Positions 1-64,000 of a stretch of 64,000 nt of DNA are shown in pieces. Positions within the stretch are counted from its first letter, which is position 1. Every line of letters begins with the position of its first letter. Both the position numbers and the translations under genes were made by a program. The stretch spans positions 124,001 to 188,000 of the forward strand of contig MAAO01000015.1 of assembly GCA_002163155.1 (NCBI GenBank), in the 5' to 3' direction. The notes below the pieces were generated by a model. The model did no database searches. It worked only from the letters and a program-made list of their open reading frames with translations, and was not told the origin of the DNA. This DNA comes from Halobacteriovorax marinus (lineage in GTDB: Bacteria > Bdellovibrionota > Bacteriovoracia > Bacteriovoracales > Bacteriovoracaceae).

Positions 1-547
1 TTCTCGTCCAGGCCCCAACTAAGGCATTCTCACCAATTGAAATAGGACCAAGCACTAGCTTACCTTTATTAATATAGTGACTCACAAGAGAAGTGTGCAT
101 CCCTACAGTAGCTCCTTTTTTAATCGTGAGAAAATAAGGATCGTGTAAGTGAGCATAAGAAGAAAAAGCATGAGCAAAAGAAATCTTAGCACCACAACAC
201 TTAAGAAAGATTGTTCTTAGAATTCCAATTGAGAAGATAAAATGTTTTATGACTGGATATCCCCAGACTCTTGAGAACTGAAAATTAATGAACCAAAAAG
301 TTGCATTCTTACTGCTCATTGAATGAGCCCCTACTTTTGGTTTAGGTATTACAAATCCCATAATGCAAAGAACAACAAAAGCATTGAGAAGAACACAAGG
401 GATAAATGCCCAATCCGGTAAACCTAAACCCATTTCTAATTTTGTCAGTGCTGTTGTCCCTGCAAAGAAGGCCGTCCATAAGATAATCATGATGACGTCA
501 AAGATTAGAAACTTTCCAATAGTTGTGGGTTTATCATTTTTTGACAT
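1..547 (-). CDS. Hexapeptide-repeat acyltransferase, membrane-anchored (3' part beyond window)
   Basis: Reading the minus strand from the ATG at 547 gives 182 codons that stay open to the left edge, so the C-terminus is missing. The first ~70 residues hold two hydrophobic segments (around residues 12-30 and 44-64). From about residue 135 the protein shows left-handed beta-helix hexapeptide repeats, for example IKKGATVGMHTSLV followed by LVLGPISIGENALVGAW. That fold is typical of acetyl- and acyltransferases using acyl-CoA or acyl-ACP. The ATG follows directly on the TAA stop codon position of the RND exporter region (that gene ends at 548 on the same strand but lies upstream-to-downstream in the order exporter, acyltransferase), so the two are probably translationally coupled. 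The acceptor cannot be told; a surface glycan or lipid is plausible. Confidence 0.75.
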   Translation of the reverse strand, partial: MSKNDKPTTIGKFLIFDVIMIILWTAFFAGTTALTKLEMGLGLPDWAFIPCVLLNAFVVLCIMGFVIPKPKVGAHSMSSKNATFWFINFQFSRVWGYPVIKHFIFSIGILRTIFLKCCGAKISFAHAFSSYAHLHDPYFLTIKKGATVGMHTSLVSHYINKGKLVLGPISIGENALVGAWTR

Positions 548-2827
548 TTAGTTCTCCTTTTTTACTAGTATAGCAGGCAGTAAGATTAAATCAGTAATAA
601 GAGCTACGCCCAAGACTACAGAGGCAAGTACTCCAAAATTTCTATTCGGTATAAAGTCAGCAAGTAAGAATGATCCAAATCCAACCATTAGAATAATCGT
701 TGTCAGAGTTAATGATCCCGCTGTCTTTGAAAATATATCATTCAATGTATCATTGGCACTCATGCCCTTATCAGTTTGATTCTTAAAGTGCATCAAAAAG
801 TGAATAGTATCATCAACCGCTATCCCCAAACAAACAGAAGAGACGATAGCCGTTGTAAAGTCTACTGTCTGTCCAATCATCGCCAAAATACCAAAGTTAA
901 ATACGATGGGAACAACATTTGGAATAAGTGATATGAGACCCAGTTTAAATGATCTAAAAACCAGAAATAAAATGGCAGTAATTATGATCAGAGATAAACT
1001 TAGGGACTTTAGAAAAATCGAGATCACATAATTAACCATTTTCTGAGTAAGAGCGATTTTTCCTGTAATAAAAATATCTAGTCCAAGCTCCTTAGCTTTT
1101 ACTTCTATCTCTTCCATAATTTTCACACCATTCACAGAATCTTGAATGGTCCACAGAACTGAGAGTCGCATACTCCTTTGATCAATTGAAACTAAGTCAT
1201 TGAGACTTTTACCAGGAGGTACAGAGAGGTTATAGAAGAAAATTTGTTCAGCCACTTGTTTATCCGTAGAAGGAATAATTAGAGCTGATTCCCGACCTTC
1301 ATTAAAAGCTTTATTAATTTGTTTTACAGTATTTATAATACTACTCGTTGAAGTAATTCCTTCTTGTGCCACAAGCCAATTTTGTAATTTCTCAACGCGA
1401 CTTAAGAATTCAACTTTATTAATTCCGTTCTCTTTACCACTATCAATTATTATTTGTGGCCCAGCGAAGCCTCCCATATTAGCAATGATAAATTCATTGG
1501 CACTACGTATTTTGGTACCAACTTTAAAATTCCGATAAGGGTTAGAGTTAATTTCATTTTGCAGACCAAAGTAAATAAAGATACCAATGATGATACAAAA
1601 AGTGGATATGATCGAGATTCTCCATTTTTGTAAAAATCTTATATACGCATCAGGTGTCCAAGAAAATTTTGGCAACATAGAGTTTGCCTTTCCCGAAGGA
1701 AAGAGAACAAGGGCCGGAATCATCAACGTGTGACTAAATAACCACGCTCCCATAACTCCAATTCCAGATATTAATCCAAAGTCCTGTAAGGGTACTAGAT
1801 CTGCCGTCATTAAACTAAAGAACCCAATAGCAGTAGTAATAGAAGTCAGAAGAGTTGGGATGAGGTTTTTCTGCAAGGATGCTCTTATGGCATCCAGATT
1901 TTCTAATCCCTTAGCTCTATACTTATAATATGTATCCAGAATGTGAACAGAGTCGGCAATTCCAATGGCCATTAAAATAATGGGAATGATAAAGGAAATA
2001 CTCACCAGTTTCATTTCCAATATTCCTGCAATCCCTAGAGCAAAGAGATTGGAAAATGTAATAACACCGAGAGGAAGGATAATTCCTGTCAGATTTTTAA
2101 ATGAAGCATAGAAGAAAACAATAATAAGAACGATCAGTAATGGAATAATTAACGATGTGTCTTTAAAAGAAATCTCTTTGAGAGCAGATTTCAAAGAGAC
2201 ATCACCGAGTAAGTAGAACTCTAAGTTAGGGTTATTGTCTTTATAACTTTGTAACATTTCTTCAGTACTTCCAACAATGTCTTTATAATTGGGAGTTTTT
2301 TCAAAGAAAGGTTTTAGGCGAGCAAAAATTAGGGAGACCGTTCCCTCTTTATTTACCATGCTACCAGGAAGGTCCGCATGTCCCATGGTAATGATCTTTA
2401 TCTTCTGAACTCTCTCACTAGTAAAATCCTCATCTTCAAAGTCTGAAAATAAAGGTTCAGTGGAAATATCATCTCCATCAGTTGTCACATGAACAAAGTT
2501 GGCCAGTGAATCTACACGGATTACTGCGGGCCTTAACTCCAGGTCGTCATTTAATTTCTTAATTGTTTTGAGCGTCTTTTGATCAAAGATGCCATTCTTA
2601 TTATAAATGGCAACGACCAACATCTCATCATTGGCAAACTTCTGATTAAGTTCAGCCAATTGTTTCATATGAATAGACTCAGGCTTAAACCAGGCCTTAG
2701 GTCCGAAGGCCATGACTAGGTTCTTCATTTGGGGAGCTAGCAGTGTCACCAGCAGTATTGACGAAATAAAGAATAATTTGGGGTATTTCATTATCCAGCG
2801 GATAAGTAAGTCAGCGAATTTATTCAT
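548..2827 (-). CDS. RND/MMPL-family exporter (HAE3-like)
   Basis: The 759-residue protein has the duplicated RND layout. One N-terminal membrane helix (about 13-32) precedes a large extracytoplasmic loop, then a block of about five helices containing GIADSVHILDTYY. A second loop and a second helix block follow, with the matching GIAVDDTIHFLMHF. These repeated GxAxD(S/D) helix-4 motifs mark the proton-relay region of MMPL/RND proteins. The length is shorter than tripartite AcrB-type pumps (about 1,000 residues) and fits the HAE3/hopanoid- or lipid-transporter type. It would sit in the inner membrane and move a hydrophobic substrate by proton motive force. The gene abuts the acyltransferase downstream with no gap, which hints at a lipid-linked substrate. 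No membrane-fusion protein is nearby. Confidence 0.85.
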   Translation of the reverse strand: MNKFADLLIRWIMKYPKLFFISSILLVTLLAPQMKNLVMAFGPKAWFKPESIHMKQLAELNQKFANDEMLVVAIYNKNGIFDQKTLKTIKKLNDDLELRPAVIRVDSLANFVHVTTDGDDISTEPLFSDFEDEDFTSERVQKIKIITMGHADLPGSMVNKEGTVSLIFARLKPFFEKTPNYKDIVGSTEEMLQSYKDNNPNLEFYLLGDVSLKSALKEISFKDTSLIIPLLIVLIIVFFYASFKNLTGIILPLGVITFSNLFALGIAGILEMKLVSISFIIPIILMAIGIADSVHILDTYYKYRAKGLENLDAIRASLQKNLIPTLLTSITTAIGFFSLMTADLVPLQDFGLISGIGVMGAWLFSHTLMIPALVLFPSGKANSMLPKFSWTPDAYIRFLQKWRISIISTFCIIIGIFIYFGLQNEINSNPYRNFKVGTKIRSANEFIIANMGGFAGPQIIIDSGKENGINKVEFLSRVEKLQNWLVAQEGITSTSSIINTVKQINKAFNEGRESALIIPSTDKQVAEQIFFYNLSVPPGKSLNDLVSIDQRSMRLSVLWTIQDSVNGVKIMEEIEVKAKELGLDIFITGKIALTQKMVNYVISIFLKSLSLSLIIITAILFLVFRSFKLGLISLIPNVVPIVFNFGILAMIGQTVDFTTAIVSSVCLGIAVDDTIHFLMHFKNQTDKGMSANDTLNDIFSKTAGSLTLTTIILMVGFGSFLLADFIPNRNFGVLASVVLGVALITDLILLPAILVKKEN

Positions 2828-2958
2828 AAAATTATCGTAACATAGCTTAGGATTCTACTCTTTTAGCGGGAATCTTTGCCGTAGAACTAACTCAATAATT
2901 TCAGCAAGTTATATAGTGTCAGGCGATTGTCATTTTTACACAGACAGCACTCTCAAAT

Positions 2959-2986
2959 TTAACGCAATCCGCAAAAATGATATAAA
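2959..2986 (+). promoter_or_regulatory. Possible sigma70 promoter of the carboxyltransferase gene
   Basis: TTAACG at 2959-2964 and TATAAA at 2981-2986 are separated by 16 bp and lie about 40 bp before the ATG at 3028. A GAGG ribosome-binding site precedes that ATG. This is a reading by eye; the -35 element is weak. Confidence 0.3.
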
Positions 2987-3027
2987 TACTCATACTTTAA
3001 TCAACTAAATCTAACGAGGCCTAGTCC

Positions 3028-4422
3028 ATGAGCTATTTTTGCTACCCTACCAGCTTATCTGAATCCAAATACCTAAGACCAATTGCTGGTTTAATCGATG
3101 AAGACAATATTGAGCTCTTTCACTTAGAGGGAATTGGACGTCCAGATAGAAAGCAAATGAACGGGTGTTTTACCGTTAAGGCCACACTAAATGGAACTCG
3201 AGTTGGAGTCATCTATAACGACTTTAGAGTTTATGGTGGAAGTTTTGGTAGAGAAAATTCTCAACGTATTTGTGCTTTCTTAAAAGAATTACAACAAGAA
3301 GGTCTACCTGCAGTTTTTATGATTAGTAGTATTGGAGTAAGAATTATGGAAGGTAGAGGAGTATTTCCTTATGCTTTCAAAATTGTTCCCGCCCTTAGAA
3401 ATTTTGCACGAAATAATCTTCTTATAACGGCCGCGACAGGACGTTGTCTGGGTCTTGGAGCTCTTCTCTATGCCTGTGGTGACTACAGATTAAGTTTAAA
3501 AGAAGAAACAAGTTTAAATCTAACTGGTCCAGAAGTTTTTAGAATGTTCTTTGGAGAGGCTGCAAACTTTGAAGAGATCAGTTCAAGTAAGAGACAATTT
3601 GAAGAGACAAGTCTCATCAATGAAGTTTGTGAAAACAAAGATAAATTAAATCAAAAGATTAAGAATATCATTTCAAGAAATGCCTATAATACAGAAATAG
3701 TCTTAAGTGAAAAAGAAGAAGAATTATTAGAAAGAGTTGCTGATGGTCTTGTGGAAGTTTTCCCACAACATAATCAAGCGATCAGAACTTTCATTGCCAC
3801 TAAGAATGACAGACGTTTTGCTATATTTATGAATCCTCCGGGAAAAGCCAACCTTTTAAATGTTGGATGTATTGATAGATTTAATATGGCACTAGCACTT
3901 TTTAATAAATTACAATTACCTGTAGTCTCTCTCGTTGACACTCCAGGTGCAGATCCAAGAATAGAACAAAACGATAAGAACATTATCGCCAAACTCACTA
4001 CCATGAGTATTAATATTGTTGATTATCCCCATGCGAAAGTAGGAATCATCTACGGACGTTGTTACGGTGGAGCTTCAGTATTTAGTTTCCCAGAAGTCTT
4101 TGGAGGGGAACCTTCAATAGCCGTTGAAGAAGCGAACTTAGGAATTATGTCTAATCAAATCATTGATCAGCTACTTTGTGGATCACCTAGATTTCACTCA
4201 GAGTGGAAAGAAAATAGCGCTAAAGAAACAGCAGATCTACAAGACATGATCGATGCAGGAGTTATTGGAAAGAGAATCAATAAAGAGCAAATGGGCAACG
4301 AAGTTGAACTCTTCCTCCAAACAAATGATTTCTTAAAAGATTACTCAAGAGGTGTTTCACTGATTACCTCAAAGAGAGAAGTGCTTGAAGAGAAAGATCA
4401 AATTGAAAAACCAACAGCATAA
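3028..4422 (+). CDS. Acyl-CoA carboxylase carboxyltransferase (beta-type) subunit
   Basis: The 464-residue protein has two crotonase-fold halves as in the carboxyltransferase subunits of propionyl-, methylcrotonyl- and geranyl-CoA carboxylases. The N half carries IGVRIMEGRG (about 102-111) and GRCLGLGALLYACGDYRL. The C half carries SLVDTPGADPRIEQND and the oxyanion region GRCYGGASVFSFP. Such enzymes move CO2 from carboxybiotin to an acyl-CoA. The length is somewhat below the usual 510-540 residues because the N-terminal part is short. No biotin carboxylase or biotin carrier gene is in the window, so the partner subunit must be encoded elsewhere. The gene is monocistronic: a terminator follows it at once and the preceding gene is divergent. 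The exact acyl substrate cannot be read. Confidence 0.85.
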   Translation: MSYFCYPTSLSESKYLRPIAGLIDEDNIELFHLEGIGRPDRKQMNGCFTVKATLNGTRVGVIYNDFRVYGGSFGRENSQRICAFLKELQQEGLPAVFMISSIGVRIMEGRGVFPYAFKIVPALRNFARNNLLITAATGRCLGLGALLYACGDYRLSLKEETSLNLTGPEVFRMFFGEAANFEEISSSKRQFEETSLINEVCENKDKLNQKIKNIISRNAYNTEIVLSEKEEELLERVADGLVEVFPQHNQAIRTFIATKNDRRFAIFMNPPGKANLLNVGCIDRFNMALALFNKLQLPVVSLVDTPGADPRIEQNDKNIIAKLTTMSINIVDYPHAKVGIIYGRCYGGASVFSFPEVFGGEPSIAVEEANLGIMSNQIIDQLLCGSPRFHSEWKENSAKETADLQDMIDAGVIGKRINKEQMGNEVELFLQTNDFLKDYSRGVSLITSKREVLEEKDQIEKPTA

Positions 4423-4432
4423 GACCATAATT

Positions 4433-4469
4433 AATGCCAAGAATAAATACTTCTTGGCATTTCATTTTT
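4433..4469 (+). terminator. Rho-independent terminator after carboxyltransferase gene
   Basis: An 11-bp perfect stem (AATGCCAAGAA at 4433-4443 with TTCTTGGCATT at 4451-4461) with a 7-nt loop is followed by a T-rich tail that runs to 4469. It lies between convergent genes and overlaps the stop codon of the MerR-DnaB fusion gene. The minus-strand side has no good U-tract. Confidence 0.8.
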
Positions 4470-5592
4470 AGAGAGTATCTGAATATCCACAGTATGAACC
4501 ATCCCAGATGAGATTTATATGTTCATACTGATTAGACCCTTTTGAATACACATCAATTTTAGCAATGCCCTTCCTTTCACTCAATTTAAGCTCAGGTTTT
4601 CTAGACACAATTAATAAATTATCCAGATGATCTTTCATTGAAGAATAATTATTCACGTCTTCAGGAGTTGGTATAACACTCTCCCGCCTATCAACATCTT
4701 TAGAAACAGTGCTTAGAACTAACACAGGACAATTCATTTTCACCGCGAGCTCTTTTAAAAGCTTACATGACTGATCAATATCTCCACCTAAATCTTGCAA
4801 GTAATCAATGACAATCGCTCCTAAGGGTTTCTCAATCTCATTCACACTTTTAATAATTTCTTCTACATTTATCGTTTGGTTATTTCTATAAAATATAGGT
4901 TTGCTCTTAATCACTTCTCTTGCAGTTTCCAATCTCTCTCTATCACTATCTGTTAGCGTCTCACTAAAACGATCCACTTCACATTGAGCCACAGCGATTC
5001 TGTTCACCCACTCTTTATGATCAAACTCAGTAGAGAAGAAACAAATAGGTAACTTTGATTGCTCGAGAAGATTGTAAGCAATGTGAATAGTCAGTGCCGT
5101 TTTTCCAAGACCAGGTCTCGCTGCAATAACAACGAGCTGCCCCTTTGATTCACTTTTTAATAATTGGTCTAATTTTGAAAATCCTGTTGTAATACCCATA
5201 AACAAATCCTTTTCCTTTGCCGTTAAAATTTCAGAAGACTCCATGTCTCCTTCGTGAATTTTTTCGATAATATTTTTAAGGATTTGCTTTCTTTCCTCTA
5301 GCTCACTTATTTTCTCTAATGTTGTACTTAGTTGTTTCATTAAGATGTCACATAAGTTTTCACTTTCTAATTGCTTAGATTGGTGAATCATTGAAATTTC
5401 TTTGAGCGAAAGACCAAGGCCTTGCAGAAGTTTTATATTTAATATCTTGGCTACAGAATCATCAGCGTAGAGACGATAATTACTATCGTGCTGTCTACTA
5501 GGTGCCAATAAGCCCTTCTCTTCATAGAGGCGTATGGCCTTCACACTGGCCCCTGACAATTTTGCAATTTGAGATATTTTATAACTCTTCAT
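4468..5592 (-). CDS. MerR-family HTH regulator fused to a DnaB-like RecA ATPase domain
   Basis: The 374-residue protein begins with a MerR DNA-binding domain: KISQIAKLSGASVKAIRLYEEKGLL at residues 5-29 in two parts (helix-turn-helix and RLYEEKG signature) and the wing up to ~70. A probable coiled coil follows at 75-115. From ~132 it matches the C-terminal ATPase domain of replicative helicase DnaB: GITTGFSKLD, Walker A ARPGLGKT (158-165), STEF (187-190, acidic residue as in DnaB SLEM), Walker B VIDYLQDL (261-268), LSTVSKDVDRR (293-303) and IDVYSKGSNQY (346-356). The DnaB N-terminal domain is absent. At the place of the DnaB arginine-finger hairpin (KQRNG) I see SKGSN, so the finger arginine seems missing. 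I prefer the ATG at 5592 (AAGGA seven bases upstream) over the TTG at 5595. It carries its own MerR-type promoter. Confidence 0.85.
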   Translation of the reverse strand: MKSYKISQIAKLSGASVKAIRLYEEKGLLAPSRQHDSNYRLYADDSVAKILNIKLLQGLGLSLKEISMIHQSKQLESENLCDILMKQLSTTLEKISELEERKQILKNIIEKIHEGDMESSEILTAKEKDLFMGITTGFSKLDQLLKSESKGQLVVIAARPGLGKTALTIHIAYNLLEQSKLPICFFSTEFDHKEWVNRIAVAQCEVDRFSETLTDSDRERLETAREVIKSKPIFYRNNQTINVEEIIKSVNEIEKPLGAIVIDYLQDLGGDIDQSCKLLKELAVKMNCPVLVLSTVSKDVDRRESVIPTPEDVNNYSSMKDHLDNLLIVSRKPELKLSERKGIAKIDVYSKGSNQYEHINLIWDGSYCGYSDTL

Positions 5593-5611
5593 CAATTAAT
5601 CCTTGATAGAA

Positions 5612-5642
5612 ATACTAAACCCTACCCCTAGGGAAAGCTCAA
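5612..5642 (-). promoter_or_regulatory. MerR-type promoter/operator with 19-bp spacer
   Basis: On the minus strand TTGAGC (5642-5637) and TAGTAT (5617-5612) are separated by exactly 19 bp (5636-5618). The spacer contains the inverted repeat CCCTA-GGGG-TAGGG. A 19-20 bp spacer with a central dyad, instead of 17 bp, is the hallmark of promoters activated by MerR-family proteins through DNA distortion. The promoter ends 20 bp before the ATG of the MerR-DnaB fusion gene, so autoregulation is the simple reading. Confidence 0.7.
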
Positions 5643-5662
5643 GAGAAAAGTTATATGTAATA

Positions 5663-6475
5663 TTAGAAGGTTAACTTAAAAGTCGTACCATGATCTTTCT
5701 TAGAGGAAACTTGGATCTTTGCGTTATGGGCCTCAATAATCTCTTTACAGATATTTAGTCCAATACCGAAGCCTTCTTTCTTCTCTCGCTCGTCACTGCC
5801 TTTAACACGAAAGAAGGGCTCAAATATAAAAGGTAGATCGTCTCCAGAGATAGAGCTGCCTTCATTCATTATGGTAACGATTGTGTTTGTTGTTTTCTTG
5901 GTGACAGATATGAAAACTCTCCCCTCTGCTGATTTATACTTGTAAGCATTTTCAATGAGGTTTTTAAAAAGTTTTCTAAGTTTGCTCTCATCACCTTCTA
6001 TAAAACTCTCATTCTTAGAATCTATTTCAAGTAAGTCGTGATCGACATTTAATGTTTCTACTAATTCATTTAAAACGACCGTAAGATCAACTTGAGTTCT
6101 CTCAATACCTTCAGCTTTAATCTTTTCAATTTCCATCAGTTCATTAACGAGGGCATGCATCTGATTAATATCTTCATTTAACGATTTCTTTATATCTGCA
6201 TCTTCTAAAAACTCTACATCTAACTTCATACGAGTCAGTGGAGCTCGTAGTTCATGATTCACACTTCTAAGGAGTTTATCTCTAGCTTCCACCATGTGAT
6301 TTTGATTCTTCTTAATACCGGCTTCTTTAAAAGATTTCATTTTTTCAGCCTTTAGAAATTTAATGAGTAAAACTACAAAAGAGAAAATAGCTGCGATTGC
6401 TATGGCCTTAGGGTCCCTAAATAAGAAAGCACAGATGATTATAAATACGTGACTAATAAGAAGATTAATTTTCAT
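5663..6475 (-). CDS. Sensor histidine kinase
   Basis: The protein (270 residues from the ATG at 6475) has two membrane helices near its N-terminus with almost no periplasmic part, so it probably senses a membrane or cytoplasmic cue. The HisKA dimerisation box is VNHELRAPLTRMKLD, with the phospho-acceptor His. It is followed by the ATPase N box KLFKNLIENAYKYK, then FIFEPFFRVKGSD (F box) and GFGIGLNICKEI (G2). An upstream in-frame ATG at 6526 would add 17 residues but would overlap the response-regulator gene by 62 bases. The ATG at 6475 overlaps it by 11 bases, a more usual coupling. It forms a cognate pair with the OmpR/PhoB-type regulator upstream. The signal is unknown. Confidence 0.9.
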   Translation of the reverse strand: MKINLLISHVFIIICAFLFRDPKAIAIAAIFSFVVLLIKFLKAEKMKSFKEAGIKKNQNHMVEARDKLLRSVNHELRAPLTRMKLDVEFLEDADIKKSLNEDINQMHALVNELMEIEKIKAEGIERTQVDLTVVLNELVETLNVDHDLLEIDSKNESFIEGDESKLRKLFKNLIENAYKYKSAEGRVFISVTKKTTNTIVTIMNEGSSISGDDLPFIFEPFFRVKGSDEREKKEGFGIGLNICKEIIEAHNAKIQVSSKKDHGTTFKLTF

Positions 6476-7148
6476 CGACAAACATATATCCTTTGAGGCG
6501 AACCGTTTTAATAAATTCTTTTTCATGAACTTTCTTAAGCTTCTTTCTCACTCTACTAATAGCAATATCTAAAGAACGATCAAATGCTTCCCAAGTATCT
6601 CCATAGAGACCTTCCATGATATCTTCTCTACTCTTAACGGCACCTTTATGTTCGATTAAGAACTTTAAAATTTCAAATTCAGTGGCCGTTAGATCAATTG
6701 TCTCACCATTACAAATGGCCGTATAATTTCCAATGTTAAGCTCTATTCCGGAGCCAGCTAAAATACTCTTTGAATTCTTTGTTTGGATTCTTCGCAGCTG
6801 AGATTTAATTCTCGCCACAAGCTCTCTTGGACTAAAAGGTTTTGTAACATAATCATCTGCTCCGTACTCAAGCCCTAGAATCTTATCTGACTCTTCAACT
6901 TTTCCCGTTAAGAAGACTATAGGTATATTAGAAAACTCTCTTATTTTCTTGCAGACTTCTAGCCCATCCATATCCGGTAACATTCCATCTAAGATAAGCA
7001 CATCATACTTCTCTGCTTGTAGTTTCTTGATCCCTTCATGAGGATGATGAACTGAGGATAAATTCAGGTTAAACCCTTCGAAATACTTCACTAATTTCTC
7101 ACATAACTTAATATCATCATCTAATATCAGTATTTTATTCATCTTCAA
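6465..7148 (-). CDS. OmpR/PhoB-family response regulator
   Basis: The 227-residue protein has a receiver domain with the acidic pair LILDDDIKL (near residue 8), phospho-acceptor Asp in VLILDGMLPDMDG, the conserved Thr in PIVFLTGK and Lys in DDYVTKPFSPREL. A winged-helix output domain follows, with LTATEFEILKFL and the recognition region DIAISRVRKKL. Phosphorylation by the overlapping histidine kinase would control DNA binding. The gene is divergent from the lipoprotein gene at 7292, with 143 bp between them that contain a tandem GTTAC-type repeat, a plausible but unproven binding site. Confidence 0.93.
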   Translation of the reverse strand: MKMNKILILDDDIKLCEKLVKYFEGFNLNLSSVHHPHEGIKKLQAEKYDVLILDGMLPDMDGLEVCKKIREFSNIPIVFLTGKVEESDKILGLEYGADDYVTKPFSPRELVARIKSQLRRIQTKNSKSILAGSGIELNIGNYTAICNGETIDLTATEFEILKFLIEHKGAVKSREDIMEGLYGDTWEAFDRSLDIAISRVRKKLKKVHEKEFIKTVRLKGYMFVDEN

Positions 7149-7203
7149 GTCCTTGTTATTTCACCAGTTTATCACCTTTTTCGATTTCTTGCCCCCTGAT
7201 ACA

Positions 7204-7222
7204 TTTTGTTACTTTTGTTTAC
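7204..7222. promoter_or_regulatory. Candidate direct-repeat operator upstream of lipoprotein gene
   Basis: Two adjacent copies, TTTTGTTAC (7204-7212) and TTTTGTTTAC (7213-7222), form a tandem repeat with about one helical turn between copies, the kind of site bound by PhoB-type winged-helix regulators. It sits between the response-regulator gene and the lipoprotein gene. A related GTTACTTTT string lies upstream of the dihaem peroxidase gene. Confidence 0.35.
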
Positions 7223-7291
7223 ACAACTGAAAACTAACCTCCTCAAGAATGACCTATTCTAGTTCTAGGAAACAAACAGACGGAGGAAATT

Positions 7292-7924
7292 ATGAGCATT
7301 ACTAAAAAGATAATCATTCTACTGGTACTGAGTTCAAGTTTAGTAGGTTGTAAGAGCATATCAGATCTAGCAGAAGAGGCAGCAGAGAATGCACAGACAG
7401 AGGAAGTGGCAGAAGGTGAACAAGGAGAATTGGGAGCCCAAGGAGGAGCTCCAGGACAGCAAGGTCAGCAAGGTCAGCAAGGTCAGGGAGAATATGATTA
7501 TGATTACGCAAGATCTATGAATGATAATTTCACTGATTATCAAATGCAAGAAGGTCATGAATGTTTTCATATGCAGGGAAATACTCAACAAAGTAATTAC
7601 CAATTACCCATGCAAAGACCTAGAGGTCATGTGCAAACATTTGGCTCAAATCAATATGGACGAGCTGTAGATGGTAGTCAGATTATTTATAACCAGTACG
7701 CACAAAACAGATGGCAATTTCAAACGAACCCCTACTACCTAGTTCAACAACAAGGTAATGGAAGAATGATTGGTATGCATAAGAACGGATCTCCAATCTA
7801 TGGACTGGTGATTTCGAACTACGAACAAGCTCCTGGTGTGGATCAATATGGTGGAAGATTTTCAGCAACACCAGATTTCCCACAAGGAATTTACCACTAC
7901 TTAATAACTATAAGAATTAACTAG
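7292..7924 (+). CDS. YHYH-like lipoprotein with a short collagen-like Gly-X-Y stretch
   Basis: The 210-residue protein has a lipoprotein signal with lipobox LVGC (Cys20) and a strong GGAGG ribosome-binding site. Residues about 43-66 read as Gly-X-Y triplets (GEQ, GEL, GAQ, then GQQ three times), with one interruption, resembling a short collagen-like segment. The C-terminal half has GMHKNGSPIYG, GRFSATPDFP and GIYHYLIT. These match in order the IYG, nGR..T..yP and YhYH..T pattern of YHYH-domain proteins, which are secreted proteins of uncertain function. The final His of the YHYH motif is Leu here. The mature protein is Q/N-rich and would be anchored in the outer membrane. It is probably co-transcribed with the Q-rich secreted protein six bases downstream. 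Confidence 0.7.
   Translation: MSITKKIIILLVLSSSLVGCKSISDLAEEAAENAQTEEVAEGEQGELGAQGGAPGQQGQQGQQGQGEYDYDYARSMNDNFTDYQMQEGHECFHMQGNTQQSNYQLPMQRPRGHVQTFGSNQYGRAVDGSQIIYNQYAQNRWQFQTNPYYLVQQQGNGRMIGMHKNGSPIYGLVISNYEQAPGVDQYGGRFSATPDFPQGIYHYLITIRIN
7454..7489 (+). repeat. Tandem 9-bp repeat coding for Gly-Gln-Gln
   Basis: Four 9-bp units with consensus GGTCAGCAA (the first GGACAGCAA, the last GGTCAGGGA) run head to tail inside the lipoprotein gene. The copy number could vary by slippage without shifting the frame. Confidence 0.75.
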
Positions 7925-7930
7925 GAAAGT

Positions 7931-8284
7931 ATGATGAAGAATTTGATAATTTTAACGGTATTAGTTTTATTAACATCTGAAGTTTTTGCTCAAGATCAAA
8001 ATGGACAAAGACAGATGCAAGGACAAACTCAGATGCAAGGGCAACAAAAAAGAGGGGGAGGAAATTGTCCCAAGAGAAATGGACTGAGAAGACCACCACC
8101 AAGACAACAAGAAGGAAATAGTAATCAGCAAGATGGCCAGCAGTTTGAACAACAATACGCTCAACAAGGGCAACAGTTTGAACAAGGAAATGGTCAACAA
8201 CAAGGAGGAAGAAACACAATGTCACCACCACCTAGAAGAGATCAGAACAATTGGAACGTAAGCGATACTGATCAGAATTTATAA
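7931..8284 (+). CDS. Small secreted glutamine-rich protein
   Basis: The 117-residue protein has a clear Sec signal (hydrophobic core LIILTVLVLL, likely cleavage after SEVFA). The mature part is low in complexity, rich in Gln, Gly, Asn and Arg, with repeated QMQGQ and QQFEQ units. I recognise no family. It starts six bases after the YHYH-like lipoprotein gene, behind an AGGA ribosome-binding site, and ends just before a strong terminator, so the two form a small operon. A role on the cell surface or in the periplasm is an inference from the signal peptide only. Q-rich stretches of this kind are likely unstructured. Confidence 0.65.
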   Translation: MMKNLIILTVLVLLTSEVFAQDQNGQRQMQGQTQMQGQQKRGGGNCPKRNGLRRPPPRQQEGNSNQQDGQQFEQQYAQQGQQFEQGNGQQQGGRNTMSPPPRRDQNNWNVSDTDQNL

Positions 8285-8296
8285 CTCTCACCAGAA

Positions 8297-8325
8297 AGGT
8301 CACCATGAAGGTGGCCTTTTTTTTT
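8297..8325 (+). terminator. Rho-independent terminator after the Q-rich protein gene
   Basis: The stem AGGTCACC (8297-8304) pairs with GGTGGCCT (8310-8317) with one G-T wobble and a 5-nt loop. It runs into nine consecutive T (8317-8325). The T-tract overlaps the stop codon of the convergent porin gene. Confidence 0.85.
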
Positions 8326-9421
8326 AGAACATTGTGTTGATTGAAAAACCTAAGAAGTGAACATCTTTATCAGGATGCCCTTTAAATAAACCCGCATTAT
8401 TTGCTTTAGCTTGACCCATAGGCCTTACTGCCGGCTTCTTTAAGGAAACAATTTTATACTCAAATTTTAAAACTGTTGATAAGTCGATATTATAATTAAG
8501 ACCAAAGGTATAAGTTTTTTGATAAATATCTTGATCACTCTTAGAGCTATCTAGTACCTCTGAAATCGTTCCATGTAAGAGGAATAACTGATCATACATA
8601 TAAGTACCAAGCATGACGTAATAAGATTTTACATTCTCGTATGACTTATTGGCGGCCACCACCTGAGAGAACTCTCCCATAGTATAGATTCTCTCTCCAT
8701 CATACTTAGCTCCCAGAGAGAAATATTCAGCACGACCAAATGAAGCATCTACTTCAGCTCCACCAGGAAGAGTTTGAGTTCCTTGACTTAAGGCATTCAA
8801 GTAACTGGCCTTAAGAGTTAAGTCATCAACAGTATAATTTAATAAAAGTCCATGGAGGCTTTTTACTCTCGTCTCTTTATCTGGACCAGAACGTTCACCA
8901 CCTCCGTGATAGAACCTATAGGTAAGAGTTTGAAAGTCTCTTTGAAAAATAATTCCCTCAAATGAAATCCCGAAGAAAGTATCATTCACTCCTACAGTTT
9001 CAAGAGGAACAATTTCATAAACTTCTTCAGGAGGATTTACCCAAGGGTAGAGTGAACCAACTTGTCTATAATCAGAAATCATCCACACAGGGAGTCTTAC
9101 TTTTCCGTAGAGAAGTTTATGATCGTTCGCATAGTTGAATGTAATATGAGCGATATCAAGAGCCGTATTGAAGTCTCTACCATTATCTCCATCAGCTAAT
9201 AACTGTAGAAATGCTTCATTTCTATTACTTAAAAAAGAATGGAATTGTAGACCAGCTTTGGTGCCTTTTGTGAATTCTCCATCTTTAGTAATATTCTCTT
9301 TATAAGCAACGTCTGAATCACTCTTTCTGTAAGCAAATGTTAAAAATCCCTTAGTACTGAGATCAAAAGCTGAAACCTGTAAAGATGTGAATAGCAGGGA
9401 TAGTAATAGAGTTAATTTCAT
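8324..9421 (-). CDS. Outer-membrane beta-barrel (porin-like) protein
   Basis: The 365-residue protein has a Sec signal with cleavage probably after LQVSA and then alternating aromatic and polar strands such as GFLTFAYRK. It ends in FLGFSINTMF with a C-terminal Phe, the usual BAM recognition signal. It should form an outer-membrane barrel of the porin type for small solutes. It is divergent from a gene for a small phosphate-binding-like periplasmic protein (66 bp apart). Pairs of a porin-like barrel with a short PstS-like protein occur in other proteobacteria, which suggests anion uptake here. The substrate is not evident from the sequence. Confidence 0.75.
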   Translation of the reverse strand: MKLTLLLSLLFTSLQVSAFDLSTKGFLTFAYRKSDSDVAYKENITKDGEFTKGTKAGLQFHSFLSNRNEAFLQLLADGDNGRDFNTALDIAHITFNYANDHKLLYGKVRLPVWMISDYRQVGSLYPWVNPPEEVYEIVPLETVGVNDTFFGISFEGIIFQRDFQTLTYRFYHGGGERSGPDKETRVKSLHGLLLNYTVDDLTLKASYLNALSQGTQTLPGGAEVDASFGRAEYFSLGAKYDGERIYTMGEFSQVVAANKSYENVKSYYVMLGTYMYDQLFLLHGTISEVLDSSKSDQDIYQKTYTFGLNYNIDLSTVLKFEYKIVSLKKPAVRPMGQAKANNAGLFKGHPDKDVHFLGFSINTMF

Positions 9422-9458
9422 AATTTATTTGGACATTCCATTAAATGTTGGTCATTCT

Positions 9459-9472
9459 ATTAGAAATCTAAT
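9459..9472. promoter_or_regulatory. Candidate palindromic operator between divergent genes
   Basis: ATTAGA-AA-TCTAAT is a near-perfect palindrome in the middle of the 66-bp gap between the porin-like and phosphate-binding-like genes. A second dyad, ACATT-N6-AATGT, lies about 15 bp away on the porin side. Their location suggests shared control of both genes; no regulator can be assigned. Confidence 0.3.
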
Positions 9473-9487
9473 CACTAATAACTGACT

Positions 9488-9946
9488 ATGGCCATAAGAT
9501 ATATAATTACATTATTCATTCTTCTCTCGCTTGGAGCCCAAGCGCAGACTTCCTATCTAGTGATGAGTTCTACTGAATCTTCAATTGATGAGAGTATTGA
9601 TTTAAGTGATCTTAGAGATATCTATTTGGGTAATCGTATTTTTTGGCGCAATGGAGATCGTATTTTCCCGGCCCATACGACAGCAAAATCTAACAACATT
9701 ACTTTATTTTTAAAGAAAGTTTTATACATGTCTCCGAGGAAATATAATAAGTATTGGAGAAGAAGATTATTTTCAGGGAAGGGTCATCCACCTAAGGAAC
9801 TTGAAAATGATAAAAATATTATTGATTACGTGAAGAAAACAGAAGGCGCCATAGGACTAATCTCACAAGTTCCTTCGACAATGGATGCTGGATTATTCTA
9901 CTTTGCGCCTGATAATGATGGCTACGGACTAAAACAAATCAAATAA
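9488..9946 (+). CDS. Short periplasmic phosphate-binding-like (PBP-like) protein
   Basis: The 152-residue protein has a Sec signal cleaved probably after LGAQA. The mature part has the features of the short PstS-like domain: DLRDIYLGNRIFWRNGDRIFP near the N-terminus (split as DLRDIYLGNR and FWRNGDRIFP), RKYNKYWRRRLFSGKG in the middle and EGAIGLISQ near the C-terminus. These correspond to the I(F/Y)xG...W.dG, yWr...F.G and .gaIGYv elements of PBP-like proteins. It is about half the size of a full PstS and so is likely one lobe or a reduced fold. No ABC permease or ATPase lies beside it. The divergent porin suggests a joint role at the outer membrane. Confidence 0.7.
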   Translation: MAIRYIITLFILLSLGAQAQTSYLVMSSTESSIDESIDLSDLRDIYLGNRIFWRNGDRIFPAHTTAKSNNITLFLKKVLYMSPRKYNKYWRRRLFSGKGHPPKELENDKNIIDYVKKTEGAIGLISQVPSTMDAGLFYFAPDNDGYGLKQIK

Positions 9947-10417
9947 TTAATTTAATAAGTAGTGAAGCTTGAAAGAGAGATCTCCAAAGTTACACTTTAA
10001 GACTCCAAGAGTCTGTCCCTCTTCCAATTGAACTCCATAAGAAAAATAAGGTATTTCAATATTCAAATGGGAATCTTCTTTTTCAAGTTGATAGTTAATT
10101 TTCCCACAGAGAATATTTAAGAACTCTCCAAGTAAATCCATAATATCAAGTTCAGGAAGCTCTCCATTATCTACAAAGGGATATTTCTTAGTCAGTAAAT
10201 CGAGATATTTTATATTATCTTCTACGTTATACTGAAGTACACAAGTGTAGTTTAACTTCTCTCCTGAGACTTCAACGCTAGGTCCACAGATATCGTCATA
10301 GACAACCTGATCATTTAATTTTGAAATCTTAATCTCATGAACAGAGTCGAGAAAGTCTTTCACGGCGACAGAACATTCTTTTTCAACAATTTTGGAGAAG
10401 TCACCAAAGTTAATCAC
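9947..10417 (-). CDS. CheX-like chemotaxis phosphatase
   Basis: The 156-residue protein shows the CheC/CheX/FliY active-site pattern in DLLGEFLNILCG (residues 94-105), where Glu98 and Asn101 form the ExxN dyad that positions water for CheY-P hydrolysis. The remaining strands fit the CheX fold (SVEVSGEKLNYTCVL; GVQLEEGQTLGVLKCN). It overlaps the preceding CheY-like receiver gene by 8 bases, so the phosphatase and its probable substrate are co-translated. I did not see a second ExxN motif, which fits CheX, not CheC. It acts in the cytoplasm to shorten the signal of a receiver protein. The system could be chemotaxis or another receiver circuit. Confidence 0.7.
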   Translation of the reverse strand: MINFGDFSKIVEKECSVAVKDFLDSVHEIKISKLNDQVVYDDICGPSVEVSGEKLNYTCVLQYNVEDNIKYLDLLTKKYPFVDNGELPELDIMDLLGEFLNILCGKINYQLEKEDSHLNIEIPYFSYGVQLEEGQTLGVLKCNFGDLSFKLHYLLN

Positions 10418-10772
10418 TAAAAACCTCTTTTAGGACATTTTCAATTTTCTCTTGTGTGATTGGTTTCGTTAAGTAGTACTGCACACCTAACTCTTTCGCC
10501 TGATCTTGCATGGATTCCGTTAAGTGGGAGGTGATGAATGCAAAAATGCACTCTATATCCGTCTTATTGACCTCTGCAACGAGTTCAGTTCCAGACATAG
10601 GTTCCATATTGATATCGGAGAAAACAAGCTTAATATCACCCTTATTGATATATTCTAGTGCCCCGCGACCATCGGTCACTTCAATAGTTTCAAAGTTCTT
10701 GTCATAGTTATCTACAATTGATCTCACGATCAATCTTTGAGTAGCACTATCATCGACAATGAGGATCTTCAT
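10410..10772 (-). CDS. Stand-alone CheY-like response regulator
   Basis: From the ATG at 10772 (AAAGGA four bases upstream) the protein has 120 residues: a single receiver domain without an output domain. The hallmarks are ILIVDDSATQR (acidic pair), phospho-acceptor Asp in VFSDINMEPMSG, conserved Thr in FAFITSHLTES and Lys in YYLTKPITQEK. A start at 10799 would add nine residues but has no better ribosome-binding site. The gene overlaps the CheX-like phosphatase gene downstream. The divergent pseudo-receiver/TPR and histidine kinase genes may belong to the same circuit. Confidence 0.9.
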   Translation of the reverse strand: MKILIVDDSATQRLIVRSIVDNYDKNFETIEVTDGRGALEYINKGDIKLVFSDINMEPMSGTELVAEVNKTDIECIFAFITSHLTESMQDQAKELGVQYYLTKPITQEKIENVLKEVFSD

Positions 10773-10850
10773 GCGTTCCTTTCCCCTTTTAATTAACACT
10801 AATTATACTATAATATTCTAAGTACAAGAAAATTTCATTCCCGAGAAAAT

Positions 10851-12134
10851 ATGACCACCAGTAGTATGGAAATACAGAGTCTTTATAAAGCAGCAGCTGA
10901 TCTGCAATATTTAGTATTTGATCCTTTTAATAATATTCATAGTAATGTGGAAGAGTCTCTTGAATCCCTTGGTGTAGCAAAAGAAAATATATTCGTCTGT
11001 TCTACACAGAAAGAAGCCATTTCAGTACTTAGACAGCATAAAACGGCTTTTATCATTAGCTATATCGAACCAAAGAATAAGGCCGTTTTTGATATTTTGG
11101 ATGAACATCAAAAACTCATAGTAGATAACTTTGAAAGATACTTCCTCTTATTTTCTGAGAACAAGTCTATTTTCTCTTTTGCCCAGGCACTTGAAGAAGA
11201 CATTGATGACTATATTGTCTCCCCTTATACCAAAGATAAATTAACCAATAAAATTTTAAAATCACTTAAGTCTAAGATCTACCCTACTCAATACCAAATT
11301 ATGCTCAATGAGATTAGTAATAAAACTAAGAGCAAAGATTTTAGTGGCGCAAAGACTATGGCAGCAATAGCCTGTGGCCTGCACCCCAGACCTTCTATGG
11401 TCTACTATCACTTATCAAAAATTGAAAACCTACAAGGTAAGTCATCTGACGCTATTTCCTTGGCCATTCAAGGCCTTAAATTTAATAAACAACACTATCG
11501 CTGTCTGGTTCAATTACATGAACTCTACTTTTCGATAGATGACCATGACAGGGCCTACAGAGTTTTAAAGAAAATCTTTGAATTATTCCCTCTCAGTATG
11601 GTGAGAATGTTTGAAATCTTTAGACTTGCGATTGTGGGTGAAAAGTTTGATGAATTGAAGAAATACTGCAAAGAGATTCTTAGTAAGGAAGATGAAAACA
11701 TTCTCCTTATTCGTTTTTGTACTTCGGGACTGGCCATTTGCGCTATTAGATCTCTAGCTGCAAAAGAGGAAAGTAAGGCCTCAGATTTACTAAAAGAGGC
11801 ATTAAAGTTCTCTAAGAATGACCCAAAGATTCTTCGAAATCTCTATAAGGTGAACATCACCCATGGATTGCAAATCAGTTCAGAAGAAGTCTTTGCTAAG
11901 TTTCAAAATAAAGACAAGGAATGTATAGAGTGGGAAGTCTGTAAATATTTAAGAGAGATTCACTCTTCTAAACCTGTTGGTATGATTATTGAAGAATGTG
12001 AAGACAGATTTAAACTCGTTGAGTTTGATGAAGACTGCTTTTCACAGTTACTAAAGAGATCTACTAGAGAAGCTAGCGTTGAGCACAACTCACAGCTAGA
12101 AACAATTTTGAGCAAGTTTAATTTTGAAAAATAA
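10851..12134 (+). CDS. Pseudo-receiver/TPR protein
   Basis: The 427-residue protein starts with a receiver-like fold (about 15-140). The first strand is LQYLVFDPF. The phospho-acceptor position falls in FIISYIEPKN, where Ser or Tyr takes the place of Asp, and the usual KP motif reads YIVSPYTKDKL with Ser for Lys. It therefore appears unable to be phosphorylated. The rest (about 150-420) is helical with TPR-like repeats, for example AKTMAAIACGLHPRPSMVYYHL and AISLAIQGLKFNKQHYRCLV read in shorter pieces. Such proteins act as scaffolds. The gene overlaps the next histidine kinase gene by 11 bases, so the two likely work together in the cytoplasm or at the inner membrane. Confidence 0.7.
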   Translation: MTTSSMEIQSLYKAAADLQYLVFDPFNNIHSNVEESLESLGVAKENIFVCSTQKEAISVLRQHKTAFIISYIEPKNKAVFDILDEHQKLIVDNFERYFLLFSENKSIFSFAQALEEDIDDYIVSPYTKDKLTNKILKSLKSKIYPTQYQIMLNEISNKTKSKDFSGAKTMAAIACGLHPRPSMVYYHLSKIENLQGKSSDAISLAIQGLKFNKQHYRCLVQLHELYFSIDDHDRAYRVLKKIFELFPLSMVRMFEIFRLAIVGEKFDELKKYCKEILSKEDENILLIRFCTSGLAICAIRSLAAKEESKASDLLKEALKFSKNDPKILRNLYKVNITHGLQISSEEVFAKFQNKDKECIEWEVCKYLREIHSSKPVGMIIEECEDRFKLVEFDEDCFSQLLKRSTREASVEHNSQLETILSKFNFEK

Positions 12135-13458
12135 CACAGAAACCATAGAATTTAGTAACGTCACACTCTTTCCCAAGAAGTCTACCTTCCTGGGTCTTCT
12201 CTTAACGACTCTACTCGTTCTTTCCATTACTTTTATTATCTTTCTAACCTGGACGACTCTTGTAGAAATTGAAGAAGTTCATTTCCCAGCGATTGAAAGA
12301 AGTGCCATTAATGTTCGCTTAGTGAACCTAATAGATTATCAATTTGATCTTGCCTTTAAAACAAAGAGTAAGAAAATAGTACTCGATCTAAAACTCAACT
12401 TTGACTCCCTTGAACAGAACTTTAAATCCTTAAGCCTAGATAAATCAGACTCTGATGAAGAGATTTTCAAAAATGGGAAGAGAGTCATTACCCTACTAAA
12501 TAGAGGTAAATGGCAAGAAGCTCAGAGCTTTATAGAAGAGAATAAGTTTGAGCAAAAACTTGAAGACTTCTCTTTTCGTATATTCGATCAAACAGAAGAT
12601 ATGGCCGATAGTCGAGATAAGAACTCGCTTAGAATAAAGTCATTCATCGATAGAACAATTATATTCTCTTTATTAATCTTTCTCTTCATCATTTACGTCA
12701 TTATCAAAATCTACAGAGGTTATTCTCTAAATTTAAAAGAGAGACTATACGCAGAAGATAAGGCCAAACAGCTTAGTAAGCAGAGAAAATCATTAATTCA
12801 TGTCCTCTGTCATGATCTTGGTAACCCTGTAAGTGCAATTCACGGACTGATAGAAGTGGCACATCTCATTCCAGAAAAAGAAAGGGCCACCATTCTTGAT
12901 ACTATAAAAGATAATACTCAAGTAGCATTAGATATAATTGAATTAACCAGAAAAATGCAAGCTATAGAGACGGGAAAACTCTCCCTAGAGTTAACCCCTA
13001 CTTCATTTGATGCTTCTCTTAAAAAATCCATTGGTATTCTAAAAGAGAGAATTGGCGCAAAGAATATCGAAATAAATCTCCTCTATAATCCAGAAATTAA
13101 AATCCTTGCTGATGAAACAACATTAGTGAATTCTATCTTAAATAATATTCTAACTAACTCTATTAAATTTTCGAATGATGACTCTAAGATTGATATATCG
13201 AGTTCTGAAAAAGAAGAATATGTAGAAATTACAATCAGGGATTATGGGATAGGAATGCCTGAACATATACTAGAGAATGTATTCAGTGAAACAGTTGAAA
13301 CTTCTAGAGCTGGTACCAATGGTGAAGCTGGTACAGGATTTGGAATGCCTCTCGTTAAGAAGTTCATTGAAGCCTATGAAGGTCATATTGAAATTCACTC
13401 TTCTACCACTGGAGAGCAAAAAGGTACGATTTCAATATTAACCTTTAAAAAAGCATAG
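12124..13458 (+). CDS. Membrane sensor histidine kinase
   Basis: The 444-residue protein starts at a TTG that overlaps the end of the pseudo-receiver gene. It has two membrane helices (about 23-45 and 176-196) bracketing a ~130-residue extracytoplasmic sensor region that I do not recognise. A cytoplasmic kinase core follows: HVLCHDLGNPVSAIHG with the phospho-acceptor His, N box SILNNILTNSIKFSND, DYGIGMP (G1) and GTGFGMPLVKKFIEAY (G2). The expected response regulator could be the divergent CheY-like protein 1.3 kb away, since no other receiver gene is attached. The signal is not known. Confidence 0.9.
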   Translation: MKNNTETIEFSNVTLFPKKSTFLGLLLTTLLVLSITFIIFLTWTTLVEIEEVHFPAIERSAINVRLVNLIDYQFDLAFKTKSKKIVLDLKLNFDSLEQNFKSLSLDKSDSDEEIFKNGKRVITLLNRGKWQEAQSFIEENKFEQKLEDFSFRIFDQTEDMADSRDKNSLRIKSFIDRTIIFSLLIFLFIIYVIIKIYRGYSLNLKERLYAEDKAKQLSKQRKSLIHVLCHDLGNPVSAIHGLIEVAHLIPEKERATILDTIKDNTQVALDIIELTRKMQAIETGKLSLELTPTSFDASLKKSIGILKERIGAKNIEINLLYNPEIKILADETTLVNSILNNILTNSIKFSNDDSKIDISSSEKEEYVEITIRDYGIGMPEHILENVFSETVETSRAGTNGEAGTGFGMPLVKKFIEAYEGHIEIHSSTTGEQKGTISILTFKKA

Positions 13459-13460
13459 AG

Positions 13461-13640
13461 CTATTTGGCAATTTTCTTCATGAGGTGTTCCCAATAAGCT
13501 TGTTTCTTTTTATCTTCTTTAGAGTTCTGAGAAGTTTCATCTAAATCAAGCTCATCTTCAAATGTTCTCACAATTCCTCTTCTTTCCTTCTTCTTTAACT
13601 CTTCAAACTCTTTTCTAAGTTGTACATAATCAAGAACCAT
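13461..13640 (-). CDS. Small hypothetical protein (59 residues)
   Basis: An ATG at 13640 preceded by GGAGGAAAGGTC (a strong ribosome-binding site) opens a 59-codon frame to TAG at 13461-13463. The protein is highly charged (many Lys and Glu, for example LRKEFEELKKKERRG) and likely helical, with no signal peptide or membrane segment. It ends two bases from the convergent histidine kinase gene and is divergent from the dihaem peroxidase gene. I recognise no family. The strong ribosome-binding site and the protein-like composition support a real gene. Confidence 0.6.
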   Translation of the reverse strand: MVLDYVQLRKEFEELKKKERRGIVRTFEDELDLDETSQNSKEDKKKQAYWEHLMKKIAK

Positions 13641-13724
13641 GACCTTTCCTCCGTTAGCAGTGGCATTTCGCTCTCTCAGAATAACAAGTCACAGGCCACC
13701 ATAGGTTTCATTTAGGTTTAGAAA

Positions 13725-13756
13725 TGTAACGAAATGTATCTGTTACATAACGTTAC
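13725..13756. promoter_or_regulatory. Candidate operator upstream of the dihaem peroxidase gene
   Basis: TGTAAC (13725-13730) and GTTACA (13742-13747) form a perfect inverted repeat, and the following CGTTAC (13751-13756) is a further half-site. The cluster lies about 50-80 bp before the ATG at 13804. The related GTTACTTTT string in front of the lipoprotein gene at 7292 suggests the same regulator could bind both; this is not shown. Confidence 0.4.
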
Positions 13757-13803
13757 TTTTCACCTGTTTTAACCTGCTAGTGTAAGAGCTAACAGGAGGT
13801 CCT

Positions 13804-15069
13804 ATGAAGAGATTATTACTAATATCTGCTCTACTACTAGTAGGTTGTGGACAGGGTCAAGGTGAAGAAGAAGAGGAACAAAGAAGAAATCAAGAGATAG
13901 ATGCGCAAATTAGCGACATGATAAGAAGAACAGATCTTAGTGCTAATAATTACATCGAAGTTTCCAATAATGTTACAGTTCTGGGAGAGAAGCTCTTTCT
14001 AGATAATAGACTTAGTGGAAATCAGGATATTTCTTGTTCCACATGTCACAGTTTGACAACCTCTGGAGATGACATCCCCTTATCTATTGGCGCCGGGGGA
14101 AGTGGTTTAAGTGTTAATAGAACACAGGAAACAGCAAAAGTAATAAGAAGAAATTCTTCTCCTCTATACGCTCTAGGACAGGGGCAGAGTTTCGCCTTTC
14201 ATGATGGAAGAGTCAGCTTCATAAATGGGAACCTTACCACTCCAACTCAACTAAGTGCTTCAATCACAAGTGTGTTTGATAAGGCGATAGATGCTCAGGC
14301 ACTATTCCCTATTCTAAGTAATGATGAGATGAGAGGACAAAGTGGAGAAAACGCACTGGCAAATATATCTAATGATGAGGCAGTTCTTCAAACTCTTTTG
14401 AGTACCAGAATTTTATCAGACAGTGCCTACGTGCAAGCTTTTCAAAGTGCCTTTCCCGGAGTCAATACTTTCACAGCTGGTCACATGGGGCATGCCATTG
14501 GAACTTTCATAAAGAATAAATTTAATGTAAGAGATACTCCCTTTGATCTCTATTTAAATGGAAATAGCACGGCCCTTAGTCTTTCTCAGAAAAGAGGATT
14601 GCAAGTTTTTCTAGGCAAAGGCCAATGTATAAGATGCCACAGTGGGGTGAACTTGCAAGATGATGAATTTCACAGTGTGGGTATTCCACATATTTTTCCA
14701 CTAGTAAGCTCCCTTGCAGATGACCAGGGAAGATACGAAATTTCAGGAAATTCTAATGATCTCTATAAATTTAAAACTCCCAGTTTAAGAAATGTGGCGA
14801 AGACTGCGCCCTATATGCATAACGGATCTTTAAAGACATTGGATGATGTTATTAATCACTATAACAATGTGAACTTTAGTTTATTCAATTACTCTTTGGC
14901 GAACCTAGCGACAGAGAGTTATAGCGAAACAATTCTCCTAGATAGCAATGCTACTAGAAATAGTATTAGGTTTAATATAATTGATAATGGCGCCCTAAAG
15001 AGAGGTCTCAGATTGAGCGCTACAGAGAGAGCAGATTTAAAGAGTTTTCTAGAAAGTCTATCTGACTAA
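13804..15069 (+). CDS. Dihaem cytochrome c peroxidase / MauG-family lipoprotein
   Basis: The 421-residue protein has a lipobox LVGC (Cys15) followed by an acidic linker. Two c-type haem sites are seen: CSTCH at residues 78-82 in LFLDNRLSGNQDISCSTCH (usual GxxLFxDxRLSxxxxxSCxxCH) and CIRCH at about 275-279. FKTPSLRNVAKTAPYMHNG is the conserved C-terminal region that supplies the second Met ligand. The protein should sit in the periplasm or be lipid-anchored, reducing peroxide with electrons from c-type cytochromes or oxidising a protein partner as MauG does. An AGGAGG ribosome-binding site precedes the ATG. A 14-bp inverted repeat lies just after the stop codon. Confidence 0.9.
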   Translation: MKRLLLISALLLVGCGQGQGEEEEEQRRNQEIDAQISDMIRRTDLSANNYIEVSNNVTVLGEKLFLDNRLSGNQDISCSTCHSLTTSGDDIPLSIGAGGSGLSVNRTQETAKVIRRNSSPLYALGQGQSFAFHDGRVSFINGNLTTPTQLSASITSVFDKAIDAQALFPILSNDEMRGQSGENALANISNDEAVLQTLLSTRILSDSAYVQAFQSAFPGVNTFTAGHMGHAIGTFIKNKFNVRDTPFDLYLNGNSTALSLSQKRGLQVFLGKGQCIRCHSGVNLQDDEFHSVGIPHIFPLVSSLADDQGRYEISGNSNDLYKFKTPSLRNVAKTAPYMHNGSLKTLDDVINHYNNVNFSLFNYSLANLATESYSETILLDSNATRNSIRFNIIDNGALKRGLRLSATERADLKSFLESLSD

Positions 15070-15073
15070 TTCA

Positions 15074-15119
15074 ATAGGTTCTTTACCTCGATTAATGGGC
15101 AATTTGGTAGAGAACCTAT
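15074..15119. repeat. Long imperfect inverted repeat after the peroxidase gene
   Basis: ATAGGTTCTTTACC (15074-15087) pairs with GGTAGAGAACCTAT (15106-15119) over 14 positions with a single G-T wobble and an 18-nt loop. It begins five bases after the stop codon. A short T-run (15135-15139) comes some 15 bases later, so it is not a typical intrinsic terminator. It could protect the 3' end of the mRNA or be a protein-binding site. Confidence 0.5.
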
Positions 15120-15205
15120 GACGCCATACGGTTATTTTTACAATATTTCTAAAGACAATGTTATTATAAGAGTTGAGTTTTAATATCTAGTTAGGAAATG
15201 GGTTA

Positions 15206-16585
15206 ATGTCTAAGAAAAGAGTATTGCTTTTAAATCCTCCCGGAGAGAAACAATATACCAGAGACTATTTCTGTGGAGACGAAGCAAAAGGAGCCTATTC
15301 ATGGCCTCCTACAGATCTCATATACGCCAGTGCCAAACTTCATTCTTTTGAATGCATTGTTATTGATGCCATGGTTGAAGGATTATCTAAACAACAAACT
15401 CTAAAGCTCATAAGGGATTTTGCCCCGGATTATATTATTTCACTCTGTAGTAGTGTGAGTTTTCCTGAAGACATAGATTTTTTTAAACAATGTTATTCTG
15501 AAAACAGCTGCCAAATAATGGTATCTGGAGACTATCCAAGATCGCAATTTAAAGAAGTTCTAGAAAAGTATCCTTGTATCGACTCTATCATGGTGAATTT
15601 TGCCATTAATGATCTCTCCCTCTACTTAGCAGAGGGAGAAACAAATTTAAATATAGTCAATCGTAGTAATTTAAATTCATTTAAAGAAAATTATGTAGAT
15701 CAGTTCACAATTGGTGTACCTCAGTTTGAGATTTTCAAACTTAATCTCTATATTATGCCTCTTATTAAGAACACTCCCTTTACAACTTTCATAACAGAGT
15801 TTGGCTGTAAGTACGGATGTACTTTTTGTTTTTACGAAAAAACAAAGTACGTGAGAAGAAATCTAGATGATATAAAAAGCGAACTCGATGAATTACAAAG
15901 ATTGGGAATTAGAAATCTCTTTATAAATGATCCTAGTTTTTACTCTGATCCTAAACATGGAGAGAAAGTCACAACTCTACTTTCGTCATATGATCGTCCC
16001 TTTTCTTACCTATGTGGTATGCGTGTTGATAATATAGATGATGAGATTGCAAACTCATTAAAGAAATCAGGGTGTTTTGCTGTGGCCTTTGGGGTTGAAA
16101 CATCAAACGAAGAAACACAAAAGAAAATCAGAAAGAACTTAGCTCAAAACCAAATTGAGAGGGCCTTTAATCTATGCAAGAAAAGAGGTATCAAAACCTT
16201 GGCACACTTCATCCTAGGTCTAACAGATGAGTCTTTTGAAGATCAAAGAAAACATATTAACTTCGCTTTAAAGATAAATCCAAACTTTGCGACCTTCAAT
16301 GTCGCCACTCCAGTTTGGAACACGACTTTCCGGGAAGAGCTGAACGCTAAGGGCGTATTTAATAATGATATCTCAGTGAATATTTCTTCCGATGAGTTTG
16401 CTTGGCAGAATAAACAAATAAGTACTGAGCAAATTAAGCATTTAAAGAGTTTGGCCTTTAGGAAGTTCTACATAAGACCAAGTTTTATTTTCAAATTAAT
16501 TTTCTCCATTCGCAACTTATTTCAGCTTAGAGTTATCCTGGGAGAGGTCAATTTAAGATTAAAGTCTCTTGGAAGAAATAATTAG
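15206..16585 (+). CDS. B12-binding-domain radical SAM protein
   Basis: The 459-residue protein has the layout of cobalamin-binding radical SAM proteins. An N-terminal Rossmann-like domain begins KKRVLLLNPPGEKQY and includes FAPDYIISLCSSVSFPEDI. The core starts around residue 200 with FGCKYGCTFCFYEKTKYVRR, where the three Cys of CxxxCxxC bind the 4Fe-4S cluster. GVETSNEETQKKIRKN and LAHFILGLTDESFEDQ are typical of this class (the Elp3/MiaB/NifB-like half-barrel). The DxHxxG cobalamin-binding loop is not visible, so B12 may not be bound. Substrate unknown: methyl transfer or other radical chemistry on a lipid or glycan precursor is possible. It stands alone on the plus strand, convergent with a membrane glycosyltransferase-like gene. 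Confidence 0.8.
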   Translation: MSKKRVLLLNPPGEKQYTRDYFCGDEAKGAYSWPPTDLIYASAKLHSFECIVIDAMVEGLSKQQTLKLIRDFAPDYIISLCSSVSFPEDIDFFKQCYSENSCQIMVSGDYPRSQFKEVLEKYPCIDSIMVNFAINDLSLYLAEGETNLNIVNRSNLNSFKENYVDQFTIGVPQFEIFKLNLYIMPLIKNTPFTTFITEFGCKYGCTFCFYEKTKYVRRNLDDIKSELDELQRLGIRNLFINDPSFYSDPKHGEKVTTLLSSYDRPFSYLCGMRVDNIDDEIANSLKKSGCFAVAFGVETSNEETQKKIRKNLAQNQIERAFNLCKKRGIKTLAHFILGLTDESFEDQRKHINFALKINPNFATFNVATPVWNTTFREELNAKGVFNNDISVNISSDEFAWQNKQISTEQIKHLKSLAFRKFYIRPSFIFKLIFSIRNLFQLRVILGEVNLRLKSLGRNN

Positions 16586-16591
16586 CCTTAC

Positions 16592-18367
16592 TTACCTATA
16601 AAAACTAGGATGGGGTATTTCTAAGAGTTTAGTATTCTCTTCTGCTGATAATTCTTCAAATTCCAGAGCGTTTTTAAAATATATCAATTTATATATTACT
16701 TCATCACTACTTTTAAAGGTCTTTATAAAACTTACTTTAGAATGACTTTTCTGTGCTGCCTTTAGAACTGATTCATTTGTTTCTTTAGAAATGATACTTG
16801 TGCCATAACGTCTATAAAAGATCTCTTTTTTTGGATAATATAGTAAGAGGTACCCTTCATTATCAATGGAGAAGATATCTTCTAAGGGAATTCGAGTATC
16901 AAGATTATAAGTATAAATAGGAAGAATTTTTTCCTTGGAAAGAAACTCTAAATAACCCCACTCTCTTTCATCGTGCATGAGAATAGGACGTTCTATTTTA
17001 TTATCTACAAGATACTTTGCTATGTCTTCATAGAGAGACATCTTCTGAGAAGATTCTGGACCTACTGTTCTATATATATTCATCCAATGATTAAGATTGT
17101 AAAACTGAAAAACAATAAACGCGGCGATGACTACGTATGACAGTTTAGTTTTATTTTTTAAGAATAGGATAAGCGCCATAGAGAATAATAAACAAAGGAT
17201 AGAATAAATTTCAGAGATTCTTGTTGTGTAGGTCAGATCGTTGTGACTAGCGAGAAAGGCCAAGACTGCCCAAATGAAGAAAGCTCCTATAAAAACTCGT
17301 CCCTTCTTCTCTTTTAAGTTTATTAATAGAAAAGCTAGAGGGAAAATTGCAATTGACCCCACTCTTTTAAGAGTCGAAAAGTTAAGCTTATTGTAATAAC
17401 TTCCAGTCAAATCAAAGAGATTTAGCTGATCATTGAGAAATACAATAGGAGATCCCACCATGGCAATTAACTCCTGCAACAAGAGAACCCAGTGAGAAAA
17501 AGGTTTACCATACCCTTCTCCAGTTCTTTCTATGATTTCAGAAGAGGCACCGTTGGTTTGCAGTAATAATCCAATGTAGATCAAACTAAGAATCGCTGTA
17601 GCGACTACAATCCCCTTATTTTTATAAAAGTCTTTTTTAAAGATCATAAAAAGAGGAATTGAAACCACCAGAAAATTTAGTTTAACCATCAAACCAAAAA
17701 CAAATAGTCCGCATACTGTAGCTCTTAAAACTTTCTTCTCTGATTGAATCAGATAGAAAATCATCCAAAACAAAAGAGCAAAGAGCTGTTCCGAGAAATA
17801 CGAGGTATAACTTGAAATAAAAATTGGCGATATTGAACAGAGAAAAACAGTTGAGAATGCCGTAAAAGTATCAATTTTTTTTCTGACTCCAAGAAAGAGA
17901 AAGATCAGTACTAGAATAGAAATGAATTGATTATATATATTCTTAGCTAGGCTGGGATTCACCACAAAAGTAAGTAGCTTGTAAATATTAGAAGGAATGG
18001 CAGACATTCTTCGAAACTTATAAAGTGGTATTTTCTGACCATTATAAGAGTAATAATAGATAGGTTGATTATCAGAAATATGAAGGCCATCCACTTGATC
18101 ACCCTTTAAGTTTATATAGGAATCGGGAGCAAAGCAGCTCTTGCAATCCGTGACTTTTATTCTTCCTTGAATGAGAGAAAAACGCTCCTGGATAATCAAA
18201 TTTGGAGTTTTATTTATAAGTGTCTGAGGAGCATCATCATTTAATAAGGGCTCTACTCCTATAGTGACGTTGTATATCCCCATATAGATGAAAATACAGA
18301 TCAACAATAGGCAAGAAAGAGTTCGCTTAGAACAGGAATTGATATATTCAAATGGGTCAGTAAACAT
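16592..18367 (-). CDS. Polytopic membrane protein, glycosyltransferase-39/83-like
   Basis: The 591-residue protein has one N-terminal helix, a ~130-residue extracytoplasmic part and about nine further helices between residues 145 and 430. A soluble C-terminal domain of roughly 150 residues ends the protein. This resembles GT-C-type lipid-linked sugar transferases such as ArnT or the PMT family, but I see no clear acidic catalytic pair in the first loop, only LLNDDAPQT near residue 42. The role would be transfer of a lipid-linked sugar in the inner membrane. It is convergent with the radical SAM gene (6 bp apart) and divergent from the DUF1501-like gene. The family assignment is tentative; the membrane topology is clear. 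Confidence 0.6.
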   Translation of the reverse strand: MFTDPFEYINSCSKRTLSCLLLICIFIYMGIYNVTIGVEPLLNDDAPQTLINKTPNLIIQERFSLIQGRIKVTDCKSCFAPDSYINLKGDQVDGLHISDNQPIYYYSYNGQKIPLYKFRRMSAIPSNIYKLLTFVVNPSLAKNIYNQFISILVLIFLFLGVRKKIDTFTAFSTVFLCSISPIFISSYTSYFSEQLFALLFWMIFYLIQSEKKVLRATVCGLFVFGLMVKLNFLVVSIPLFMIFKKDFYKNKGIVVATAILSLIYIGLLLQTNGASSEIIERTGEGYGKPFSHWVLLLQELIAMVGSPIVFLNDQLNLFDLTGSYYNKLNFSTLKRVGSIAIFPLAFLLINLKEKKGRVFIGAFFIWAVLAFLASHNDLTYTTRISEIYSILCLLFSMALILFLKNKTKLSYVVIAAFIVFQFYNLNHWMNIYRTVGPESSQKMSLYEDIAKYLVDNKIERPILMHDEREWGYLEFLSKEKILPIYTYNLDTRIPLEDIFSIDNEGYLLLYYPKKEIFYRRYGTSIISKETNESVLKAAQKSHSKVSFIKTFKSSDEVIYKLIYFKNALEFEELSAEENTKLLEIPHPSFYR

Positions 18368-18632
18368 TCTCTCAATTATATACTGCTACAAATTTAAATA
18401 ACAGTATGTACAAAGTGGTAGCCTCATAAAGTAATTTAGTAGGTTATTCGTCAAGATGACAGTTATCTGAGGCGGCTCATTTTGCGAGAATTCCCTCTTT
18501 TTAAATTAATACTAGTAGTTTTAAGAATATAGCGACCAACTAATTCCAGTTGGATAATAACTCGAGTTTTTGATAAAATTATTCAAGAACTAAGCATTTG
18601 AAATCTTTCAGGAAATAGAGCGGTATTCAAGT

Positions 18633-20402
18633 ATGAAAAGAAGATATTTCTTGGCCATGGCCGGTGCATCACTACTCTATCCTTTTAGAGGAATACTAGA
18701 GAACACCTATAGATCTTTGGGACTAAGTAATGATCAAAGTTCATCAAAGAAGTACATTCTCATTAACGTCATTGAGGCTCCAGCTAGATGGATGTTCGAT
18801 ACCATTTTGAAACCAACCAATGCCCATGGCTTTGTCCAAGGTAAACTAATTCCCACTCATTTTAAGAAAACGGGATCAGCTCCTTTTGATTTTGAATACG
18901 ACTATGGTTTTCACGAAGTGAACGGTTATCAATTTCCCTATATGTGGCAATTTGATATTCCTACAGCTGATGGGAAAACAACTCCCCTAAGTAATCTGGC
19001 AGAAAATATGTTCATCGTTCGTGGTTGTGACATGGTTCTAGATGGACATGAAATAAATAATCGAAGACTAGAAGCTCCTTCTATTGGGTCTCATAGTATA
19101 TCCGGGTTACACGATGCGAACACTTCTCCTCTCTTTGGATGTTTATCACTTGAAGGAGCAAGGGAAGCTGGAACTGCTGCTCAGGCCTACTCCTCTCCAT
19201 CAACAAATAGAACGATTATAAAAGATAGTACTGAGAATTATATTGAATACCTCTTAAGGCCATTTATTGAAAGAGCCAGTGTGAATTCAACTATTGTAGA
19301 TAAGGCCATTAGTGAAGCTCTTACTAGTAATAAGGATTCTCATATAGGAAAAAAACTTAACAGTAATGAGCAATCAAAGAAAAGAGCTGCAAACATCATT
19401 AATCAACATCATCAAGTGATCACAAGAGAGTATAATGACAATGTCAAAAAGTACCAAGACCTTATAAATAGAAGTATTCAAAGAACAAATATTTTGGGCC
19501 TCACTGATAAGAGAGTACCAGGTCTCAAGTTTCCATTAGAATTAAAAAAGAAGTTTCATCAGAGTGGAAAAGCTTTTGAAAAGGTGGACTACCTTGGTGC
19601 CTACAAGGAAATCGATTATCTTGTATTGGCAGATGATGTCAGAACAATGTTTGATACTGCAGAAATTAAAGGATTAGCAAAACAAATGGCACTAGCTGAG
19701 GTTTCATTAAAATATGATCTCACCAGTTCAATTAATATTAATGTTGATTGCTTAAGAAATATGAAAACAAAAACTACAAAACTAGAACACATAAGTATGA
19801 CTCATGAAGGTGATGTTGTGCACTTTAAACTTAAATCTAGTGATGTGGTAGAAAATCTTGGACTGAGACATAATGCTGATTCACACAAATGTGGATCTCT
19901 AACTAGTTTGCTCTGTGACACTCTATTTTGGAGAGCTATGGCCAGTTGTACATATGAGCTCACAAGATCGCTCAAAGTGGCAAGTACTGAGCTATGGAAT
20001 AATTCATTAATTCACCTCACCACAGAATTTGAAAGGGAGCCTGGAGATATCGATAAGGGATCCCATCATGGCTTTACAGGGCATACTTCAACTTTTCTAA
20101 GCGGTGCTGTAAAAAAGACCGAAGTCATAGGAAATATTTATACCCTCTCCCATGACCCCACCGACGTCTCCCCGGGTTGTGGAACTTGGGGAAAGGCGGC
20201 AGACGTAAAGTCTCTTGGAAATAGAAAAATGGTTTATGGAAATATTTCTTCTTCCATATCAAATTTCCTTGGATGTGAGACACCTCTTCCCCACGAGAAA
20301 AAAGTATTCAAATTAAAGAATGGAAAAATTACTTCATTAATTGAGGCACCAGAGAATAAAGAATTTATGGAAAAAAACCTTAAGACAGAAAAAGCGGTGT
20401 AG
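18633..20402 (+). CDS. DUF1501-like exported protein (probable Tat substrate)
   Basis: The 589-residue protein begins KRRYFLAMAGAS, which fits the RRxFL twin-arginine signal. Near the C-terminus LIHLTTEFEREPG followed by GSHHGFTGHTSTFLSGAV resembles the SEFGRTP...DHW...LLAGGG region of DUF1501/DUF1552 proteins, relatives of the alkaline phosphatase fold. Other His/Asp-rich pieces are RGCDMVLDGHEINN and NADSHKCGS. In planctomycetes and Bdellovibrio-type bacteria these proteins come with cytochrome-like partners, exactly as here, where a small exported protein and a cytochrome-domain protein follow in the same direction. The function of the family is not known. The promoter region of 265 bp is long, with a CCAACT/AGTTGG dyad. 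Confidence 0.65.
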   Translation: MKRRYFLAMAGASLLYPFRGILENTYRSLGLSNDQSSSKKYILINVIEAPARWMFDTILKPTNAHGFVQGKLIPTHFKKTGSAPFDFEYDYGFHEVNGYQFPYMWQFDIPTADGKTTPLSNLAENMFIVRGCDMVLDGHEINNRRLEAPSIGSHSISGLHDANTSPLFGCLSLEGAREAGTAAQAYSSPSTNRTIIKDSTENYIEYLLRPFIERASVNSTIVDKAISEALTSNKDSHIGKKLNSNEQSKKRAANIINQHHQVITREYNDNVKKYQDLINRSIQRTNILGLTDKRVPGLKFPLELKKKFHQSGKAFEKVDYLGAYKEIDYLVLADDVRTMFDTAEIKGLAKQMALAEVSLKYDLTSSININVDCLRNMKTKTTKLEHISMTHEGDVVHFKLKSSDVVENLGLRHNADSHKCGSLTSLLCDTLFWRAMASCTYELTRSLKVASTELWNNSLIHLTTEFEREPGDIDKGSHHGFTGHTSTFLSGAVKKTEVIGNIYTLSHDPTDVSPGCGTWGKAADVKSLGNRKMVYGNISSSISNFLGCETPLPHEKKVFKLKNGKITSLIEAPENKEFMEKNLKTEKAV

Positions 20403-20404
20403 AA

Positions 20405-20983
20405 GTGAAAAAAATGACTTATGCCATTCTCTTATTCTTCTCCATCACTGACTTCTCAATGGGAAAGTCTCTCTTTAAGTCTAGTACACGTACAGCAGAC
20501 AAATTCTATGTCTATCGCACACTCGAAAAGGTTTTTGGAGAAAGTAATAAAAGTATTCTAGTGAAAAACATCTTAAACTCTCCAGAGCTATTTGGTGGTG
20601 GCTGCCTACCCTACAATGTCTCCATGAAGAGTGAGAAGTTTGACTTAAGCGATGAGAACTTTGAAGACCGTTGTTTTAATAATATTACAGAAATTGGATC
20701 GCCTGCTTTTGTAGAGATGTCTGTAATTCGACAAGTTAAAACAGAGAATACCTGTAATGAGATTTTAAAAGACACTAAAAATATTCGACATGCTCTCGCA
20801 CTAGTCTCACTAAGTGAAAGTAGTCCAATAGACCTAAAATCTGTAAAAAGAACAACGAACTTGTTCTTCTACAAGAAGAAACAGAGAGAGACCTATTCTA
20901 AGATCATTGTAAACAATCAGATTAAAACTTGGAGAGACGTGCTACTAGTTCTATGTAAAAGTCCTGAGTGGCAAATACTATAA
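20405..20983 (+). CDS. Small exported protein of unknown family
   Basis: The 192-residue protein starts at a GTG two bases after the DUF1501-like gene (an ATG nine bases further on is possible). It has a Sec-type signal (MTYAILLFFSITDFSMG) and four or more Cys after it (GGGCLPYN, DRCFNN, NTCNEI, LVLCKSP) that may form disulfides. I recognise no domain. It is placed between the DUF1501-like protein and the cytochrome-containing protein, with the following ATG overlapping its stop codon. All three are thus likely one operon and may act on the same periplasmic complex. Confidence 0.65.
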   Translation: MKKMTYAILLFFSITDFSMGKSLFKSSTRTADKFYVYRTLEKVFGESNKSILVKNILNSPELFGGGCLPYNVSMKSEKFDLSDENFEDRCFNNITEIGSPAFVEMSVIRQVKTENTCNEILKDTKNIRHALALVSLSESSPIDLKSVKRTTNLFFYKKKQRETYSKIIVNNQIKTWRDVLLVLCKSPEWQIL

Positions 20984-22749
20984 TGAAAATTAAGATACTT
21001 CTTTCCCTATTTCTCATTTGTATCTCACTTCTTTCTTTTAAGAGTGGTAAAAAGTACTACCTCTTAAACGAATATATAACGGAATCATCTCAAGAATTTC
21101 AAAACTTTCATAGGGTCATTAATTTAAGGTGCGCGAACTGTCATTCTGACTATACGTTTTACACAGAAGAAGATTGGATAGAACAAAAATTCATCGTACC
21201 AGGAAACCCTTATGACTCTAAACTCTTCTCTTCTCTAAGGAGTAGTCACACTGGTGGAGATGAGGACATGCCTCCTTTCCTCGCCCTATCAGAAGTAGAG
21301 CTTGAAACCATAAAGAAATACATTAGTGGACTTAAATCCAAGGGTACAATTTTAGAGATTGATATATCTTTCCCCAAGATTGATTTCCCTTCCACTGAAA
21401 AATTATCTGAAACAGAAGTATTTGAAAGGTGTTTTATTCAGCTCACAGGAGAAAGGATAGCTCAGAATAGTAAACTCTTTAGAGAAGTAGAAAATGGCAC
21501 AACCACACCTGCCAAGGCCTGTTACCAAATTTTAAAAGAAGCCAAGTTTAAAAACCGTGACTTTAACTATTCAAATGAATCTCTGTCCATTAAAACTAGA
21601 GATCAACTCCATAGATTTCATACTTCTTGGATTAAAGATTATGCCTATTACAGAAGTGGATCGACATATCTCTCACACGATATCTTTCCTATGGACGAGG
21701 CTGCACTCCATCTCACCAACGTCTTATGGAATGGCAAACACTATAGTGAACTCTTAAATTCAAAGGATACTCTACGCCCCATAAGAAGCGCCAGGAGTAA
21801 GAATAAAATCCATCTTTTCTTTGAAGGAAGAGAAGATTTTAATAAACTTAAGAAGAGCGTCCTTGGAAATGAGAATATTAAAGGAAAAACCTTTCCTTGG
21901 AACCCAAAGTGGCTCCCTCGAGGACATCTCGTTAATATAGAAGCCAAGAAGAGTTTTCAAAGTGTTCAATACTATGTGAATCGAGACACCAACGTGACAA
22001 TGTACAATGATGGCCTCATTTTAGACAAGGGTCTTCATGGCGCCAATGGTAGTCAATCATATATCTTAAATAATATAGGAAGAGATCCAGGTGAGAAAAG
22101 TAACGGAGGACTCGTTATTCCAAGAACATGGGCCAAGAAAGTTCTACAGGATTTTATGTGTAGAAAGCTTCCAGTAATAAAAGTTGAAGATGCCCTCTCA
22201 TACGTTCAAAAGAATTCAACTATAAAGTTTAGAGCGAAGAGCTCTTGCATGCAGTGTCACACGACTATTGATCCCATGTCAGGAGCTATCAGACACTCAC
22301 AAGTTGTCTATACAAATACGACAGGAAGAACTTCCATACACGTTAAATTTCATAAAGAAACAATGAGAAGCTTAAATGATCTTTTCCCAGACAGAGATGA
22401 TAAGTTCTACCTAAGACCCACCAAGGGAAGGTTTATTTATAGAACGATTATGGGTAAACTCATTAATAAAGAATTTAGCTCACTGGAAGACTTAAATAAA
22501 ATAATCACTTCAACTGATGATTACTATACCTGTGCAGCTTCAAAATACTTCTATTACATGACAGGTATAAGTGTAGAACTAGAGAATATTAAACAGTCCT
22601 ATGGAGACATAGACGATAATTCAAAATATCTTATAGGTGAAGTCATAGCACTTGGGAAGAAATTAAAAGCTCATGGTGATGTTAAGCAACTCATCCGCGA
22701 TATAATTAAAATGGAAATATATAAGCAGGATAATTTTGGCGACTTATAA
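20983..22749 (+). CDS. Planctomycete-type cytochrome c protein (DUF1588/DUF1592-like)
   Basis: From the ATG at 20983 (its first A is the last base of the previous stop, TAATG) the protein has 588 residues; an upstream GTG at 20968 has no signal-peptide advantage. After a Sec signal it has LRCANCHSDYTF (a haem-c CxxCH site around residue 46) with GNPYDSKLFSSLRS and DEDMPP, as in the PSCyt domains where Met is the second ligand. A second CMQCH lies at about 420 in SSCMQCHTTIDPMSGAIRH, typical of DUF1588/DUF1585 proteins. It probably serves as a periplasmic redox partner for the DUF1501-like protein. No substrate is known for the family. Confidence 0.75.
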   Translation: MKIKILLSLFLICISLLSFKSGKKYYLLNEYITESSQEFQNFHRVINLRCANCHSDYTFYTEEDWIEQKFIVPGNPYDSKLFSSLRSSHTGGDEDMPPFLALSEVELETIKKYISGLKSKGTILEIDISFPKIDFPSTEKLSETEVFERCFIQLTGERIAQNSKLFREVENGTTTPAKACYQILKEAKFKNRDFNYSNESLSIKTRDQLHRFHTSWIKDYAYYRSGSTYLSHDIFPMDEAALHLTNVLWNGKHYSELLNSKDTLRPIRSARSKNKIHLFFEGREDFNKLKKSVLGNENIKGKTFPWNPKWLPRGHLVNIEAKKSFQSVQYYVNRDTNVTMYNDGLILDKGLHGANGSQSYILNNIGRDPGEKSNGGLVIPRTWAKKVLQDFMCRKLPVIKVEDALSYVQKNSTIKFRAKSSCMQCHTTIDPMSGAIRHSQVVYTNTTGRTSIHVKFHKETMRSLNDLFPDRDDKFYLRPTKGRFIYRTIMGKLINKEFSSLEDLNKIITSTDDYYTCAASKYFYYMTGISVELENIKQSYGDIDDNSKYLIGEVIALGKKLKAHGDVKQLIRDIIKMEIYKQDNFGDL

Positions 22750-22784
22750 CCAATTTATCTCAGCAATACTAAAATAGGCTAAAT

Positions 22785-24179
22785 ATGAATAAAACACCTT
22801 TAAAAGACAAACTCTCAGCAAAGATATTACTGTCATTTGTCAGTCTACTTCTCTCCCTCGGAGCACTAGAAGGTGGACTCAGGTTAGCTGGAGTGGCGCT
22901 AAATTATCAAAAACAAGCAGACTACACCCCCTATGATGAGAAAAGTTCATACATAAGAGATGAGTCCTATGAAGCGTATTCCAGTAAGAAATCTAGTGAA
23001 ACGATCCTCTGTATTGGAGATTCTTTTACCAATGCTGGAAATGTCAAAAGTTACCATAGTTATCCCTACAATCTCTACGAGCTCTTTAAGTTGGACAAGA
23101 GTCCTGCAAGAGTACTCAACATGGGTCTTTGCGAAGATAGCACCTTTGGTGTCCATGATAGATTTAAAAATTTCCTTATTAAGAATAAGGGCACAAGTAA
23201 ATTTCCCGATAAAGTTGTTATTCTCATTGGGGCAGCTGATAAGTTTGAGCGATTTGAAATTGAACAAGATGATCGTTACGACCAAGATTGGTTTGAGATT
23301 AGAGAAGCTGGTTGGCTTAAGAAAACAAGGCTCTTTAAAGTCTATCGTCATATAAAACTCTCCTTTATTCAAAAATACCTCTCAAATGGATTATCAAGTG
23401 AGAACAGTATTAATGACAGTGAGTTTGAAGCTATAAAAGAGAAGTATCTTTTCTTTAAAGAGAAAATTAAATTAAATCCCAATGATCCAAAATTACAAGA
23501 GTTAGTAACATCAACAATTTCTTCACTGCCACAGAGTTTTAAAAATTACTGTGAGGGATTAAGCATTAAGTTTGAAAATGCTCAAGAGCTCACCCACTCG
23601 TTGCTAGTTTATATGTCAAAGATTCTGATCACCAGACATCGTCATGATTTGGCGCTAAAGTGGTTACTAGACCTAGCGAAAGCTGAACCCGTAAATTTTT
23701 GGTCAGGTAAATTTGATGATGCTTATTTCAGAATCATTCAAACGTATCAAATACAAAGTAAGTACAGTGAAAAGGAAGTCCTCAAGGTTCTAGATGACAG
23801 TCAAAAGAATTTTCCTGAAATCACTAAGTTTAAAAAATTCACTGAATTCTATACCTTAGTTAGCGATAGTGAGAAAGTAGCGAGTTATGTAGATACTAAG
23901 AGACTTGCGACTTGGAAGAAAATTATAGATCTGTGTAAAGAACATAAAATCAAGCTCTATATAATGAATTACCCCTCAGAGTATGAGAGCGCTAATAAGT
24001 CTATCCAACAAGTTGTGAGTGAACATCATGTTAATTTTATCGACACCAATCACTACTTCAAGAAACTCATTGAAAGGGACGGAAGAGGTAAGTATCTAGA
24101 GGATGACGATCACTTAACTCCCCTAGGTTATAAACTCATGGCGAAACAAATTTATAAATATATGAAAGAGAATAAGTAA
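22785..24179 (+). CDS. SGNH/GDSL-hydrolase-like protein (paralogue 1)
   Basis: The 464-residue protein has one N-terminal membrane helix (about 12-33) and an SGNH fold. Block I is CIGDSFTNAGNVKSY with the nucleophile Ser, a block-III-like VILIGAADK carries an acidic-rich segment in place of GxND, and block V near the C-terminus is DDDHLTPLGYKLMAK with the Asp-x-x-His pair. The insert of about 250 residues between the blocks is helical. The family includes AlgJ/AlgX-type O-acetyltransferases and periplasmic acyl-esterases of surface polysaccharides, so a role in acetyl addition to or removal from a glycan is likely. Its close paralogue lies at 29258. It is convergent with a radical SAM gene, 6 bp away. 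Confidence 0.8.
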   Translation: MNKTPLKDKLSAKILLSFVSLLLSLGALEGGLRLAGVALNYQKQADYTPYDEKSSYIRDESYEAYSSKKSSETILCIGDSFTNAGNVKSYHSYPYNLYELFKLDKSPARVLNMGLCEDSTFGVHDRFKNFLIKNKGTSKFPDKVVILIGAADKFERFEIEQDDRYDQDWFEIREAGWLKKTRLFKVYRHIKLSFIQKYLSNGLSSENSINDSEFEAIKEKYLFFKEKIKLNPNDPKLQELVTSTISSLPQSFKNYCEGLSIKFENAQELTHSLLVYMSKILITRHRHDLALKWLLDLAKAEPVNFWSGKFDDAYFRIIQTYQIQSKYSEKEVLKVLDDSQKNFPEITKFKKFTEFYTLVSDSEKVASYVDTKRLATWKKIIDLCKEHKIKLYIMNYPSEYESANKSIQQVVSEHHVNFIDTNHYFKKLIERDGRGKYLEDDDHLTPLGYKLMAKQIYKYMKENK

Positions 24180-24185
24180 TAGATA

Positions 24186-25292
24186 TTACTTTCGACAGTG
24201 ATCACTTTTACAGCAGCTGCGACACTCTTCAAGAAATGGCATTTGAGAATCTATAAACTTTAAAAAGCCTTGGTTTCTCTTCTGCCTAAGAACTTTCTTA
24301 GTGTCATAATTAACGTCTCTAATGTTTCCAAAGTCGTAAGTGATACAAGAAGTAAGCTGTCCATCGTAATGAAGATAGTATTCACTCCAATGTTTATTAC
24401 ACTTTTTAACACCAAAGCTATGTTGATCATCAATATAATCTAGTAACATTTCATCTTTAGGCATTCGAGGATCAATTCCGATATACATCTTAGATTTCTT
24501 CTTATATTCGATAATATACCTAATGGCGTTCTTGACTGCTTCCCTAGTTTCGTCAGGATATTCAAAAGTATTACCTGGAAAATCAGGAATGATGTTGTAA
24601 TCACTAAAAGTATCAAAGACCATTCTATTTTTATTATTATAAATTAGTGAGAATTGAATATTATCTACACCTAAGACATTTTCCGCGTAATCAAGAATCT
24701 TAGGAATATCCATGTAGTTTTCAGGTGTAATGATTGTTTTTAAACATGTTACAGGATATTTTGCACCCACTTCTAGCTTTCGCTCCTGCATGTACTTAAT
24801 CATGCCAGTCGCCCTTTCAAAGGTTCCTTTTTTGCCGCGAAGCTTGTCATGGTATTCTTCCATGCCATCAATTGAAGTCATATAATAAGTAATTTTTTGA
24901 TCGATAAATTTATCTATAGTCGCCTTGGTCATTGTGGTTCCATTAGTAATAATGGAAATGAGACGCTTCTTCTTTGTCATATAGTCCAGTAAAGGCAGAG
25001 TATGCTTTGAAAAGAAAATCTCTCCTCCGCAAAAATCAATGACTGTATTTCTTGGAATTGTATCGACAATCTTCTTCCACTCATCGAGAGAGAGGGCGTT
25101 TGGCTCAGGAGTATTCAGAGCATCCTTGGTATAACAATGAGGACAGGTTAAATTGCATTTCTTAGTAATATAGAAGGTAATTCTCAGAGGTGAAAACGGA
25201 AAAAAAGGGTGAAAGAATCTGGCCCCCGCTCCGAAAACATATGAGTATATATTGAATATGGGTCTAAGCAGCTTCTTTATTTCTATTTTCAT
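24186..25292 (-). CDS. Radical SAM/SPASM protein
   Basis: The 368-residue protein has the 4Fe-4S SAM cluster in ITKKCNLTCPHCYTKD (CxxxCxxC, residues about 47-54), FCGGEIFF in the place of the GGEP SAM-binding motif, and DGMEEYHDKLRG on the next strand. The C-terminal SPASM region has CNKHW, GQLTSCITYDFGN and ECRSCCKSDHCRK, giving extra cysteines for auxiliary clusters. These proteins usually modify peptides or sugars by radical chemistry. The N-terminal 35 residues (FNIYSYVFGAGARFFHPFFPF) are unusually aromatic and may be a membrane-associating leader. It is divergent from a polytopic membrane protein gene. The substrate is unknown. Confidence 0.85.
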   Translation of the reverse strand: MKIEIKKLLRPIFNIYSYVFGAGARFFHPFFPFSPLRITFYITKKCNLTCPHCYTKDALNTPEPNALSLDEWKKIVDTIPRNTVIDFCGGEIFFSKHTLPLLDYMTKKKRLISIITNGTTMTKATIDKFIDQKITYYMTSIDGMEEYHDKLRGKKGTFERATGMIKYMQERKLEVGAKYPVTCLKTIITPENYMDIPKILDYAENVLGVDNIQFSLIYNNKNRMVFDTFSDYNIIPDFPGNTFEYPDETREAVKNAIRYIIEYKKKSKMYIGIDPRMPKDEMLLDYIDDQHSFGVKKCNKHWSEYYLHYDGQLTSCITYDFGNIRDVNYDTKKVLRQKRNQGFLKFIDSQMPFLEECRSCCKSDHCRK

Positions 25293-25352
25293 AAGTTATC
25301 CATGATTTTACATTAGCTCTAGTTCTATGTAAAATTTCATAGACTTATAAGG

Positions 25353-27158
25353 ATGGATTGGCACAAAGTGACGACTATTATTGCCAGAAATGATAAAGAT
25401 ATGAAAATACTCTCTAGTTTTAAAAATTCTCCTCTCACGAGATACTTTTTCTTTTTTTTCCTATTTCTAGCTATTTCTCTTTTTGCTCTAAGATTTGATC
25501 CAGAAATGAAACCCCTTGAATCTGGAGTTTACTCAAACTACTTAACTTCAATGGTAGAAGACGGTGATTTAAATATCATCAATCAAATTCACCCAAAAGA
25601 GAGATGGATTGCCACCAAGTCGTATAATCATCCCACTATGCATGATCACGGAGTGACCACCCTATGGCTTCCCTTCTACCTCTATTCTAAAATATTAAAG
25701 TCTCTCTCAATTGACCTTAACTATTATAAACTTGCTGGTTACCGGGCAACCATGGTCTTCGCCAATACCTTCTTCTTTATTCTATTGGCCATTTTCACTT
25801 TTAAAATCATTCCCTACTTCTTTAATACAAAATTATCTCGCTACGATTTCCTACTCGTCCTTTTTGGGACTCCCTTATTTTGGTATGGATTCATTAGTCC
25901 TTCCACCGCGGATATTAGTAGCGCCTTCTATCCCTTCCTATGCCTTATAATGCATAGAATTTGTCTGAGTGAAGATAAGAAAATTAACTACTTCATCTAC
26001 GGATTAATTCTGGCCCTTGGGGCCATAACCAAAGTTCCACTACTATTCTATTTCATTTTACCCTTTCACTTTTTATTGGTGAATAAGTCGAGAGCCAGCT
26101 ATGTCATTAAAAATCTTGCACCTTACTTCATAGCGGGATCTTTATACGGTTTTATTCCCTTCTTTATAAATGAATGGGTCAAGTATGGTGAATTCACTTA
26201 CTCCTATGCCGGAATCATCTCTTCATACAATTTACTCTTAGAACTAACCTTTGGACCAGCGGGCTATTTCTACGTTTCCCCTATCTACCTCTTAGTGATT
26301 CCTTCTCTTTTCGCTATCGTTAAAAGAAAACAAGTTACAGATAAATCAGTGTTATTTTTTCTGATTCTAGCTCCCATTATTAAGATACTGGCTGAGTCTA
26401 GTACATATGCGGGAAATGCAGATTTTGGAGGCAGACACTTAATAACAGATCTCTTAATTCTTCTTCTCTTATTTCCGACTTTCTACGTGAGTAGATCTAG
26501 GAAGATAGTGATAAGAATTATTGCCACAGTGATGGTTTTTCAGAGTTTGTTCATGGCCTTCGTTTTTACCAGAGATTTAGCCGCCAGTAGTTTTGTCTGG
26601 GGAATCAACTATGAAACAACTCTAGATGCTCTTAGCTCTCAATTACCAAAGATGAGCTACTTCTTATCAAATGTTCTTGCTGGATTCTCTCTTATAAACC
26701 TGGGAGAAATTCTAAAGTATATTCCTCTTATGGCCATCTCAGCGCTAATACTCACATTCTTATCTAGGATTGATTTTAAAAATCAAGAAAAGATGAAAAG
26801 TTACATTTTAAAATTTTCTCTTTATATCTCGTCTCTTTATTTTCTCATAACTATTACTAACGTTTTTAATAATCCAAAAAATGTACAGAAACTAAAAGAC
26901 GAGAACTTCTTCGCAAAGATTGCCATTGTAAATGGACCTGAAGCTTATTTCTTTGAAGATAATGTAGGTAACCTGATTCTGCATGGAAGATTTTCTAAAG
27001 AGAGGGGTGATTTAGATATGGAGAGAGAGACAAAGATTTTATTAAAAGAGTATTTAGAAAAAGCAAAGTCTCAAATTCTCATTGATCCTATAAATTTAAA
27101 GGATCAGCTGGAAATTGAAAATATCAACTTCCCTGATCCTTTTAATAAAATTAATTAG
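25353..27158 (+). CDS. Polytopic membrane protein, glycosyltransferase-like
   Basis: The 601-residue protein has about ten to twelve hydrophobic helices and a loop between helices 1 and 2 (SGVYSNYLTSMVEDGDLNII) that resembles GT-C-type enzymes. A short hydrophilic C-terminal domain follows. The first ATG (25353) has its AAGG directly attached; an ATG at 25401 would remove 16 residues, and the choice is open. It probably works on a lipid-linked sugar in the inner membrane. It is divergent from a radical SAM gene. It overlaps the end of the convergent small secreted protein gene by 8 bases. No catalytic motif is certain. Confidence 0.6.
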   Translation: MDWHKVTTIIARNDKDMKILSSFKNSPLTRYFFFFFLFLAISLFALRFDPEMKPLESGVYSNYLTSMVEDGDLNIINQIHPKERWIATKSYNHPTMHDHGVTTLWLPFYLYSKILKSLSIDLNYYKLAGYRATMVFANTFFFILLAIFTFKIIPYFFNTKLSRYDFLLVLFGTPLFWYGFISPSTADISSAFYPFLCLIMHRICLSEDKKINYFIYGLILALGAITKVPLLFYFILPFHFLLVNKSRASYVIKNLAPYFIAGSLYGFIPFFINEWVKYGEFTYSYAGIISSYNLLLELTFGPAGYFYVSPIYLLVIPSLFAIVKRKQVTDKSVLFFLILAPIIKILAESSTYAGNADFGGRHLITDLLILLLLFPTFYVSRSRKIVIRIIATVMVFQSLFMAFVFTRDLAASSFVWGINYETTLDALSSQLPKMSYFLSNVLAGFSLINLGEILKYIPLMAISALILTFLSRIDFKNQEKMKSYILKFSLYISSLYFLITITNVFNNPKNVQKLKDENFFAKIAIVNGPEAYFFEDNVGNLILHGRFSKERGDLDMERETKILLKEYLEKAKSQILIDPINLKDQLEIENINFPDPFNKIN

Positions 27159-27546
27159 CAGGTTGAGCAGGTTGAGCTGCTTGAGCAGGAGCTTTTTCAA
27201 CCTTTGAAGGATCAATTAAGTCGAAAATCTCAACTTTTATTTTTGTTCCTGTAATGGCAAGATCTTTTGCTTCTTCCATAATAAGTTCATTGTAGAAAGT
27301 TTCAATTTCTTGTTTTTCTACTGCCGAAATAGATCCCGTAACCATAACCTCAACCTTTAAGGTTGTGGGTCTAGTTAAACCAAAATAGGCCTCTTCAACA
27401 CGAGGTGGCTTCTTCATTCTTCCGGCAATTGCATCAGATCTATTCACCAACATATCGAGGTAAGTTAGAGGATATTTATCATTTGGACCAACTGCGTGAG
27501 TAAGTGCCGATAATGAAAATAAAAGAGAGAGAATTAAAAATTTCAT
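27151..27546 (-). CDS. Small periplasmic protein of unknown function
   Basis: The 131-residue protein has a Sec signal (hydrophobic ILSLLFSLSAL, likely cleaved after THA). The mature part is about 110 residues, with an alpha/beta look (TTLKVEVMVTGSISAV; TGTKIKVEIFDL) and an Ala/Pro/Gln-rich tail (AQAAQPAQPAN) encoded by a short repeat of GAGCAGGTT. I recognise no family. The gene is monocistronic; about 140 bp upstream are free. Confidence 0.6.
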   Translation of the reverse strand: MKFLILSLLFSLSALTHAVGPNDKYPLTYLDMLVNRSDAIAGRMKKPPRVEEAYFGLTRPTTLKVEVMVTGSISAVEKQEIETFYNELIMEEAKDLAITGTKIKVEIFDLIDPSKVEKAPAQAAQPAQPAN

Positions 27547-27685
27547 GCTTGCTCCAAAATATTAAGTAATGCCTTAAACTAGACAATAGTACCATTATAA
27601 GTATTTCTAGGAGTGAAAAAGTTAAGATTTGTTCAATATTGCCAAGATTACAACCAAGTAAAACGCTCAGTTTAACCCTAAATAA

Positions 27686-29146
27686 CTATTCCTGTGTATA
27701 AAGATTTAGAACAATATTCGACGTAGAGTTTTCTTGAGCATTTTTGATTTCTATTTTTCCGCTCAGTGTTTCTGTGAAATTCTTAAAGTCCTGAAATTTA
27801 GATTCTCCAATCAATCTATAAGAAGTCTCATCAGCACCAGCTTTTGAGTTTACAAGAACTGCCTCTCCCCACTTGGGCAATTTCCCATTCAGGAGAATAT
27901 CCATTTTAAAGCTAGCGTCAAAGGCATAACGGTGATCTGAATTTGATTGATAGATTTCTACTAGGTCACCTTTCTTAACAGAAATTAGTTTAGCCACTTC
28001 TACTCTATGAAAACCTGGATACTCATGAACGCCATTCATTTCACTTTGCAAAGTCCCGTTCACTTTTATTCTAAGTTTGTAACTGGTCTTTGCTCCAAGA
28101 GTGTAAATTCCAAGGGCAACTAAGTTCTCGCTTCGCTCTATTTTAAACTTTGAAGAGACTTCTTCTATATTAGCAGGAGTGCTATAGCGCCAACCATGAA
28201 GAGCATGGGTATAAATATTTAACTTTTCTTTCGTATATTTCACATCACGAAAGACAACTCCACCCATGTATTTTTCCTTGGCCACATGGAGATCGTCGAA
28301 CATGATATAGAACTTCCCTATATGTTTTCCTGTCTCTTCATTCTTATGATCACTATCTTTAACTAGCCAAGCGCCCTTATGTCCTTGGTAACTTACGTCA
28401 TCGTTCCAACCGATAAGAGAAATGGCATGATTTAACTTCTCAAAACGAGTATTCAAATGAATTTCTAATCCATCTTGCCAAATGGCCAAGGGATTATCTC
28501 TCATATTTTGGGCAGAGGCGACGGCTCCGTATTTTTGAATCGCCTTCTTTATTCTGATTCTCTTTTCTAAATCAGTTCCATCAAGAGTGAGCCACTCAAT
28601 GTGTTGTGGAAGAAAGTAAGTATAATTATTCTTATAGAGCACACCATCTTTTGCTGTATCGCCAAATTTCTGATGAGAGTTATTTGATATTTCTGTGTTA
28701 GTAAGTCTCTCTTGCACAGCTCCACCTTGATTACTAAGATAAGCTGCGGCCATTCTAAAATCTCCACCCAAGTGAACAACCACTCCCGAATTCAGATCAT
28801 CTGTATTGCTACCGAGAAACTTCTCACCTTGACCCGAGTACCAACCCTCTTGTCTATCACCTTTTAATCCACTCTTATTAAAACCATTGAACTTATCCAT
28901 ATGATACTCGGAGAGGTCAGGTTCACCGCTCTCCCCACTCAAGTGCCAATTTTTGTTGATAATCAGGTTACTTTCAAGAGAGCTCATGACGGCAAAGCTC
29001 CAGCAGCATCCCCAGGCCTGCTTCTTAAATGAAGAGCTGCGCTTTAAGCTATCTAAGCTGTAATTTGCGCTAAATTCACCTTGTTTCTTACTGCAAGAGA
29101 CTGAAATTACAATCAAACATAGATATGTGAGGGATTTTTTTAACAT
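27686..29146 (-). CDS. C1-family (papain-like) cysteine peptidase lipoprotein
   Basis: From the ATG at 29146 the protein has 486 residues; a TTG at 29152 would add two. It has a lipobox ISVSC (Cys18). The papain-type active site is QAWGCCWSFAVMSS, with the oxyanion Gln and the nucleophile Cys48. The catalytic His follows much later in LNHAISLIGWND (about residue 237). In the place of the NSWG motif I read WLVKDSDHKN, so the usual Asn is replaced by Asp. The last 170 residues resemble a beta-rich domain found behind bacterial C1 peptidases. The protein would be exported and lipid-anchored. For a predator this could be a prey-degrading enzyme, but that is inference. TATAAT lies just 6 bp before the ATG. 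Confidence 0.8.
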   Translation of the reverse strand: MLKKSLTYLCLIVISVSCSKKQGEFSANYSLDSLKRSSSFKKQAWGCCWSFAVMSSLESNLIINKNWHLSGESGEPDLSEYHMDKFNGFNKSGLKGDRQEGWYSGQGEKFLGSNTDDLNSGVVVHLGGDFRMAAAYLSNQGGAVQERLTNTEISNNSHQKFGDTAKDGVLYKNNYTYFLPQHIEWLTLDGTDLEKRIRIKKAIQKYGAVASAQNMRDNPLAIWQDGLEIHLNTRFEKLNHAISLIGWNDDVSYQGHKGAWLVKDSDHKNEETGKHIGKFYIMFDDLHVAKEKYMGGVVFRDVKYTKEKLNIYTHALHGWRYSTPANIEEVSSKFKIERSENLVALGIYTLGAKTSYKLRIKVNGTLQSEMNGVHEYPGFHRVEVAKLISVKKGDLVEIYQSNSDHRYAFDASFKMDILLNGKLPKWGEAVLVNSKAGADETSYRLIGESKFQDFKNFTETLSGKIEIKNAQENSTSNIVLNLYTQE

Positions 29147-29152
29147 AGACAA

Positions 29153-29158
29153 ATTATA
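29153..29158 (-). promoter_or_regulatory. Possible -10 element of the C1 peptidase gene
   Basis: A perfect TATAAT on the minus strand ends 6 bases before the ATG at 29146. With start of transcription about 7 bases downstream of the -10 box the mRNA would be leaderless or nearly so. No good -35 box is seen. Confidence 0.3.
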
Positions 29159-29257
29159 CTCTAAGTCTCGGATTTTCAGAAATTTTTGAAGGAATTTGTT
29201 CTTCCAATCCCTACTCTCTGATAAAATAGAGGGACTTATCCCCTTTTGAAGGTATGC

Positions 29258-30685
29258 ATGACAATTGAAGATAAAACAGGAAGTTCCCTAAAAGTTAAAC
29301 TTTCTCTTTTTATTATTTCCACAATTTTTTCACTTTCCCTTGTTGAGTTAGGACTTAGACTCGCGGGAGAAATCGTTTTAAATAGAACCCAAAAAGAATA
29401 TATCCCTCCTTTTGATGAAGGTAATAGTGAAGATCACGATCACACTTATGAAATCTATGCCAAGAGTAGGAGCAGTCAAAAGAAAGTAGATCACTCCCTC
29501 GCTCTATGTGTAGGGGACTCATTTACTAATGGTGGAAATGTACAATCCTATGACACATATCCTTTTCACCTCTATTCAAACTTTCAAAAAACGAATGAAA
29601 ATTTTTCAGTTCTAAATTTTGGAAAGTGTGAGAGCTCTACCTTTGACTCTTACTCTAGAATAAAAGAATTTATTCAAAAGAGAAAAGATCAAAACAAACC
29701 CATCCCTGGAAAGATTGTCATTTTAACGGGTTCAGCAGACCTCTTTGGGATAAACTTTGGAGCAGTGAACGACAGGGAGCTCATTCCATTTGAAGTTCCT
29801 CTACTAAATGGTGTTAAGAGTTTAAGAATTTATAAAGTTTACCGCTTCTTTAAGTACGAAATATTTAGAAGATTTGCTCTTACAGAGTCTCTCAGACTTC
29901 CTTACGAGCAAGTGAGTGAAAGAGAAATTGAATATATAAAAATCATTCAACAAAACTCACTCAAAGTATTTAAAGAAACAAAACTAGATTACTCTCATAG
30001 TTTAAATTTCATTAATAAGCTCTCCGTTGGCATCAACTCCCCTCTCTCCCCTTCTCTTTCAAAGGAGGTGTTTCCAAAGGAACAGATTCGTGGAGACTTG
30101 TACATAGAACGACTATTAGTCTACTACGTAGGTATTCTCGCCAGAAAGAATCAACATACAAAGGCGATTGAATACACTCTTGATTTTATGAAAGAAAATA
30201 AAGACTTCTTTTGGAAGAGTAAGTCTTTAAAAGCAGTTAAATACTATTTCACCCAAGCACTCTTATTACAAAGTAAGTACTCATCAGTGGAGATTTTAAA
30301 ATTGATTGAAGAGTCTGCGCCGAAAGAATCAAAGAAAGACTATGTAAAGATGCACTCAATGATTAAGAATTGGGACGAGCAACTACAACAACTAGATGAA
30401 GAGAGAATGAAGACGTGGACCAAGATTCATACTCTTTCAAAGCAGGAAAATATTAAGATTATTCTTCAAAATTATCCCTCTGAATATCACAGTGCTAATA
30501 AGATGATTAATAAAGTAGCAAAGAAGTTTAACTTTCCTCTGGTAGATAATTATTCTATCTTTAAAAAGTTAATCGAGAGTCATGGGAGAGAGCGCTTCTT
30601 ATACGATGATGATCATTGTACTCCTGAGGGTTATAAAATCATGGCAAAGAATGTCCACAGAGTCATTAAAGAGCAGATGAACTGA
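29258..30685 (+). CDS. SGNH/GDSL-hydrolase-like protein (paralogue 2)
   Basis: This 475-residue protein (ATG at 29258 with GAAGG five bases upstream; a TTG at 29246 would add four residues) is a close relative of the one at 22785. It has an N-terminal membrane helix, block I CVGDSFTNGGNVQSY with the nucleophile Ser, VILTGSADLFG and block V DDDHCTPEGYKIMAKN with the catalytic Asp/His. The two share many identical stretches, including IILQNYPSEYHSANK-like sequence before block V, so they arose by duplication. The ATG of the next gene (radical SAM) overlaps its last base. A joint role with that radical SAM protein in glycan modification is likely. Confidence 0.8.
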   Translation: MTIEDKTGSSLKVKLSLFIISTIFSLSLVELGLRLAGEIVLNRTQKEYIPPFDEGNSEDHDHTYEIYAKSRSSQKKVDHSLALCVGDSFTNGGNVQSYDTYPFHLYSNFQKTNENFSVLNFGKCESSTFDSYSRIKEFIQKRKDQNKPIPGKIVILTGSADLFGINFGAVNDRELIPFEVPLLNGVKSLRIYKVYRFFKYEIFRRFALTESLRLPYEQVSEREIEYIKIIQQNSLKVFKETKLDYSHSLNFINKLSVGINSPLSPSLSKEVFPKEQIRGDLYIERLLVYYVGILARKNQHTKAIEYTLDFMKENKDFFWKSKSLKAVKYYFTQALLLQSKYSSVEILKLIEESAPKESKKDYVKMHSMIKNWDEQLQQLDEERMKTWTKIHTLSKQENIKIILQNYPSEYHSANKMINKVAKKFNFPLVDNYSIFKKLIESHGRERFLYDDDHCTPEGYKIMAKNVHRVIKEQMN

Positions 30686-31923
30686 TGAAAAAAGAAAATA
30701 AGTTATGCTCCCTTCTTTGGAATCACCTCTACCTTAATAACGAAGGTTACGCTCTACCGTGTTGTGCAGCCTATGAACACATAGAAGAAATGCTCAAACA
30801 GTCGAAAAGTATTACTGAAGTGAGCTCAATTGAAGAATTATTAAAGTTAGATCTCTTTAAAGACATCAGGCAGACCATGCTTGATGGGAAAGAACATACC
30901 TTCTGTTCCTCTTGTTACGATAAAGAGGAAAAAGGGATTCAATCCTACAGACAGGAAAGTAATGAATTATTTCATGAAACTTATGAGAAGATAGTCACAG
31001 GTGAGCTCAATTTAGATTCAGCTGTTTCCTACGAGTATGTAGATCTACGCCTTGGAAATCAGTGTAATTTAGCGTGTAGAATGTGCCCGCCAAATTCAAG
31101 TTCAAACTTGATTAAAGATTATCAAGCACTAGAGTCACAAAATTTTTCGCTAGATTTCACCAAGAACACTTCATGGCACAAAGACCCCAATTTTTGGCAA
31201 GAGTTACTAAGTCGCTCTCATGAAATTAAAAAGATCTACCTAGCTGGTGGAGAACCTCTACTCATTAATGAGACGTGGGATTTTCTTGGAGAATTAATCA
31301 AGAGAGATCACGCTAAGAATATAACTATCTACTATAGTACCAATTTAACAACACTACCTGAAAAGGCCGCTAAGTTCTGGCCTTCATTTAAAACGGTGCA
31401 ACTCTCCCTCTCAATTGATGGTTTTGGAGATGTACATGAATATATAAGGCATCCAATTGCCTGGAAGAAAATTGAAGCGAACCTACATAAACTCGATAAG
31501 GATTTTCTAGATTTAAATATTGAATCTGCCGTAGTTTACTCTACCATTCAGGCCTATAATTTTGATGCCATTCCAGAACTAGTTCAATACTTGAATCAAT
31601 TTACAAACATAGATTCCTATCCAGTCATAAGCTTACTTACGGCCCCTAACCAACTCTCAATTGAGGCATTGCCACTAGATATCAGAAAGAGGGCGATTGC
31701 TCCCCTAAAGGCCTTATTATTTCAGGCCAAAACTAGTGAATATAAATCTGAGAAGTGGAAGTCTAACTTCATTCATGAAGTGCTCAACCTCATTTCAAGT
31801 CTTAGTAATGAGAATTTTAATAAAGATCTCTTCGAAGAATTTAAAAGATATACGCTACACTTTGATAAGACGAGGTCTCAGGATATTTTTAAACGAATTC
31901 CTGAACTCAAGAATTATTTTTAA
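30685..31923 (+). CDS. Twitch-domain radical SAM protein
   Basis: The 412-residue protein starts with a Cys-rich region, CSLLWNHLYLNNEGYALPCC, followed by FCSSCYDKEE, which looks like a half SPASM (twitch) domain placed before the catalytic core. The core cluster is LGNQCNLACRMCPPNSSS (residues about 127-144), followed by YLAGGEPLL (the GGEP motif). LSLSIDGFGDVHEYIR is the next SAM-binding strand. The auxiliary cluster would sit in the N-terminal part. Overlap of start and stop codons (ATGA) with the SGNH paralogue 2 gene marks an operon. It overlaps the convergent DegT gene by 17 bases. The substrate is unknown. Confidence 0.8.
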   Translation: MKKENKLCSLLWNHLYLNNEGYALPCCAAYEHIEEMLKQSKSITEVSSIEELLKLDLFKDIRQTMLDGKEHTFCSSCYDKEEKGIQSYRQESNELFHETYEKIVTGELNLDSAVSYEYVDLRLGNQCNLACRMCPPNSSSNLIKDYQALESQNFSLDFTKNTSWHKDPNFWQELLSRSHEIKKIYLAGGEPLLINETWDFLGELIKRDHAKNITIYYSTNLTTLPEKAAKFWPSFKTVQLSLSIDGFGDVHEYIRHPIAWKKIEANLHKLDKDFLDLNIESAVVYSTIQAYNFDAIPELVQYLNQFTNIDSYPVISLLTAPNQLSIEALPLDIRKRAIAPLKALLFQAKTSEYKSEKWKSNFIHEVLNLISSLSNENFNKDLFEEFKRYTLHFDKTRSQDIFKRIPELKNYF

Positions 31924-33208
31924 AATAACTATTCGTGGAATCAATTATATTTTTCATATCTCTCTCATTTAAACTGGGATGAGCTGGTAAGTAGAGACTA
32001 CTCTTTGATAAGTAAGATGCCACGGGAGTTGTGTCTGTAGCATTGAAACACTCATATTCATTTAAGCACACTAGATTAGAGCGTGCGGAATCAATTCCAT
32101 TTCTAATTAAGTGTTCTTGTAGCTCTCTGAGCTTATCTGTTCTGATGGGAAATTTCCAAAAGACATGACTCGCGTTTGTTTCTAGTTTCGCTAATACTTT
32201 ATTTGGCACTTCTAGTTGATTTAACAAGAGCTGTGAGTTTGAAATACGCCTCTCATCAACAGCTGAGAGAGTTTTGAGTCGTCTTAAACCGATCTTTGCT
32301 TGCAGATTACTGTACTGATACAACATGCCCTTAGGTATTTCGCTCTTTAATAAATTTCCACCACCACCAAAGAGACCCTTTAGAAAGTATACTGGTCCTA
32401 TTTTAATTCCTCCACCTTTAGTGAAAGATTCAATATTTTCCACACCCATAACTTTATTCATTAAAGTTAATAAGGGATTTACAAAGAAAGAGAAAACATA
32501 TCTATTTAAGATAAGTGTCGCAATAATATCTTCCAGTAGAAATCTGGAAAAGTAGCTAAGAGTAAGTGGGCTTAATTCACTCTTCAATAACTTCTTTATT
32601 TTATCTAGTTGAGTTGAAGATTCAGAAACAATCGCCCCCCCCATATGTGTATGAACGACTTTTAAATCACATAGTGCAGAGAAAGAGAGTTCACAAAAGG
32701 ATTCAATATTTCTTCCTTTAAACTTCGCCCCAACATTTTGAGTACAATCCTGAATAAGGATTAGCTGGTTCTCCTTTGCAAATTTTTGAATCGCTTCCAT
32801 GTCTGGAACAAAACCATTCAAATGAGTCACGAAGAGAAACTTAGTTCTACTAGTTATTTTAGTTTTGGCATCCTCTAAATCAATTGAGTAATCATCTGAC
32901 AAGATATCCACATAACGCTCTCTTAACCCTGCGATACGAATCATATTAACCATGTCTGGTATATTAATAGGAGTCATGAGAACTTCGTCACCACTACTAA
33001 ATTCGTATGATCTTAGACAATAGTAGAGAGCAACTCTGGCATGGGCCACACATACAATATTCTTATGTTCGTAGTGTTTTGCATAAGCTTCTTCAAAAGT
33101 TTCTACTTGATCCGACTTTCTATGCTCACCAAATACAACTCCGAGCATTGAACGAAGTGGTTCAATAAGACTCATATAGTAGTGGGCCCTTGGAATTTTT
33201 AAAAACAC
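31907..33208 (-). CDS. DegT/DnrJ/EryC1/StrS-family aminotransferase (copy 2)
   Basis: The 433-residue protein has the fold-type I PLP pattern. HARVALYYCL and TPINIPDMVNMIRIAG begin the small and large domains. The PLP-N1 acidic residue is in LILIQDCTQNVGA. The Schiff-base Lys is in CDLKVVHTHMGGAIVS, where members of the family have FSxxKxxxxGEGG. The substitutions around this Lys are unusual. The family transfers an amino group to a keto-sugar or to scyllo-inosose-type rings. It directly follows a second, more distant member with no gap between the genes, in an operon that begins with a radical SAM/SPASM gene. The product of both enzymes could be an amino sugar or aminocyclitol. Confidence 0.75.
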   Translation of the reverse strand: MFLKIPRAHYYMSLIEPLRSMLGVVFGEHRKSDQVETFEEAYAKHYEHKNIVCVAHARVALYYCLRSYEFSSGDEVLMTPINIPDMVNMIRIAGLRERYVDILSDDYSIDLEDAKTKITSRTKFLFVTHLNGFVPDMEAIQKFAKENQLILIQDCTQNVGAKFKGRNIESFCELSFSALCDLKVVHTHMGGAIVSESSTQLDKIKKLLKSELSPLTLSYFSRFLLEDIIATLILNRYVFSFFVNPLLTLMNKVMGVENIESFTKGGGIKIGPVYFLKGLFGGGGNLLKSEIPKGMLYQYSNLQAKIGLRRLKTLSAVDERRISNSQLLLNQLEVPNKVLAKLETNASHVFWKFPIRTDKLRELQEHLIRNGIDSARSNLVCLNEYECFNATDTTPVASYLSKSSLYLPAHPSLNERDMKNIIDSTNSYFKNNS

Positions 33209-34468
33209 CTACTCTCCAAAGTAATCATTTAAGATTTTAATAGATTTCACAATATCATCACGTTTTAGTTTTTCATTTAAATTCAAAAAGAAACAATGTT
33301 CTTTTATCTCCCTACTGATTGGGAGAGATTGTCTAAATTCTTGAAAGACTTCTTCTTCATTACAAAGATTTAGTCCGTAGTTTCCACAGTCCAAACCCCG
33401 CTTAATACAGAAGAGCTGAAACTCCTCGGGTCGCTCAACATAGAAAGGAGCCCTTAAAGGAAAATAATCGTCCTCAGAGAAGTTCGCGGCAGTTATTGAT
33501 TTCAACTTATCACTTGCCTCTCTAAGAAATAACTCCCGGTGGGCCTTTCTCCTTGAAAGAGAACTGTGCCAATTATTCAATGTTGCCTGACCTAGCTTTG
33601 CCATCCAACTATTAAACCGAAAGAAGAGATTCTTTGGAAATTCAACCCTAAGTACTGGGATATCATCAAAGAAGATATCTAACTCGTTATACTTAGAAAC
33701 AAGATTCTGCTTATGAATATTGAAGTAGTAATCCTTATTGAATATAGACAATAGAGCGAGACAGAAGCGGGTAAAAAATCTGTAAATGAAAGGTGAAGTG
33801 AAAATATCAATTTTCAAATTTTCTCTTAATTGCCGCTTAAAGTAATCCTTCAAAGGATAAGAGTGAAACTCCGGTCGCTTAAAAGTAGATTTCTCTCCAA
33901 AGGCGAGAGCGCCACCAACCAGAGTGGTAATAGTTTTTCCCACAGATAAAGAAATGACTGTCACCTGGGCACAATGGTCTTGTTCAAAGTAATTCTGAAC
34001 GGGAGATTGAGAGATATCCTCTATGTATAATAGGTTATTCTCTTTTGAAATTTCAAAGAGTTCTCTATTCTTCGGCCTTAAACCACAAAGACTAGTTGAA
34101 AGAATGAGTTTCGTATTTCCACTGATCTTATTCTTTAAATCACTTATATTAAATGAGTGATCCGCCTTATCCATCTCAACGAATACTGGTTTTAAACCAT
34201 TGAGCACCAGGGCATTTACCATATCCGGAATAGTGATAGGAGTTAAGAGAACTTCACTACCTTTAGGTAAATTCAAATCTTTTAAATAACTGTAAAATGC
34301 TATTCTACAAGATGAGAAGAGTTCAACTTGTTTAGCTGCTAAATGCTTAGTGAGGTCTGATTTGAAACTAGATACACCAACTTCTGAAAAGTAGTCACCT
34401 CGCCAGAGGTTAAAGAAAGAGCCGATGAGAGTAGTAGCAGGAATGTGGAACTGTCCTCTAGGAATCAT
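33209..34468 (-). CDS. DegT/DnrJ/EryC1/StrS-family aminotransferase (copy 1)
   Basis: The 419-residue protein is similar to its neighbour (TPITIPDMVNALVLNGLKPV, then YIEDISQSPVQ with the acidic PLP-N1 residue). The Schiff-base Lys is in VTVISLSVGKTITTLVGGAL, in the usual place. The start overlaps the end of the radical SAM/SPASM gene by 4 bases (ATGA), so expression is coupled. Two adjacent DegT copies could form a heteromer, work on two steps, or one copy may have lost activity; the sequence shows both Lys. Activity on a nucleotide-sugar or free cyclitol cannot be told apart. Confidence 0.8.
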   Translation of the reverse strand: MIPRGQFHIPATTLIGSFFNLWRGDYFSEVGVSSFKSDLTKHLAAKQVELFSSCRIAFYSYLKDLNLPKGSEVLLTPITIPDMVNALVLNGLKPVFVEMDKADHSFNISDLKNKISGNTKLILSTSLCGLRPKNRELFEISKENNLLYIEDISQSPVQNYFEQDHCAQVTVISLSVGKTITTLVGGALAFGEKSTFKRPEFHSYPLKDYFKRQLRENLKIDIFTSPFIYRFFTRFCLALLSIFNKDYYFNIHKQNLVSKYNELDIFFDDIPVLRVEFPKNLFFRFNSWMAKLGQATLNNWHSSLSRRKAHRELFLREASDKLKSITAANFSEDDYFPLRAPFYVERPEEFQLFCIKRGLDCGNYGLNLCNEEEVFQEFRQSLPISREIKEHCFFLNLNEKLKRDDIVKSIKILNDYFGE

Positions 34469-35472
34469 ATCTTGTAGAGGTCTTCCGATAAGTTTTCACA
34501 GTATCGACAATCAGGATCACAATCGCTTCCTGTACTATTCATATAAGAGCGAAGCTCCTTATGTCTCGCTCCATTCCAAGAATCTTTTTCAAAAATATTC
34601 CCATATTGAGACTCATTGGGTGGTCTCATAAAACAGGCCCCGATTGCACCTTGATTATCCAAGTGCACATAACTGATGGGTTGCTGGCAAGATTTTGATT
34701 TCAACTCTCTTGAGACTGGAGCCGGCCAATCAATATTGAGCTTGTTACCATATTGTTTTGTAATGACTTTCTTGAGTTCTACGAATGACTGATCATCATG
34801 AAAGATGACTTTTTCCATCCCCTTGCCGTATGTAGGATAGTAATTTGAAAAACGAATATTTTTACAGCCAATGCTGACACAGAAATCCAGTGATCGGTAA
34901 ATTTCATTTAAACCATCTGCTTCTAGAATTGTCTGAATCCAAACGATACTCTTCTTCTGCATAGCGAGAAATACTCGCTCTACATCTGCCCAGTTAGACT
35001 CATATAAACTCAGTCCTAAAATATCGGGAGCACAATTTATAAATCGCTCTAACTTACTTCCCTTCAAGAGCGTAGAGTTCGTTACAACAGTTACGACTTT
35101 TCTTCTCTTATTTAGATCTTCAAGTATTTCGAAAATATCTCTAGCAATAAAGGGTTCACCACCCAGGAGTCCAACTCGCAGGGCATTTTTGAAAAACTCA
35201 TTCTCTGTGATTTTTAAATATTGATCATACATAAGTTCAAACTCTCCTCCATTATTTGGATTCAAGTCATCCCCAATGAAACAGAAGTCGCAGTTCAAAT
35301 TACAATTCTTTGTGGTGTAGATAACAACATTAGTGGGAGTATGTGACACAACCTCTAAACCCATTTTTCTCGCCCACAGATATTTTACGTAGTTAAGCAC
35401 AACTCTAAAATGAGGAGGAGATTTAAGAAGTCTAATGAATGCTCTAATATAGATATTTAACAGTAGTTTCAT
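34465..35472 (-). CDS. Radical SAM/SPASM protein
   Basis: The 335-residue protein has the SAM-cluster motif IYTTKNCNLNCDFCFIGDD (CxxxCxxC, about residues 53-60), LLGGEPFIARDIFEI (GGEP) and VTNSTLL. The C-terminal SPASM part has CQQPISYVHLDNQGAIGACF and GSDCDPDCRYCENL. It heads an operon with two DegT aminotransferases. The combination of a SPASM enzyme and a DegT aminotransferase is known from butirosin biosynthesis, where BtrN oxidises an amino-deoxy-inosose intermediate and BtrS aminates it. That is the closest precedent I can name, not proof. The operon is divergent from a GT2 gene. Confidence 0.85.
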   Translation of the reverse strand: MKLLLNIYIRAFIRLLKSPPHFRVVLNYVKYLWARKMGLEVVSHTPTNVVIYTTKNCNLNCDFCFIGDDLNPNNGGEFELMYDQYLKITENEFFKNALRVGLLGGEPFIARDIFEILEDLNKRRKVVTVVTNSTLLKGSKLERFINCAPDILGLSLYESNWADVERVFLAMQKKSIVWIQTILEADGLNEIYRSLDFCVSIGCKNIRFSNYYPTYGKGMEKVIFHDDQSFVELKKVITKQYGNKLNIDWPAPVSRELKSKSCQQPISYVHLDNQGAIGACFMRPPNESQYGNIFEKDSWNGARHKELRSYMNSTGSDCDPDCRYCENLSEDLYKI

Positions 35473-35586
35473 CGGTATCTAAATTGTAGTTAATTTTACG
35501 AATTTACACAATATTCAACAGCTTAAAGCACACAAAGTTGGCAAATTGCCTCATTTTTTTGTATTTTTATAGGATTTTATGAATTG

Positions 35587-36342
35587 ATGATAATATATAA
35601 CTCTAGAGAGAGAAATTTGAAAAAAGATATACCACATACACTTTCCATAACTGTCCCAGCACTCAATGAGGAGGCCAATCTTGGCGCGACCTTAGAAATG
35701 CTGATTCAGTCCAGCAAGAACTGGAAGAGCGTGGAGATCATCGTAATTGACGATGGTAGTACTGATAAGACCTCTGAAATTGCTTATCAATATGCTTCTA
35801 AGTGTGACCTGAGAGTTATTCGCCACAAAACTCCCTTTGGGAGGGGTTACTCCATCAATGAAGGTTTTACTGAATCCAAGGGAGATTTTCTTATTTGCTT
35901 TAATGGCAAGAAAGATACTACTCAGTCCCAAGTGGAGAAAATTCTAAATAAGGTCAATCAGGCAGAGCTCATTATCTCCTATCAGGACAATACAGCGGAT
36001 CGGCCTTTGATAAGAAGAGTTCTCTCAAGGCTCTATACTGGTATTATAAATTTATTTTTTAACAAGAGACTTAAGTACTACAATGGTTCCATTTTACTGA
36101 AACAGAGATGCTTTAAGAAGCTAGACATTAAAACTTCTTCTTATGCCTATGAAACTGAGATGCTGCTCAACTTACTTGAATGTGGTACCAGTTATATTGA
36201 AGTGCCAGTCATCGACATTTTTGAGGACGACAGAAGCACAAGATCTCTTAAAATAAGAAATATACTGGGAGTGGTTTTCACATTCCTTAGAATGTTCTTT
36301 GAAATAAAAATTCTCTCAAATAAAACGAGGCAGACAAATTGA
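35587..36342 (+). CDS. Family 2 glycosyltransferase
   Basis: The protein (about 251 residues from the ATG at 35587; a TTG at 35584 would add one) has the GT-A fold: LSITVPALNEEANLG, VEIIVIDDGSTDKTSEIA with the nucleotide-binding Asp pair, and RHKTPFGRGYSINEGF. The second part has the expected acceptor region and one weak hydrophobic patch (NILGVVFTFLRMFFEI) at the C-terminus. Where the DxD would be I read CFNGKKDTT, so the metal-binding site may differ (dolichol-phosphate-mannose-synthase-like enzymes have ADGD). It likely transfers a sugar to a lipid or glycan. The next gene starts within its stop codon. Confidence 0.8.
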   Translation: MIIYNSRERNLKKDIPHTLSITVPALNEEANLGATLEMLIQSSKNWKSVEIIVIDDGSTDKTSEIAYQYASKCDLRVIRHKTPFGRGYSINEGFTESKGDFLICFNGKKDTTQSQVEKILNKVNQAELIISYQDNTADRPLIRRVLSRLYTGIINLFFNKRLKYYNGSILLKQRCFKKLDIKTSSYAYETEMLLNLLECGTSYIEVPVIDIFEDDRSTRSLKIRNILGVVFTFLRMFFEIKILSNKTRQTN

Positions 36343-37355
36343 AGATTGCAACAGCTATTCAATATTTCAAACTAGCTCTTCGCATGAAAGTATATAGGCA
36401 TCCATTTACCAATTTTAGAATTGGATTACACTTCTTACTCATAAGAATCAATATTCTGCTTAAGACAAAGAAGCTGACCATCTCTCCCCCAAATATAGTC
36501 TTCTCTCTCACTTCTAGATGTAATAAGACCTGTGACTTTTGTCACTACATCACAGAGCTCAATTCACCAGAACACAAGGAAGACGAGTTAAGTTACGACA
36601 GTTTTGTTGAGATCTTAGACTCAGAAGGTTGCCCTAGTGTTGGTAGAATATGTCTCTACGGAGGAGAACCGCTACTCAATAAGGATTTCTTTAAAATTCT
36701 AGCAGAAGCCAAGAAGAGAAAGTTTCTCACCTCCATTGTGACTAATGGATTGCTTATTACTAAGTATAAAAGTGAATTACAAGAATCAAATCTTGATTTA
36801 ATGACAGTGAGTTATTATCCAGAAGATGTTGAGAAGATAAAACCTTCCCTCGTAAATATTTCAAAGTATATCCCCATCAACCTAAGCTATGTAGTTTCAA
36901 ACAATAGAATTGATGAAATTGAAAAATTTCTCATTTACGCAAGAGACATCAATGCGGCCATGGTGACGATTGAAAATTTAAGAGAAAATGGCATAACTAG
37001 TGAAGAGTCTCTAAAAGAAAATGAGCAGTTAAAAAGTCAGAGAGTTCATTTAACAGAAAACTACTCGAAACACTTTATTCTTAGATGGTCTGGTTTTAAC
37101 AAGATAGACACAGTGAACTTAAAAACAAGTTGTGTAGATTTCTGGGATACGATTTTTGTAAATGCCAAGGGACAGATCTCACCTTGCTGCCAATACCCTT
37201 TAAACTCATACTTTGGGGATATTAAGAAGAAGAGCTCTTCAGTGAATTCACTAGAAATGTTAAAATTGAGAGATCAGATAAGTTCTAACCAAGCACCTAA
37301 GAATTGTGAGGGATGTCACTACCTATACGCAAAAGATCCTTTATATAAATCTTAA
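36339..37355 (+). CDS. Radical SAM/SPASM protein
   Basis: The 338-residue protein probably starts at the TTG at 36339, overlapping the GT2 stop codon, with GAGG eight bases upstream. The SAM cluster motif is LTSRCNKTCDFCHYITE. CLYGGEPLLNKDFF is the GGEP site, and IVTNGLLI and LSYVVSNNRID are later strands. The C-terminal SPASM part has SCVDFW, GQISPCCQYPLNS and NCEGCHYLYAK. It overlaps the convergent zinc alcohol dehydrogenase gene by 4 bases. The coupling with the GT2 suggests the substrate is the sugar or lipid that GT2 handles, or the glycan it makes. Confidence 0.85.
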   Translation: MKIATAIQYFKLALRMKVYRHPFTNFRIGLHFLLIRINILLKTKKLTISPPNIVFSLTSRCNKTCDFCHYITELNSPEHKEDELSYDSFVEILDSEGCPSVGRICLYGGEPLLNKDFFKILAEAKKRKFLTSIVTNGLLITKYKSELQESNLDLMTVSYYPEDVEKIKPSLVNISKYIPINLSYVVSNNRIDEIEKFLIYARDINAAMVTIENLRENGITSEESLKENEQLKSQRVHLTENYSKHFILRWSGFNKIDTVNLKTSCVDFWDTIFVNAKGQISPCCQYPLNSYFGDIKKKSSSVNSLEMLKLRDQISSNQAPKNCEGCHYLYAKDPLYKS

Positions 37356-38368
37356 ACTTCTTCTTCAGCGACATTAATGACAATTTTCATGCACTCATCT
37401 CGAATAAGCGCTTTATCAAAGGCTTCTTGAACGTTGTCAAAATGAAATTCGTGAGAAATTATTTTTGAAGCAATGACTTCAAATTTTCCTTTCCAAAAGA
37501 CGATTGCTCTATCAAGAGTCTCTTTTGGCATTCCTCTCATCCATTTAAGAGTTATATTTTTCATAGCAAGAAGATTAGAATTGATTTCAACTTCTCTCTT
37601 ATACTTTCCTACAATAAGACAATGAGAACTCATATGAGTAAAGAAGTTCATATATTTCCAAAAACCGTTCTTGTCGTGACCATCACCGGAAGTATCAATG
37701 ATGTAATCAAAAGTACTTTCAGAGTCAGTGAGCGCCATTGGTAATGGGAGAATATTAAGTTCTAAATCTTTGGCCATTTGTATTCTATATCTATCAGTTT
37801 CAATCAGAGTATAGTTGAAGCCTTCCTCTTTTATTCTTAAAGCGGTAAGAATCCCTACGGGTCCTCCACCAAAGATCAAAGTACGATGATCTTTTGTCGC
37901 TCCAAGTTTTGAGATTTGAGAGAGCGCCTCTTCCGCAACTGCGGCGACTTCTAAGAGAACGATTTCATTTAGGGAAAAATCAGTAACCTTAAGTAACTGA
38001 GAGGCCGGAAGTATGGCCTTTGTTCTAATCATACCTATATCTTTTCCGCCTAAAGAAAAACCTTTCTGACATAGATTTGATTTTTCATCATGGCAAATTT
38101 TACATGCGCCACAACCCATAACAGCTGTACTAGTAACGAGATCACCGACCTCTAAACTGTCACATAGACTTTCTACAACTCTACCGACCCACTCATGTCC
38201 AAGTCTAAGAACACTATCGTCCGCAACCGTTTCCATAGCAAAGAGATCAGATCCACAGATACCAACTTTTTCAACACTAATTAACACTTCACCATCTTGC
38301 AGTGAAGGAAGAGTTAAATCTGATTTTAAAAATGCTTTATGACTAAATTTCCATTCAGTGATTTTCAT
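37352..38368 (-). CDS. Zinc-dependent alcohol dehydrogenase (MDR family)
   Basis: The 338-residue protein has catalytic-zinc ligands Cys38 in GICGSDLF and His58-Glu59 in RLGHEWVG. The structural-zinc loop has Cys86, 89, 92 and 100 (GCGACKICHDEKSNLC). The NAD(P)-binding motif is IFGGGPVGILTAL. It is most like sorbitol/threonine-dehydrogenase-type MDR enzymes that oxidise a secondary alcohol of a polyol or sugar. It ends an operon that includes a radical SAM/SPASM gene (start 3 bases downstream of the latter's stop). NeoA-type dehydrogenases act in this way in 2-deoxystreptamine pathways, a possible link to the DegT genes nearby. Confidence 0.85.
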   Translation of the reverse strand: MKITEWKFSHKAFLKSDLTLPSLQDGEVLISVEKVGICGSDLFAMETVADDSVLRLGHEWVGRVVESLCDSLEVGDLVTSTAVMGCGACKICHDEKSNLCQKGFSLGGKDIGMIRTKAILPASQLLKVTDFSLNEIVLLEVAAVAEEALSQISKLGATKDHRTLIFGGGPVGILTALRIKEEGFNYTLIETDRYRIQMAKDLELNILPLPMALTDSESTFDYIIDTSGDGHDKNGFWKYMNFFTHMSSHCLIVGKYKREVEINSNLLAMKNITLKWMRGMPKETLDRAIVFWKGKFEVIASKIISHEFHFDNVQEAFDKALIRDECMKIVINVAEEEV

Positions 38369-38370
38369 TT

Positions 38371-39351
38371 TTATTTCCGTAGAAAATATTCCTCAATAGG
38401 AATAATTATTTGTTGTAACTGCTCATTTCCTGAAGTTTTTAATTCTTCTAAAAGCTTATCTAGGTATTTACTCAGATCAACGTCACGTTCTTCTAAGACG
38501 CAAAAGACATTTGGATCAAAGAGAAAAATAAAAGAATGATCTAAGTTCTTCTTCTTGCAAAAATCTATGAACGCGAATATTTCATGATAATTTAAACGCT
38601 GAACACAGAAGTCTAACTTAATTCTAAAACTCTTCCTCTCATCTCTGTACTTTAGAAGATCATTTATATTCTTAATGAGCTGAGAGTAATTTCCTTTCTT
38701 TCTTATCTTTAAATAAGTATCTGGAAAAATACTGTCGACACTTATTGTAATCGTATCGAGCTTAATTAAATTTAAGGAATCCTTAATTTTCTTTGTAAAA
38801 CTCCAATTGCCATTTGTTGTAATAGACCAAAAGCAATCTTTATTAGTCTTAGTTACTTCATCAATTAGTTTGAAAGTATCTCTTTGAACAAAGGGTTCTC
38901 CGCCGAGAAGATCAATATGCTTTAAGAAAGGGAAAACTTTCTCGGGCCCTTCTGACCAAAAAGTACTCTGGTCATAGACTCCATTAGGGCCACGCCAGAC
39001 TGTGCACATAATGCACTCAATATTACACTTACCATTAAGTCTTAAATCTAACTTTTGTGGCGGTAACTCTTGAACAACTTCTTTCACAATATCTTTTTCA
39101 AAGACTTCGTAATATTTGTGACATTGTTTATTCTTTATTTTTTTAGCACAAGTTGAAATATTACCGGAAATGAATTCTTCCCGCAGCGCCATTATCTTTT
39201 CACAATTCCACAACTCCTCCATTGAGGAGTCTTTAATATTTCCAATAGGATAGTCATCTAACAAGCAACAAGGTTGCACAGATCCATCATGCATCATGGA
39301 TAGTTCATAGAATGGTCTGGCACAAAATGGCTTCTTATTCTCTTCGCTCAC
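38371..39351 (-). CDS. Twitch-domain radical SAM protein
   Basis: The 326-residue protein starts with a half SPASM domain: FCARPFYELSMMHDGSVQPCC, then GNIKDSSMEELWN and CAKKIKNKQCHKYY. The radical SAM core follows: RLNGKCNIECIMCTVWRGP (CxxxCxxC, residues about 109-116), LLGGEPFVQRDTFKL and TISVDSIFPDTYLKIRK. Its nearest relative in the window is the gene at 56565: both have the twitch first and an MCxxWxxPNG(V/L)YD sequence right after the cluster. It is fourth of a five-gene minus-strand operon, between a membrane protein and the zinc alcohol dehydrogenase. Substrate unknown. Confidence 0.85.
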   Translation of the reverse strand: MSEENKKPFCARPFYELSMMHDGSVQPCCLLDDYPIGNIKDSSMEELWNCEKIMALREEFISGNISTCAKKIKNKQCHKYYEVFEKDIVKEVVQELPPQKLDLRLNGKCNIECIMCTVWRGPNGVYDQSTFWSEGPEKVFPFLKHIDLLGGEPFVQRDTFKLIDEVTKTNKDCFWSITTNGNWSFTKKIKDSLNLIKLDTITISVDSIFPDTYLKIRKKGNYSQLIKNINDLLKYRDERKSFRIKLDFCVQRLNYHEIFAFIDFCKKKNLDHSFIFLFDPNVFCVLEERDVDLSKYLDKLLEELKTSGNEQLQQIIIPIEEYFLRK

Positions 39352-39370
39352 TTATACTCTCCAAAGAACA

Positions 39371-40009
39371 TCATGATTGATCCACTATCTTTTCAATTTC
39401 CCAGCTGACTTTATTTTGTTTAGGACAGGGAATATCTAAGAGGTTTTTAAATTTCGCCTCGAGAATTATTCTATTACCAATTCTACGAGGAGACCACTCT
39501 ACAGTTGGAATATATTCGTCATACCAATAACTACTAAAGAAATTCTGACTGATAGCAAAATGGCCGTACTTATTAATGTGATATTCCTTACCCTTGTAGG
39601 TTTTTTTAAACTTACAACGACCTTTTGTTTGAATATCAACATTCTTAAAGTCAAAGAGAGTGGAATAATCTGTATTTTTTGAAATTCTAAAATGAGCTGC
39701 GGATTGACAATCTTTACTTTCAAGAACAATTTTTCCCTCATGATTATTAATGATCAGACTTCTCTTTACAATATTATCAAAGTCTAAAGAGAGTGAGAAA
39801 GTAAGTTCAAAGTCATCTTTATCTTTTTCTCTTGTAATAAGAGGGTTATCTAGATCAAGGTCTTCTGGGCAAGCGATTCGTTTTATATTGTAAGTTCCGT
39901 TGGGAATATTATACATGAGCGTTTTGTTAAATTCAGCGAAGTAGACATAACCTCCAACAAGGAGAATAGAGGCAAGGGAGAATAGTATAAACTCTATTTT
40001 AGAATTCAT
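39371..40009 (-). CDS. Hypothetical protein with one N-terminal membrane helix
   Basis: The 212-residue protein has a single hydrophobic segment (about 7-24) that is a membrane anchor or uncleaved signal, and a ~185-residue extracytoplasmic beta-rich part with four scattered Cys (IACPEDLD, SKDCQSA, KGRCKFK, DIPCPKQ). I recognise no family. Its ATG overlaps the stop codon of the solute-binding lipoprotein by 4 bases, so both are in one operon and probably in the same compartment. Confidence 0.6.
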   Translation of the reverse strand: MNSKIEFILFSLASILLVGGYVYFAEFNKTLMYNIPNGTYNIKRIACPEDLDLDNPLITREKDKDDFELTFSLSLDFDNIVKRSLIINNHEGKIVLESKDCQSAAHFRISKNTDYSTLFDFKNVDIQTKGRCKFKKTYKGKEYHINKYGHFAISQNFFSSYWYDEYIPTVEWSPRRIGNRIILEAKFKNLLDIPCPKQNKVSWEIEKIVDQS

Positions 40010-41133
40010 AATTTCTTCTCTCTTTTAGAAAGTGCGCTCACCCATGCTTTCTTCATAGACCTTAAGGCCTCTCTGCTTCTAGGTGGCCATAAGAAGCGCT
40101 TATTTTCATAGTAAGAAATATTTTCAAACATAAAGCGATCTTTTTGATACTTGGAAAGAGGTGTTTTAAATTTGGAAATAACCGGCATTTCGCCATTTCC
40201 TTTCATGATGACTTCTCTTTGGTAGTACTCACTTATTGTGAAATTAATCCACTCATGGGCCAAGAGAACTTTTTTAGAATCACCTAGGGTTTTACGATTC
40301 ATAACCATAAAATCCATCGAACCTGGAACTCCTTCGCTAGGGTTTGAAAACTTCCAATCTTCCTTAGGTTTAAGTTGATCTACAAAGTTTCCAAAAGCAG
40401 TGGCCACATGTGAACCTTTAATATCTACGGGGCGCTCTAAGTCATCCCAATAAGCTCTAGCGTTCAGGGCAAGGTAATCAAAATTCTTTAGGAATGTTTT
40501 ATTTAATAGAACATGTTCTACATCAAAAATCTTTTCCATGGGAACTCCAGAAACAAGAGCCGTTATATAGAAGTTTGTTTCAAAGTAATATTCTGAAACA
40601 GAATACTTACCCTTAAACTTTGGATCCCAGAGAACTTTCCAGGACCTTGGTTTTCGTTCAACTTTATTTGAATTATAAATTAATCTATAGCTACTATTTT
40701 CTAAGGGAACACCGTACAGCTTTCCTTGATCCTTTAAGAAAGAGAAGTTAGCGAAGATGGGATAGAGATTCTTATAATTAGAGAGTTTCTTTGTATCCAC
40801 TTCTAAAAGGAGTTTGTCTTGCAAGTACTTATAGGTAGGTCCGTGAAAGAGATAATGTGAAGCTGAGATCAAATCTGCACTTCCATCAATGATGGAATTA
40901 TAGAAGTCATCCTCATTTACAGGATTTTGTACAAGTACTTTTACTTCTATTCCATATTTTTCTTGCATCTGTTTTTGAAATTCCACTCTTGCAAATTCGG
41001 GAGCAAACCCTTTCCAAACATTTAGGCGCAATTCTCTTTTATCTGTACAAGAGAAAAGAAATACAGAGAGCAACAATAGTGGAACTACATATTTTCTACT
41101 TTCTTGAATGTTTGACCAAATAAATTTATCCAT
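40006..41133 (-). CDS. Extracellular solute-binding lipoprotein (PotD/ABC type)
   Basis: The 375-residue protein has a lipobox FLFSC (Cys29). The mature part shows the family-1 periplasmic-binding fold: LRLNVWKGFAPEFARVEFQK, ISASHYLFHGPTYKYLQDKL and a hinge at RLIYNSN, then KYSVSEYYFETNFYITALVS. Such proteins capture polyamines, sugars or metals, but no permease or ATPase gene is in the operon. It may work with a remote transporter or be a sensor. It overlaps neighbours on both sides (TAATG with the upstream TPR membrane protein gene). That suggests a dedicated role with the glycan-type proteins of this operon. Confidence 0.75.
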   Translation of the reverse strand: MDKFIWSNIQESRKYVVPLLLLSVFLFSCTDKRELRLNVWKGFAPEFARVEFQKQMQEKYGIEVKVLVQNPVNEDDFYNSIIDGSADLISASHYLFHGPTYKYLQDKLLLEVDTKKLSNYKNLYPIFANFSFLKDQGKLYGVPLENSSYRLIYNSNKVERKPRSWKVLWDPKFKGKYSVSEYYFETNFYITALVSGVPMEKIFDVEHVLLNKTFLKNFDYLALNARAYWDDLERPVDIKGSHVATAFGNFVDQLKPKEDWKFSNPSEGVPGSMDFMVMNRKTLGDSKKVLLAHEWINFTISEYYQREVIMKGNGEMPVISKFKTPLSKYQKDRFMFENISYYENKRFLWPPRSREALRSMKKAWVSALSKREKKL

Positions 41134-42836
41134 TAAAAGTTCTCTTCTAATTCTTTTAACTTATTTTCTAAAACATGAATTTCTTTTTTCATTATTTTTA
41201 GGGTATTATTAAATCCATTCCCCTTACTCTCTTTAGCAATTGCCTCATAGAAAGATTTTTTCTTATTTAACTTTAATCCCACCATTGAAGAGTATTGTTT
41301 TAAGTAGTTTATATTGTAAGGATTTTCATGGTACTGGGCCCCGATTAAAGCAATCGCCTCATCATCAAGGTCATTATTTGAAAGAATCATCAGGTAATTA
41401 GAGTAGAGGTAAACATCGTCAAAGAGTTTCATCCCTAGGTTCTTGGCCAAAGCTTTCGCATTCTCTAGCTCATTAAGAATCATGTGAATTTTCATGAGGC
41501 TAACATTACTATCGAGATAGCTTGGGTTAATTTCTCTCGCCTTAATAAAATGAATTTTTGCTTTATGGTGCTTCTCTTTATTCAAGAGAAGTGTTCCTAG
41601 CATCATTTGATAATAGAACGAATCTGTACTTTTACTGTTTATGAGTATCTCTTCATTCTTCCACTTACCTGTTTGATTAATAGCAGTTGTAGAGAGAATA
41701 AATAAGATTAAAAAAGAATGTTTCTTAGTAAGCCATCTATTTTTCTCATTAATAATTTTTGAGCATTGGACTGAAATGATAATAAGGCCCACAATAGGAA
41801 TATACATATACCTATCAGCAACTGTGGAGATTAATTGATAGTGAAAATTTACCAGACCACTAATGGGAAGAAAGAATATTAAAAAGAACAGTAGTCCAAA
41901 TAAAATTTCACCAGAATTTTTCTTTTTATCTAGATAAGCAATAAACCCAAGTATAGCGATCAGTGAGCAGCCAAGAATTACACGCCCTATCTCCATCACT
42001 TTTTCAACTCTTACCGGAGACCCTTGTCCTCCAACAACGAGATCAAAGGGATAGAGAAAATTCACAACGTAAGTAGTAAAACTATCAAATACGAGTATGA
42101 AGTTTCCAAGTAAGTTTATATCTAAAAGTCTGATGATCACATCACTTGAGAAGAGGTGCATTCCAGCAAAGCTTGCTATCAAGAAGAGAATGTTTCTCTT
42201 GGCAATAATCTTAAAGGAAAAGCGATGTACAGAGTAATCAATCAAAATTAATAATGCTGGTAGAGTAATGGATGTAGGTTTACTAAGTAGCGACATAGTA
42301 AATAGAGCTAAGATATAGAAAGTACTTCTAGAGATTCTCTGCTCTTTAGAATTTAGAGAAATTAAAATTGCAGCAAGAGTAAAGAACCCTGCCAATAATC
42401 CTCTAAGTGAAGAAATCCAAACGACACTCTCCACTTGTAATGGGTGAAAGAGAAATACCAGAGCACCACCTAGCGCCATATAGAAAGGATTATGATCCTC
42501 ATCTTTAATAGTGAAGAAAGTAAATATGATTTGAAAGACCAAGAGTGCACTTAAAGAGTGGATGAACATATTAAACACTCTAAAGGTCTCAGTGTTCTCT
42601 ACTCCTCCGATAAACCCAAGCACTTGCCAAACATTATAGGGAATAGGAGTTTTCGAGTGAGTCCACATCCACTTAATATTCTCGAAGTTAAAACCAATAT
42701 GTAAATTATCGACGATATGAAAACGATCATCTAAGAAGAAGAAATCGTAGTGAACGGCCTGGCTAAAAACTGCTAAGCAAATAACAAAGAGCAGGGCACA
42801 TATACTGGTTAATTTTAAGTCTAATATCGTTTTCAC
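41133..42836 (-). CDS. TPR-containing polytopic membrane protein (TMTC-like GT-C)
   Basis: The 567-residue protein has a first helix followed by HYDFFFLDDRFHIVDN, an Asp-Asp loop typical of GT-C sugar transferases and TMTC-type O-mannosyltransferase relatives. About ten more helices run to residue 400. Behind them a helical region with TPR-like repeats (residues about 400-540) ends in a Lys/Glu-rich coiled coil. It likely transfers a sugar from a lipid carrier to a protein or glycan at the outer face of the inner membrane. It is the first gene of a five-gene minus-strand operon. Confidence 0.7.
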   Translation of the reverse strand: MKTILDLKLTSICALLFVICLAVFSQAVHYDFFFLDDRFHIVDNLHIGFNFENIKWMWTHSKTPIPYNVWQVLGFIGGVENTETFRVFNMFIHSLSALLVFQIIFTFFTIKDEDHNPFYMALGGALVFLFHPLQVESVVWISSLRGLLAGFFTLAAILISLNSKEQRISRSTFYILALFTMSLLSKPTSITLPALLILIDYSVHRFSFKIIAKRNILFLIASFAGMHLFSSDVIIRLLDINLLGNFILVFDSFTTYVVNFLYPFDLVVGGQGSPVRVEKVMEIGRVILGCSLIAILGFIAYLDKKKNSGEILFGLLFFLIFFLPISGLVNFHYQLISTVADRYMYIPIVGLIIISVQCSKIINEKNRWLTKKHSFLILFILSTTAINQTGKWKNEEILINSKSTDSFYYQMMLGTLLLNKEKHHKAKIHFIKAREINPSYLDSNVSLMKIHMILNELENAKALAKNLGMKLFDDVYLYSNYLMILSNNDLDDEAIALIGAQYHENPYNINYLKQYSSMVGLKLNKKKSFYEAIAKESKGNGFNNTLKIMKKEIHVLENKLKELEENF

Positions 42837-42896
42837 TTACACACTAGGAAGAGGTTAATACTACTTCTATTGTAAGGATAAACACGATTTGAGGGA

Positions 42897-42924
42897 AGAA
42901 AAAAGGCCTTGTGAAAGGCCTTGT
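42897..42924 (-). terminator. Rho-independent terminator after S74-domain gene
   Basis: Reading the minus strand, AAGGCC (42922-42917) pairs with GGCCTT (42908-42903) across an 8-nt loop, followed by TTTTTTC. It directly follows the stop codon of the S74 gene and separates this operon from the TPR membrane protein operon. Confidence 0.85.
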
Positions 42925-42931
42925 TATTTGA

Positions 42932-43366
42932 TTATTTGTTTTTTAATTCTTCGATGATCTTTTGCTGATCTTCTAGCTTCTCATGAAGGTCTTTTACCGC
43001 TTCAAGAAGGATCGGAGTTAGCATTGAGTAGTTCACATGCTTCATTCCCTTACTGTCAGTCTTAACAGCTTGAGGAAAAACTCTTTCCACATCTTGGGCC
43101 ATTACACCAATTTGATTTGCAGCAGAGAAATCATTTTCTGGAAACTCTTCTGTTTTGTAATCATATGTATATGTGTTCAAAGAAAGAACACCGTTCATAG
43201 CATCTTTTAAAGGTGCGATATTTTCTTTAAAACGAACATCAGATCCAGCAAATACATCGAGGTAAATACTTTCATTTAGAACTTCTTCTTCAATTTCCTG
43301 AAGATTAAATTCCTTAATTTCACCAAAGTTGTATTCTTTCTTGTCTTGATCTTTTTCGTTGCTCAT
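42932..43366 (-). CDS. Stand-alone peptidase S74 (tail-fibre intramolecular chaperone) domain protein
   Basis: The 144-residue protein is nearly all S74 domain: GSDVRFKENIAPLKDAM, YTYDYK, IGVMAQDVERVFPQAV, MKHVNYSMLTPILLEAV, then the C-terminal coiled coil KDLHEKLEDQQKIIEELKNK. In phage endosialidases the domain is the trimerising C-terminal chaperone that cuts itself off at the Ser of SDxRxK with Lys at +5. Here Ser42 and Lys47 are both kept. Only 41 acidic residues lie in front (FGEIKEFNLQEIEEEVL), with no fibre. These look more like a leader peptide than a shaft. It lies downstream of a PqqD-like and a radical SAM gene, 106 bp from the former. Confidence 0.85.
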   Translation of the reverse strand: MSNEKDQDKKEYNFGEIKEFNLQEIEEEVLNESIYLDVFAGSDVRFKENIAPLKDAMNGVLSLNTYTYDYKTEEFPENDFSAANQIGVMAQDVERVFPQAVKTDSKGMKHVNYSMLTPILLEAVKDLHEKLEDQQKIIEELKNK

Positions 43367-43472
43367 TAAAGCCTCACATTTGATTGTCCGTACTCAGACA
43401 ATTGTACATCATTTCTCTTAATTCTAACATCGGGCGCAAATAACACCTAGATTTTATTTAAGCTATCAAGAA

Positions 43473-43766
43473 TTAGGCAGTTATGGCCAATTCTTTCTCT
43501 AGCAAATTGGTTAGAAGACTATTTACGTCGCCTTGAAGTTGCTCTCTAGACACGTTATATTCAGCAGTTAGCTTATCAATGACTTCTTTTACTGACAGTC
43601 CACTATCGATTAATTCCCAAACTTCAGCGGCAACACCATTAATCTTAAAAAACGACGATGAATCATCCATTTTCATAAGAACTACGATATCGTTGGCATT
43701 CTTTCTAGAAACCACGTCTTCATGTTTTTGGAATTTTGAATCATCAGTTATCTGAATATCAGACAT
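43473..43766 (-). CDS. PqqD-like peptide-binding (RRE) protein
   Basis: From the ATG at 43766 (GGAG nearby upstream) the protein has 97 residues; a TTG at 43778 would add four. It matches the PqqD/RiPP-recognition-element pattern: VVLMKMDDSSSFFKINGVAAEVWEL (given here in pieces SSSFFKINGVAAEVWELI), SGLSVKEVIDKLTAEYNV and DVNSLLTNLLEKELA. PqqD-type proteins hold a precursor peptide and present it to a radical SAM enzyme. Its start overlaps the end of a twitch-domain radical SAM gene by 8 bases, as expected of such a pair. No obvious short precursor gene is nearby; the S74-domain protein downstream with its 41-residue front part is a candidate substrate. Confidence 0.8.
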   Translation of the reverse strand: MSDIQITDDSKFQKHEDVVSRKNANDIVVLMKMDDSSSFFKINGVAAEVWELIDSGLSVKEVIDKLTAEYNVSREQLQGDVNSLLTNLLEKELAITA

Positions 43767-45141
43767 AATCTTCTCCAACAGTTAATTTTTTGATGAAATA
43801 ATATGATTTCTCACATTGTAGCATAAGTTTTTTATACTCTGGAAATGCTGTGAGAAAATCCTTCTTATATCTTTTATCAAATTGAGTCATGAAAGTATAT
43901 AAATCGGCCCTATTTTGCGCTTGCTCACTTGAGCTAACCCTAGTTACGATCCAGTGATAAACTCTTCTAAATTTTTCCACTTCATATTGTGAGAAGGAAT
44001 TCCCTCCGAAGTCAGCCACTCTACTTCCCATGAACTCTAAAGAGTTTCTTAAAGTCTCATGAAATTCTTCTGTAATTAAATTGGCCCGCAAATAACGAGG
44101 GTGATTTAAGTAAGAGATATCTAGAATGATCCTGGAATATTTTTGTTTTAACTTATAAATATCATCTAAGAAGAGGTCGAATTTTGGAATGGAATAAATC
44201 CCGAAAGTGCAGTTGATAATGACATCCACACCTAATTCATTCTTAAACTTTTCAATATTAGAAAGCAGTTGCTGATAATTTAATCCCTCACGAATATGTT
44301 CTGCCTGTTCTTTATAGGCATCAACACTAGTGAATAATTCAAACTTCTTTATATGTTTCTTATCTAGTACTTCTTTTAAGTTCTTTATAAATTTATCGAT
44401 GACTGAATCAGTTACACAGAGATTAGTATTTACCGCTAAGGTTAAGTTCTCTGCCTTATTCTCTTTTAAGTAATCGAGCACCTTAAAAGTATTCACCGAC
44501 ATGAGCGGCTCACCACCGGTGATTCTAAAAGTATTTAAGTTTTCAATAATTTCTGGGAACCACTTCCAAAAAGCTACGACGTAGGGATTCTTAGTTTCAT
44601 CATCTGAAACTTTCTCATTGCGCTGTAAGCGGTGATCAATGAGTTCTTTATAAGGACCAAATTTTTTAATCTCTTGTTCAATACGACTAGACACATCGGC
44701 AATGCAATAACCGCAAGCTAAGTTACAGCCTTTATCAAACATGACTTCCACATAAGTGGGAGCGATATCACTATCCCATGGAAGGTTGGCTACTTTTTCT
44801 TTATGAGGGTAGGCCCAATGATCGAGAGATTTAATTAAGCGATCAGAATTCTCATCCCCTTCACTATCTTCAATCTGCCAACAGTATTCACACTCGCTCG
44901 GTCTCTTACCGTCGAGCATTTCCTTTCTCTTTTCTTTTTTAAAATTAGTGTTGTGTAAAGCCGAAGGGTTTTGCTCAAGTTCCTTCAAAGGAATGACATG
45001 GCGCTTGGGATGGTGACAACTATGGTTGGTTCCGTGCACGAGGTCGATAGTCACTTGCAGCCATTTGGCTAAGCAAAAACTAGGAGAGACATCATTAATA
45101 GAGTCTATTCTCTTTTGCCTATTTTTTGTTGTTTCACTCAT
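43759..45141 (-). CDS. Radical SAM protein (twitch-type), partner of the PqqD-like protein
   Basis: The 460-residue protein has an N-terminal Cys/His-rich part (FCLAKWLQVTIDL, NHSCHHPKRH, ECEYCWQIED) resembling a half SPASM domain. The radical SAM core has MFDKGCNLACGYCIADVSSR (CxxxCxxC, about 134-141), FRITGGEPLMSVNTF, NTNLCV and ELFTSVDAYKEQAEHIREG. It shares an operon overlap with the PqqD-like gene and a short intergenic stretch with the S74-domain gene. It is divergent from the prepilin/fibre gene, with 193 bp between. By analogy to PqqE and peptide-maturing rSAM proteins it should modify a peptide or protein. Which one is the key open point. Confidence 0.88.
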   Translation of the reverse strand: MSETTKNRQKRIDSINDVSPSFCLAKWLQVTIDLVHGTNHSCHHPKRHVIPLKELEQNPSALHNTNFKKEKRKEMLDGKRPSECEYCWQIEDSEGDENSDRLIKSLDHWAYPHKEKVANLPWDSDIAPTYVEVMFDKGCNLACGYCIADVSSRIEQEIKKFGPYKELIDHRLQRNEKVSDDETKNPYVVAFWKWFPEIIENLNTFRITGGEPLMSVNTFKVLDYLKENKAENLTLAVNTNLCVTDSVIDKFIKNLKEVLDKKHIKKFELFTSVDAYKEQAEHIREGLNYQQLLSNIEKFKNELGVDVIINCTFGIYSIPKFDLFLDDIYKLKQKYSRIILDISYLNHPRYLRANLITEEFHETLRNSLEFMGSRVADFGGNSFSQYEVEKFRRVYHWIVTRVSSSEQAQNRADLYTFMTQFDKRYKKDFLTAFPEYKKLMLQCEKSYYFIKKLTVGEDYV

Positions 45142-45334
45142 GTCTTCTCACTGTTAGCCTAATTTTGTTGGCACATACCATTTTACACTGCCTTTATGAT
45201 ATTTCCAAAACCTCTATGATTTTAACCTATTATGGGGCAATTTTTTTCTTCATAGCGTCAAAACTTAAACAAACCTATAATTAGTCTAAATTATATTTAA
45301 TTAATAAAGACAATCTTACTGGTGGCGACTCATT

Positions 45335-47734
45335 ATGAAAAAGAAAAAGAACCTTTTAAATTCAAGCGGTTTCTCTCTCGCAGAGGTTATGGTTGCAGCG
45401 GCTATGGTCGGTGTAGTTTCTCTCGGGGTTATGCAACTCATGACCAATATGACTAAAGGTCAGAAAGAGTTTGAGCAAAACGCTGAAATACGAGGGATAA
45501 TGAATCGAATTAGTCTTGGTCTACAAGACTCCAATACTTGTAATTACTCATTGGTTGCCTTGAAGTATGCCAATGGTAATCCTAACCTTTATGATATTGC
45601 AGAAATTGCTGCAGCAAATATAAATGTAGTAGCTCCAGCAGTTGTAGTCCAAAGAATTGCGAAACCTGGTGTAGATTATTTTGCAGGTGGTGCTGCAGGT
45701 CCTTTAGCAGCTATAAACGTAGATACAGCTGATGATAGAATGGTCGCTTCCCAATGTGACGAGACATATGGTGGTGGAACAACAGAAGCCGACTTAAGAG
45801 CCTTTGGCTGTCTATATGGACAGGGAAAAGGTAAACTCATGATCAACAAGATGTGGCTTGGTCAAAATGCTGGCGGAACCACAGAACTCTACGTTAGATT
45901 TATTGCAGGCGGATTGATTAAGGTCTATCGAGATGCTCCCGCTACTGACCTTACAGCTTTTTACACTCTTTTAATTAATGGTACTCCTGCTCAACAAGAG
46001 CAAGCTGGAAAGATGTCAGGATCATTTGGTTCTCCAATCATTACAAAATCAACTCCTATTGTTCTAAGTGACGTTCAAAATGCTACTGATCAAGCAAGTA
46101 TTATTAACTTAGGAAGTATCGCTGATATTACTGATCCAGTGGCTGGTCTTGCAATTGGAGAGATCACAAATTGTTTTACAAATTTAACTGATACCATTCA
46201 AGCTGCCTGTGAAAACTTTGGTGGTACTTACATGCTCACTGATGGTTCATGTAGGGCCCTAAAAATAAGAAGTGATAATGCTAGTAACGCTGGTGAAAAT
46301 GGATATGCTAATTATCTAGCACAAGTTCCAACAAGTGCTGTCTCCCCAGGTGGAAACGAATCAACAGCACTTTCGACTGAAGGACATTTATATGTTGGAC
46401 CATTAAATGCTCTCCCCGGAACAGAAGCAACAGGTTCGAACGCTTGGATCTCAGGACGAGTAGTCGTAGCAAATCCAAACACAGCAATAAATTTTGCAAA
46501 TACAAACCAAGGTGACATCCTCGGAGAAGGCGCCCTTAGACTTGGCACCAAGGCAACAGCATCCGTACGTTCAAACAATGATGACGGAAGTCTTTTCGCA
46601 AGCAGTGGTTTACAACTTGGAGCTCAAGGAACTGTTCCAGATCCAGCTTCTGGTGATATTTGGACATCAGGTAATCTCCATTCTGACTTAGGTATAGCTC
46701 TTGGAACAGACGTAAATCAAACTCCTACAGCGGGGGACATCCTAACTAGTGGTGGACTTTCTTTAGGAGCAAACGGAAATAACGATCCCGATGTTGGAGA
46801 CATTCAAGCCAGTGGTGGTATTTCACTTGGTGGTAAGAACGCTAACAATCCTGCCGCAGGAGACATTATAACTTCTGGTGGATTAACATTAGGATCTTCT
46901 ACCCTAATTGCACCTAGTGCAGGTTCAGTATTTGGTAATGGTTCTCTTCACTTAGGAACACATGCTAACACTGGTTCTGCAGGAGCTGGTCATATAAGAA
47001 TTTCAGGAGCCTTAAACGTTGGTAATACTCAAGTGAATACAACCGCCGGGCAAGCTCACATCAAAGACAAAGCCTATGTCTATGGCATGGCAGTAACAGA
47101 AGGAAACTTAAATGCATTAACAACTGTTGAATGGGTTAGAAACAGAATTGCCTCTACCCTAGCTCCAACAGGTTCTGATGCAGCAGCTATTGCAGGAGAT
47201 ATTCTATCCACAGCAATTAAAGGTGCGAGCTCGGGAGTTATCGCAATACAAAGAGACACTTGTACTAACACATATTTTAAAAATTATGCAGGAACTAGAG
47301 TTAGAGGAACATGGATTTCAAACACATGCCGTATTGGTGGAGACATGCAAATGGCAAAAGATTGTAGTATCGGTTACCAATGTTCTCAGGTTTACTCAAA
47401 CACTTTTATGTATGCAAAAACTTATGTAAGAGCACTCTCTTATTTAAGATCAGGAACCTATCTAACAGTAGGAACAACGGCAACAATTGGTGGTAATACA
47501 TCGGTTGGAGGATCTCTAACATCTACGGGAAGACTCTATGTAACCAACTACATTCTTGCGACTAGTTACATTAGATCGAATAGTTATGTTCAAGGTTCTA
47601 AGTTCTGTATCGGATCAAGTGCATCTTCAAGTTGTATTACAAAAGTTAAATCTAACAATTGTAGTGGAACTCAAAAGGTTGTTGGTTGGAAGAACGGGAA
47701 CGTGACTTGTATCAACGAAGCAAGATGGTATTAA
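45335..47734 (+). CDS. Prepilin-type protein with tail-fibre-like repeats
   Basis: The 799-residue protein starts with a class III prepilin signal: positive KKKK, then SSG cleaved before FSLAEVMVAAAMVG, with Glu at mature position 5. A globular part follows to about residue 390. Then eight units of about 21 residues with consensus GDIxxSGGLxLGxxxxxxPxA (residues ~393-578) look like a phage tail-fibre or trimeric beta-prism shaft. The last 200 residues are rich in Tyr/Ser/Thr (TYVRALSYLRSGTYLTVGTT; SYIRSNSYVQGSKF) and Cys. It should be a pilus-tip adhesin or a surface fibre anchored through the pilus machinery. No C-terminal S74 domain is present, but a separate S74 gene lies across the promoter region. 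Confidence 0.85.
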   Translation: MKKKKNLLNSSGFSLAEVMVAAAMVGVVSLGVMQLMTNMTKGQKEFEQNAEIRGIMNRISLGLQDSNTCNYSLVALKYANGNPNLYDIAEIAAANINVVAPAVVVQRIAKPGVDYFAGGAAGPLAAINVDTADDRMVASQCDETYGGGTTEADLRAFGCLYGQGKGKLMINKMWLGQNAGGTTELYVRFIAGGLIKVYRDAPATDLTAFYTLLINGTPAQQEQAGKMSGSFGSPIITKSTPIVLSDVQNATDQASIINLGSIADITDPVAGLAIGEITNCFTNLTDTIQAACENFGGTYMLTDGSCRALKIRSDNASNAGENGYANYLAQVPTSAVSPGGNESTALSTEGHLYVGPLNALPGTEATGSNAWISGRVVVANPNTAINFANTNQGDILGEGALRLGTKATASVRSNNDDGSLFASSGLQLGAQGTVPDPASGDIWTSGNLHSDLGIALGTDVNQTPTAGDILTSGGLSLGANGNNDPDVGDIQASGGISLGGKNANNPAAGDIITSGGLTLGSSTLIAPSAGSVFGNGSLHLGTHANTGSAGAGHIRISGALNVGNTQVNTTAGQAHIKDKAYVYGMAVTEGNLNALTTVEWVRNRIASTLAPTGSDAAAIAGDILSTAIKGASSGVIAIQRDTCTNTYFKNYAGTRVRGTWISNTCRIGGDMQMAKDCSIGYQCSQVYSNTFMYAKTYVRALSYLRSGTYLTVGTTATIGGNTSVGGSLTSTGRLYVTNYILATSYIRSNSYVQGSKFCIGSSASSSCITKVKSNNCSGTQKVVGWKNGNVTCINEARWY
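46511..47070 (+). repeat. Degenerate ~63-bp tandem repeats in the fibre gene
   Basis: Eight units of about 63 bp (21 codons) code for GDIxxSGGLxLG-type segments. Three central units (GDILTSGGLSLG, GDIQASGGISLG, GDIITSGGLTLG) are the most alike, and the outer ones drift. They are repeats at the protein level, with the DNA already diverged. Confidence 0.75.
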
Positions 47735-47744
47735 TAATATAAAC

Positions 47745-47778
47745 GCAATAGAGAGTAATCTCTATTGCACATATTTTT
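47745..47778 (+). terminator. Rho-independent terminator after the prepilin/fibre gene
   Basis: A 10-bp perfect stem, GCAATAGAGA (47745-47754) with TCTCTATTGC (47759-47768), and a GTAA loop, is followed by ACATATTTTT. It lies 10 bp after the stop codon, and may work for the convergent radical SAM gene as well. Confidence 0.85.
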
Positions 47779-47783
47779 CTAAA

Positions 47784-48935
47784 TTACCTAAGAAGAATTC
47801 TTTTTAAACGACGTAATCTTTTTAAAATACTATGTTCAATTGCTTTCGTGAGTCGAAATTTTCTAATCGGCTCACCTATAAAGCTCGAAAGGTTTCCCCC
47901 ATCAACAATTTCATCTTTTAATTCATTAGATTTACAAACTTTAACAAACTTCTCGTAGCTGGGATGAGCTTCTCTATACACGGCCCTCTCTAAGAAGACC
48001 TCTTCTGAGTATGTTCCCCAGTTAATAATTCTTTGAAAGAAAACTTTATCTGCACCGAACTTCTTCCCAAGAAGAGCGAAGGCCGGCATTTCTTTGAAGT
48101 TGTAATCTTGAACTACAAAATCGAATTTTAAAAAAGGTATTAACCCTTTTTTTCGAAGAGACTTAATAAACTCTAGGTTTTTTAGGAGCTTATGCCAGTC
48201 CCCTCCCTTTCTTACAATTTCATAGGTATCTTTCTTAGCAGCATCAATAGAAATGCAAACGAGGTCAATTCTACCGTGAATATTTTGTAGTTCATCCCAC
48301 ATCTTCTCAGTGAAGAGAACTCCATTAGTCACTATTTGAATTCTAAGTTCAGGGTTTTTTTTGAAGTCTAATTCTTGCAATAGAGACTTAAAATGTTGGC
48401 TAGAAAAAGGATCTCCTGAGGAGCAAAATAGCACCCTTTTCACGTTATCAGCGGTTGTGTTTAGAACTTCGTAACCGATTTTAGTAAAGACATCCTGAGA
48501 GCTCTGATCATTGCTAGAGATGAAGTCTACACGGCAACTAGGACAAGCTAAGTTGCAGGTTTGGTCGTAGGAGAGATTTAGCACCTCTGGCCCAAGTTCC
48601 AGTTCCACAAGCCCTTCATTAATAATTTTTCGTAGTCTCTTGTCTGTAACAATATCTCTATCTGGCAGTGAATTGGTTTGAATTTCTGGACACTGAGACT
48701 CATCACAGTATTTAAATGAGCCATCTAAAATGGAACTTCTAATATCCTGGTAGGCCTTAGAATTCCAAATTTCATTGATTGAATCCCGACTTAAGTCCCC
48801 TACCTCTTTAGGTAATTGATTGGGGCAACAGGCGTGACATAGCACCTTTCCGTCACTCTTGGGATAACCAATTTCTAGGTAAGTGAATGGTTTGGCACAA
48901 AATTTATTTTTTAGATTCACCTCCCTATAATACAC
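47784..48935 (-). CDS. Twitch-domain radical SAM protein
   Basis: The 383-residue protein starts with FCAKPFTYLEIGYPKSDGK, CHACCPNQL and GDLSRDSINEIWNSKAYQDI, then YCDESQCPEIQ: a half SPASM domain placed before the core. The core has SYDQTCNLACPSCRVDFISS (CxxxCxxC, about 126-133), LFCSSGDPFSSQHFK in place of GGEP, and CISIDAAKKDTYEIVRKGG. The last 20 residues are strongly basic (LTKAIEHSILKRLRRLKRIL), perhaps a membrane-associated helix. It is convergent with the prepilin/fibre gene and divergent from the WbuC-like gene. The fibre protein is a possible substrate, by position only. Confidence 0.85.
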   Translation of the reverse strand: MYYREVNLKNKFCAKPFTYLEIGYPKSDGKVLCHACCPNQLPKEVGDLSRDSINEIWNSKAYQDIRSSILDGSFKYCDESQCPEIQTNSLPDRDIVTDKRLRKIINEGLVELELGPEVLNLSYDQTCNLACPSCRVDFISSNDQSSQDVFTKIGYEVLNTTADNVKRVLFCSSGDPFSSQHFKSLLQELDFKKNPELRIQIVTNGVLFTEKMWDELQNIHGRIDLVCISIDAAKKDTYEIVRKGGDWHKLLKNLEFIKSLRKKGLIPFLKFDFVVQDYNFKEMPAFALLGKKFGADKVFFQRIINWGTYSEEVFLERAVYREAHPSYEKFVKVCKSNELKDEIVDGGNLSSFIGEPIRKFRLTKAIEHSILKRLRRLKRILLR

Positions 48936-48995
48936 TTAAAACCCATGACTAAGAAGACATCTATGATAAAATAGAGGCTAAAAACGGAAAATCCA

Positions 48996-49490
48996 ATGGT
49001 TAATGCAATATTTACGAAATCAGACATTTGTACAATAGATTCCACTGATCTAAATACGCTCGTTGATAAGGCACGTCTAAGCCATAATTATAGATATCGC
49101 TATTGCATGCATATAGATCACAATGCCTTAATTCAAGAAATGGTCATTGCTATGACTAATAAATCCTACAATCGACCCCATAGACATCCTGCGGGAATAA
49201 CGGAGTCTTATCATTTAATACGCGGCAAATTAATGGTTCTCTTCTTTGATGACTCTGGAGCAATTACTAAGAAAGTCTTCTTACACTCAGAGGGAAATCA
49301 ATTATTAAGAATGAATGCTCCTGTCTATCACATGGTGATTTCTCTATGCGAAACTTCTCTCTATCATGAGACCTTAACTGGACCTTTTGATAAGGACAGT
49401 GTTGTTGAGTACGCCGACTGGGCTCCTGAAGAAGGAGAAGAAAAGGGATGGATATATCTAGAAAAATTGAAAAAAGAAGAACTTAAATGA
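48996..49490 (+). CDS. WbuC-family cupin metalloprotein
   Basis: The 164-residue protein is a single cupin: MTNKSYNRPHRHPAGITESYHLIRGKLMVLFFDDSG shows the first cupin motif (HRHPAG...E..hliRG), given here in parts HRHPAGITESYHLIRGK, and the second motif follows around MNAPVYHMVI. Those His/Glu residues bind a metal. WbuC-type proteins are found in O-antigen and capsule gene clusters; their role is unproven but probably in sugar precursor metabolism. The stop codon overlaps the start of the NAD-dependent epimerase gene, so they are coupled. Confidence 0.8.
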   Translation: MVNAIFTKSDICTIDSTDLNTLVDKARLSHNYRYRYCMHIDHNALIQEMVIAMTNKSYNRPHRHPAGITESYHLIRGKLMVLFFDDSGAITKKVFLHSEGNQLLRMNAPVYHMVISLCETSLYHETLTGPFDKDSVVEYADWAPEEGEEKGWIYLEKLKKEELK

Positions 49491-50305
49491 AAGGAAAAAT
49501 TTGTATTCTTGGCGCTGCTGGTTTTATTGGAGCGAGCTTAAGAGCTTATTTTAATAATTTAGGTGTTGAGGTACTCGCTCCTACTAGAAGTGAATTCGAC
49601 CTTCTTATTACAGAAAATCAATTCAATTTTGAAAATTGTCATCTCATTTACGCTGCAGGAATTCCTAGATCTAAACAAAATGATCAAGAGGCCCTTGATC
49701 AAAATCTCCTCATGATTTCCAATGTTCTTGAAAAATCTAAGGGAATTTTAAGTTTTACCTTTCTAAGCTCAGTAGAGATCTATGGGGACAAGAATAAGTT
49801 TAAGATTATAGAAGAAACTAAGGCCAATCCTCTGAATCTCTACGCCAAGGGTAAGGTTTTAGCTGAAGAAAAACTAACGAAGTACTTTAAGGATTCAATT
49901 CCTGTTAACATATTGCGCTTACCTGGCGTGTACGGAGTTTCTGGAAAGCTTGGTCTCCTCGGAAGTATTAATCTCTCTATTGAGAATAATACATGTTTTA
50001 AAGTTCTCAATCACGGCAATGATCAGAGAGATTTTCTCTTTGCTGATGATCTGGGGGCAGTCATAGAGAAGTTGATTCTTAAAGAGAAGAGTCACACTTT
50101 AAATGTTGCCACAGGAACTTCTTTAAGAGTTAGAGAGATATGTGAATTGATTCAGAAGACCAATCCTAACTTTCAATACTCTTTAGAAGAAGCAGGATCA
50201 GGTCATTTTGATTTAAGTTTTGATGTAACGAAATTGAAGCAAGTAATCGATGAATTGAAACTGACTAAGATTGAAGAAGGAATTAAAAAAACCTTCTTCC
50301 TTTGA
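49487..50305 (+). CDS. NAD-dependent epimerase/dehydratase (extended SDR)
   Basis: The 272-residue protein has the NAD motif ILGAAGFIGASLRAYF (GxxGxxG), the catalytic Ser/Tyr-x-x-x-Lys as SSVEIYGDKNK and LYAKGKVLAEEKL (Tyr and Lys), and LRLPGVYG and RDFLFADDLG typical of nucleotide-sugar SDR enzymes. Its length is short of the usual 310-330 residues, mostly in the C-terminal substrate domain. It should epimerise, dehydrate or reduce a nucleotide sugar in the cytoplasm. It follows WbuC with an overlap of 4 bases. Confidence 0.85.
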   Translation: MKGKICILGAAGFIGASLRAYFNNLGVEVLAPTRSEFDLLITENQFNFENCHLIYAAGIPRSKQNDQEALDQNLLMISNVLEKSKGILSFTFLSSVEIYGDKNKFKIIEETKANPLNLYAKGKVLAEEKLTKYFKDSIPVNILRLPGVYGVSGKLGLLGSINLSIENNTCFKVLNHGNDQRDFLFADDLGAVIEKLILKEKSHTLNVATGTSLRVREICELIQKTNPNFQYSLEEAGSGHFDLSFDVTKLKQVIDELKLTKIEEGIKKTFFL

Positions 50306-50307
50306 GA

Positions 50308-51417
50308 CTACTTTTTAATTTCGTCCAGCCTTTCCAACCTTGATTTCATTTCTCTAAAAGCAAAGACAAGACTTCCCATCTCACGATAAGAGATATGCCT
50401 ACCATTTAAGAAATAAGCAGGAATTTCTTTAATATTTAAATCTCTAAAGAAGAGAATAGACTCAGAAACTTCATATTTTCTTTCTTTAGTATCCATACAC
50501 TCATAGAAGTCTTTCTTATTAATTTCTAGTTTTTTCACAGCAAGGCTTAGAAGCTTCTTCATTTTCTTCTTATCGAATACCTTTATTCCTTTTGCATTTT
50601 CGTTCTCGAACATAAAGCGCTGATACTTCCAAAACTTTTTTGGATCAGACTTGGTTATACATTTTCCAGCAAGTATAGAGTCCATTGAGACATCACCGAG
50701 ATTATAAGTATGTCCAACGTGAACGTAACTAAGGTCTTTTCCAAACTCAGAAAATAATTTAGAAATATCTTTATTCACTTTTCTGCATTCCGGACAGAAG
50801 TAATTAGTCACGGCAATAAGTTCAAACTTACTGTCCTTTGCCCCTATGCGAGGAAACTTATCAAAATCAACACCAATCTCTTTTATATTTGGAGGCAAGA
50901 TATTGATAACGAGCTTCTTCTTATCAACGATTTCATTTAATTTAGTAAGGTAACGATTGGTAATATACTCAATAGTTCTCGTGTATCTAACTCGTTCTAA
51001 CCAATCTTTATCTTTCTTAGGATTAATATTTTTGAAAAGTTGTGGATTATCTTTATAGTATTTTTTGACATCATCATCATCAATATCTGCTTTAAAAAGC
51101 TCACTCAAAGAAGGAACTACTCCCTTTCTTCCGTAGTAATCAGTCATCTGTCTTTCTTGCATATAACTGACTCGAACATAGAGTTCACGAATAGAATTCG
51201 AAAACTCTGTATACTGGGCGTGTTCAGCTCGGTACTTCGCAAAACGTATAGCTTTTGGTAGATTTTCTTCTTTATATTCCTTATTATCATACGAAAAAAG
51301 TACATCATTACTAACAGTTGCTTTCGTACTTGTAGATTTGTAAGGATTGTATGTAGATTCTTCTTTTTTACAAGAACTCACCACTAAAAGGACAAATATC
51401 ATTAGAACTTTAGACAT
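50308..51417 (-). CDS. DsbA/thioredoxin-fold lipoprotein
   Basis: The 369-residue protein has a lipobox VVSSC (Cys16). The first 170 residues are helical and resemble the chaperone part of SurA/parvulin-type proteins (ADIDDDDVKKYYKDNPQLF). From about residue 190 a thioredoxin fold begins: FELIAVTNYFCPECRKVNKD with a CPEC redox pair (about 207-210), then the DsbA-type helical insert with KCITKSDPKKFWKYQRFMF. It closes with FFRDLNIKEIPAYFLNGRHI containing the cis-Pro. It is a periplasmic, lipid-anchored thiol oxidase, reductase or isomerase. It is convergent with the epimerase gene, and monocistronic. Confidence 0.8.
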   Translation of the reverse strand: MSKVLMIFVLLVVSSCKKEESTYNPYKSTSTKATVSNDVLFSYDNKEYKEENLPKAIRFAKYRAEHAQYTEFSNSIRELYVRVSYMQERQMTDYYGRKGVVPSLSELFKADIDDDDVKKYYKDNPQLFKNINPKKDKDWLERVRYTRTIEYITNRYLTKLNEIVDKKKLVINILPPNIKEIGVDFDKFPRIGAKDSKFELIAVTNYFCPECRKVNKDISKLFSEFGKDLSYVHVGHTYNLGDVSMDSILAGKCITKSDPKKFWKYQRFMFENENAKGIKVFDKKKMKKLLSLAVKKLEINKKDFYECMDTKERKYEVSESILFFRDLNIKEIPAYFLNGRHISYREMGSLVFAFREMKSRLERLDEIKK

Positions 51418-51480
51418 CTTTTCTCCGACGCTTATTACTACTATCTTTATTCAAGCTAAATAATATTATATACTAATATC

Positions 51481-52758
51481 ATGAGTAAAATGATTTTAAT
51501 TCGAAGAAAACAAACATCAGACTGGGTGAGCTGCCAAAGCATTACTAAGAACTTAGAGAGTCTTTATCGTAAGTCTTTTGCAGATGAAGTAACCACACTA
51601 GAAATTAGTGCGGACGCCAATAAGTATGACCATTGGTTAATGGCAAAAGAAATTGCCACCCTGGAGCCAACTCATGTGGTCTTTATTGATCACACTCCGC
51701 ATCCGGTGGATCTCGTCACCAGTATCTTCATGCAAGAAATGAAAGTGAAACCTAGTTTTATTTTTCATATATTTGGTGACTTCTCACTGCAGAGTCAATC
51801 ATGGCTACAAATTGAAGAAGTTTTAAAAGATTCCAAATCCATATTCATCTGTGCTTCAGACAAAGAAGTCCTACTACTAAAGAATCTTATCAATGCTAAA
51901 GAGGGAGTCATTCAAAAACTCCCCTTTCCCATTGATGGTGATTTCTTTAAGTTTGATGAGAAGAAAGTTAAGAATAATAAAAAGTTTAAATTTCTCTACA
52001 CGGGAAGACTCTCTGATCAAAAAAATATCATGGAGCTTATTCAATATTTTAATCAATACAATAAAACTATAAATCCAGAAACAGAATTAGTAATTGCTGG
52101 ACCTTATGATGACCTAGGCATTCCCTTTCTTGGAAAGAGAATGAAGAAAGGAAGTTATGGACTACATGTAGAGAATCTCATCAGCTCTCTTGCTAACGAT
52201 AATATTAAAGTTATTGGAAATTGTAATCACGAAGAGTTGAGACAGATCTACCATGAGTGTGATGCTTATGTGAGTTTAAGTACTCACAATGATGAAGACT
52301 ATGGCATGGCACCAGCAGAGGCCTTAACTTGTGGACTCCCTTGCCTCTTAAGTGATTGGGGTGGATTCTCTAGTTTTAGTTTTGTTGATTTTTCAAATGT
52401 TGTCCTTACACCAGTGGAAATAAGAAAGAACAAAATTCTTCCAGAGGCGATGGATGTAGTTAAGAAACTTCATCTCATATCCTCTAAGAAATTAGAGATT
52501 TCTGAAAGAGCTGAGTTATCAAACAAGGCCTTAAAAAGACTCTCGATTGATGGCCTCATACGGCCTCTAAAAGAAATCTATAAAACTGAATTAAAAGAAG
52601 GTAGTTTTCACTCATTTCATGGAAACTTTAAATCCCTCTCTACAACACATCTAATAAATGGTGCGACTCCCTACTTTAGAGCACCTAATGGCAGCTACTC
52701 GACTCTCTACAAAGAGATATACGCTCCCTATTTTAAAAGGCTAATCAGTGAAAATTAA
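51481..52758 (+). CDS. Family 4 glycosyltransferase
   Basis: The 425-residue protein has the GT-B C-terminal domain pattern: FKFLYTGRLSDQKNIMELIQ, ELVIAGPYDDLG, ECDAYVSLSTHNDEDYGMAP and AEALTCGLPCLLSDWGG with the donor-binding E-x7-E. The N-terminal half is more diverged. It is a soluble or membrane-associated retaining transferase using a nucleotide sugar. Its C-terminal half is a close match to both halves of the 934-residue double enzyme at 58422 (HSDENFGMAAFKYLISGKRC; LSDWGGH), so the three domains are paralogues. The next gene begins at a GTG within its 3' end. Confidence 0.85.
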   Translation: MSKMILIRRKQTSDWVSCQSITKNLESLYRKSFADEVTTLEISADANKYDHWLMAKEIATLEPTHVVFIDHTPHPVDLVTSIFMQEMKVKPSFIFHIFGDFSLQSQSWLQIEEVLKDSKSIFICASDKEVLLLKNLINAKEGVIQKLPFPIDGDFFKFDEKKVKNNKKFKFLYTGRLSDQKNIMELIQYFNQYNKTINPETELVIAGPYDDLGIPFLGKRMKKGSYGLHVENLISSLANDNIKVIGNCNHEELRQIYHECDAYVSLSTHNDEDYGMAPAEALTCGLPCLLSDWGGFSSFSFVDFSNVVLTPVEIRKNKILPEAMDVVKKLHLISSKKLEISERAELSNKALKRLSIDGLIRPLKEIYKTELKEGSFHSFHGNFKSLSTTHLINGATPYFRAPNGSYSTLYKEIYAPYFKRLISEN

Positions 52759-53743
52759 CATTGAAGAAGTAATCAATAGAGACTATTCGGAACACGCTGA
52801 ACTTTTAAATAAGAAAGACAGTTGGATGCAACCAGATTACCTAGATAAGAAGTATCTACACTATAGTCAACCGCACACTGAAGATTACTTCACTCCCGCA
52901 GGAGTTCCTTTTTATCTCGTGCACTTTAAAGAGCTTTCCTGGCTAAATCTCTTTCCCACAATATTTGTAAGAGATGGTCTGACTTCTATTGCTCATTTCT
53001 TCTTTAAATATCCTACGCCCAATGGTGTTGAAACGACCTTGATCTTGCCTATTGAAGCAGAAGAGCTCATTCCCGCCGCTTGGCTTGAGAATTGTCTACT
53101 GTGTGATATTAAAAGATATAAAGATGCAAACCTTGGAAAAGTAGAAACTATTTATATTACAGGTTCTATTTGCGAGAACACCTATAATTTCAAAGAAGTT
53201 GAAAAAGAACTTAGAGAATTAAAGAAGAATCATCAACAGAAATTTAAAGCTCTACTCTTTGATAATATTCAACTTGGAAATGAATACACTCCAAACTCTA
53301 AACAGCACAATGTTCATTTCTATAAAATGCTCTTTAATATTTTTGGAGATGACATTGAAGTTTTGAACTGGGGAGAATCAAAAGAGGCGAACTATAGTAA
53401 TTCGGCCTTCTTTGAAATCAATCAGAACAAACTCAACTTCTCAGATAGTTTTGTCACATTTAATTTTATTTCTGGCGGCAGTCTTCCGCTTAATAGCGAT
53501 AGGTATCTTGAAAGTGATTTTACTAACAATTCACTTAGAGTTTCAAAGTACCACTTTCTTGAATTCTCTCACCCCACTGCTTCTCCTAAATCTGAAGAGC
53601 TATGGAGTGAGATAGAAACTCTTAAATCCTACGTACTAACAGGTGAAGAACATCTTGTTCGAACTCATAAGAACTTTGAGTTAGTACACCTTTGTACTCC
53701 TGAATTTGAGAGTCTTATCTTAAAAAGGTTTAAACTTAAGTAG
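52748..53743 (+). CDS. Hypothetical protein, glycan-cluster type
   Basis: The 331-residue protein starts at a GTG that overlaps the end of the GT4 gene by 11 bases. It has no signal peptide or membrane helix. It contains TLILPIEAEELIPAAWL, TIYITGSICENTYNFKE and KFKALLFDNIQLGNEY, with the look of an alpha/beta cytoplasmic enzyme, but I recognise no family. The tight coupling with the GT4 gene and the next hypothetical gene suggests a joint role in building the same glycan. Confidence 0.6.
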   Translation: MKINIEEVINRDYSEHAELLNKKDSWMQPDYLDKKYLHYSQPHTEDYFTPAGVPFYLVHFKELSWLNLFPTIFVRDGLTSIAHFFFKYPTPNGVETTLILPIEAEELIPAAWLENCLLCDIKRYKDANLGKVETIYITGSICENTYNFKEVEKELRELKKNHQQKFKALLFDNIQLGNEYTPNSKQHNVHFYKMLFNIFGDDIEVLNWGESKEANYSNSAFFEINQNKLNFSDSFVTFNFISGGSLPLNSDRYLESDFTNNSLRVSKYHFLEFSHPTASPKSEELWSEIETLKSYVLTGEEHLVRTHKNFELVHLCTPEFESLILKRFKLK

Positions 53744-53746
53744 ATT

Positions 53747-54724
53747 ATGAAATTATATCCTCTTCTTTCAAAATTACCCTATTTTATTCAAACTCTGCCC
53801 TACTTTATAGCCAAGGTTGTGGTCACGACATTGATTGCCAAGAAAGATGTAAAGATCTGGGTAAGAAATAGTTACGTCTTTAATAATATTGTCTGTGCCC
53901 TTAGTGATCTCGATTTCACTATTGTGGTAAAAGAAGTCGTCATGGGAGATAAGGCAGTTGCTCGTTATAGTCTTTTAAAGAAGGTCTTTCCTTTTCTAGG
54001 AGAAATCAATCTCTACCTAGAAGATGAATTAAAAACTTTTGCTCCCATTGTGAACTCCTTTGAACTTAAGAGAGATCCATCGTTAATGGAGTACTTAGGT
54101 AATCAAGTGGTAAGTTCAACTAAGTATGAAGAATTAGTTTTCCTTTGTAAGACAGTTGAATCAGACCAAGAAAATCTCTTGTCCATTCCAGAGTACAGAG
54201 TAAAGAAATGGCAACACCACTTTGAATTAACTGGTAATCAGTGTGATGTTTCACTCTCTTCTCTTTTGAATCTATTAAAAGAAAAGTCACAGTCGCTTGG
54301 TTTTGATTCAGATAAATTTATAGAGCATTACTACACAAAGAATAGAACCATAAAGAAAGATTGCGATGACTTCTACCGCGAAAATTTAGATAAGCAGAGT
54401 TATATTCTACTCTACCCTTTTCGATGGATTGGTAGCTCACTTACTTGTGATTCTTTCATTCACGATATTGAAGAAATAAAGAGTTTTAGTGAAGATCAAT
54501 TGAAACTCTTAGAAGCGCAGGTACAGTGGGAAGTTTGGGGATTATATTCGCAACATATTCACAATTTACGCCAAGCAACTTTGCACACACATCTTGAAAA
54601 CATAAGAGAAATGATGGAAGTTTCTGAGTACTTAAGAAATTCGAAGGCCTATGAGCTGCTCAATAAACTTAGAGCTCTCCACGAAAACTTGCTAATCCAT
54701 TATCCAAAAAGCGGTAAGCTTTAA
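53747..54724 (+). CDS. Hypothetical protein, possibly nucleotidyltransferase-fold
   Basis: The 325-residue protein has VRNSYVFNNIVCALSDLDF around residues 39-57, which resembles the GS...SDLDL motif of minimal nucleotidyltransferases. The SDLDF pair of Asp is plausible as the metal site, but no other family element is sure. The rest is mostly helical. It is third in the plus-strand operon with GT4, and it overlaps the convergent ABC ATPase gene by 56 bases at its 3' end. The nucleotidyltransferase reading is a guess. Confidence 0.5.
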   Translation: MKLYPLLSKLPYFIQTLPYFIAKVVVTTLIAKKDVKIWVRNSYVFNNIVCALSDLDFTIVVKEVVMGDKAVARYSLLKKVFPFLGEINLYLEDELKTFAPIVNSFELKRDPSLMEYLGNQVVSSTKYEELVFLCKTVESDQENLLSIPEYRVKKWQHHFELTGNQCDVSLSSLLNLLKEKSQSLGFDSDKFIEHYYTKNRTIKKDCDDFYRENLDKQSYILLYPFRWIGSSLTCDSFIHDIEEIKSFSEDQLKLLEAQVQWEVWGLYSQHIHNLRQATLHTHLENIREMMEVSEYLRNSKAYELLNKLRALHENLLIHYPKSGKL

Positions 54725-55457
54725 TACCCTTCTCCACATCACCAAAGAATTGTATTTTGCCTGCATCTAGAACGAGGACTTTATTACAAACGGAGCGAAT
54801 TTGATCCAAGCTGTGTGAAACTAATATAGTGGCCCCTGATCTTTCAATAATATCAGAAATTCTTATACGCATCTTCTCTTGAAAGAAGAGATCGGCTCCA
54901 TCAAAGACTTCATCTAATATCAATAGATCACATTCCTTAGCAGAAATTACAGAGAGACAAATTCTCGCCTGCATTCCCTTGGAGTAATTTTGAAAGGGAA
55001 TATCTAAGAATTCATTTAGTTCACTAAAGTCTAGGGCATCTTCCAATAACTGCGCCTGAACAGCGAGGGATTCCCTAGGAAAGATAAATTTCACTAGTAG
55101 AGCGGCATTTTCTCTTCCAGTAAGTTCAGGAATCACCCCAATAGTTGTATTAAAAATTGAGCGGCATTCACCATTTAGAGCAATAGAGCCTGAAGTTGGA
55201 ACCAGAATACCTGCGATTAAACGACAGAGAGTAGTCTTTCCACTGCCATTAACACCGAGAATCCCAATTTTATCACCCTGTTCTAATTTTAGATTAAGAC
55301 CCTTCAGTACGTGCAATGCACTGACTTGTTTTCCCTGTAGGGTAAGAGTCCTTACAAAACGGTCTTTGAGGCTCACTGTTTTAAATAGTTCAGCGTCAAA
55401 GGTCATATGTAGATCTTCAATATTTAGAATGAGATCAGAGTTTGATAAAGAATTCAT
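54669..55457 (-). CDS. ABC exporter ATPase, Wzt type
   Basis: The 262-residue protein has Walker A GILGVNGSGKTTLCRLIAG, the signature YSKGMQARICLSV (a variant of LSGGQ), Walker B LLILDEVFDGAD and the H-loop VSHSLDQI. It has the features of the polysaccharide/teichoic-acid export ATPases (Wzt, TagH, KpsT): the SKGM signature and a region FKTVSLKDRFVRTL before the fold. No C-terminal carbohydrate-binding domain is present. It drives the permease encoded just upstream (overlap of 23 bases) for export of a lipid-linked glycan. It is the last gene of the seven-gene operon that begins at 62938. Confidence 0.85.
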   Translation of the reverse strand: MNSLSNSDLILNIEDLHMTFDAELFKTVSLKDRFVRTLTLQGKQVSALHVLKGLNLKLEQGDKIGILGVNGSGKTTLCRLIAGILVPTSGSIALNGECRSIFNTTIGVIPELTGRENAALLVKFIFPRESLAVQAQLLEDALDFSELNEFLDIPFQNYSKGMQARICLSVISAKECDLLILDEVFDGADLFFQEKMRIRISDIIERSGATILVSHSLDQIRSVCNKVLVLDAGKIQFFGDVEKGIKAYRFLDNGLASFRGEL

Positions 55458-56211
55458 TTCTCTTCCTTTTCCAAAATATTATAGCAATAGCAACAAATGA
55501 TACTGAAACTACCCCACTCTTAAACAATTTAAAGACTAGTACATTGAAATCATAGTCATAGATACAGTATCTAAATGGCTCAATCATAGCAAAGATAGGA
55601 TTGTAACTAATTAAGAAGCGGTACTCAGCTGGCACATACTCAACTGGATAGAAAATAGGAGTCATAAAAAATAAAATATTAATCACGAATGAGGTGATAA
55701 AGCGCACATCTTTAAAGAAAATTTGCATAACAGATAAGAGAAAACACATTCCTATAACTCCACTCACTAGAAAAATCAGCGCGAGGGGAATGAAGAAAAT
55801 TCCCGTAAAGCTTAAATCTGACATACCCCATGTTGGAATAAGTACTAGAAAGAAAGCAAAGAGGAAGTTGATAAAATTATCAAAAACTTGTGCAAGTGCT
55901 AAGACAAAGGGACTAATATTGAAACTCTTAAGTAGCTCTCTCGAGCTATCGAGCACAGGAGTAATCATATCAATACTCATAACAACAAAAATCCAAGGCA
56001 GCAGTCCACAAAGCAAAAACAAGGAATAATTTGGGACTTCAATTTTTAGAAACTTTCTAAAAACAAAGGACTGTACTGAATACATAATCAGCGGATTTAA
56101 AACAACCCATAGGAAACCTGCAATAGTATTTCTATAACGAGAACGCATATTAGCACTGGTTAACGCCATCACTTGCTGCCAGAATTGTCTAAATTCTAAT
56201 TTATTTGCCAT
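55435..56211 (-). CDS. ABC-2 exporter permease, Wzm type
   Basis: The 258-residue protein has six membrane helices. It starts FRQFWQQVMALTSANMRSRYRNTIAGFLWVVLNPL in two parts, with RYRNTIAGFLWVVLNP the hallmark of Wzm/KpsM/TagG permeases. Later pieces are FFKDVRFI and FMTPIFYPVEYVP, also conserved in the family. It exports a polyprenyl-linked glycan to the periplasm with the ATPase gene that follows. It overlaps the peptidase gene upstream by 11 bases. Confidence 0.9.
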   Translation of the reverse strand: MANKLEFRQFWQQVMALTSANMRSRYRNTIAGFLWVVLNPLIMYSVQSFVFRKFLKIEVPNYSLFLLCGLLPWIFVVMSIDMITPVLDSSRELLKSFNISPFVLALAQVFDNFINFLFAFFLVLIPTWGMSDLSFTGIFFIPLALIFLVSGVIGMCFLLSVMQIFFKDVRFITSFVINILFFMTPIFYPVEYVPAEYRFLISYNPIFAMIEPFRYCIYDYDFNVLVFKLFKSGVVSVSFVAIAIIFWKRKRNEFFIKL

Positions 56212-56575
56212 AGAATAATCTCATAATCACTTTAGTATATAAGCTAATTTTCTTATCTTTAATTATGCCAAGAACATTTTCAAATTCAACCGGCAGCTCA
56301 TTTGCCCCCTTATCTTTAAGAGATCTGGTGGTTATCGTCTTGTGAGAGATACCATTGAAGCGCCAAACGAAGTGGGACACAAACTGACCATCACGCCAAA
56401 ATACAATAATATCAAAGAGCTTTAAATCCTCTTCAACGTTTTGCACTTTAATCAGTTCGCCGGTCTTAATAAGAGGTTCCATTGAATCAGAAACAATTTC
56501 TACTTCAATATTACCACGAGAGAGAATAATCTTCTTCATCATGAGAAAATCTTCGAATTCTCGCTTACTTTTCAT
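56201..56575 (-). CDS. S24/S26-type serine peptidase-like protein
   Basis: The 124-residue protein has IVSDSMEPLIKTGELIKV, the SxSMxP box with the nucleophile Ser of signal-peptidase and LexA-like proteins. DIIVFWRDGQFVSHFVWRF carries a His instead of the Lys dyad, as in the Ser-His signal peptidases of archaea and the ER, and DKGANELPVEFENVLGII is the (K/G)GDxN element. Its C-terminal end may be a short hydrophobic patch. A peptidase inside a glycan export operon is unusual; it could cut a peptide or protein exported or modified together with the glycan. The start at 56575 overlaps the radical SAM gene by 11 bases, with a later ATG pair at 56542. Confidence 0.75.
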   Translation of the reverse strand: MKSKREFEDFLMMKKIILSRGNIEVEIVSDSMEPLIKTGELIKVQNVEEDLKLFDIIVFWRDGQFVSHFVWRFNGISHKTITTRSLKDKGANELPVEFENVLGIIKDKKISLYTKVIMRLFYGK

Positions 56576-57680
56576 TTTCTCTCTTCTCTTTCATCTTAAG
56601 TAAGTAATTGGCCTTATCAAACTTCTCTAATTTATCAAAACTTGGAGTCAGCGCCCTAATTCCCATTTCAATCTGATCCCAGCTTAAATGCTCTAGGTAC
56701 CAATCTAAGATCTCTCTATGTTTCTCCACTGGCCAATCAATCAGTGAATATTCCAGTGGCTCATAGGCGTATTGCATATGGGGACGAAATTCCATTTGCT
56801 TGCAATAGTCGAGAGCATCACCTAACTCCTGCCAATTATCTTTTTGAGTTAAAAAACCTAAGAGAATAGGAAAAGTTTCCAGTCCTCTACTCTCTCTAGA
56901 GTCTCGGTACTCTTTAAGTTTCTTTGCCGTCTCAAGAACTAAGGACAGATCACCCTTCTTTCTAATTTTTGAAAAGCGCTCAGGAATAAAGCTATCAATA
57001 CTAATCATGATGCTCTTTATTCTTATTTTATCTAAGTAGTCTTCTAATCTCTTCGTGAATTTATAATTGGCATTTGTGGTAAATAACCACTGGCAATCTG
57101 GATTAATAGGAGCAATAGCATCTATTAGTTTAAATGTATCTTTTTGTAGAAAGGGCTCTCCTGAGAGAAAATCCATTTCTAGAATATAGGGAAAGATATC
57201 TTTTTCTGCCACTTCCCAAAAACCAATCTTGTCATAGAGACCATTTGGTTTTTGCCATATATGGCACATTTGGCATTCGAGGTTGCAAAAACCATTAAAG
57301 TTGGCCGTAAATTTTAAAATCTTGTCTTGTATTACGTTTAAGTCGAGAACATCAAGTAGCTTATTATTTTCACTACAGAGATTACATCCACGGTGGCGAA
57401 TCTCTCTTTCACAGATCTTTACATTTCCTGTTAAGAATTCTTCACGCCACTTTTGGATAAAGTCAGAATTCCATACATCAAATATATTATTATTTTCTAG
57501 GATATTTCCAATTTCAAACTCGGCCCCTTTGAGTCGGCACGAGCCTATTCTTCCATCAGGTTCAGCGATGAGAGTAGAAAAGGGAACAGGACAGAAGTTT
57601 TCAGGCAAACCCAGCTCCTTAAATTTCTTTAAGATGTCTTCTGGTTCTAACTTTTGCTTCTTCTTATAAACGTTACTCAT
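56565..57680 (-). CDS. Twitch-domain radical SAM protein
   Basis: The 371-residue protein has FCPVPFSTLIAEPDGRIGSC and GNILENNNIFDVWNS at the N-terminus, and CEREIRHRGCNLCSEN, forming a half SPASM domain before the core. The core cluster is FNGFCNLECQMCHIWQKPNG (CxxxCxxC, about 132-139), with FLSGEPFLQKDTFKL in place of GGEP (Ser for the first Gly), FTTNANY and MISIDSFIPERFSKIRKKG. It is a paralogue of the gene at 38371 (twitch first, MCxxWxxPNGxYD). It stands one base after the following radical SAM gene's end in the same operon. The operon context suggests a glycan or the S24/S26 peptidase's substrate as target. Confidence 0.88.
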   Translation of the reverse strand: MSNVYKKKQKLEPEDILKKFKELGLPENFCPVPFSTLIAEPDGRIGSCRLKGAEFEIGNILENNNIFDVWNSDFIQKWREEFLTGNVKICEREIRHRGCNLCSENNKLLDVLDLNVIQDKILKFTANFNGFCNLECQMCHIWQKPNGLYDKIGFWEVAEKDIFPYILEMDFLSGEPFLQKDTFKLIDAIAPINPDCQWLFTTNANYKFTKRLEDYLDKIRIKSIMISIDSFIPERFSKIRKKGDLSLVLETAKKLKEYRDSRESRGLETFPILLGFLTQKDNWQELGDALDYCKQMEFRPHMQYAYEPLEYSLIDWPVEKHREILDWYLEHLSWDQIEMGIRALTPSFDKLEKFDKANYLLKMKEKRENEK

Positions 57681-57681
57681 A

Positions 57682-58425
57682 TTAAAACCTTACGCAAGTA
57701 CAACCCTTGCAAGTTTCATTAGATTTTCGTCCATTCTTCTTTTTTAGAGTCTCTCTAAAGTCTTTATACTTTTTTGAGTTCCAAATATCTAAGATCCCTT
57801 CTTCATGAATATTCCCCATAGATAACTTCTGATAGAAGTCCTCATAACAAGGTAGAATATTTCCCTTTAGAGTGATGACCATTAGATAGAGAGGGAGAAA
57901 ACAAGGAATAGCACTCACATCATCAGTAGCGATATCAGTGAGAATTCCTGCTCTATTACTGAAGTTAATCTCTTTAAAATTTTGATAGTGTATTTTATTT
58001 CTTAGTTCTGGAGAGAGAGAGTCATAAGTCTTTGCAAAAACATAACCTTTCTTCACATCTTCGTGTTTTGTTATATAGAAACTCGTTACTCCAAGTTCTA
58101 ACAAACTCTTCATTTTCTTTTCAGTTAAGAGAGTCCCATTGGAGTAAATAACAATTACACATGCGGGGAGATAACCTCTAGTCATTTGAACAAAGAGATC
58201 AAGATTCTTACATAATAGTGGCTCATTATAGAAGTGATAGGAAATACGTCCCTTAAAGTTAATATCTCTTAACTGAACCATAATCCTTTCAAAAAGAGCA
58301 GGGTCCATCTCACCCTGTTCAATACGGGCATGGCCTGAATTGGGACAATAACTACAACTCATATTACAGTTGCTATTAATTTCAATTTCTACTGCTGAGA
58401 ATTGATCCTTAGAAAGTTCAATCAT
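57682..58425 (-). CDS. Short radical SAM/SPASM protein
   Basis: The 247-residue protein has EINSNCNMSCSYCPNSGHA (CxxxCxxC, about 20-27), YHFYNEPLLCKNLDL with NEP in place of GGEP, and IYSNGTLLTEKKMKSLLE. The C-terminal SPASM part is ILPCYEDFYQKLSMGNI and TCKGCTCVRF. At 247 residues it is shorter than usual (330-400). It overlaps the double glycosyltransferase gene by 4 bases and is followed one base later by the second radical SAM gene, so two radical SAM enzymes act in one operon. Confidence 0.85.
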   Translation of the reverse strand: MIELSKDQFSAVEIEINSNCNMSCSYCPNSGHARIEQGEMDPALFERIMVQLRDINFKGRISYHFYNEPLLCKNLDLFVQMTRGYLPACVIVIYSNGTLLTEKKMKSLLELGVTSFYITKHEDVKKGYVFAKTYDSLSPELRNKIHYQNFKEINFSNRAGILTDIATDDVSAIPCFLPLYLMVITLKGNILPCYEDFYQKLSMGNIHEEGILDIWNSKKYKDFRETLKKKNGRKSNETCKGCTCVRF

Positions 58426-61226
58426 CTTGAGCCTCCTCTTAGATGAACAATCTTATCCTCACCTACAATTGATTCAATTGTAGAAATAAGAGTTTCGCAT
58501 CCTCCACTATCAAAAGTGAGGAAAATATTTTCGGAGGTCATTAATTTCTTCATATATTGTTTTTGTAAAACCTCTGTAGCACTTAACACGTCAAAACCTT
58601 CAAGTTCATCTATATTGTGAAAAAGTGTCGAGAGCTCTTTTGAGATTGAAGTAATTTCATTCAATCCCTCCTGAATCAAAACAATATTTGCTCTCTCAAT
58701 AAAGTGACCCAGGTTTGAAACCAAAGTTCGATAAAAGATTTGCCCTTTTTCACTTGCGGCAAACTTCCATCCCTCGTTACTTGAGAGAGATAGAATTTCA
58801 CTTCCCCAAGTTTTAACAAAGTTGCGCCTAAGTCTATCTAAGTCTTCTATCTTTAGGTATTCAACTTGGTCATTCTTCTTAAGTATCAAAGGTTTATTCT
58901 GGTTTGTCTGGTTTTTAAAAATAAAATGGGCCAAACGTTTGGCGTAAATATCTGATAGGACATTCTTCTTTAAAAAGGGAACGATAAAGTTCATTGGAAG
59001 AAGTAACGCCCCTGAAACATCTCTGTGGGCTCCCCAATTAGACAGGATACAAGGCCATTGTGCTTCCTCAGCCTGAGCAACACTTACAGCGAAATCCTCA
59101 CTTAAAAATGATGAGAGACTTATATAATGTGGCTTATTAAACTCTTTCTTAGGCCACTCTTCCCAATTCACATGCGTGTGAACAATTGGCTTGGCATACT
59201 TCCAATCAAGTTCATTGATCAATTTAACAATTTCATTCTCGTAAGAAGTTTCTGTAAAATAACCCCAGTAATCATGGGATTCATCTTCAAAACTTCCAAT
59301 AATATTTAGACGTACCTGGCAGTTATGAATGGACTGCAAGTAGAAAACTGTTTGTACGAGTAATTCAATATTTTTAACTCGTGATAATCTTCCAGCATAG
59401 ACCAAGTCTACTTCGCCAGTTAAATCAACTTCAGCGGTGGGTTTAACGTCAAATATCTTTTCTCTCTCTATAACTGAGATAGTGTTCTCTGGTAAGTTAC
59501 AAAGTGAGATTAGCACCTCTTTAACAGAAGAACTTAAAACCCAGAAGTGCATCTTATCAAAACACCAACATCCCGATTCCAAGAACCGTTTCAAATAACC
59601 GCCAAAGAGAACCACATTTGTGGCCTCTGTACTTGTTGGAAAATTGTCATCCGCATCAGGAAAGTAGAGATTATCTACCCCTATTGTCTTTAGATATGAT
59701 GAAACTCTTTCTTTTAAAATATCAATTGAAGTATTACAGCGATCTTCTTTAAAGCGCTCAACATCTAGATCTAAATTAGAGAGATGTAAATATCCAAGAG
59801 TTAAGAGTTTCTGAATGAGATTTTTTGAAACACTTCTCTTGTTTCTAGAAATATCTACGATAGGATAAGTTCCCTTATCTAAAGCAATTTCAATCTCTCC
59901 TTTGTGAAAATCCTTTCCCACAATGGTATTTTCTTGAATTTCCAGCCAAGGAGCTAATTGATAGAGGTTTCTATCAAAGACTTGATGCTCTAAACTTTCA
60001 ATCATTCCATAGTGAGAGAAAAATTCTTTAGAGAGTAGATCTCTATAATCTTTAAATATTTTCTCGCTAAACTTATTATCAATTATTTTACCGTGGGCCT
60101 CTTGATTCTCCAGTAAACCTGAAGAGTGAGAATGAATAGAAAGACCCTCTTGCTCACGTTGATCTTTAAGAGCTTCTTTTAAAGTCTCTTGAATAGAGTC
60201 TAAACTATATTGTGCTGGAAAATGTGGTTCAAAATTATCTTTATTTGAAACATTCTTCATGGCCTCTTCAATATCTGTTGCACTAAGCACTGGTCCAAGA
60301 GTTGAATTTCGAACCGAAATAAGTTCCAGTTGATCTGTGAATGAATGAATATAATCACTATGACCGCCCCAATCAGAGAGAATACATCTCTTCCCACTAA
60401 TTAAGTATTTAAATGCGGCCATACCAAAGTTTTCATCGGAGTGAAGAGAGGGAGAAACCATAACATGATCTCTACTTTCTAGATCGCGACTTATCTCATC
60501 TCTATCGACAAAACCCTTGAATATAACTTTATCTTCTAGCCTTAGAGTCTTCGTTAAGGATTTCAAGTGATCCATGTAACTGTCACAACTCATGCCCATG
60601 TTTGGACTGCCGAGATGATCTTCTTTTCCATAAATGACTAAGCGTGCACTTGAAAGGTTCTTCTTTATAAAGTTCGAGAATCCCCAAATAAGTGAATGTA
60701 GATTTTTTTGAGCTGAAACTCTACCTACAAAGACAAAGTCTGCGTCACTACTCTTTTCGACTTTAACTTTCTTAGAGTTAACCACATGATCAGTGTAGGT
60801 AAAAGGAGTCAATACTGTACGACAGTTATCGTAATTTATTCTTAAAGAATCAATGTCTCTTTCACAAGAAACAACAAAGACATCATTAGTTGTTAAGAGA
60901 TCGGAAAATTTCCAATAATTCAGAGGCCAACAGCCAATGGTTGCCATATTGTGCACATAGAAGAATGTTTGTCCCTCATGATTTAAAACCTTCTTGATGA
61001 TTTCAAAGGCCTTTACAATTTTCAAATTAAAAGCTGTCACGACAAATTTATCTGCAGCTAGAAACTTGGGCATATGTTCTTTTAGATTTAACTCATCAAC
61101 GCAGACTTTCTCAACAGTAATCTCATCTGAGCTCATAGAAAGCCATAAGTTTTCGATAGAAGGAATAATCTCCTGCATACTCGTCCACTTAAAATTTTCT
61201 TCTGTTGTGAGAATCAGTACTTTCAT
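58422..61226 (-). CDS. Double GT4 glycosyltransferase (two catalytic domains)
   Basis: The 934-residue protein has two GT-B units. The first (about 1-380) has DFVFVGRVSAQKNLHSLIWG, ARLVIYGKEDHLGSP, SLHSDENFGMAAFKYLISGK and CILSDWGGHSDY. The second (about 450-810) has DLVYAGRLSRVKNIELLVQT, LNIIGSFEDESHDYWGYF, LSSFLSEDFAVSVAQAEEAQ and CILSNWGAHRD. The last 120 residues are unassigned. Both units resemble the GT4 at 51481. Fused double transferases often add two sugars in sequence or make a repeating disaccharide. The gene overlaps both neighbours by 4 bases (ATGA). Confidence 0.88.
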   Translation of the reverse strand: MKVLILTTEENFKWTSMQEIIPSIENLWLSMSSDEITVEKVCVDELNLKEHMPKFLAADKFVVTAFNLKIVKAFEIIKKVLNHEGQTFFYVHNMATIGCWPLNYWKFSDLLTTNDVFVVSCERDIDSLRINYDNCRTVLTPFTYTDHVVNSKKVKVEKSSDADFVFVGRVSAQKNLHSLIWGFSNFIKKNLSSARLVIYGKEDHLGSPNMGMSCDSYMDHLKSLTKTLRLEDKVIFKGFVDRDEISRDLESRDHVMVSPSLHSDENFGMAAFKYLISGKRCILSDWGGHSDYIHSFTDQLELISVRNSTLGPVLSATDIEEAMKNVSNKDNFEPHFPAQYSLDSIQETLKEALKDQREQEGLSIHSHSSGLLENQEAHGKIIDNKFSEKIFKDYRDLLSKEFFSHYGMIESLEHQVFDRNLYQLAPWLEIQENTIVGKDFHKGEIEIALDKGTYPIVDISRNKRSVSKNLIQKLLTLGYLHLSNLDLDVERFKEDRCNTSIDILKERVSSYLKTIGVDNLYFPDADDNFPTSTEATNVVLFGGYLKRFLESGCWCFDKMHFWVLSSSVKEVLISLCNLPENTISVIEREKIFDVKPTAEVDLTGEVDLVYAGRLSRVKNIELLVQTVFYLQSIHNCQVRLNIIGSFEDESHDYWGYFTETSYENEIVKLINELDWKYAKPIVHTHVNWEEWPKKEFNKPHYISLSSFLSEDFAVSVAQAEEAQWPCILSNWGAHRDVSGALLLPMNFIVPFLKKNVLSDIYAKRLAHFIFKNQTNQNKPLILKKNDQVEYLKIEDLDRLRRNFVKTWGSEILSLSSNEGWKFAASEKGQIFYRTLVSNLGHFIERANIVLIQEGLNEITSISKELSTLFHNIDELEGFDVLSATEVLQKQYMKKLMTSENIFLTFDSGGCETLISTIESIVGEDKIVHLRGGSR

Positions 61227-62938
61227 GTGAGCTGCTTCTTCTTTATGAAATAGTTTTCGATGACAACACCATCAACATTACTAGTATTTAAAAAATTTCT
61301 TAAGTCTTCTATAGTTTCAACAATAGGTTCCCCCATTGTATTTAAGCTAGTGTTTAGAACTCCGTAGACCCCAGTCTTCTCTCCAACTTTACTTATGAGT
61401 TGATAGAATTTTTCATTTTGTCCCTTTCTAACGGATTGCATTCGAGAAGTCCCATCAATATGAGTTGCCTCTTTAAAAAGTTCTCTAAATTTATCTTTCA
61501 CTCTAACGGCAAAGGACATATATGGATTATTGAAGTTCTCTGGTATATCAAAATAATCGAAACATTTTTCATAGGTCACACTAGAGCCATAAGGTCTAAA
61601 GGATTCACGAAATTTTACGGATTCATTTAAGTAGTCTTTACGTCCGTCAATATCCATGCGACTTAGAATACTTCTATTTCCAAGTGCCCTAGGTCCACTT
61701 TCACTTGATCCTTGAAACCAGCCTATGATTTTACTATCACTTATAAGTTCAGCGCTATAATCTAAAATACAATCTGGTTTAATAAAGTCGTATCCGGAAA
61801 ACACCTCTTCAATATCTGAACTTGTATAAGTTAAATCCTCTCCGAAGTAGCCATGCTGATCTAAGTGATCAAAGGCACTCCACTTATTATCTAGAAAATA
61901 TGAGTGAAGCGCACAACCAAGACCAATGGATTCATCTCCAGGAAAAGGGGGTACATAAATTTCACTAAAGTGTTCACTAGAGATTAACTTCATATTATTT
62001 GTACAATTGAGGGCACATCCACCAGCAATGATAAGATTCTCAACACCATCAAGAGAGTCCTTGATTTCAGTGACTAATTCTATAAATATCTTTTCAAATA
62101 ACTCTTGAACAGAAGCCGCGAGATTTTGAAAATATTCCATTTCACTATCTGCTTCCCAGTCACTCTTACTCTTTCCCGTGTAAGCTCTGGTCCAATCAAG
62201 AGAACTCAGCAACTCATCTGTGGAAGAGAAATTAAAACTCTTTCCAAAGGGAGCAAGTCCCATAACTTTTCCAGAGGCACGCTTAGAAGCAAAAATAAAC
62301 TCTGCCACCTTTTCATAACAAGTTCCAAGACCTTCGCTGTAGAAGTGTTTTGGAAATTTTGAACTCTGCTTAAACTCTTGCCACTTCTTCCAAACAGGAG
62401 TGAGCTTTCCATCCTCTAACAAATAAAGAGAACACTCCTCATGTAATTCACTATGTTCACTTCCAACCAGTGGAAAATCTAAGTGTTCACTTTGAAAATC
62501 ACTTCCCTTTGAACCAGCTCCATCAATAATTAAAATAGCGGCCTTCTTAAAGGGTGACATATACTTTGCCACTTGAGCATGACAGTAGTGGTGTGAGAGA
62601 AAATCTATATTTTTATTAAACTTCACGGAGAATTTATCTAGCTCTTTCTTAGTGAGATAGTCGTAGAAAGGAATCACCTTATTGAGTTTCTCTTCAAACT
62701 CTGAAGGTTTTATCACATCTCTATTTTCACAAATGCGTTGTTCGCGTCCACTTAACTCTTGCTGCAATTTAGACAAAATGAGGTCCGGCCAATTTCCATC
62801 AGCTTTCTTGCGGGAGTATCTCTCTAAGAGATAAGTTTTAGGGAATGCACTTATTTCAGGATCAAAGACGCAGACAGATGAGCTAAATAATGTCTTTCCT
62901 AGTCCTATGAAAACAGGTGATTTCTTATTCATTTCCAT
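61223..62938 (-). CDS. NodU/CmcH-family carbamoyltransferase
   Basis: The 571-residue protein has DFLSHHYCHAQVAKYMSP (metal-binding His region), KKAAILIIDGAGSKGSD (first ATP-binding motif), MGLAPFGK, NLIIAGGCALNCTNNMKL and PPFPGDESIGLGCALHSYF. The C-terminal part has WFQGSSESGPRALGNRSIL and GVLNTSLNTMGEPIVETIEDL. Such enzymes make carbamoyl-adenylate from carbamoyl phosphate and ATP and transfer the group to a hydroxyl of a sugar, as in Nod factors and antibiotics. It is the first gene of the operon ending in the Wzm/Wzt exporter, and it suggests a carbamoylated exported glycan. A second ATG at 62932 is possible as start. Confidence 0.92.
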   Translation of the reverse strand: MEMNKKSPVFIGLGKTLFSSSVCVFDPEISAFPKTYLLERYSRKKADGNWPDLILSKLQQELSGREQRICENRDVIKPSEFEEKLNKVIPFYDYLTKKELDKFSVKFNKNIDFLSHHYCHAQVAKYMSPFKKAAILIIDGAGSKGSDFQSEHLDFPLVGSEHSELHEECSLYLLEDGKLTPVWKKWQEFKQSSKFPKHFYSEGLGTCYEKVAEFIFASKRASGKVMGLAPFGKSFNFSSTDELLSSLDWTRAYTGKSKSDWEADSEMEYFQNLAASVQELFEKIFIELVTEIKDSLDGVENLIIAGGCALNCTNNMKLISSEHFSEIYVPPFPGDESIGLGCALHSYFLDNKWSAFDHLDQHGYFGEDLTYTSSDIEEVFSGYDFIKPDCILDYSAELISDSKIIGWFQGSSESGPRALGNRSILSRMDIDGRKDYLNESVKFRESFRPYGSSVTYEKCFDYFDIPENFNNPYMSFAVRVKDKFRELFKEATHIDGTSRMQSVRKGQNEKFYQLISKVGEKTGVYGVLNTSLNTMGEPIVETIEDLRNFLNTSNVDGVVIENYFIKKKQLT

Positions 62939-63066
62939 GACTTATATTATCCACTGATGGGCAGAAAAAGTAAACGAATTGCACCAGTACTAGCTAAGTA
63001 CTAAGAATAGCAGGGCCTAAAGGATTTCTCTAAGTAAGTAGTGCAAATTAAAGGAGGCGAAAAGGC

Positions 63067-64000
63067 CTATTCAAAATATAGAAGCTCAAAATCTCCGCAA
63101 TAACCAGAGCGATCAAAGATATGTTGCCACTCCCTCGGAGAGAAGAATGACTCACAAGTCAGTGCCCAACATTGTAAATTACTGAGTTCTGCTTCATTTC
63201 GGTAAGACTCAGTTGTAATATAGGAATCCTTAGCAACACGACTTATTTCAGAGAGACAGAACTCTAACTCTGGCAGCTCTAAATTGTGAATAGTCATAAG
63301 CGAAATGACCAAATCAAATTCTTTATAAGTGAAATCGAGGGTATTTCGAATGTCATGAATCTTTAGGTCTTTTCTAATTTCTTCTTTAGAATTCTCAATG
63401 GCATATTTAGAAATATCTAAGCCAACGATCTCTATTTCAGGAAGTAGTGAACGGATTTCAAATAGGAGAAAGCCTTTTCCACAACCAAGGTCCAATAATT
63501 TTGATGTATTTGTCAGGTGATAATCATTAATGAGTTTTTCAGCTAAAGACTTCCATCTCCCATCGTACTTGTAACCACCGTAGCCAAATCTTCTGTCCCC
63601 ATCCCAGTAATCTCTTGCGAATAACTTAGAGATTTGCATCTCATGGGCCTTAGCTGGACTCATGCGTTCAAAGTAGTTTCTTGAAGTTGAAGTATGTAAG
63701 CTTTTAAAGTAGGTCTTTTCTCTATTTCTTATATCAATCTTGGTCGCCATGAAGAAATCAAGAAGATCTGTCGTCTCATCTAATGAGTAATTTTCTAAAC
63801 AGAAGTGTAATTTAAGACTCTTTTCTTTTACTACCCTACTCAGTTCTTTAAGAGGTAGTATTTCTCCGCTAATAATATCTACAGAGTAGAATAGAAGATT
63901 GGTGCCATTTTCAACTTCGGACAGAAGAGAGTTTAGTACCTGCCAGCTGCCATCTAGGTTAACTTCTGTATTTCCCAAAGGAAACTCAACCCCTATGCGT
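63067..64000 (-). CDS. SAM-dependent methyltransferase fused to an N-terminal part (gene runs beyond window)
   Basis: The frame stays open to the right edge (codons before the TTG at 63978 read IGVEFP), so the N-terminus is outside. The C-terminal ~190 residues form a class I methyltransferase: SKLLDLGCGKGFLLFEI (motif I), IVGLDISKYAIENSKEEI (motif II) and FDLVISLMTIHNLELPE (the post-II and motif-IV region). In front, GYGGYKYDGRWKSLAEKLI is typical of such proteins in glycan clusters. The first ~130 residues seen (LLFYSVDIISGEILPLKEL and LHFCLENYSLDE) belong to another domain that I do not recognise. It is transcribed toward the carbamoyltransferase operon with 128 bp between. Confidence 0.75.
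   Translation of the reverse strand, partial: RIGVEFPLGNTEVNLDGSWQVLNSLLSEVENGTNLLFYSVDIISGEILPLKELSRVVKEKSLKLHFCLENYSLDETTDLLDFFMATKIDIRNREKTYFKSLHTSTSRNYFERMSPAKAHEMQISKLFARDYWDGDRRFGYGGYKYDGRWKSLAEKLINDYHLTNTSKLLDLGCGKGFLLFEIRSLLPEIEIVGLDISKYAIENSKEEIRKDLKIHDIRNTLDFTYKEFDLVISLMTIHNLELPELEFCLSEISRVAKDSYITTESYRNEAELSNLQCWALTCESFFSPREWQHIFDRSGYCGDFELLYFE

Follow-up and report, generated by a model that had tools for sequence, protein, structure and literature searches.

The question raised by this locus is which protein is served by a radical SAM enzyme and a PqqD-like protein that are encoded side by side, with no adjacent short gene for a separate precursor. The window, that is the whole stretch of 64,000 nucleotides analysed from contig MAAO01000015.1 of Halobacteriovorax marinus, had been described in an earlier sequence-only reading as carrying four relevant open reading frames and no short precursor gene with them, and both statements were confirmed in the window. 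Our verdict on the maturation system is an RRE-guided variant with an autoproteolytic tail-fibre chaperone as cargo. The reading in which the free-standing S74 protein is the ribosomally made client of this RRE-guided pathway, its leader (residues 12-41) being bound by the PqqD-like protein, is given a probability of about 0.62.

The S74 protein (144 aa; 42932..43366, minus strand) matches PF13884 with E 5.6e-17 over residues 42-102. It is composed of a leader (residues 1-41) and a self-cleaving chaperone domain (residues 42-144), and exactly 41 residues precede the catalytic Ser42, as had been counted before. The PqqD-like RRE protein (43473..43778, minus strand) matches PF05402 over the gathering score (E 4.1e-16) and starts either with TTG at its 43778 end or, more likely, with ATG at 43766; its gene overlaps the end of the radical SAM gene by 20 bp with the first start and by 8 bp with the second. 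The N-terminal-twitch radical SAM protein (43759..45141, minus strand) reaches 306.6 bits with the NCBIfam model N_Twi_rSAM (NF033640), for which the curated cutoff is 170 bits, and its CxxxCxxC motif, CNLACGYC, is kept in 30/30 relatives. The row of radical SAM, PqqD-like and S74 genes is closed 3′ of the S74 gene by a terminator-like hairpin (42903..42922, minus strand) with an 8-bp stem and a T-rich tail. The fourth open reading frame (45335..47734, plus strand) encodes a prepilin-type fibre protein of 799 aa.

The leader of the S74 protein is its most informative part. Residues 12-41 (YNFGEIKEFNLQEIEEEVLNESIYLDVFAG; 43244..43333, minus strand) form a near-invariant block with the consensus YxFGGIxEFNLEEIExEVLNDSVYLDVFAG, which stops exactly at the S74 self-cleavage motif and carries an RRE-type recognition motif (compared with PMC12710340). 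Mean majority identity is 0.77 for residues 12-31 and 0.92 for residues 32-41, against 0.59 for the S74 domain. The last ten leader codons occur in 31 distinct DNA versions, and the block is therefore under selection at the protein level. Such a block was not found before the catalytic Ser of ordinary S74 fibre proteins. The predicted cleavage point Gly41/Ser42 (43241..43246, minus strand) lies at a retained SDxxxK motif: among the 26 family orthologues Ser42 is present in all but one, which has Cys (L083), and Lys47 (codon 43226-43228) is invariant (26/26). Full-length orthologues are found in these 26 family genomes and in five more of the phylum. Self-cleavage at the S74 motif, as autoproteolysis after trimerisation, has been demonstrated for Bd3182 (PMC10769870). 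A viral origin of the tagged protein was considered and set aside, the leader having no relatives in IMG/VR.

The leader block and the PqqD-like protein are inherited together. The block was found in 31/369 genomes of the phylum Bdellovibrionota, in a single copy each; in the family of 129 genomes, 26 carry the block, 28 a matching PqqD and 25 both (hypergeometric 2.7e-22), and in one genome (G023) the S74 protein is present and PqqD was not detected. In three genomes outside the family (L116, L117 and L121) PqqD, leader and S74 domain are one polypeptide, and in two further loci (L103 and L106) PqqD lies directly upstream of the leader-S74 gene. When a natural fusion was modelled with AF2, the prediction showed an RRE fold, the leader as a strand plus a helix, and an S74 fold. 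Against solved structures the PqqD family profile has its best match in the lasso RRE TbiB1 (5v1u, E 2.6e-11), and it also matches the solved RREs 9x8z and 3g2b. In the fusions the leader remains joined to its PqqD reader, which is unusual for a RiPP and also fits a scaffold role.

The near-invariant block, the co-inheritance and the natural fusions all indicate that PqqD and S74 belong together. The tagged S74 protein looks like a peptide-modification substrate because of this near-invariant tag and its almost constant co-inheritance or fusion with a PqqD-type reader, and from these sequence relations it is likely the client of PqqD. The sequence-only reading had named residues 1-41 of the S74 protein or the fibre as substrate candidates; the former is likely leader and substrate, and the fibre is not supported as a modified substrate. 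Lost gene order had been proposed as one refuting criterion, and the order radical SAM-PqqD-S74 is indeed kept only in close relatives. Co-occurrence in relatives, which had also been suggested as a check, is very strong despite the lost order, and co-occurrence with gene fusion is stronger evidence than gene order. The twitch radical SAM protein is not always linked to the other two, and related twitch radical SAM proteins occur without them. Two other candidates were discarded: a true PQQ system, the PqqD-like protein scoring 34.3 bits with TIGR03859, below the equivalog cutoff of 46, and a separate short precursor as the PqqD client, of which the window holds none and for which the leader search gives one match per genome.

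A related PqqD locus provides a further comparison. There, similar leaders stand ahead of short variable cores, and the S74 domain therefore occupies the position of a RiPP core; the S74 leader resembles the short precursors to a modest degree (hhalign probability 56%). The elements by which a RiPP is recognised, namely a ribosomal precursor, a conserved leader and an adjoining RRE with modifying enzymes, are all found at the S74 protein locus. The same comparison bears on the proposal that the released N-terminal peptide is itself the product, its YLDVFAG end being a constant core on which the radical SAM enzyme acts and the S74 domain a follower that removes itself, so that one conserved small product would be made as in the PQQ or mycofactocin pathways. 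Residues 32-41 being the most conserved part and the single copy per genome suit such a product. However, in the short precursors of genome G019 the variable core-like part follows the stretch aligned with YLDVFA, the S74 domain is retained in full, and self-cutting in the PqqD fusions would leave the peptide joined to PqqD; we regard this proposal as unlikely.

The fibre protein is an enriched neighbour of the module and not a core part of it. Its prepilin-type N-terminal signal (N_methyl, E 0.0016, 18.4 bits) scores below the model's own cutoff; a fibre was found near the module in 8/31 loci within the stretch searched, and by coordinates in about 12/26 within ~10 kb. The idea that the fibre is the modified substrate, offered earlier as a second option, draws on its divergent placement beside the radical SAM row in the window and in the closest relatives (L061, L063 and L064). 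Most loci, however, have PqqD, radical SAM and S74 genes with no fibre nearby, the fibre was found to carry no leader block, and the only match of the leader search in the genome of the window is the S74 protein, which makes this the reading to which we give the least credit. It is also very improbable that the S74 protein acts in trans as a chaperone for the neighbouring fibre, which itself lacks an S74 domain, with PqqD only controlling the chaperone. The enrichment of the fibre near the module speaks for it, as do prepilin-type proteins of the family that bear their own C-terminal S74 domain, but the fibre is missing from most of the loci searched and the N-terminus of the S74 protein is hydrophilic, with no evident Sec signal.

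The radical SAM, PqqD-like and S74 genes are part of a recurring module of ~13 genes in Bdellovibrionota. The four parts singled out before are real genes but only a slice of a larger set without conserved order, the remainder of which lies at 51481-62938, beyond the 47734 at which the earlier span ended. On the plus strand are a GT4 glycosyltransferase (51481..52758; PF00534, E 2.5e-24; 20/31 loci), a divergent protein with a distantly GT-B-like fold (52748..53743; AF2 pLDDT 87.4; 21/31 loci), for which Foldseek gives the SenB glycosyltransferase at E 1.1e-4 with a low TM-score, and a putative Pol-beta-type nucleotidyltransferase (53747..54724; 22/31 loci), whose SDLD motif is invariant in the family alignment and whose family matches Pfam Polbeta weakly in one member (E 0.0046). 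Sequence searches of these last two families against solved structures gave nothing useful. On the minus strand follow a Wzt-like ABC exporter ATPase (54669..55457; PF00005, E 4.8e-22; galactan_ABC_ATP 162 bits, below cutoff), a Wzm-like permease (55435..56211; PF01061, E 5.7e-14) and a short archaeal-type signal-peptidase-I-like protein, the candidate leader peptidase (56201..56575; 16/31 loci), with conserved Ser31 and His68 and a TIGR02228 match (E 5.6e-10) of 39.3 bits, below the cutoff of 51.85. They are followed by two radical SAM/SPASM proteins (56565..57680, PF04055 and PF13186, 17/31 loci; 57682..58425, PF13186 E 7e-17 and PF04055, 13/31 loci), a double GT4 glycosyltransferase (58422..61226; PF00534 in two stretches; 20/31 loci) and a NodU-like carbamoyltransferase (61223..62938; PF16861 E 9.4e-56, PF02543; 20/31 loci).

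The pathway that we infer would begin with binding of leader residues 12-41 by the PqqD-like protein, probably through strand addition at the EFNLEEIE box, in the manner of FNLD-type leaders. PqqD would then hand the S74 protein to the twitch radical SAM enzyme, the SPASM radical SAM enzymes, the nucleotidyltransferase-like protein, the glycosyltransferases and the carbamoyltransferase, with the S74 domain, a trimerising chaperone, in the RiPP core position. Cutting of the Gly41/Ser42 bond may be the work of the S74 Ser/Lys chemistry, of the signal-peptidase-like protein or of the two together; whichever part is retained, the product would probably leave the cell through the Wzm/Wzt-like transporter, either alongside a glycan made by the rest of the locus or joined to it. 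A tentative and rather doubtful extension is that acyl chemistry at Gly41-Ser42 passes the leader, or the modified S74 trimer, onto the surface glycan or the pilin-type fibre. In another reading the S74 trimer is a scaffold or adaptor that is never modified, with PqqD docking on the tag to bring glycan or radical SAM enzymes together and the radical SAM proteins acting on sugars. In its favour are the many glycosyltransferase, aminotransferase and radical SAM genes of the locus and the three genomes in which PqqD and the tagged protein are fused; the dedicated signal-peptidase-like protein, the RRE and the leader-like resemblance to short precursors speak instead for a substrate that is processed, and we hold the scaffold to be improbable.

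If the S74 protein is the client, the kinds of cargo of RRE pathways extend to a folded, trimerising and self-cleaving domain, and through the natural fusions of RRE and precursor the pair identifies itself. In relatives of predatory bacteria, peptide-type radical SAM machinery would be tied to loci for surface polysaccharides and fibres, and if the conjugate extension were also true, RiPP enzymes would build a cell-surface conjugate and not a small secreted peptide. What RiPPs encoded in capsule loci do is not known, according to PMC13381572; the module offers a compact test, for which PqqD, the S74 protein, the signal-peptidase-like protein and a radical SAM enzyme are enough to follow binding, cutting and modification.

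No described system combining PqqD or radical SAM with S74 or tail-fibre parts was found in the open-licence PMC literature, in agreement with the sequence-only reading. The PQQ, SCM and GeoRSP systems (NCBIfam) likewise have a PqqD-like protein adjoining a radical SAM gene, but the window proteins score below their curated cutoffs and the precursor is another one. EFNLEEIE resembles, as a short motif only, the FNLD box of class I lanthipeptide leaders recognised by NisB and NisC (PMC5294574), and no LanB or LanC was identified in the module. The intramolecular chaperones of phage tail fibres and MyRF (PF13884) share the domain fold and the catalytic Ser/Lys, whereas the S74 protein has a 41-residue leader instead of an upstream beta-helical stalk. 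The MAT fibres of Bdellovibrio also have S74 with the SDxxxK motif and come from relatives of predatory bacteria (PMC10769870); they are long secreted fibres with S74 in cis, while the S74 protein of the window, at 144 aa, has an RRE-type leader and no fibre part, and the MAT layout, a signal peptide followed by a ~130-aa beta domain with a long fibre in the same chain, was not seen in it. Also alike are the linear polyphosphorylated peptide (LPP) RiPPs of Bacillota, described in 2026, which have a discrete PqqD-type RRE, an archaeal-type signal-peptidase-like protein, a nucleotidyltransferase, an ABC exporter, a well conserved precursor front part, a setting in polysaccharide loci and Phe at -3 of the cut site, which in the S74 protein is a predicted one (PMC13381572). 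An RRE, an SpI-like peptidase and an NTP transferase occur in one locus here too (SpI-like in 16/31 and NTase-like in 22/31, both distant matches); an HprK-like kinase was not found among the window module genes scanned, and the LPP leader motif YxxPxVLxHQxIxFETxxS is absent from the S74 leader. The module differs from the LPP loci in coming from Bdellovibrionota, in having radical SAM and carbamoyltransferase genes where no such kinase was identified, in a Wzm/Wzt-like exporter where theirs is MsbA-like, and in its cargo, a conserved self-cleaving S74 domain that is in some cases fused to the RRE itself.

The four genes were confirmed as open reading frames in the window at the positions given by the sequence-only reading: the S74 protein (42932-43366, minus strand), the PqqD-like protein (43473-43778, minus), the twitch-domain radical SAM protein (43759-45141, minus; overlapping the PqqD-like gene, as had been described) and the fibre (45335-47734, plus). 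Their labels agree with the Pfam and NCBIfam matches, namely PF13884 (E 5.6e-17), PF05402 (E 4.1e-16), N_Twi_rSAM (306.6 bits vs a cutoff of 170) and a prepilin-type N-terminus, respectively. A terminator-like hairpin 3′ of the S74 gene closes the radical SAM-PqqD-S74 row. The surroundings are rich in sugar genes (GT4 and GT2 glycosyltransferases, DegT aminotransferases, a WbuC-type cupin, an epimerase). Radical SAM proteins are numerous there too, and an ABC exporter of Wzm/Wzt-like type is encoded as well. At 24186-39351 lie five more radical SAM genes, two DegT aminotransferases, GDSL-type genes and a GT2 gene, which probably serve unusual sugar biosynthesis.

The window was compared with 25 S74-orthologue neighbourhoods of the same family and 5 further relatives of the phylum; these 31 loci are mostly about 20 kb long, several end at contig ends, and the genomes are mostly fragmented metagenome assemblies. 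The same gene set recurs across the loci in shuffled order. PqqD was found in 24/31 loci and in 3 fusions, the twitch radical SAM gene in 21, two types of SPASM radical SAM genes in 17 and 13, the signal-peptidase-like protein in 16, the ABC permease in 20 and its ATPase in 17, GT4, double GT4 and NodU in 20 each, the nucleotidyltransferase-like protein in 22, the divergent, distantly GT-B-like protein of window 52748-53743 in 21, and the fibre in 8. At L117:14173-16260 (695 aa) and L121:995-2968 (657 aa), a degenerate radical SAM-like region is fused to the nucleotidyltransferase-like protein.

The fibre is missing from most loci searched. The 799-aa protein adjoins the module in the closest relatives. 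Judged by coordinates, about 12 of the 26 family genomes have it no more than roughly 10 kb from an S74, PqqD or radical SAM gene, far more than the 0.2 or so expected on a rough estimate. The family also has single proteins with a prepilin-type N-terminus and their own C-terminal S74 domain (L167:232-1425, 397 aa; L168:210-1562, 450 aa), apparently the pilin-type counterpart of S74 fibres, and because these exist the S74 protein may possibly act on the fibre as a chaperone in trans.

The free-standing S74 proteins can be aligned from end to end and share an N-terminal block, YxFGGIxEFNLEEIExEVLNDSVYLDVFAG, which runs up to Ser42-Asp43 in the SDxxxK motif, the self-cleavage motif of Bdellovibrio Bd3182 (PMC10769870). 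This putative leader is better conserved than the S74 domain itself, with a mean majority identity of 0.77 in residues 12-31 and 0.92 in residues 32-41, compared with 0.59 in the domain. Judged from these sequences, the block is under selection as a protein, since 31 distinct DNA versions of its last ten codons in 31 genomes encode a nearly constant peptide, and it is specific to the free-standing protein, since unrelated sequence precedes the Ser in those ordinary S74 fibre proteins of the family that were sampled. It was not found outside the phylum by an exact-peptide scan of named genomes, nor in viruses by a single scan. In one orthologue (L083:8975-9400) the catalytic Ser is replaced by Cys (VFAGCD).

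Of 369 phylum genomes, 31 have the block, in single copy each. Among 129 family genomes, 28 have a PqqD of the module type (E < 1e-20), 26 have the block and 25 have both (hypergeometric 2.7e-22, a value too small given the relatedness of the genomes). Presence and absence agree within genera too; genome G044 lacks both, and its four congeners have both. PqqD stands without the block in three genomes, close to a contig end in G033 and G048, and G075 is a real exception. PqqD lies immediately upstream of the S74 protein in L103 and L106, and PqqD, leader and S74 form a single open frame in L116, L117 and L121. These arrangements, with the fusion as the strongest single argument, suggest that the S74 protein works jointly with PqqD.

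The AF2 model of the L116 fusion (mean pLDDT 88.6, pTM 0.56) gave an RRE fold, a leader strand (122-126, LKSFN) and helix (127-137), a low-confidence linker and then the S74 fold. In Foldseek the S74 part matched the MyRF chaperone domain and the front part, with weaker E-values, the RRE-bearing RiPP enzymes TigE, ThcOx and TruD. RRE leaders bind as a strand plus a helix, and the modelled leader has both elements.

Possibly related leaders are carried by short RiPP-like precursors of genome G019, present in four copies (L152:12335-12547, L152:15344-15499, L164, L166) beside a more distant PqqD relative; they share KKEYxFxxL...LLLRAYARI followed by variable ends, several of them Gly/Asp/Cys-rich. 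Apart from this PqqD, the precursor locus encodes JmjC-like and amidoligase-like proteins and a PLP decarboxylase. With one precursor as query, the window S74 protein was among a few weak matches (E 0.012), and its residues 8-40 align with the conserved front of the precursors (hhalign, E 1e-4, probability 56%), scores which shuffled sequences seldom matched. This alignment is modest evidence that the S74 domain occupies the place of the core.

The window's own genome has a second, LPP/paeninodin-like RiPP cluster (L153:1735-11990; G000:C1:625000-637000) with two PqqD genes, an S24-like peptidase, NTP_transf_5, a radical SAM/SPASM gene, ABC genes, a candidate kinase weakly similar to PEPCK_ATP and a precursor-like gene of 61 aa. 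A 1598-aa C25 peptidase is also encoded there.

Among known systems, the leader box EFNLEEIE resembles the FNLD box of nisin (PMC5294574) and the motif types FxLD and W/Y/LxxP/L/I listed for RREs (PMC12710340). The closest system is that of the LPP RiPPs, described in 2026, in which capsule loci bring together a discrete RRE, a leader peptidase resembling archaeal-type signal peptidases, an NTP transferase and an exporter (PMC13381572). The module's signal-peptidase-like protein (124 aa, window 56201-56575) has conserved Ser31 and His68 and TIGR02228 similarity under the cutoff; the LPP peptidase relies on S29, H68 and D93 and requires Phe at -3 of the cut (PMC13381572), the position that Phe39 takes before the predicted Gly41|Ser42 cut. 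Second signal-peptidase-like copies adjoin the twitch radical SAM gene at L067:3504-3899, L068:1520-1924 and L089:9078-9503, and are probably inactive paralogues since they have lost the Ser that precedes Met (HDDM, HDHM, HDNM). No kinase was found among the scanned module genes of the window, and the LPP leader motif is missing too, so the S74 module may operate like an LPP system without belonging to that family.
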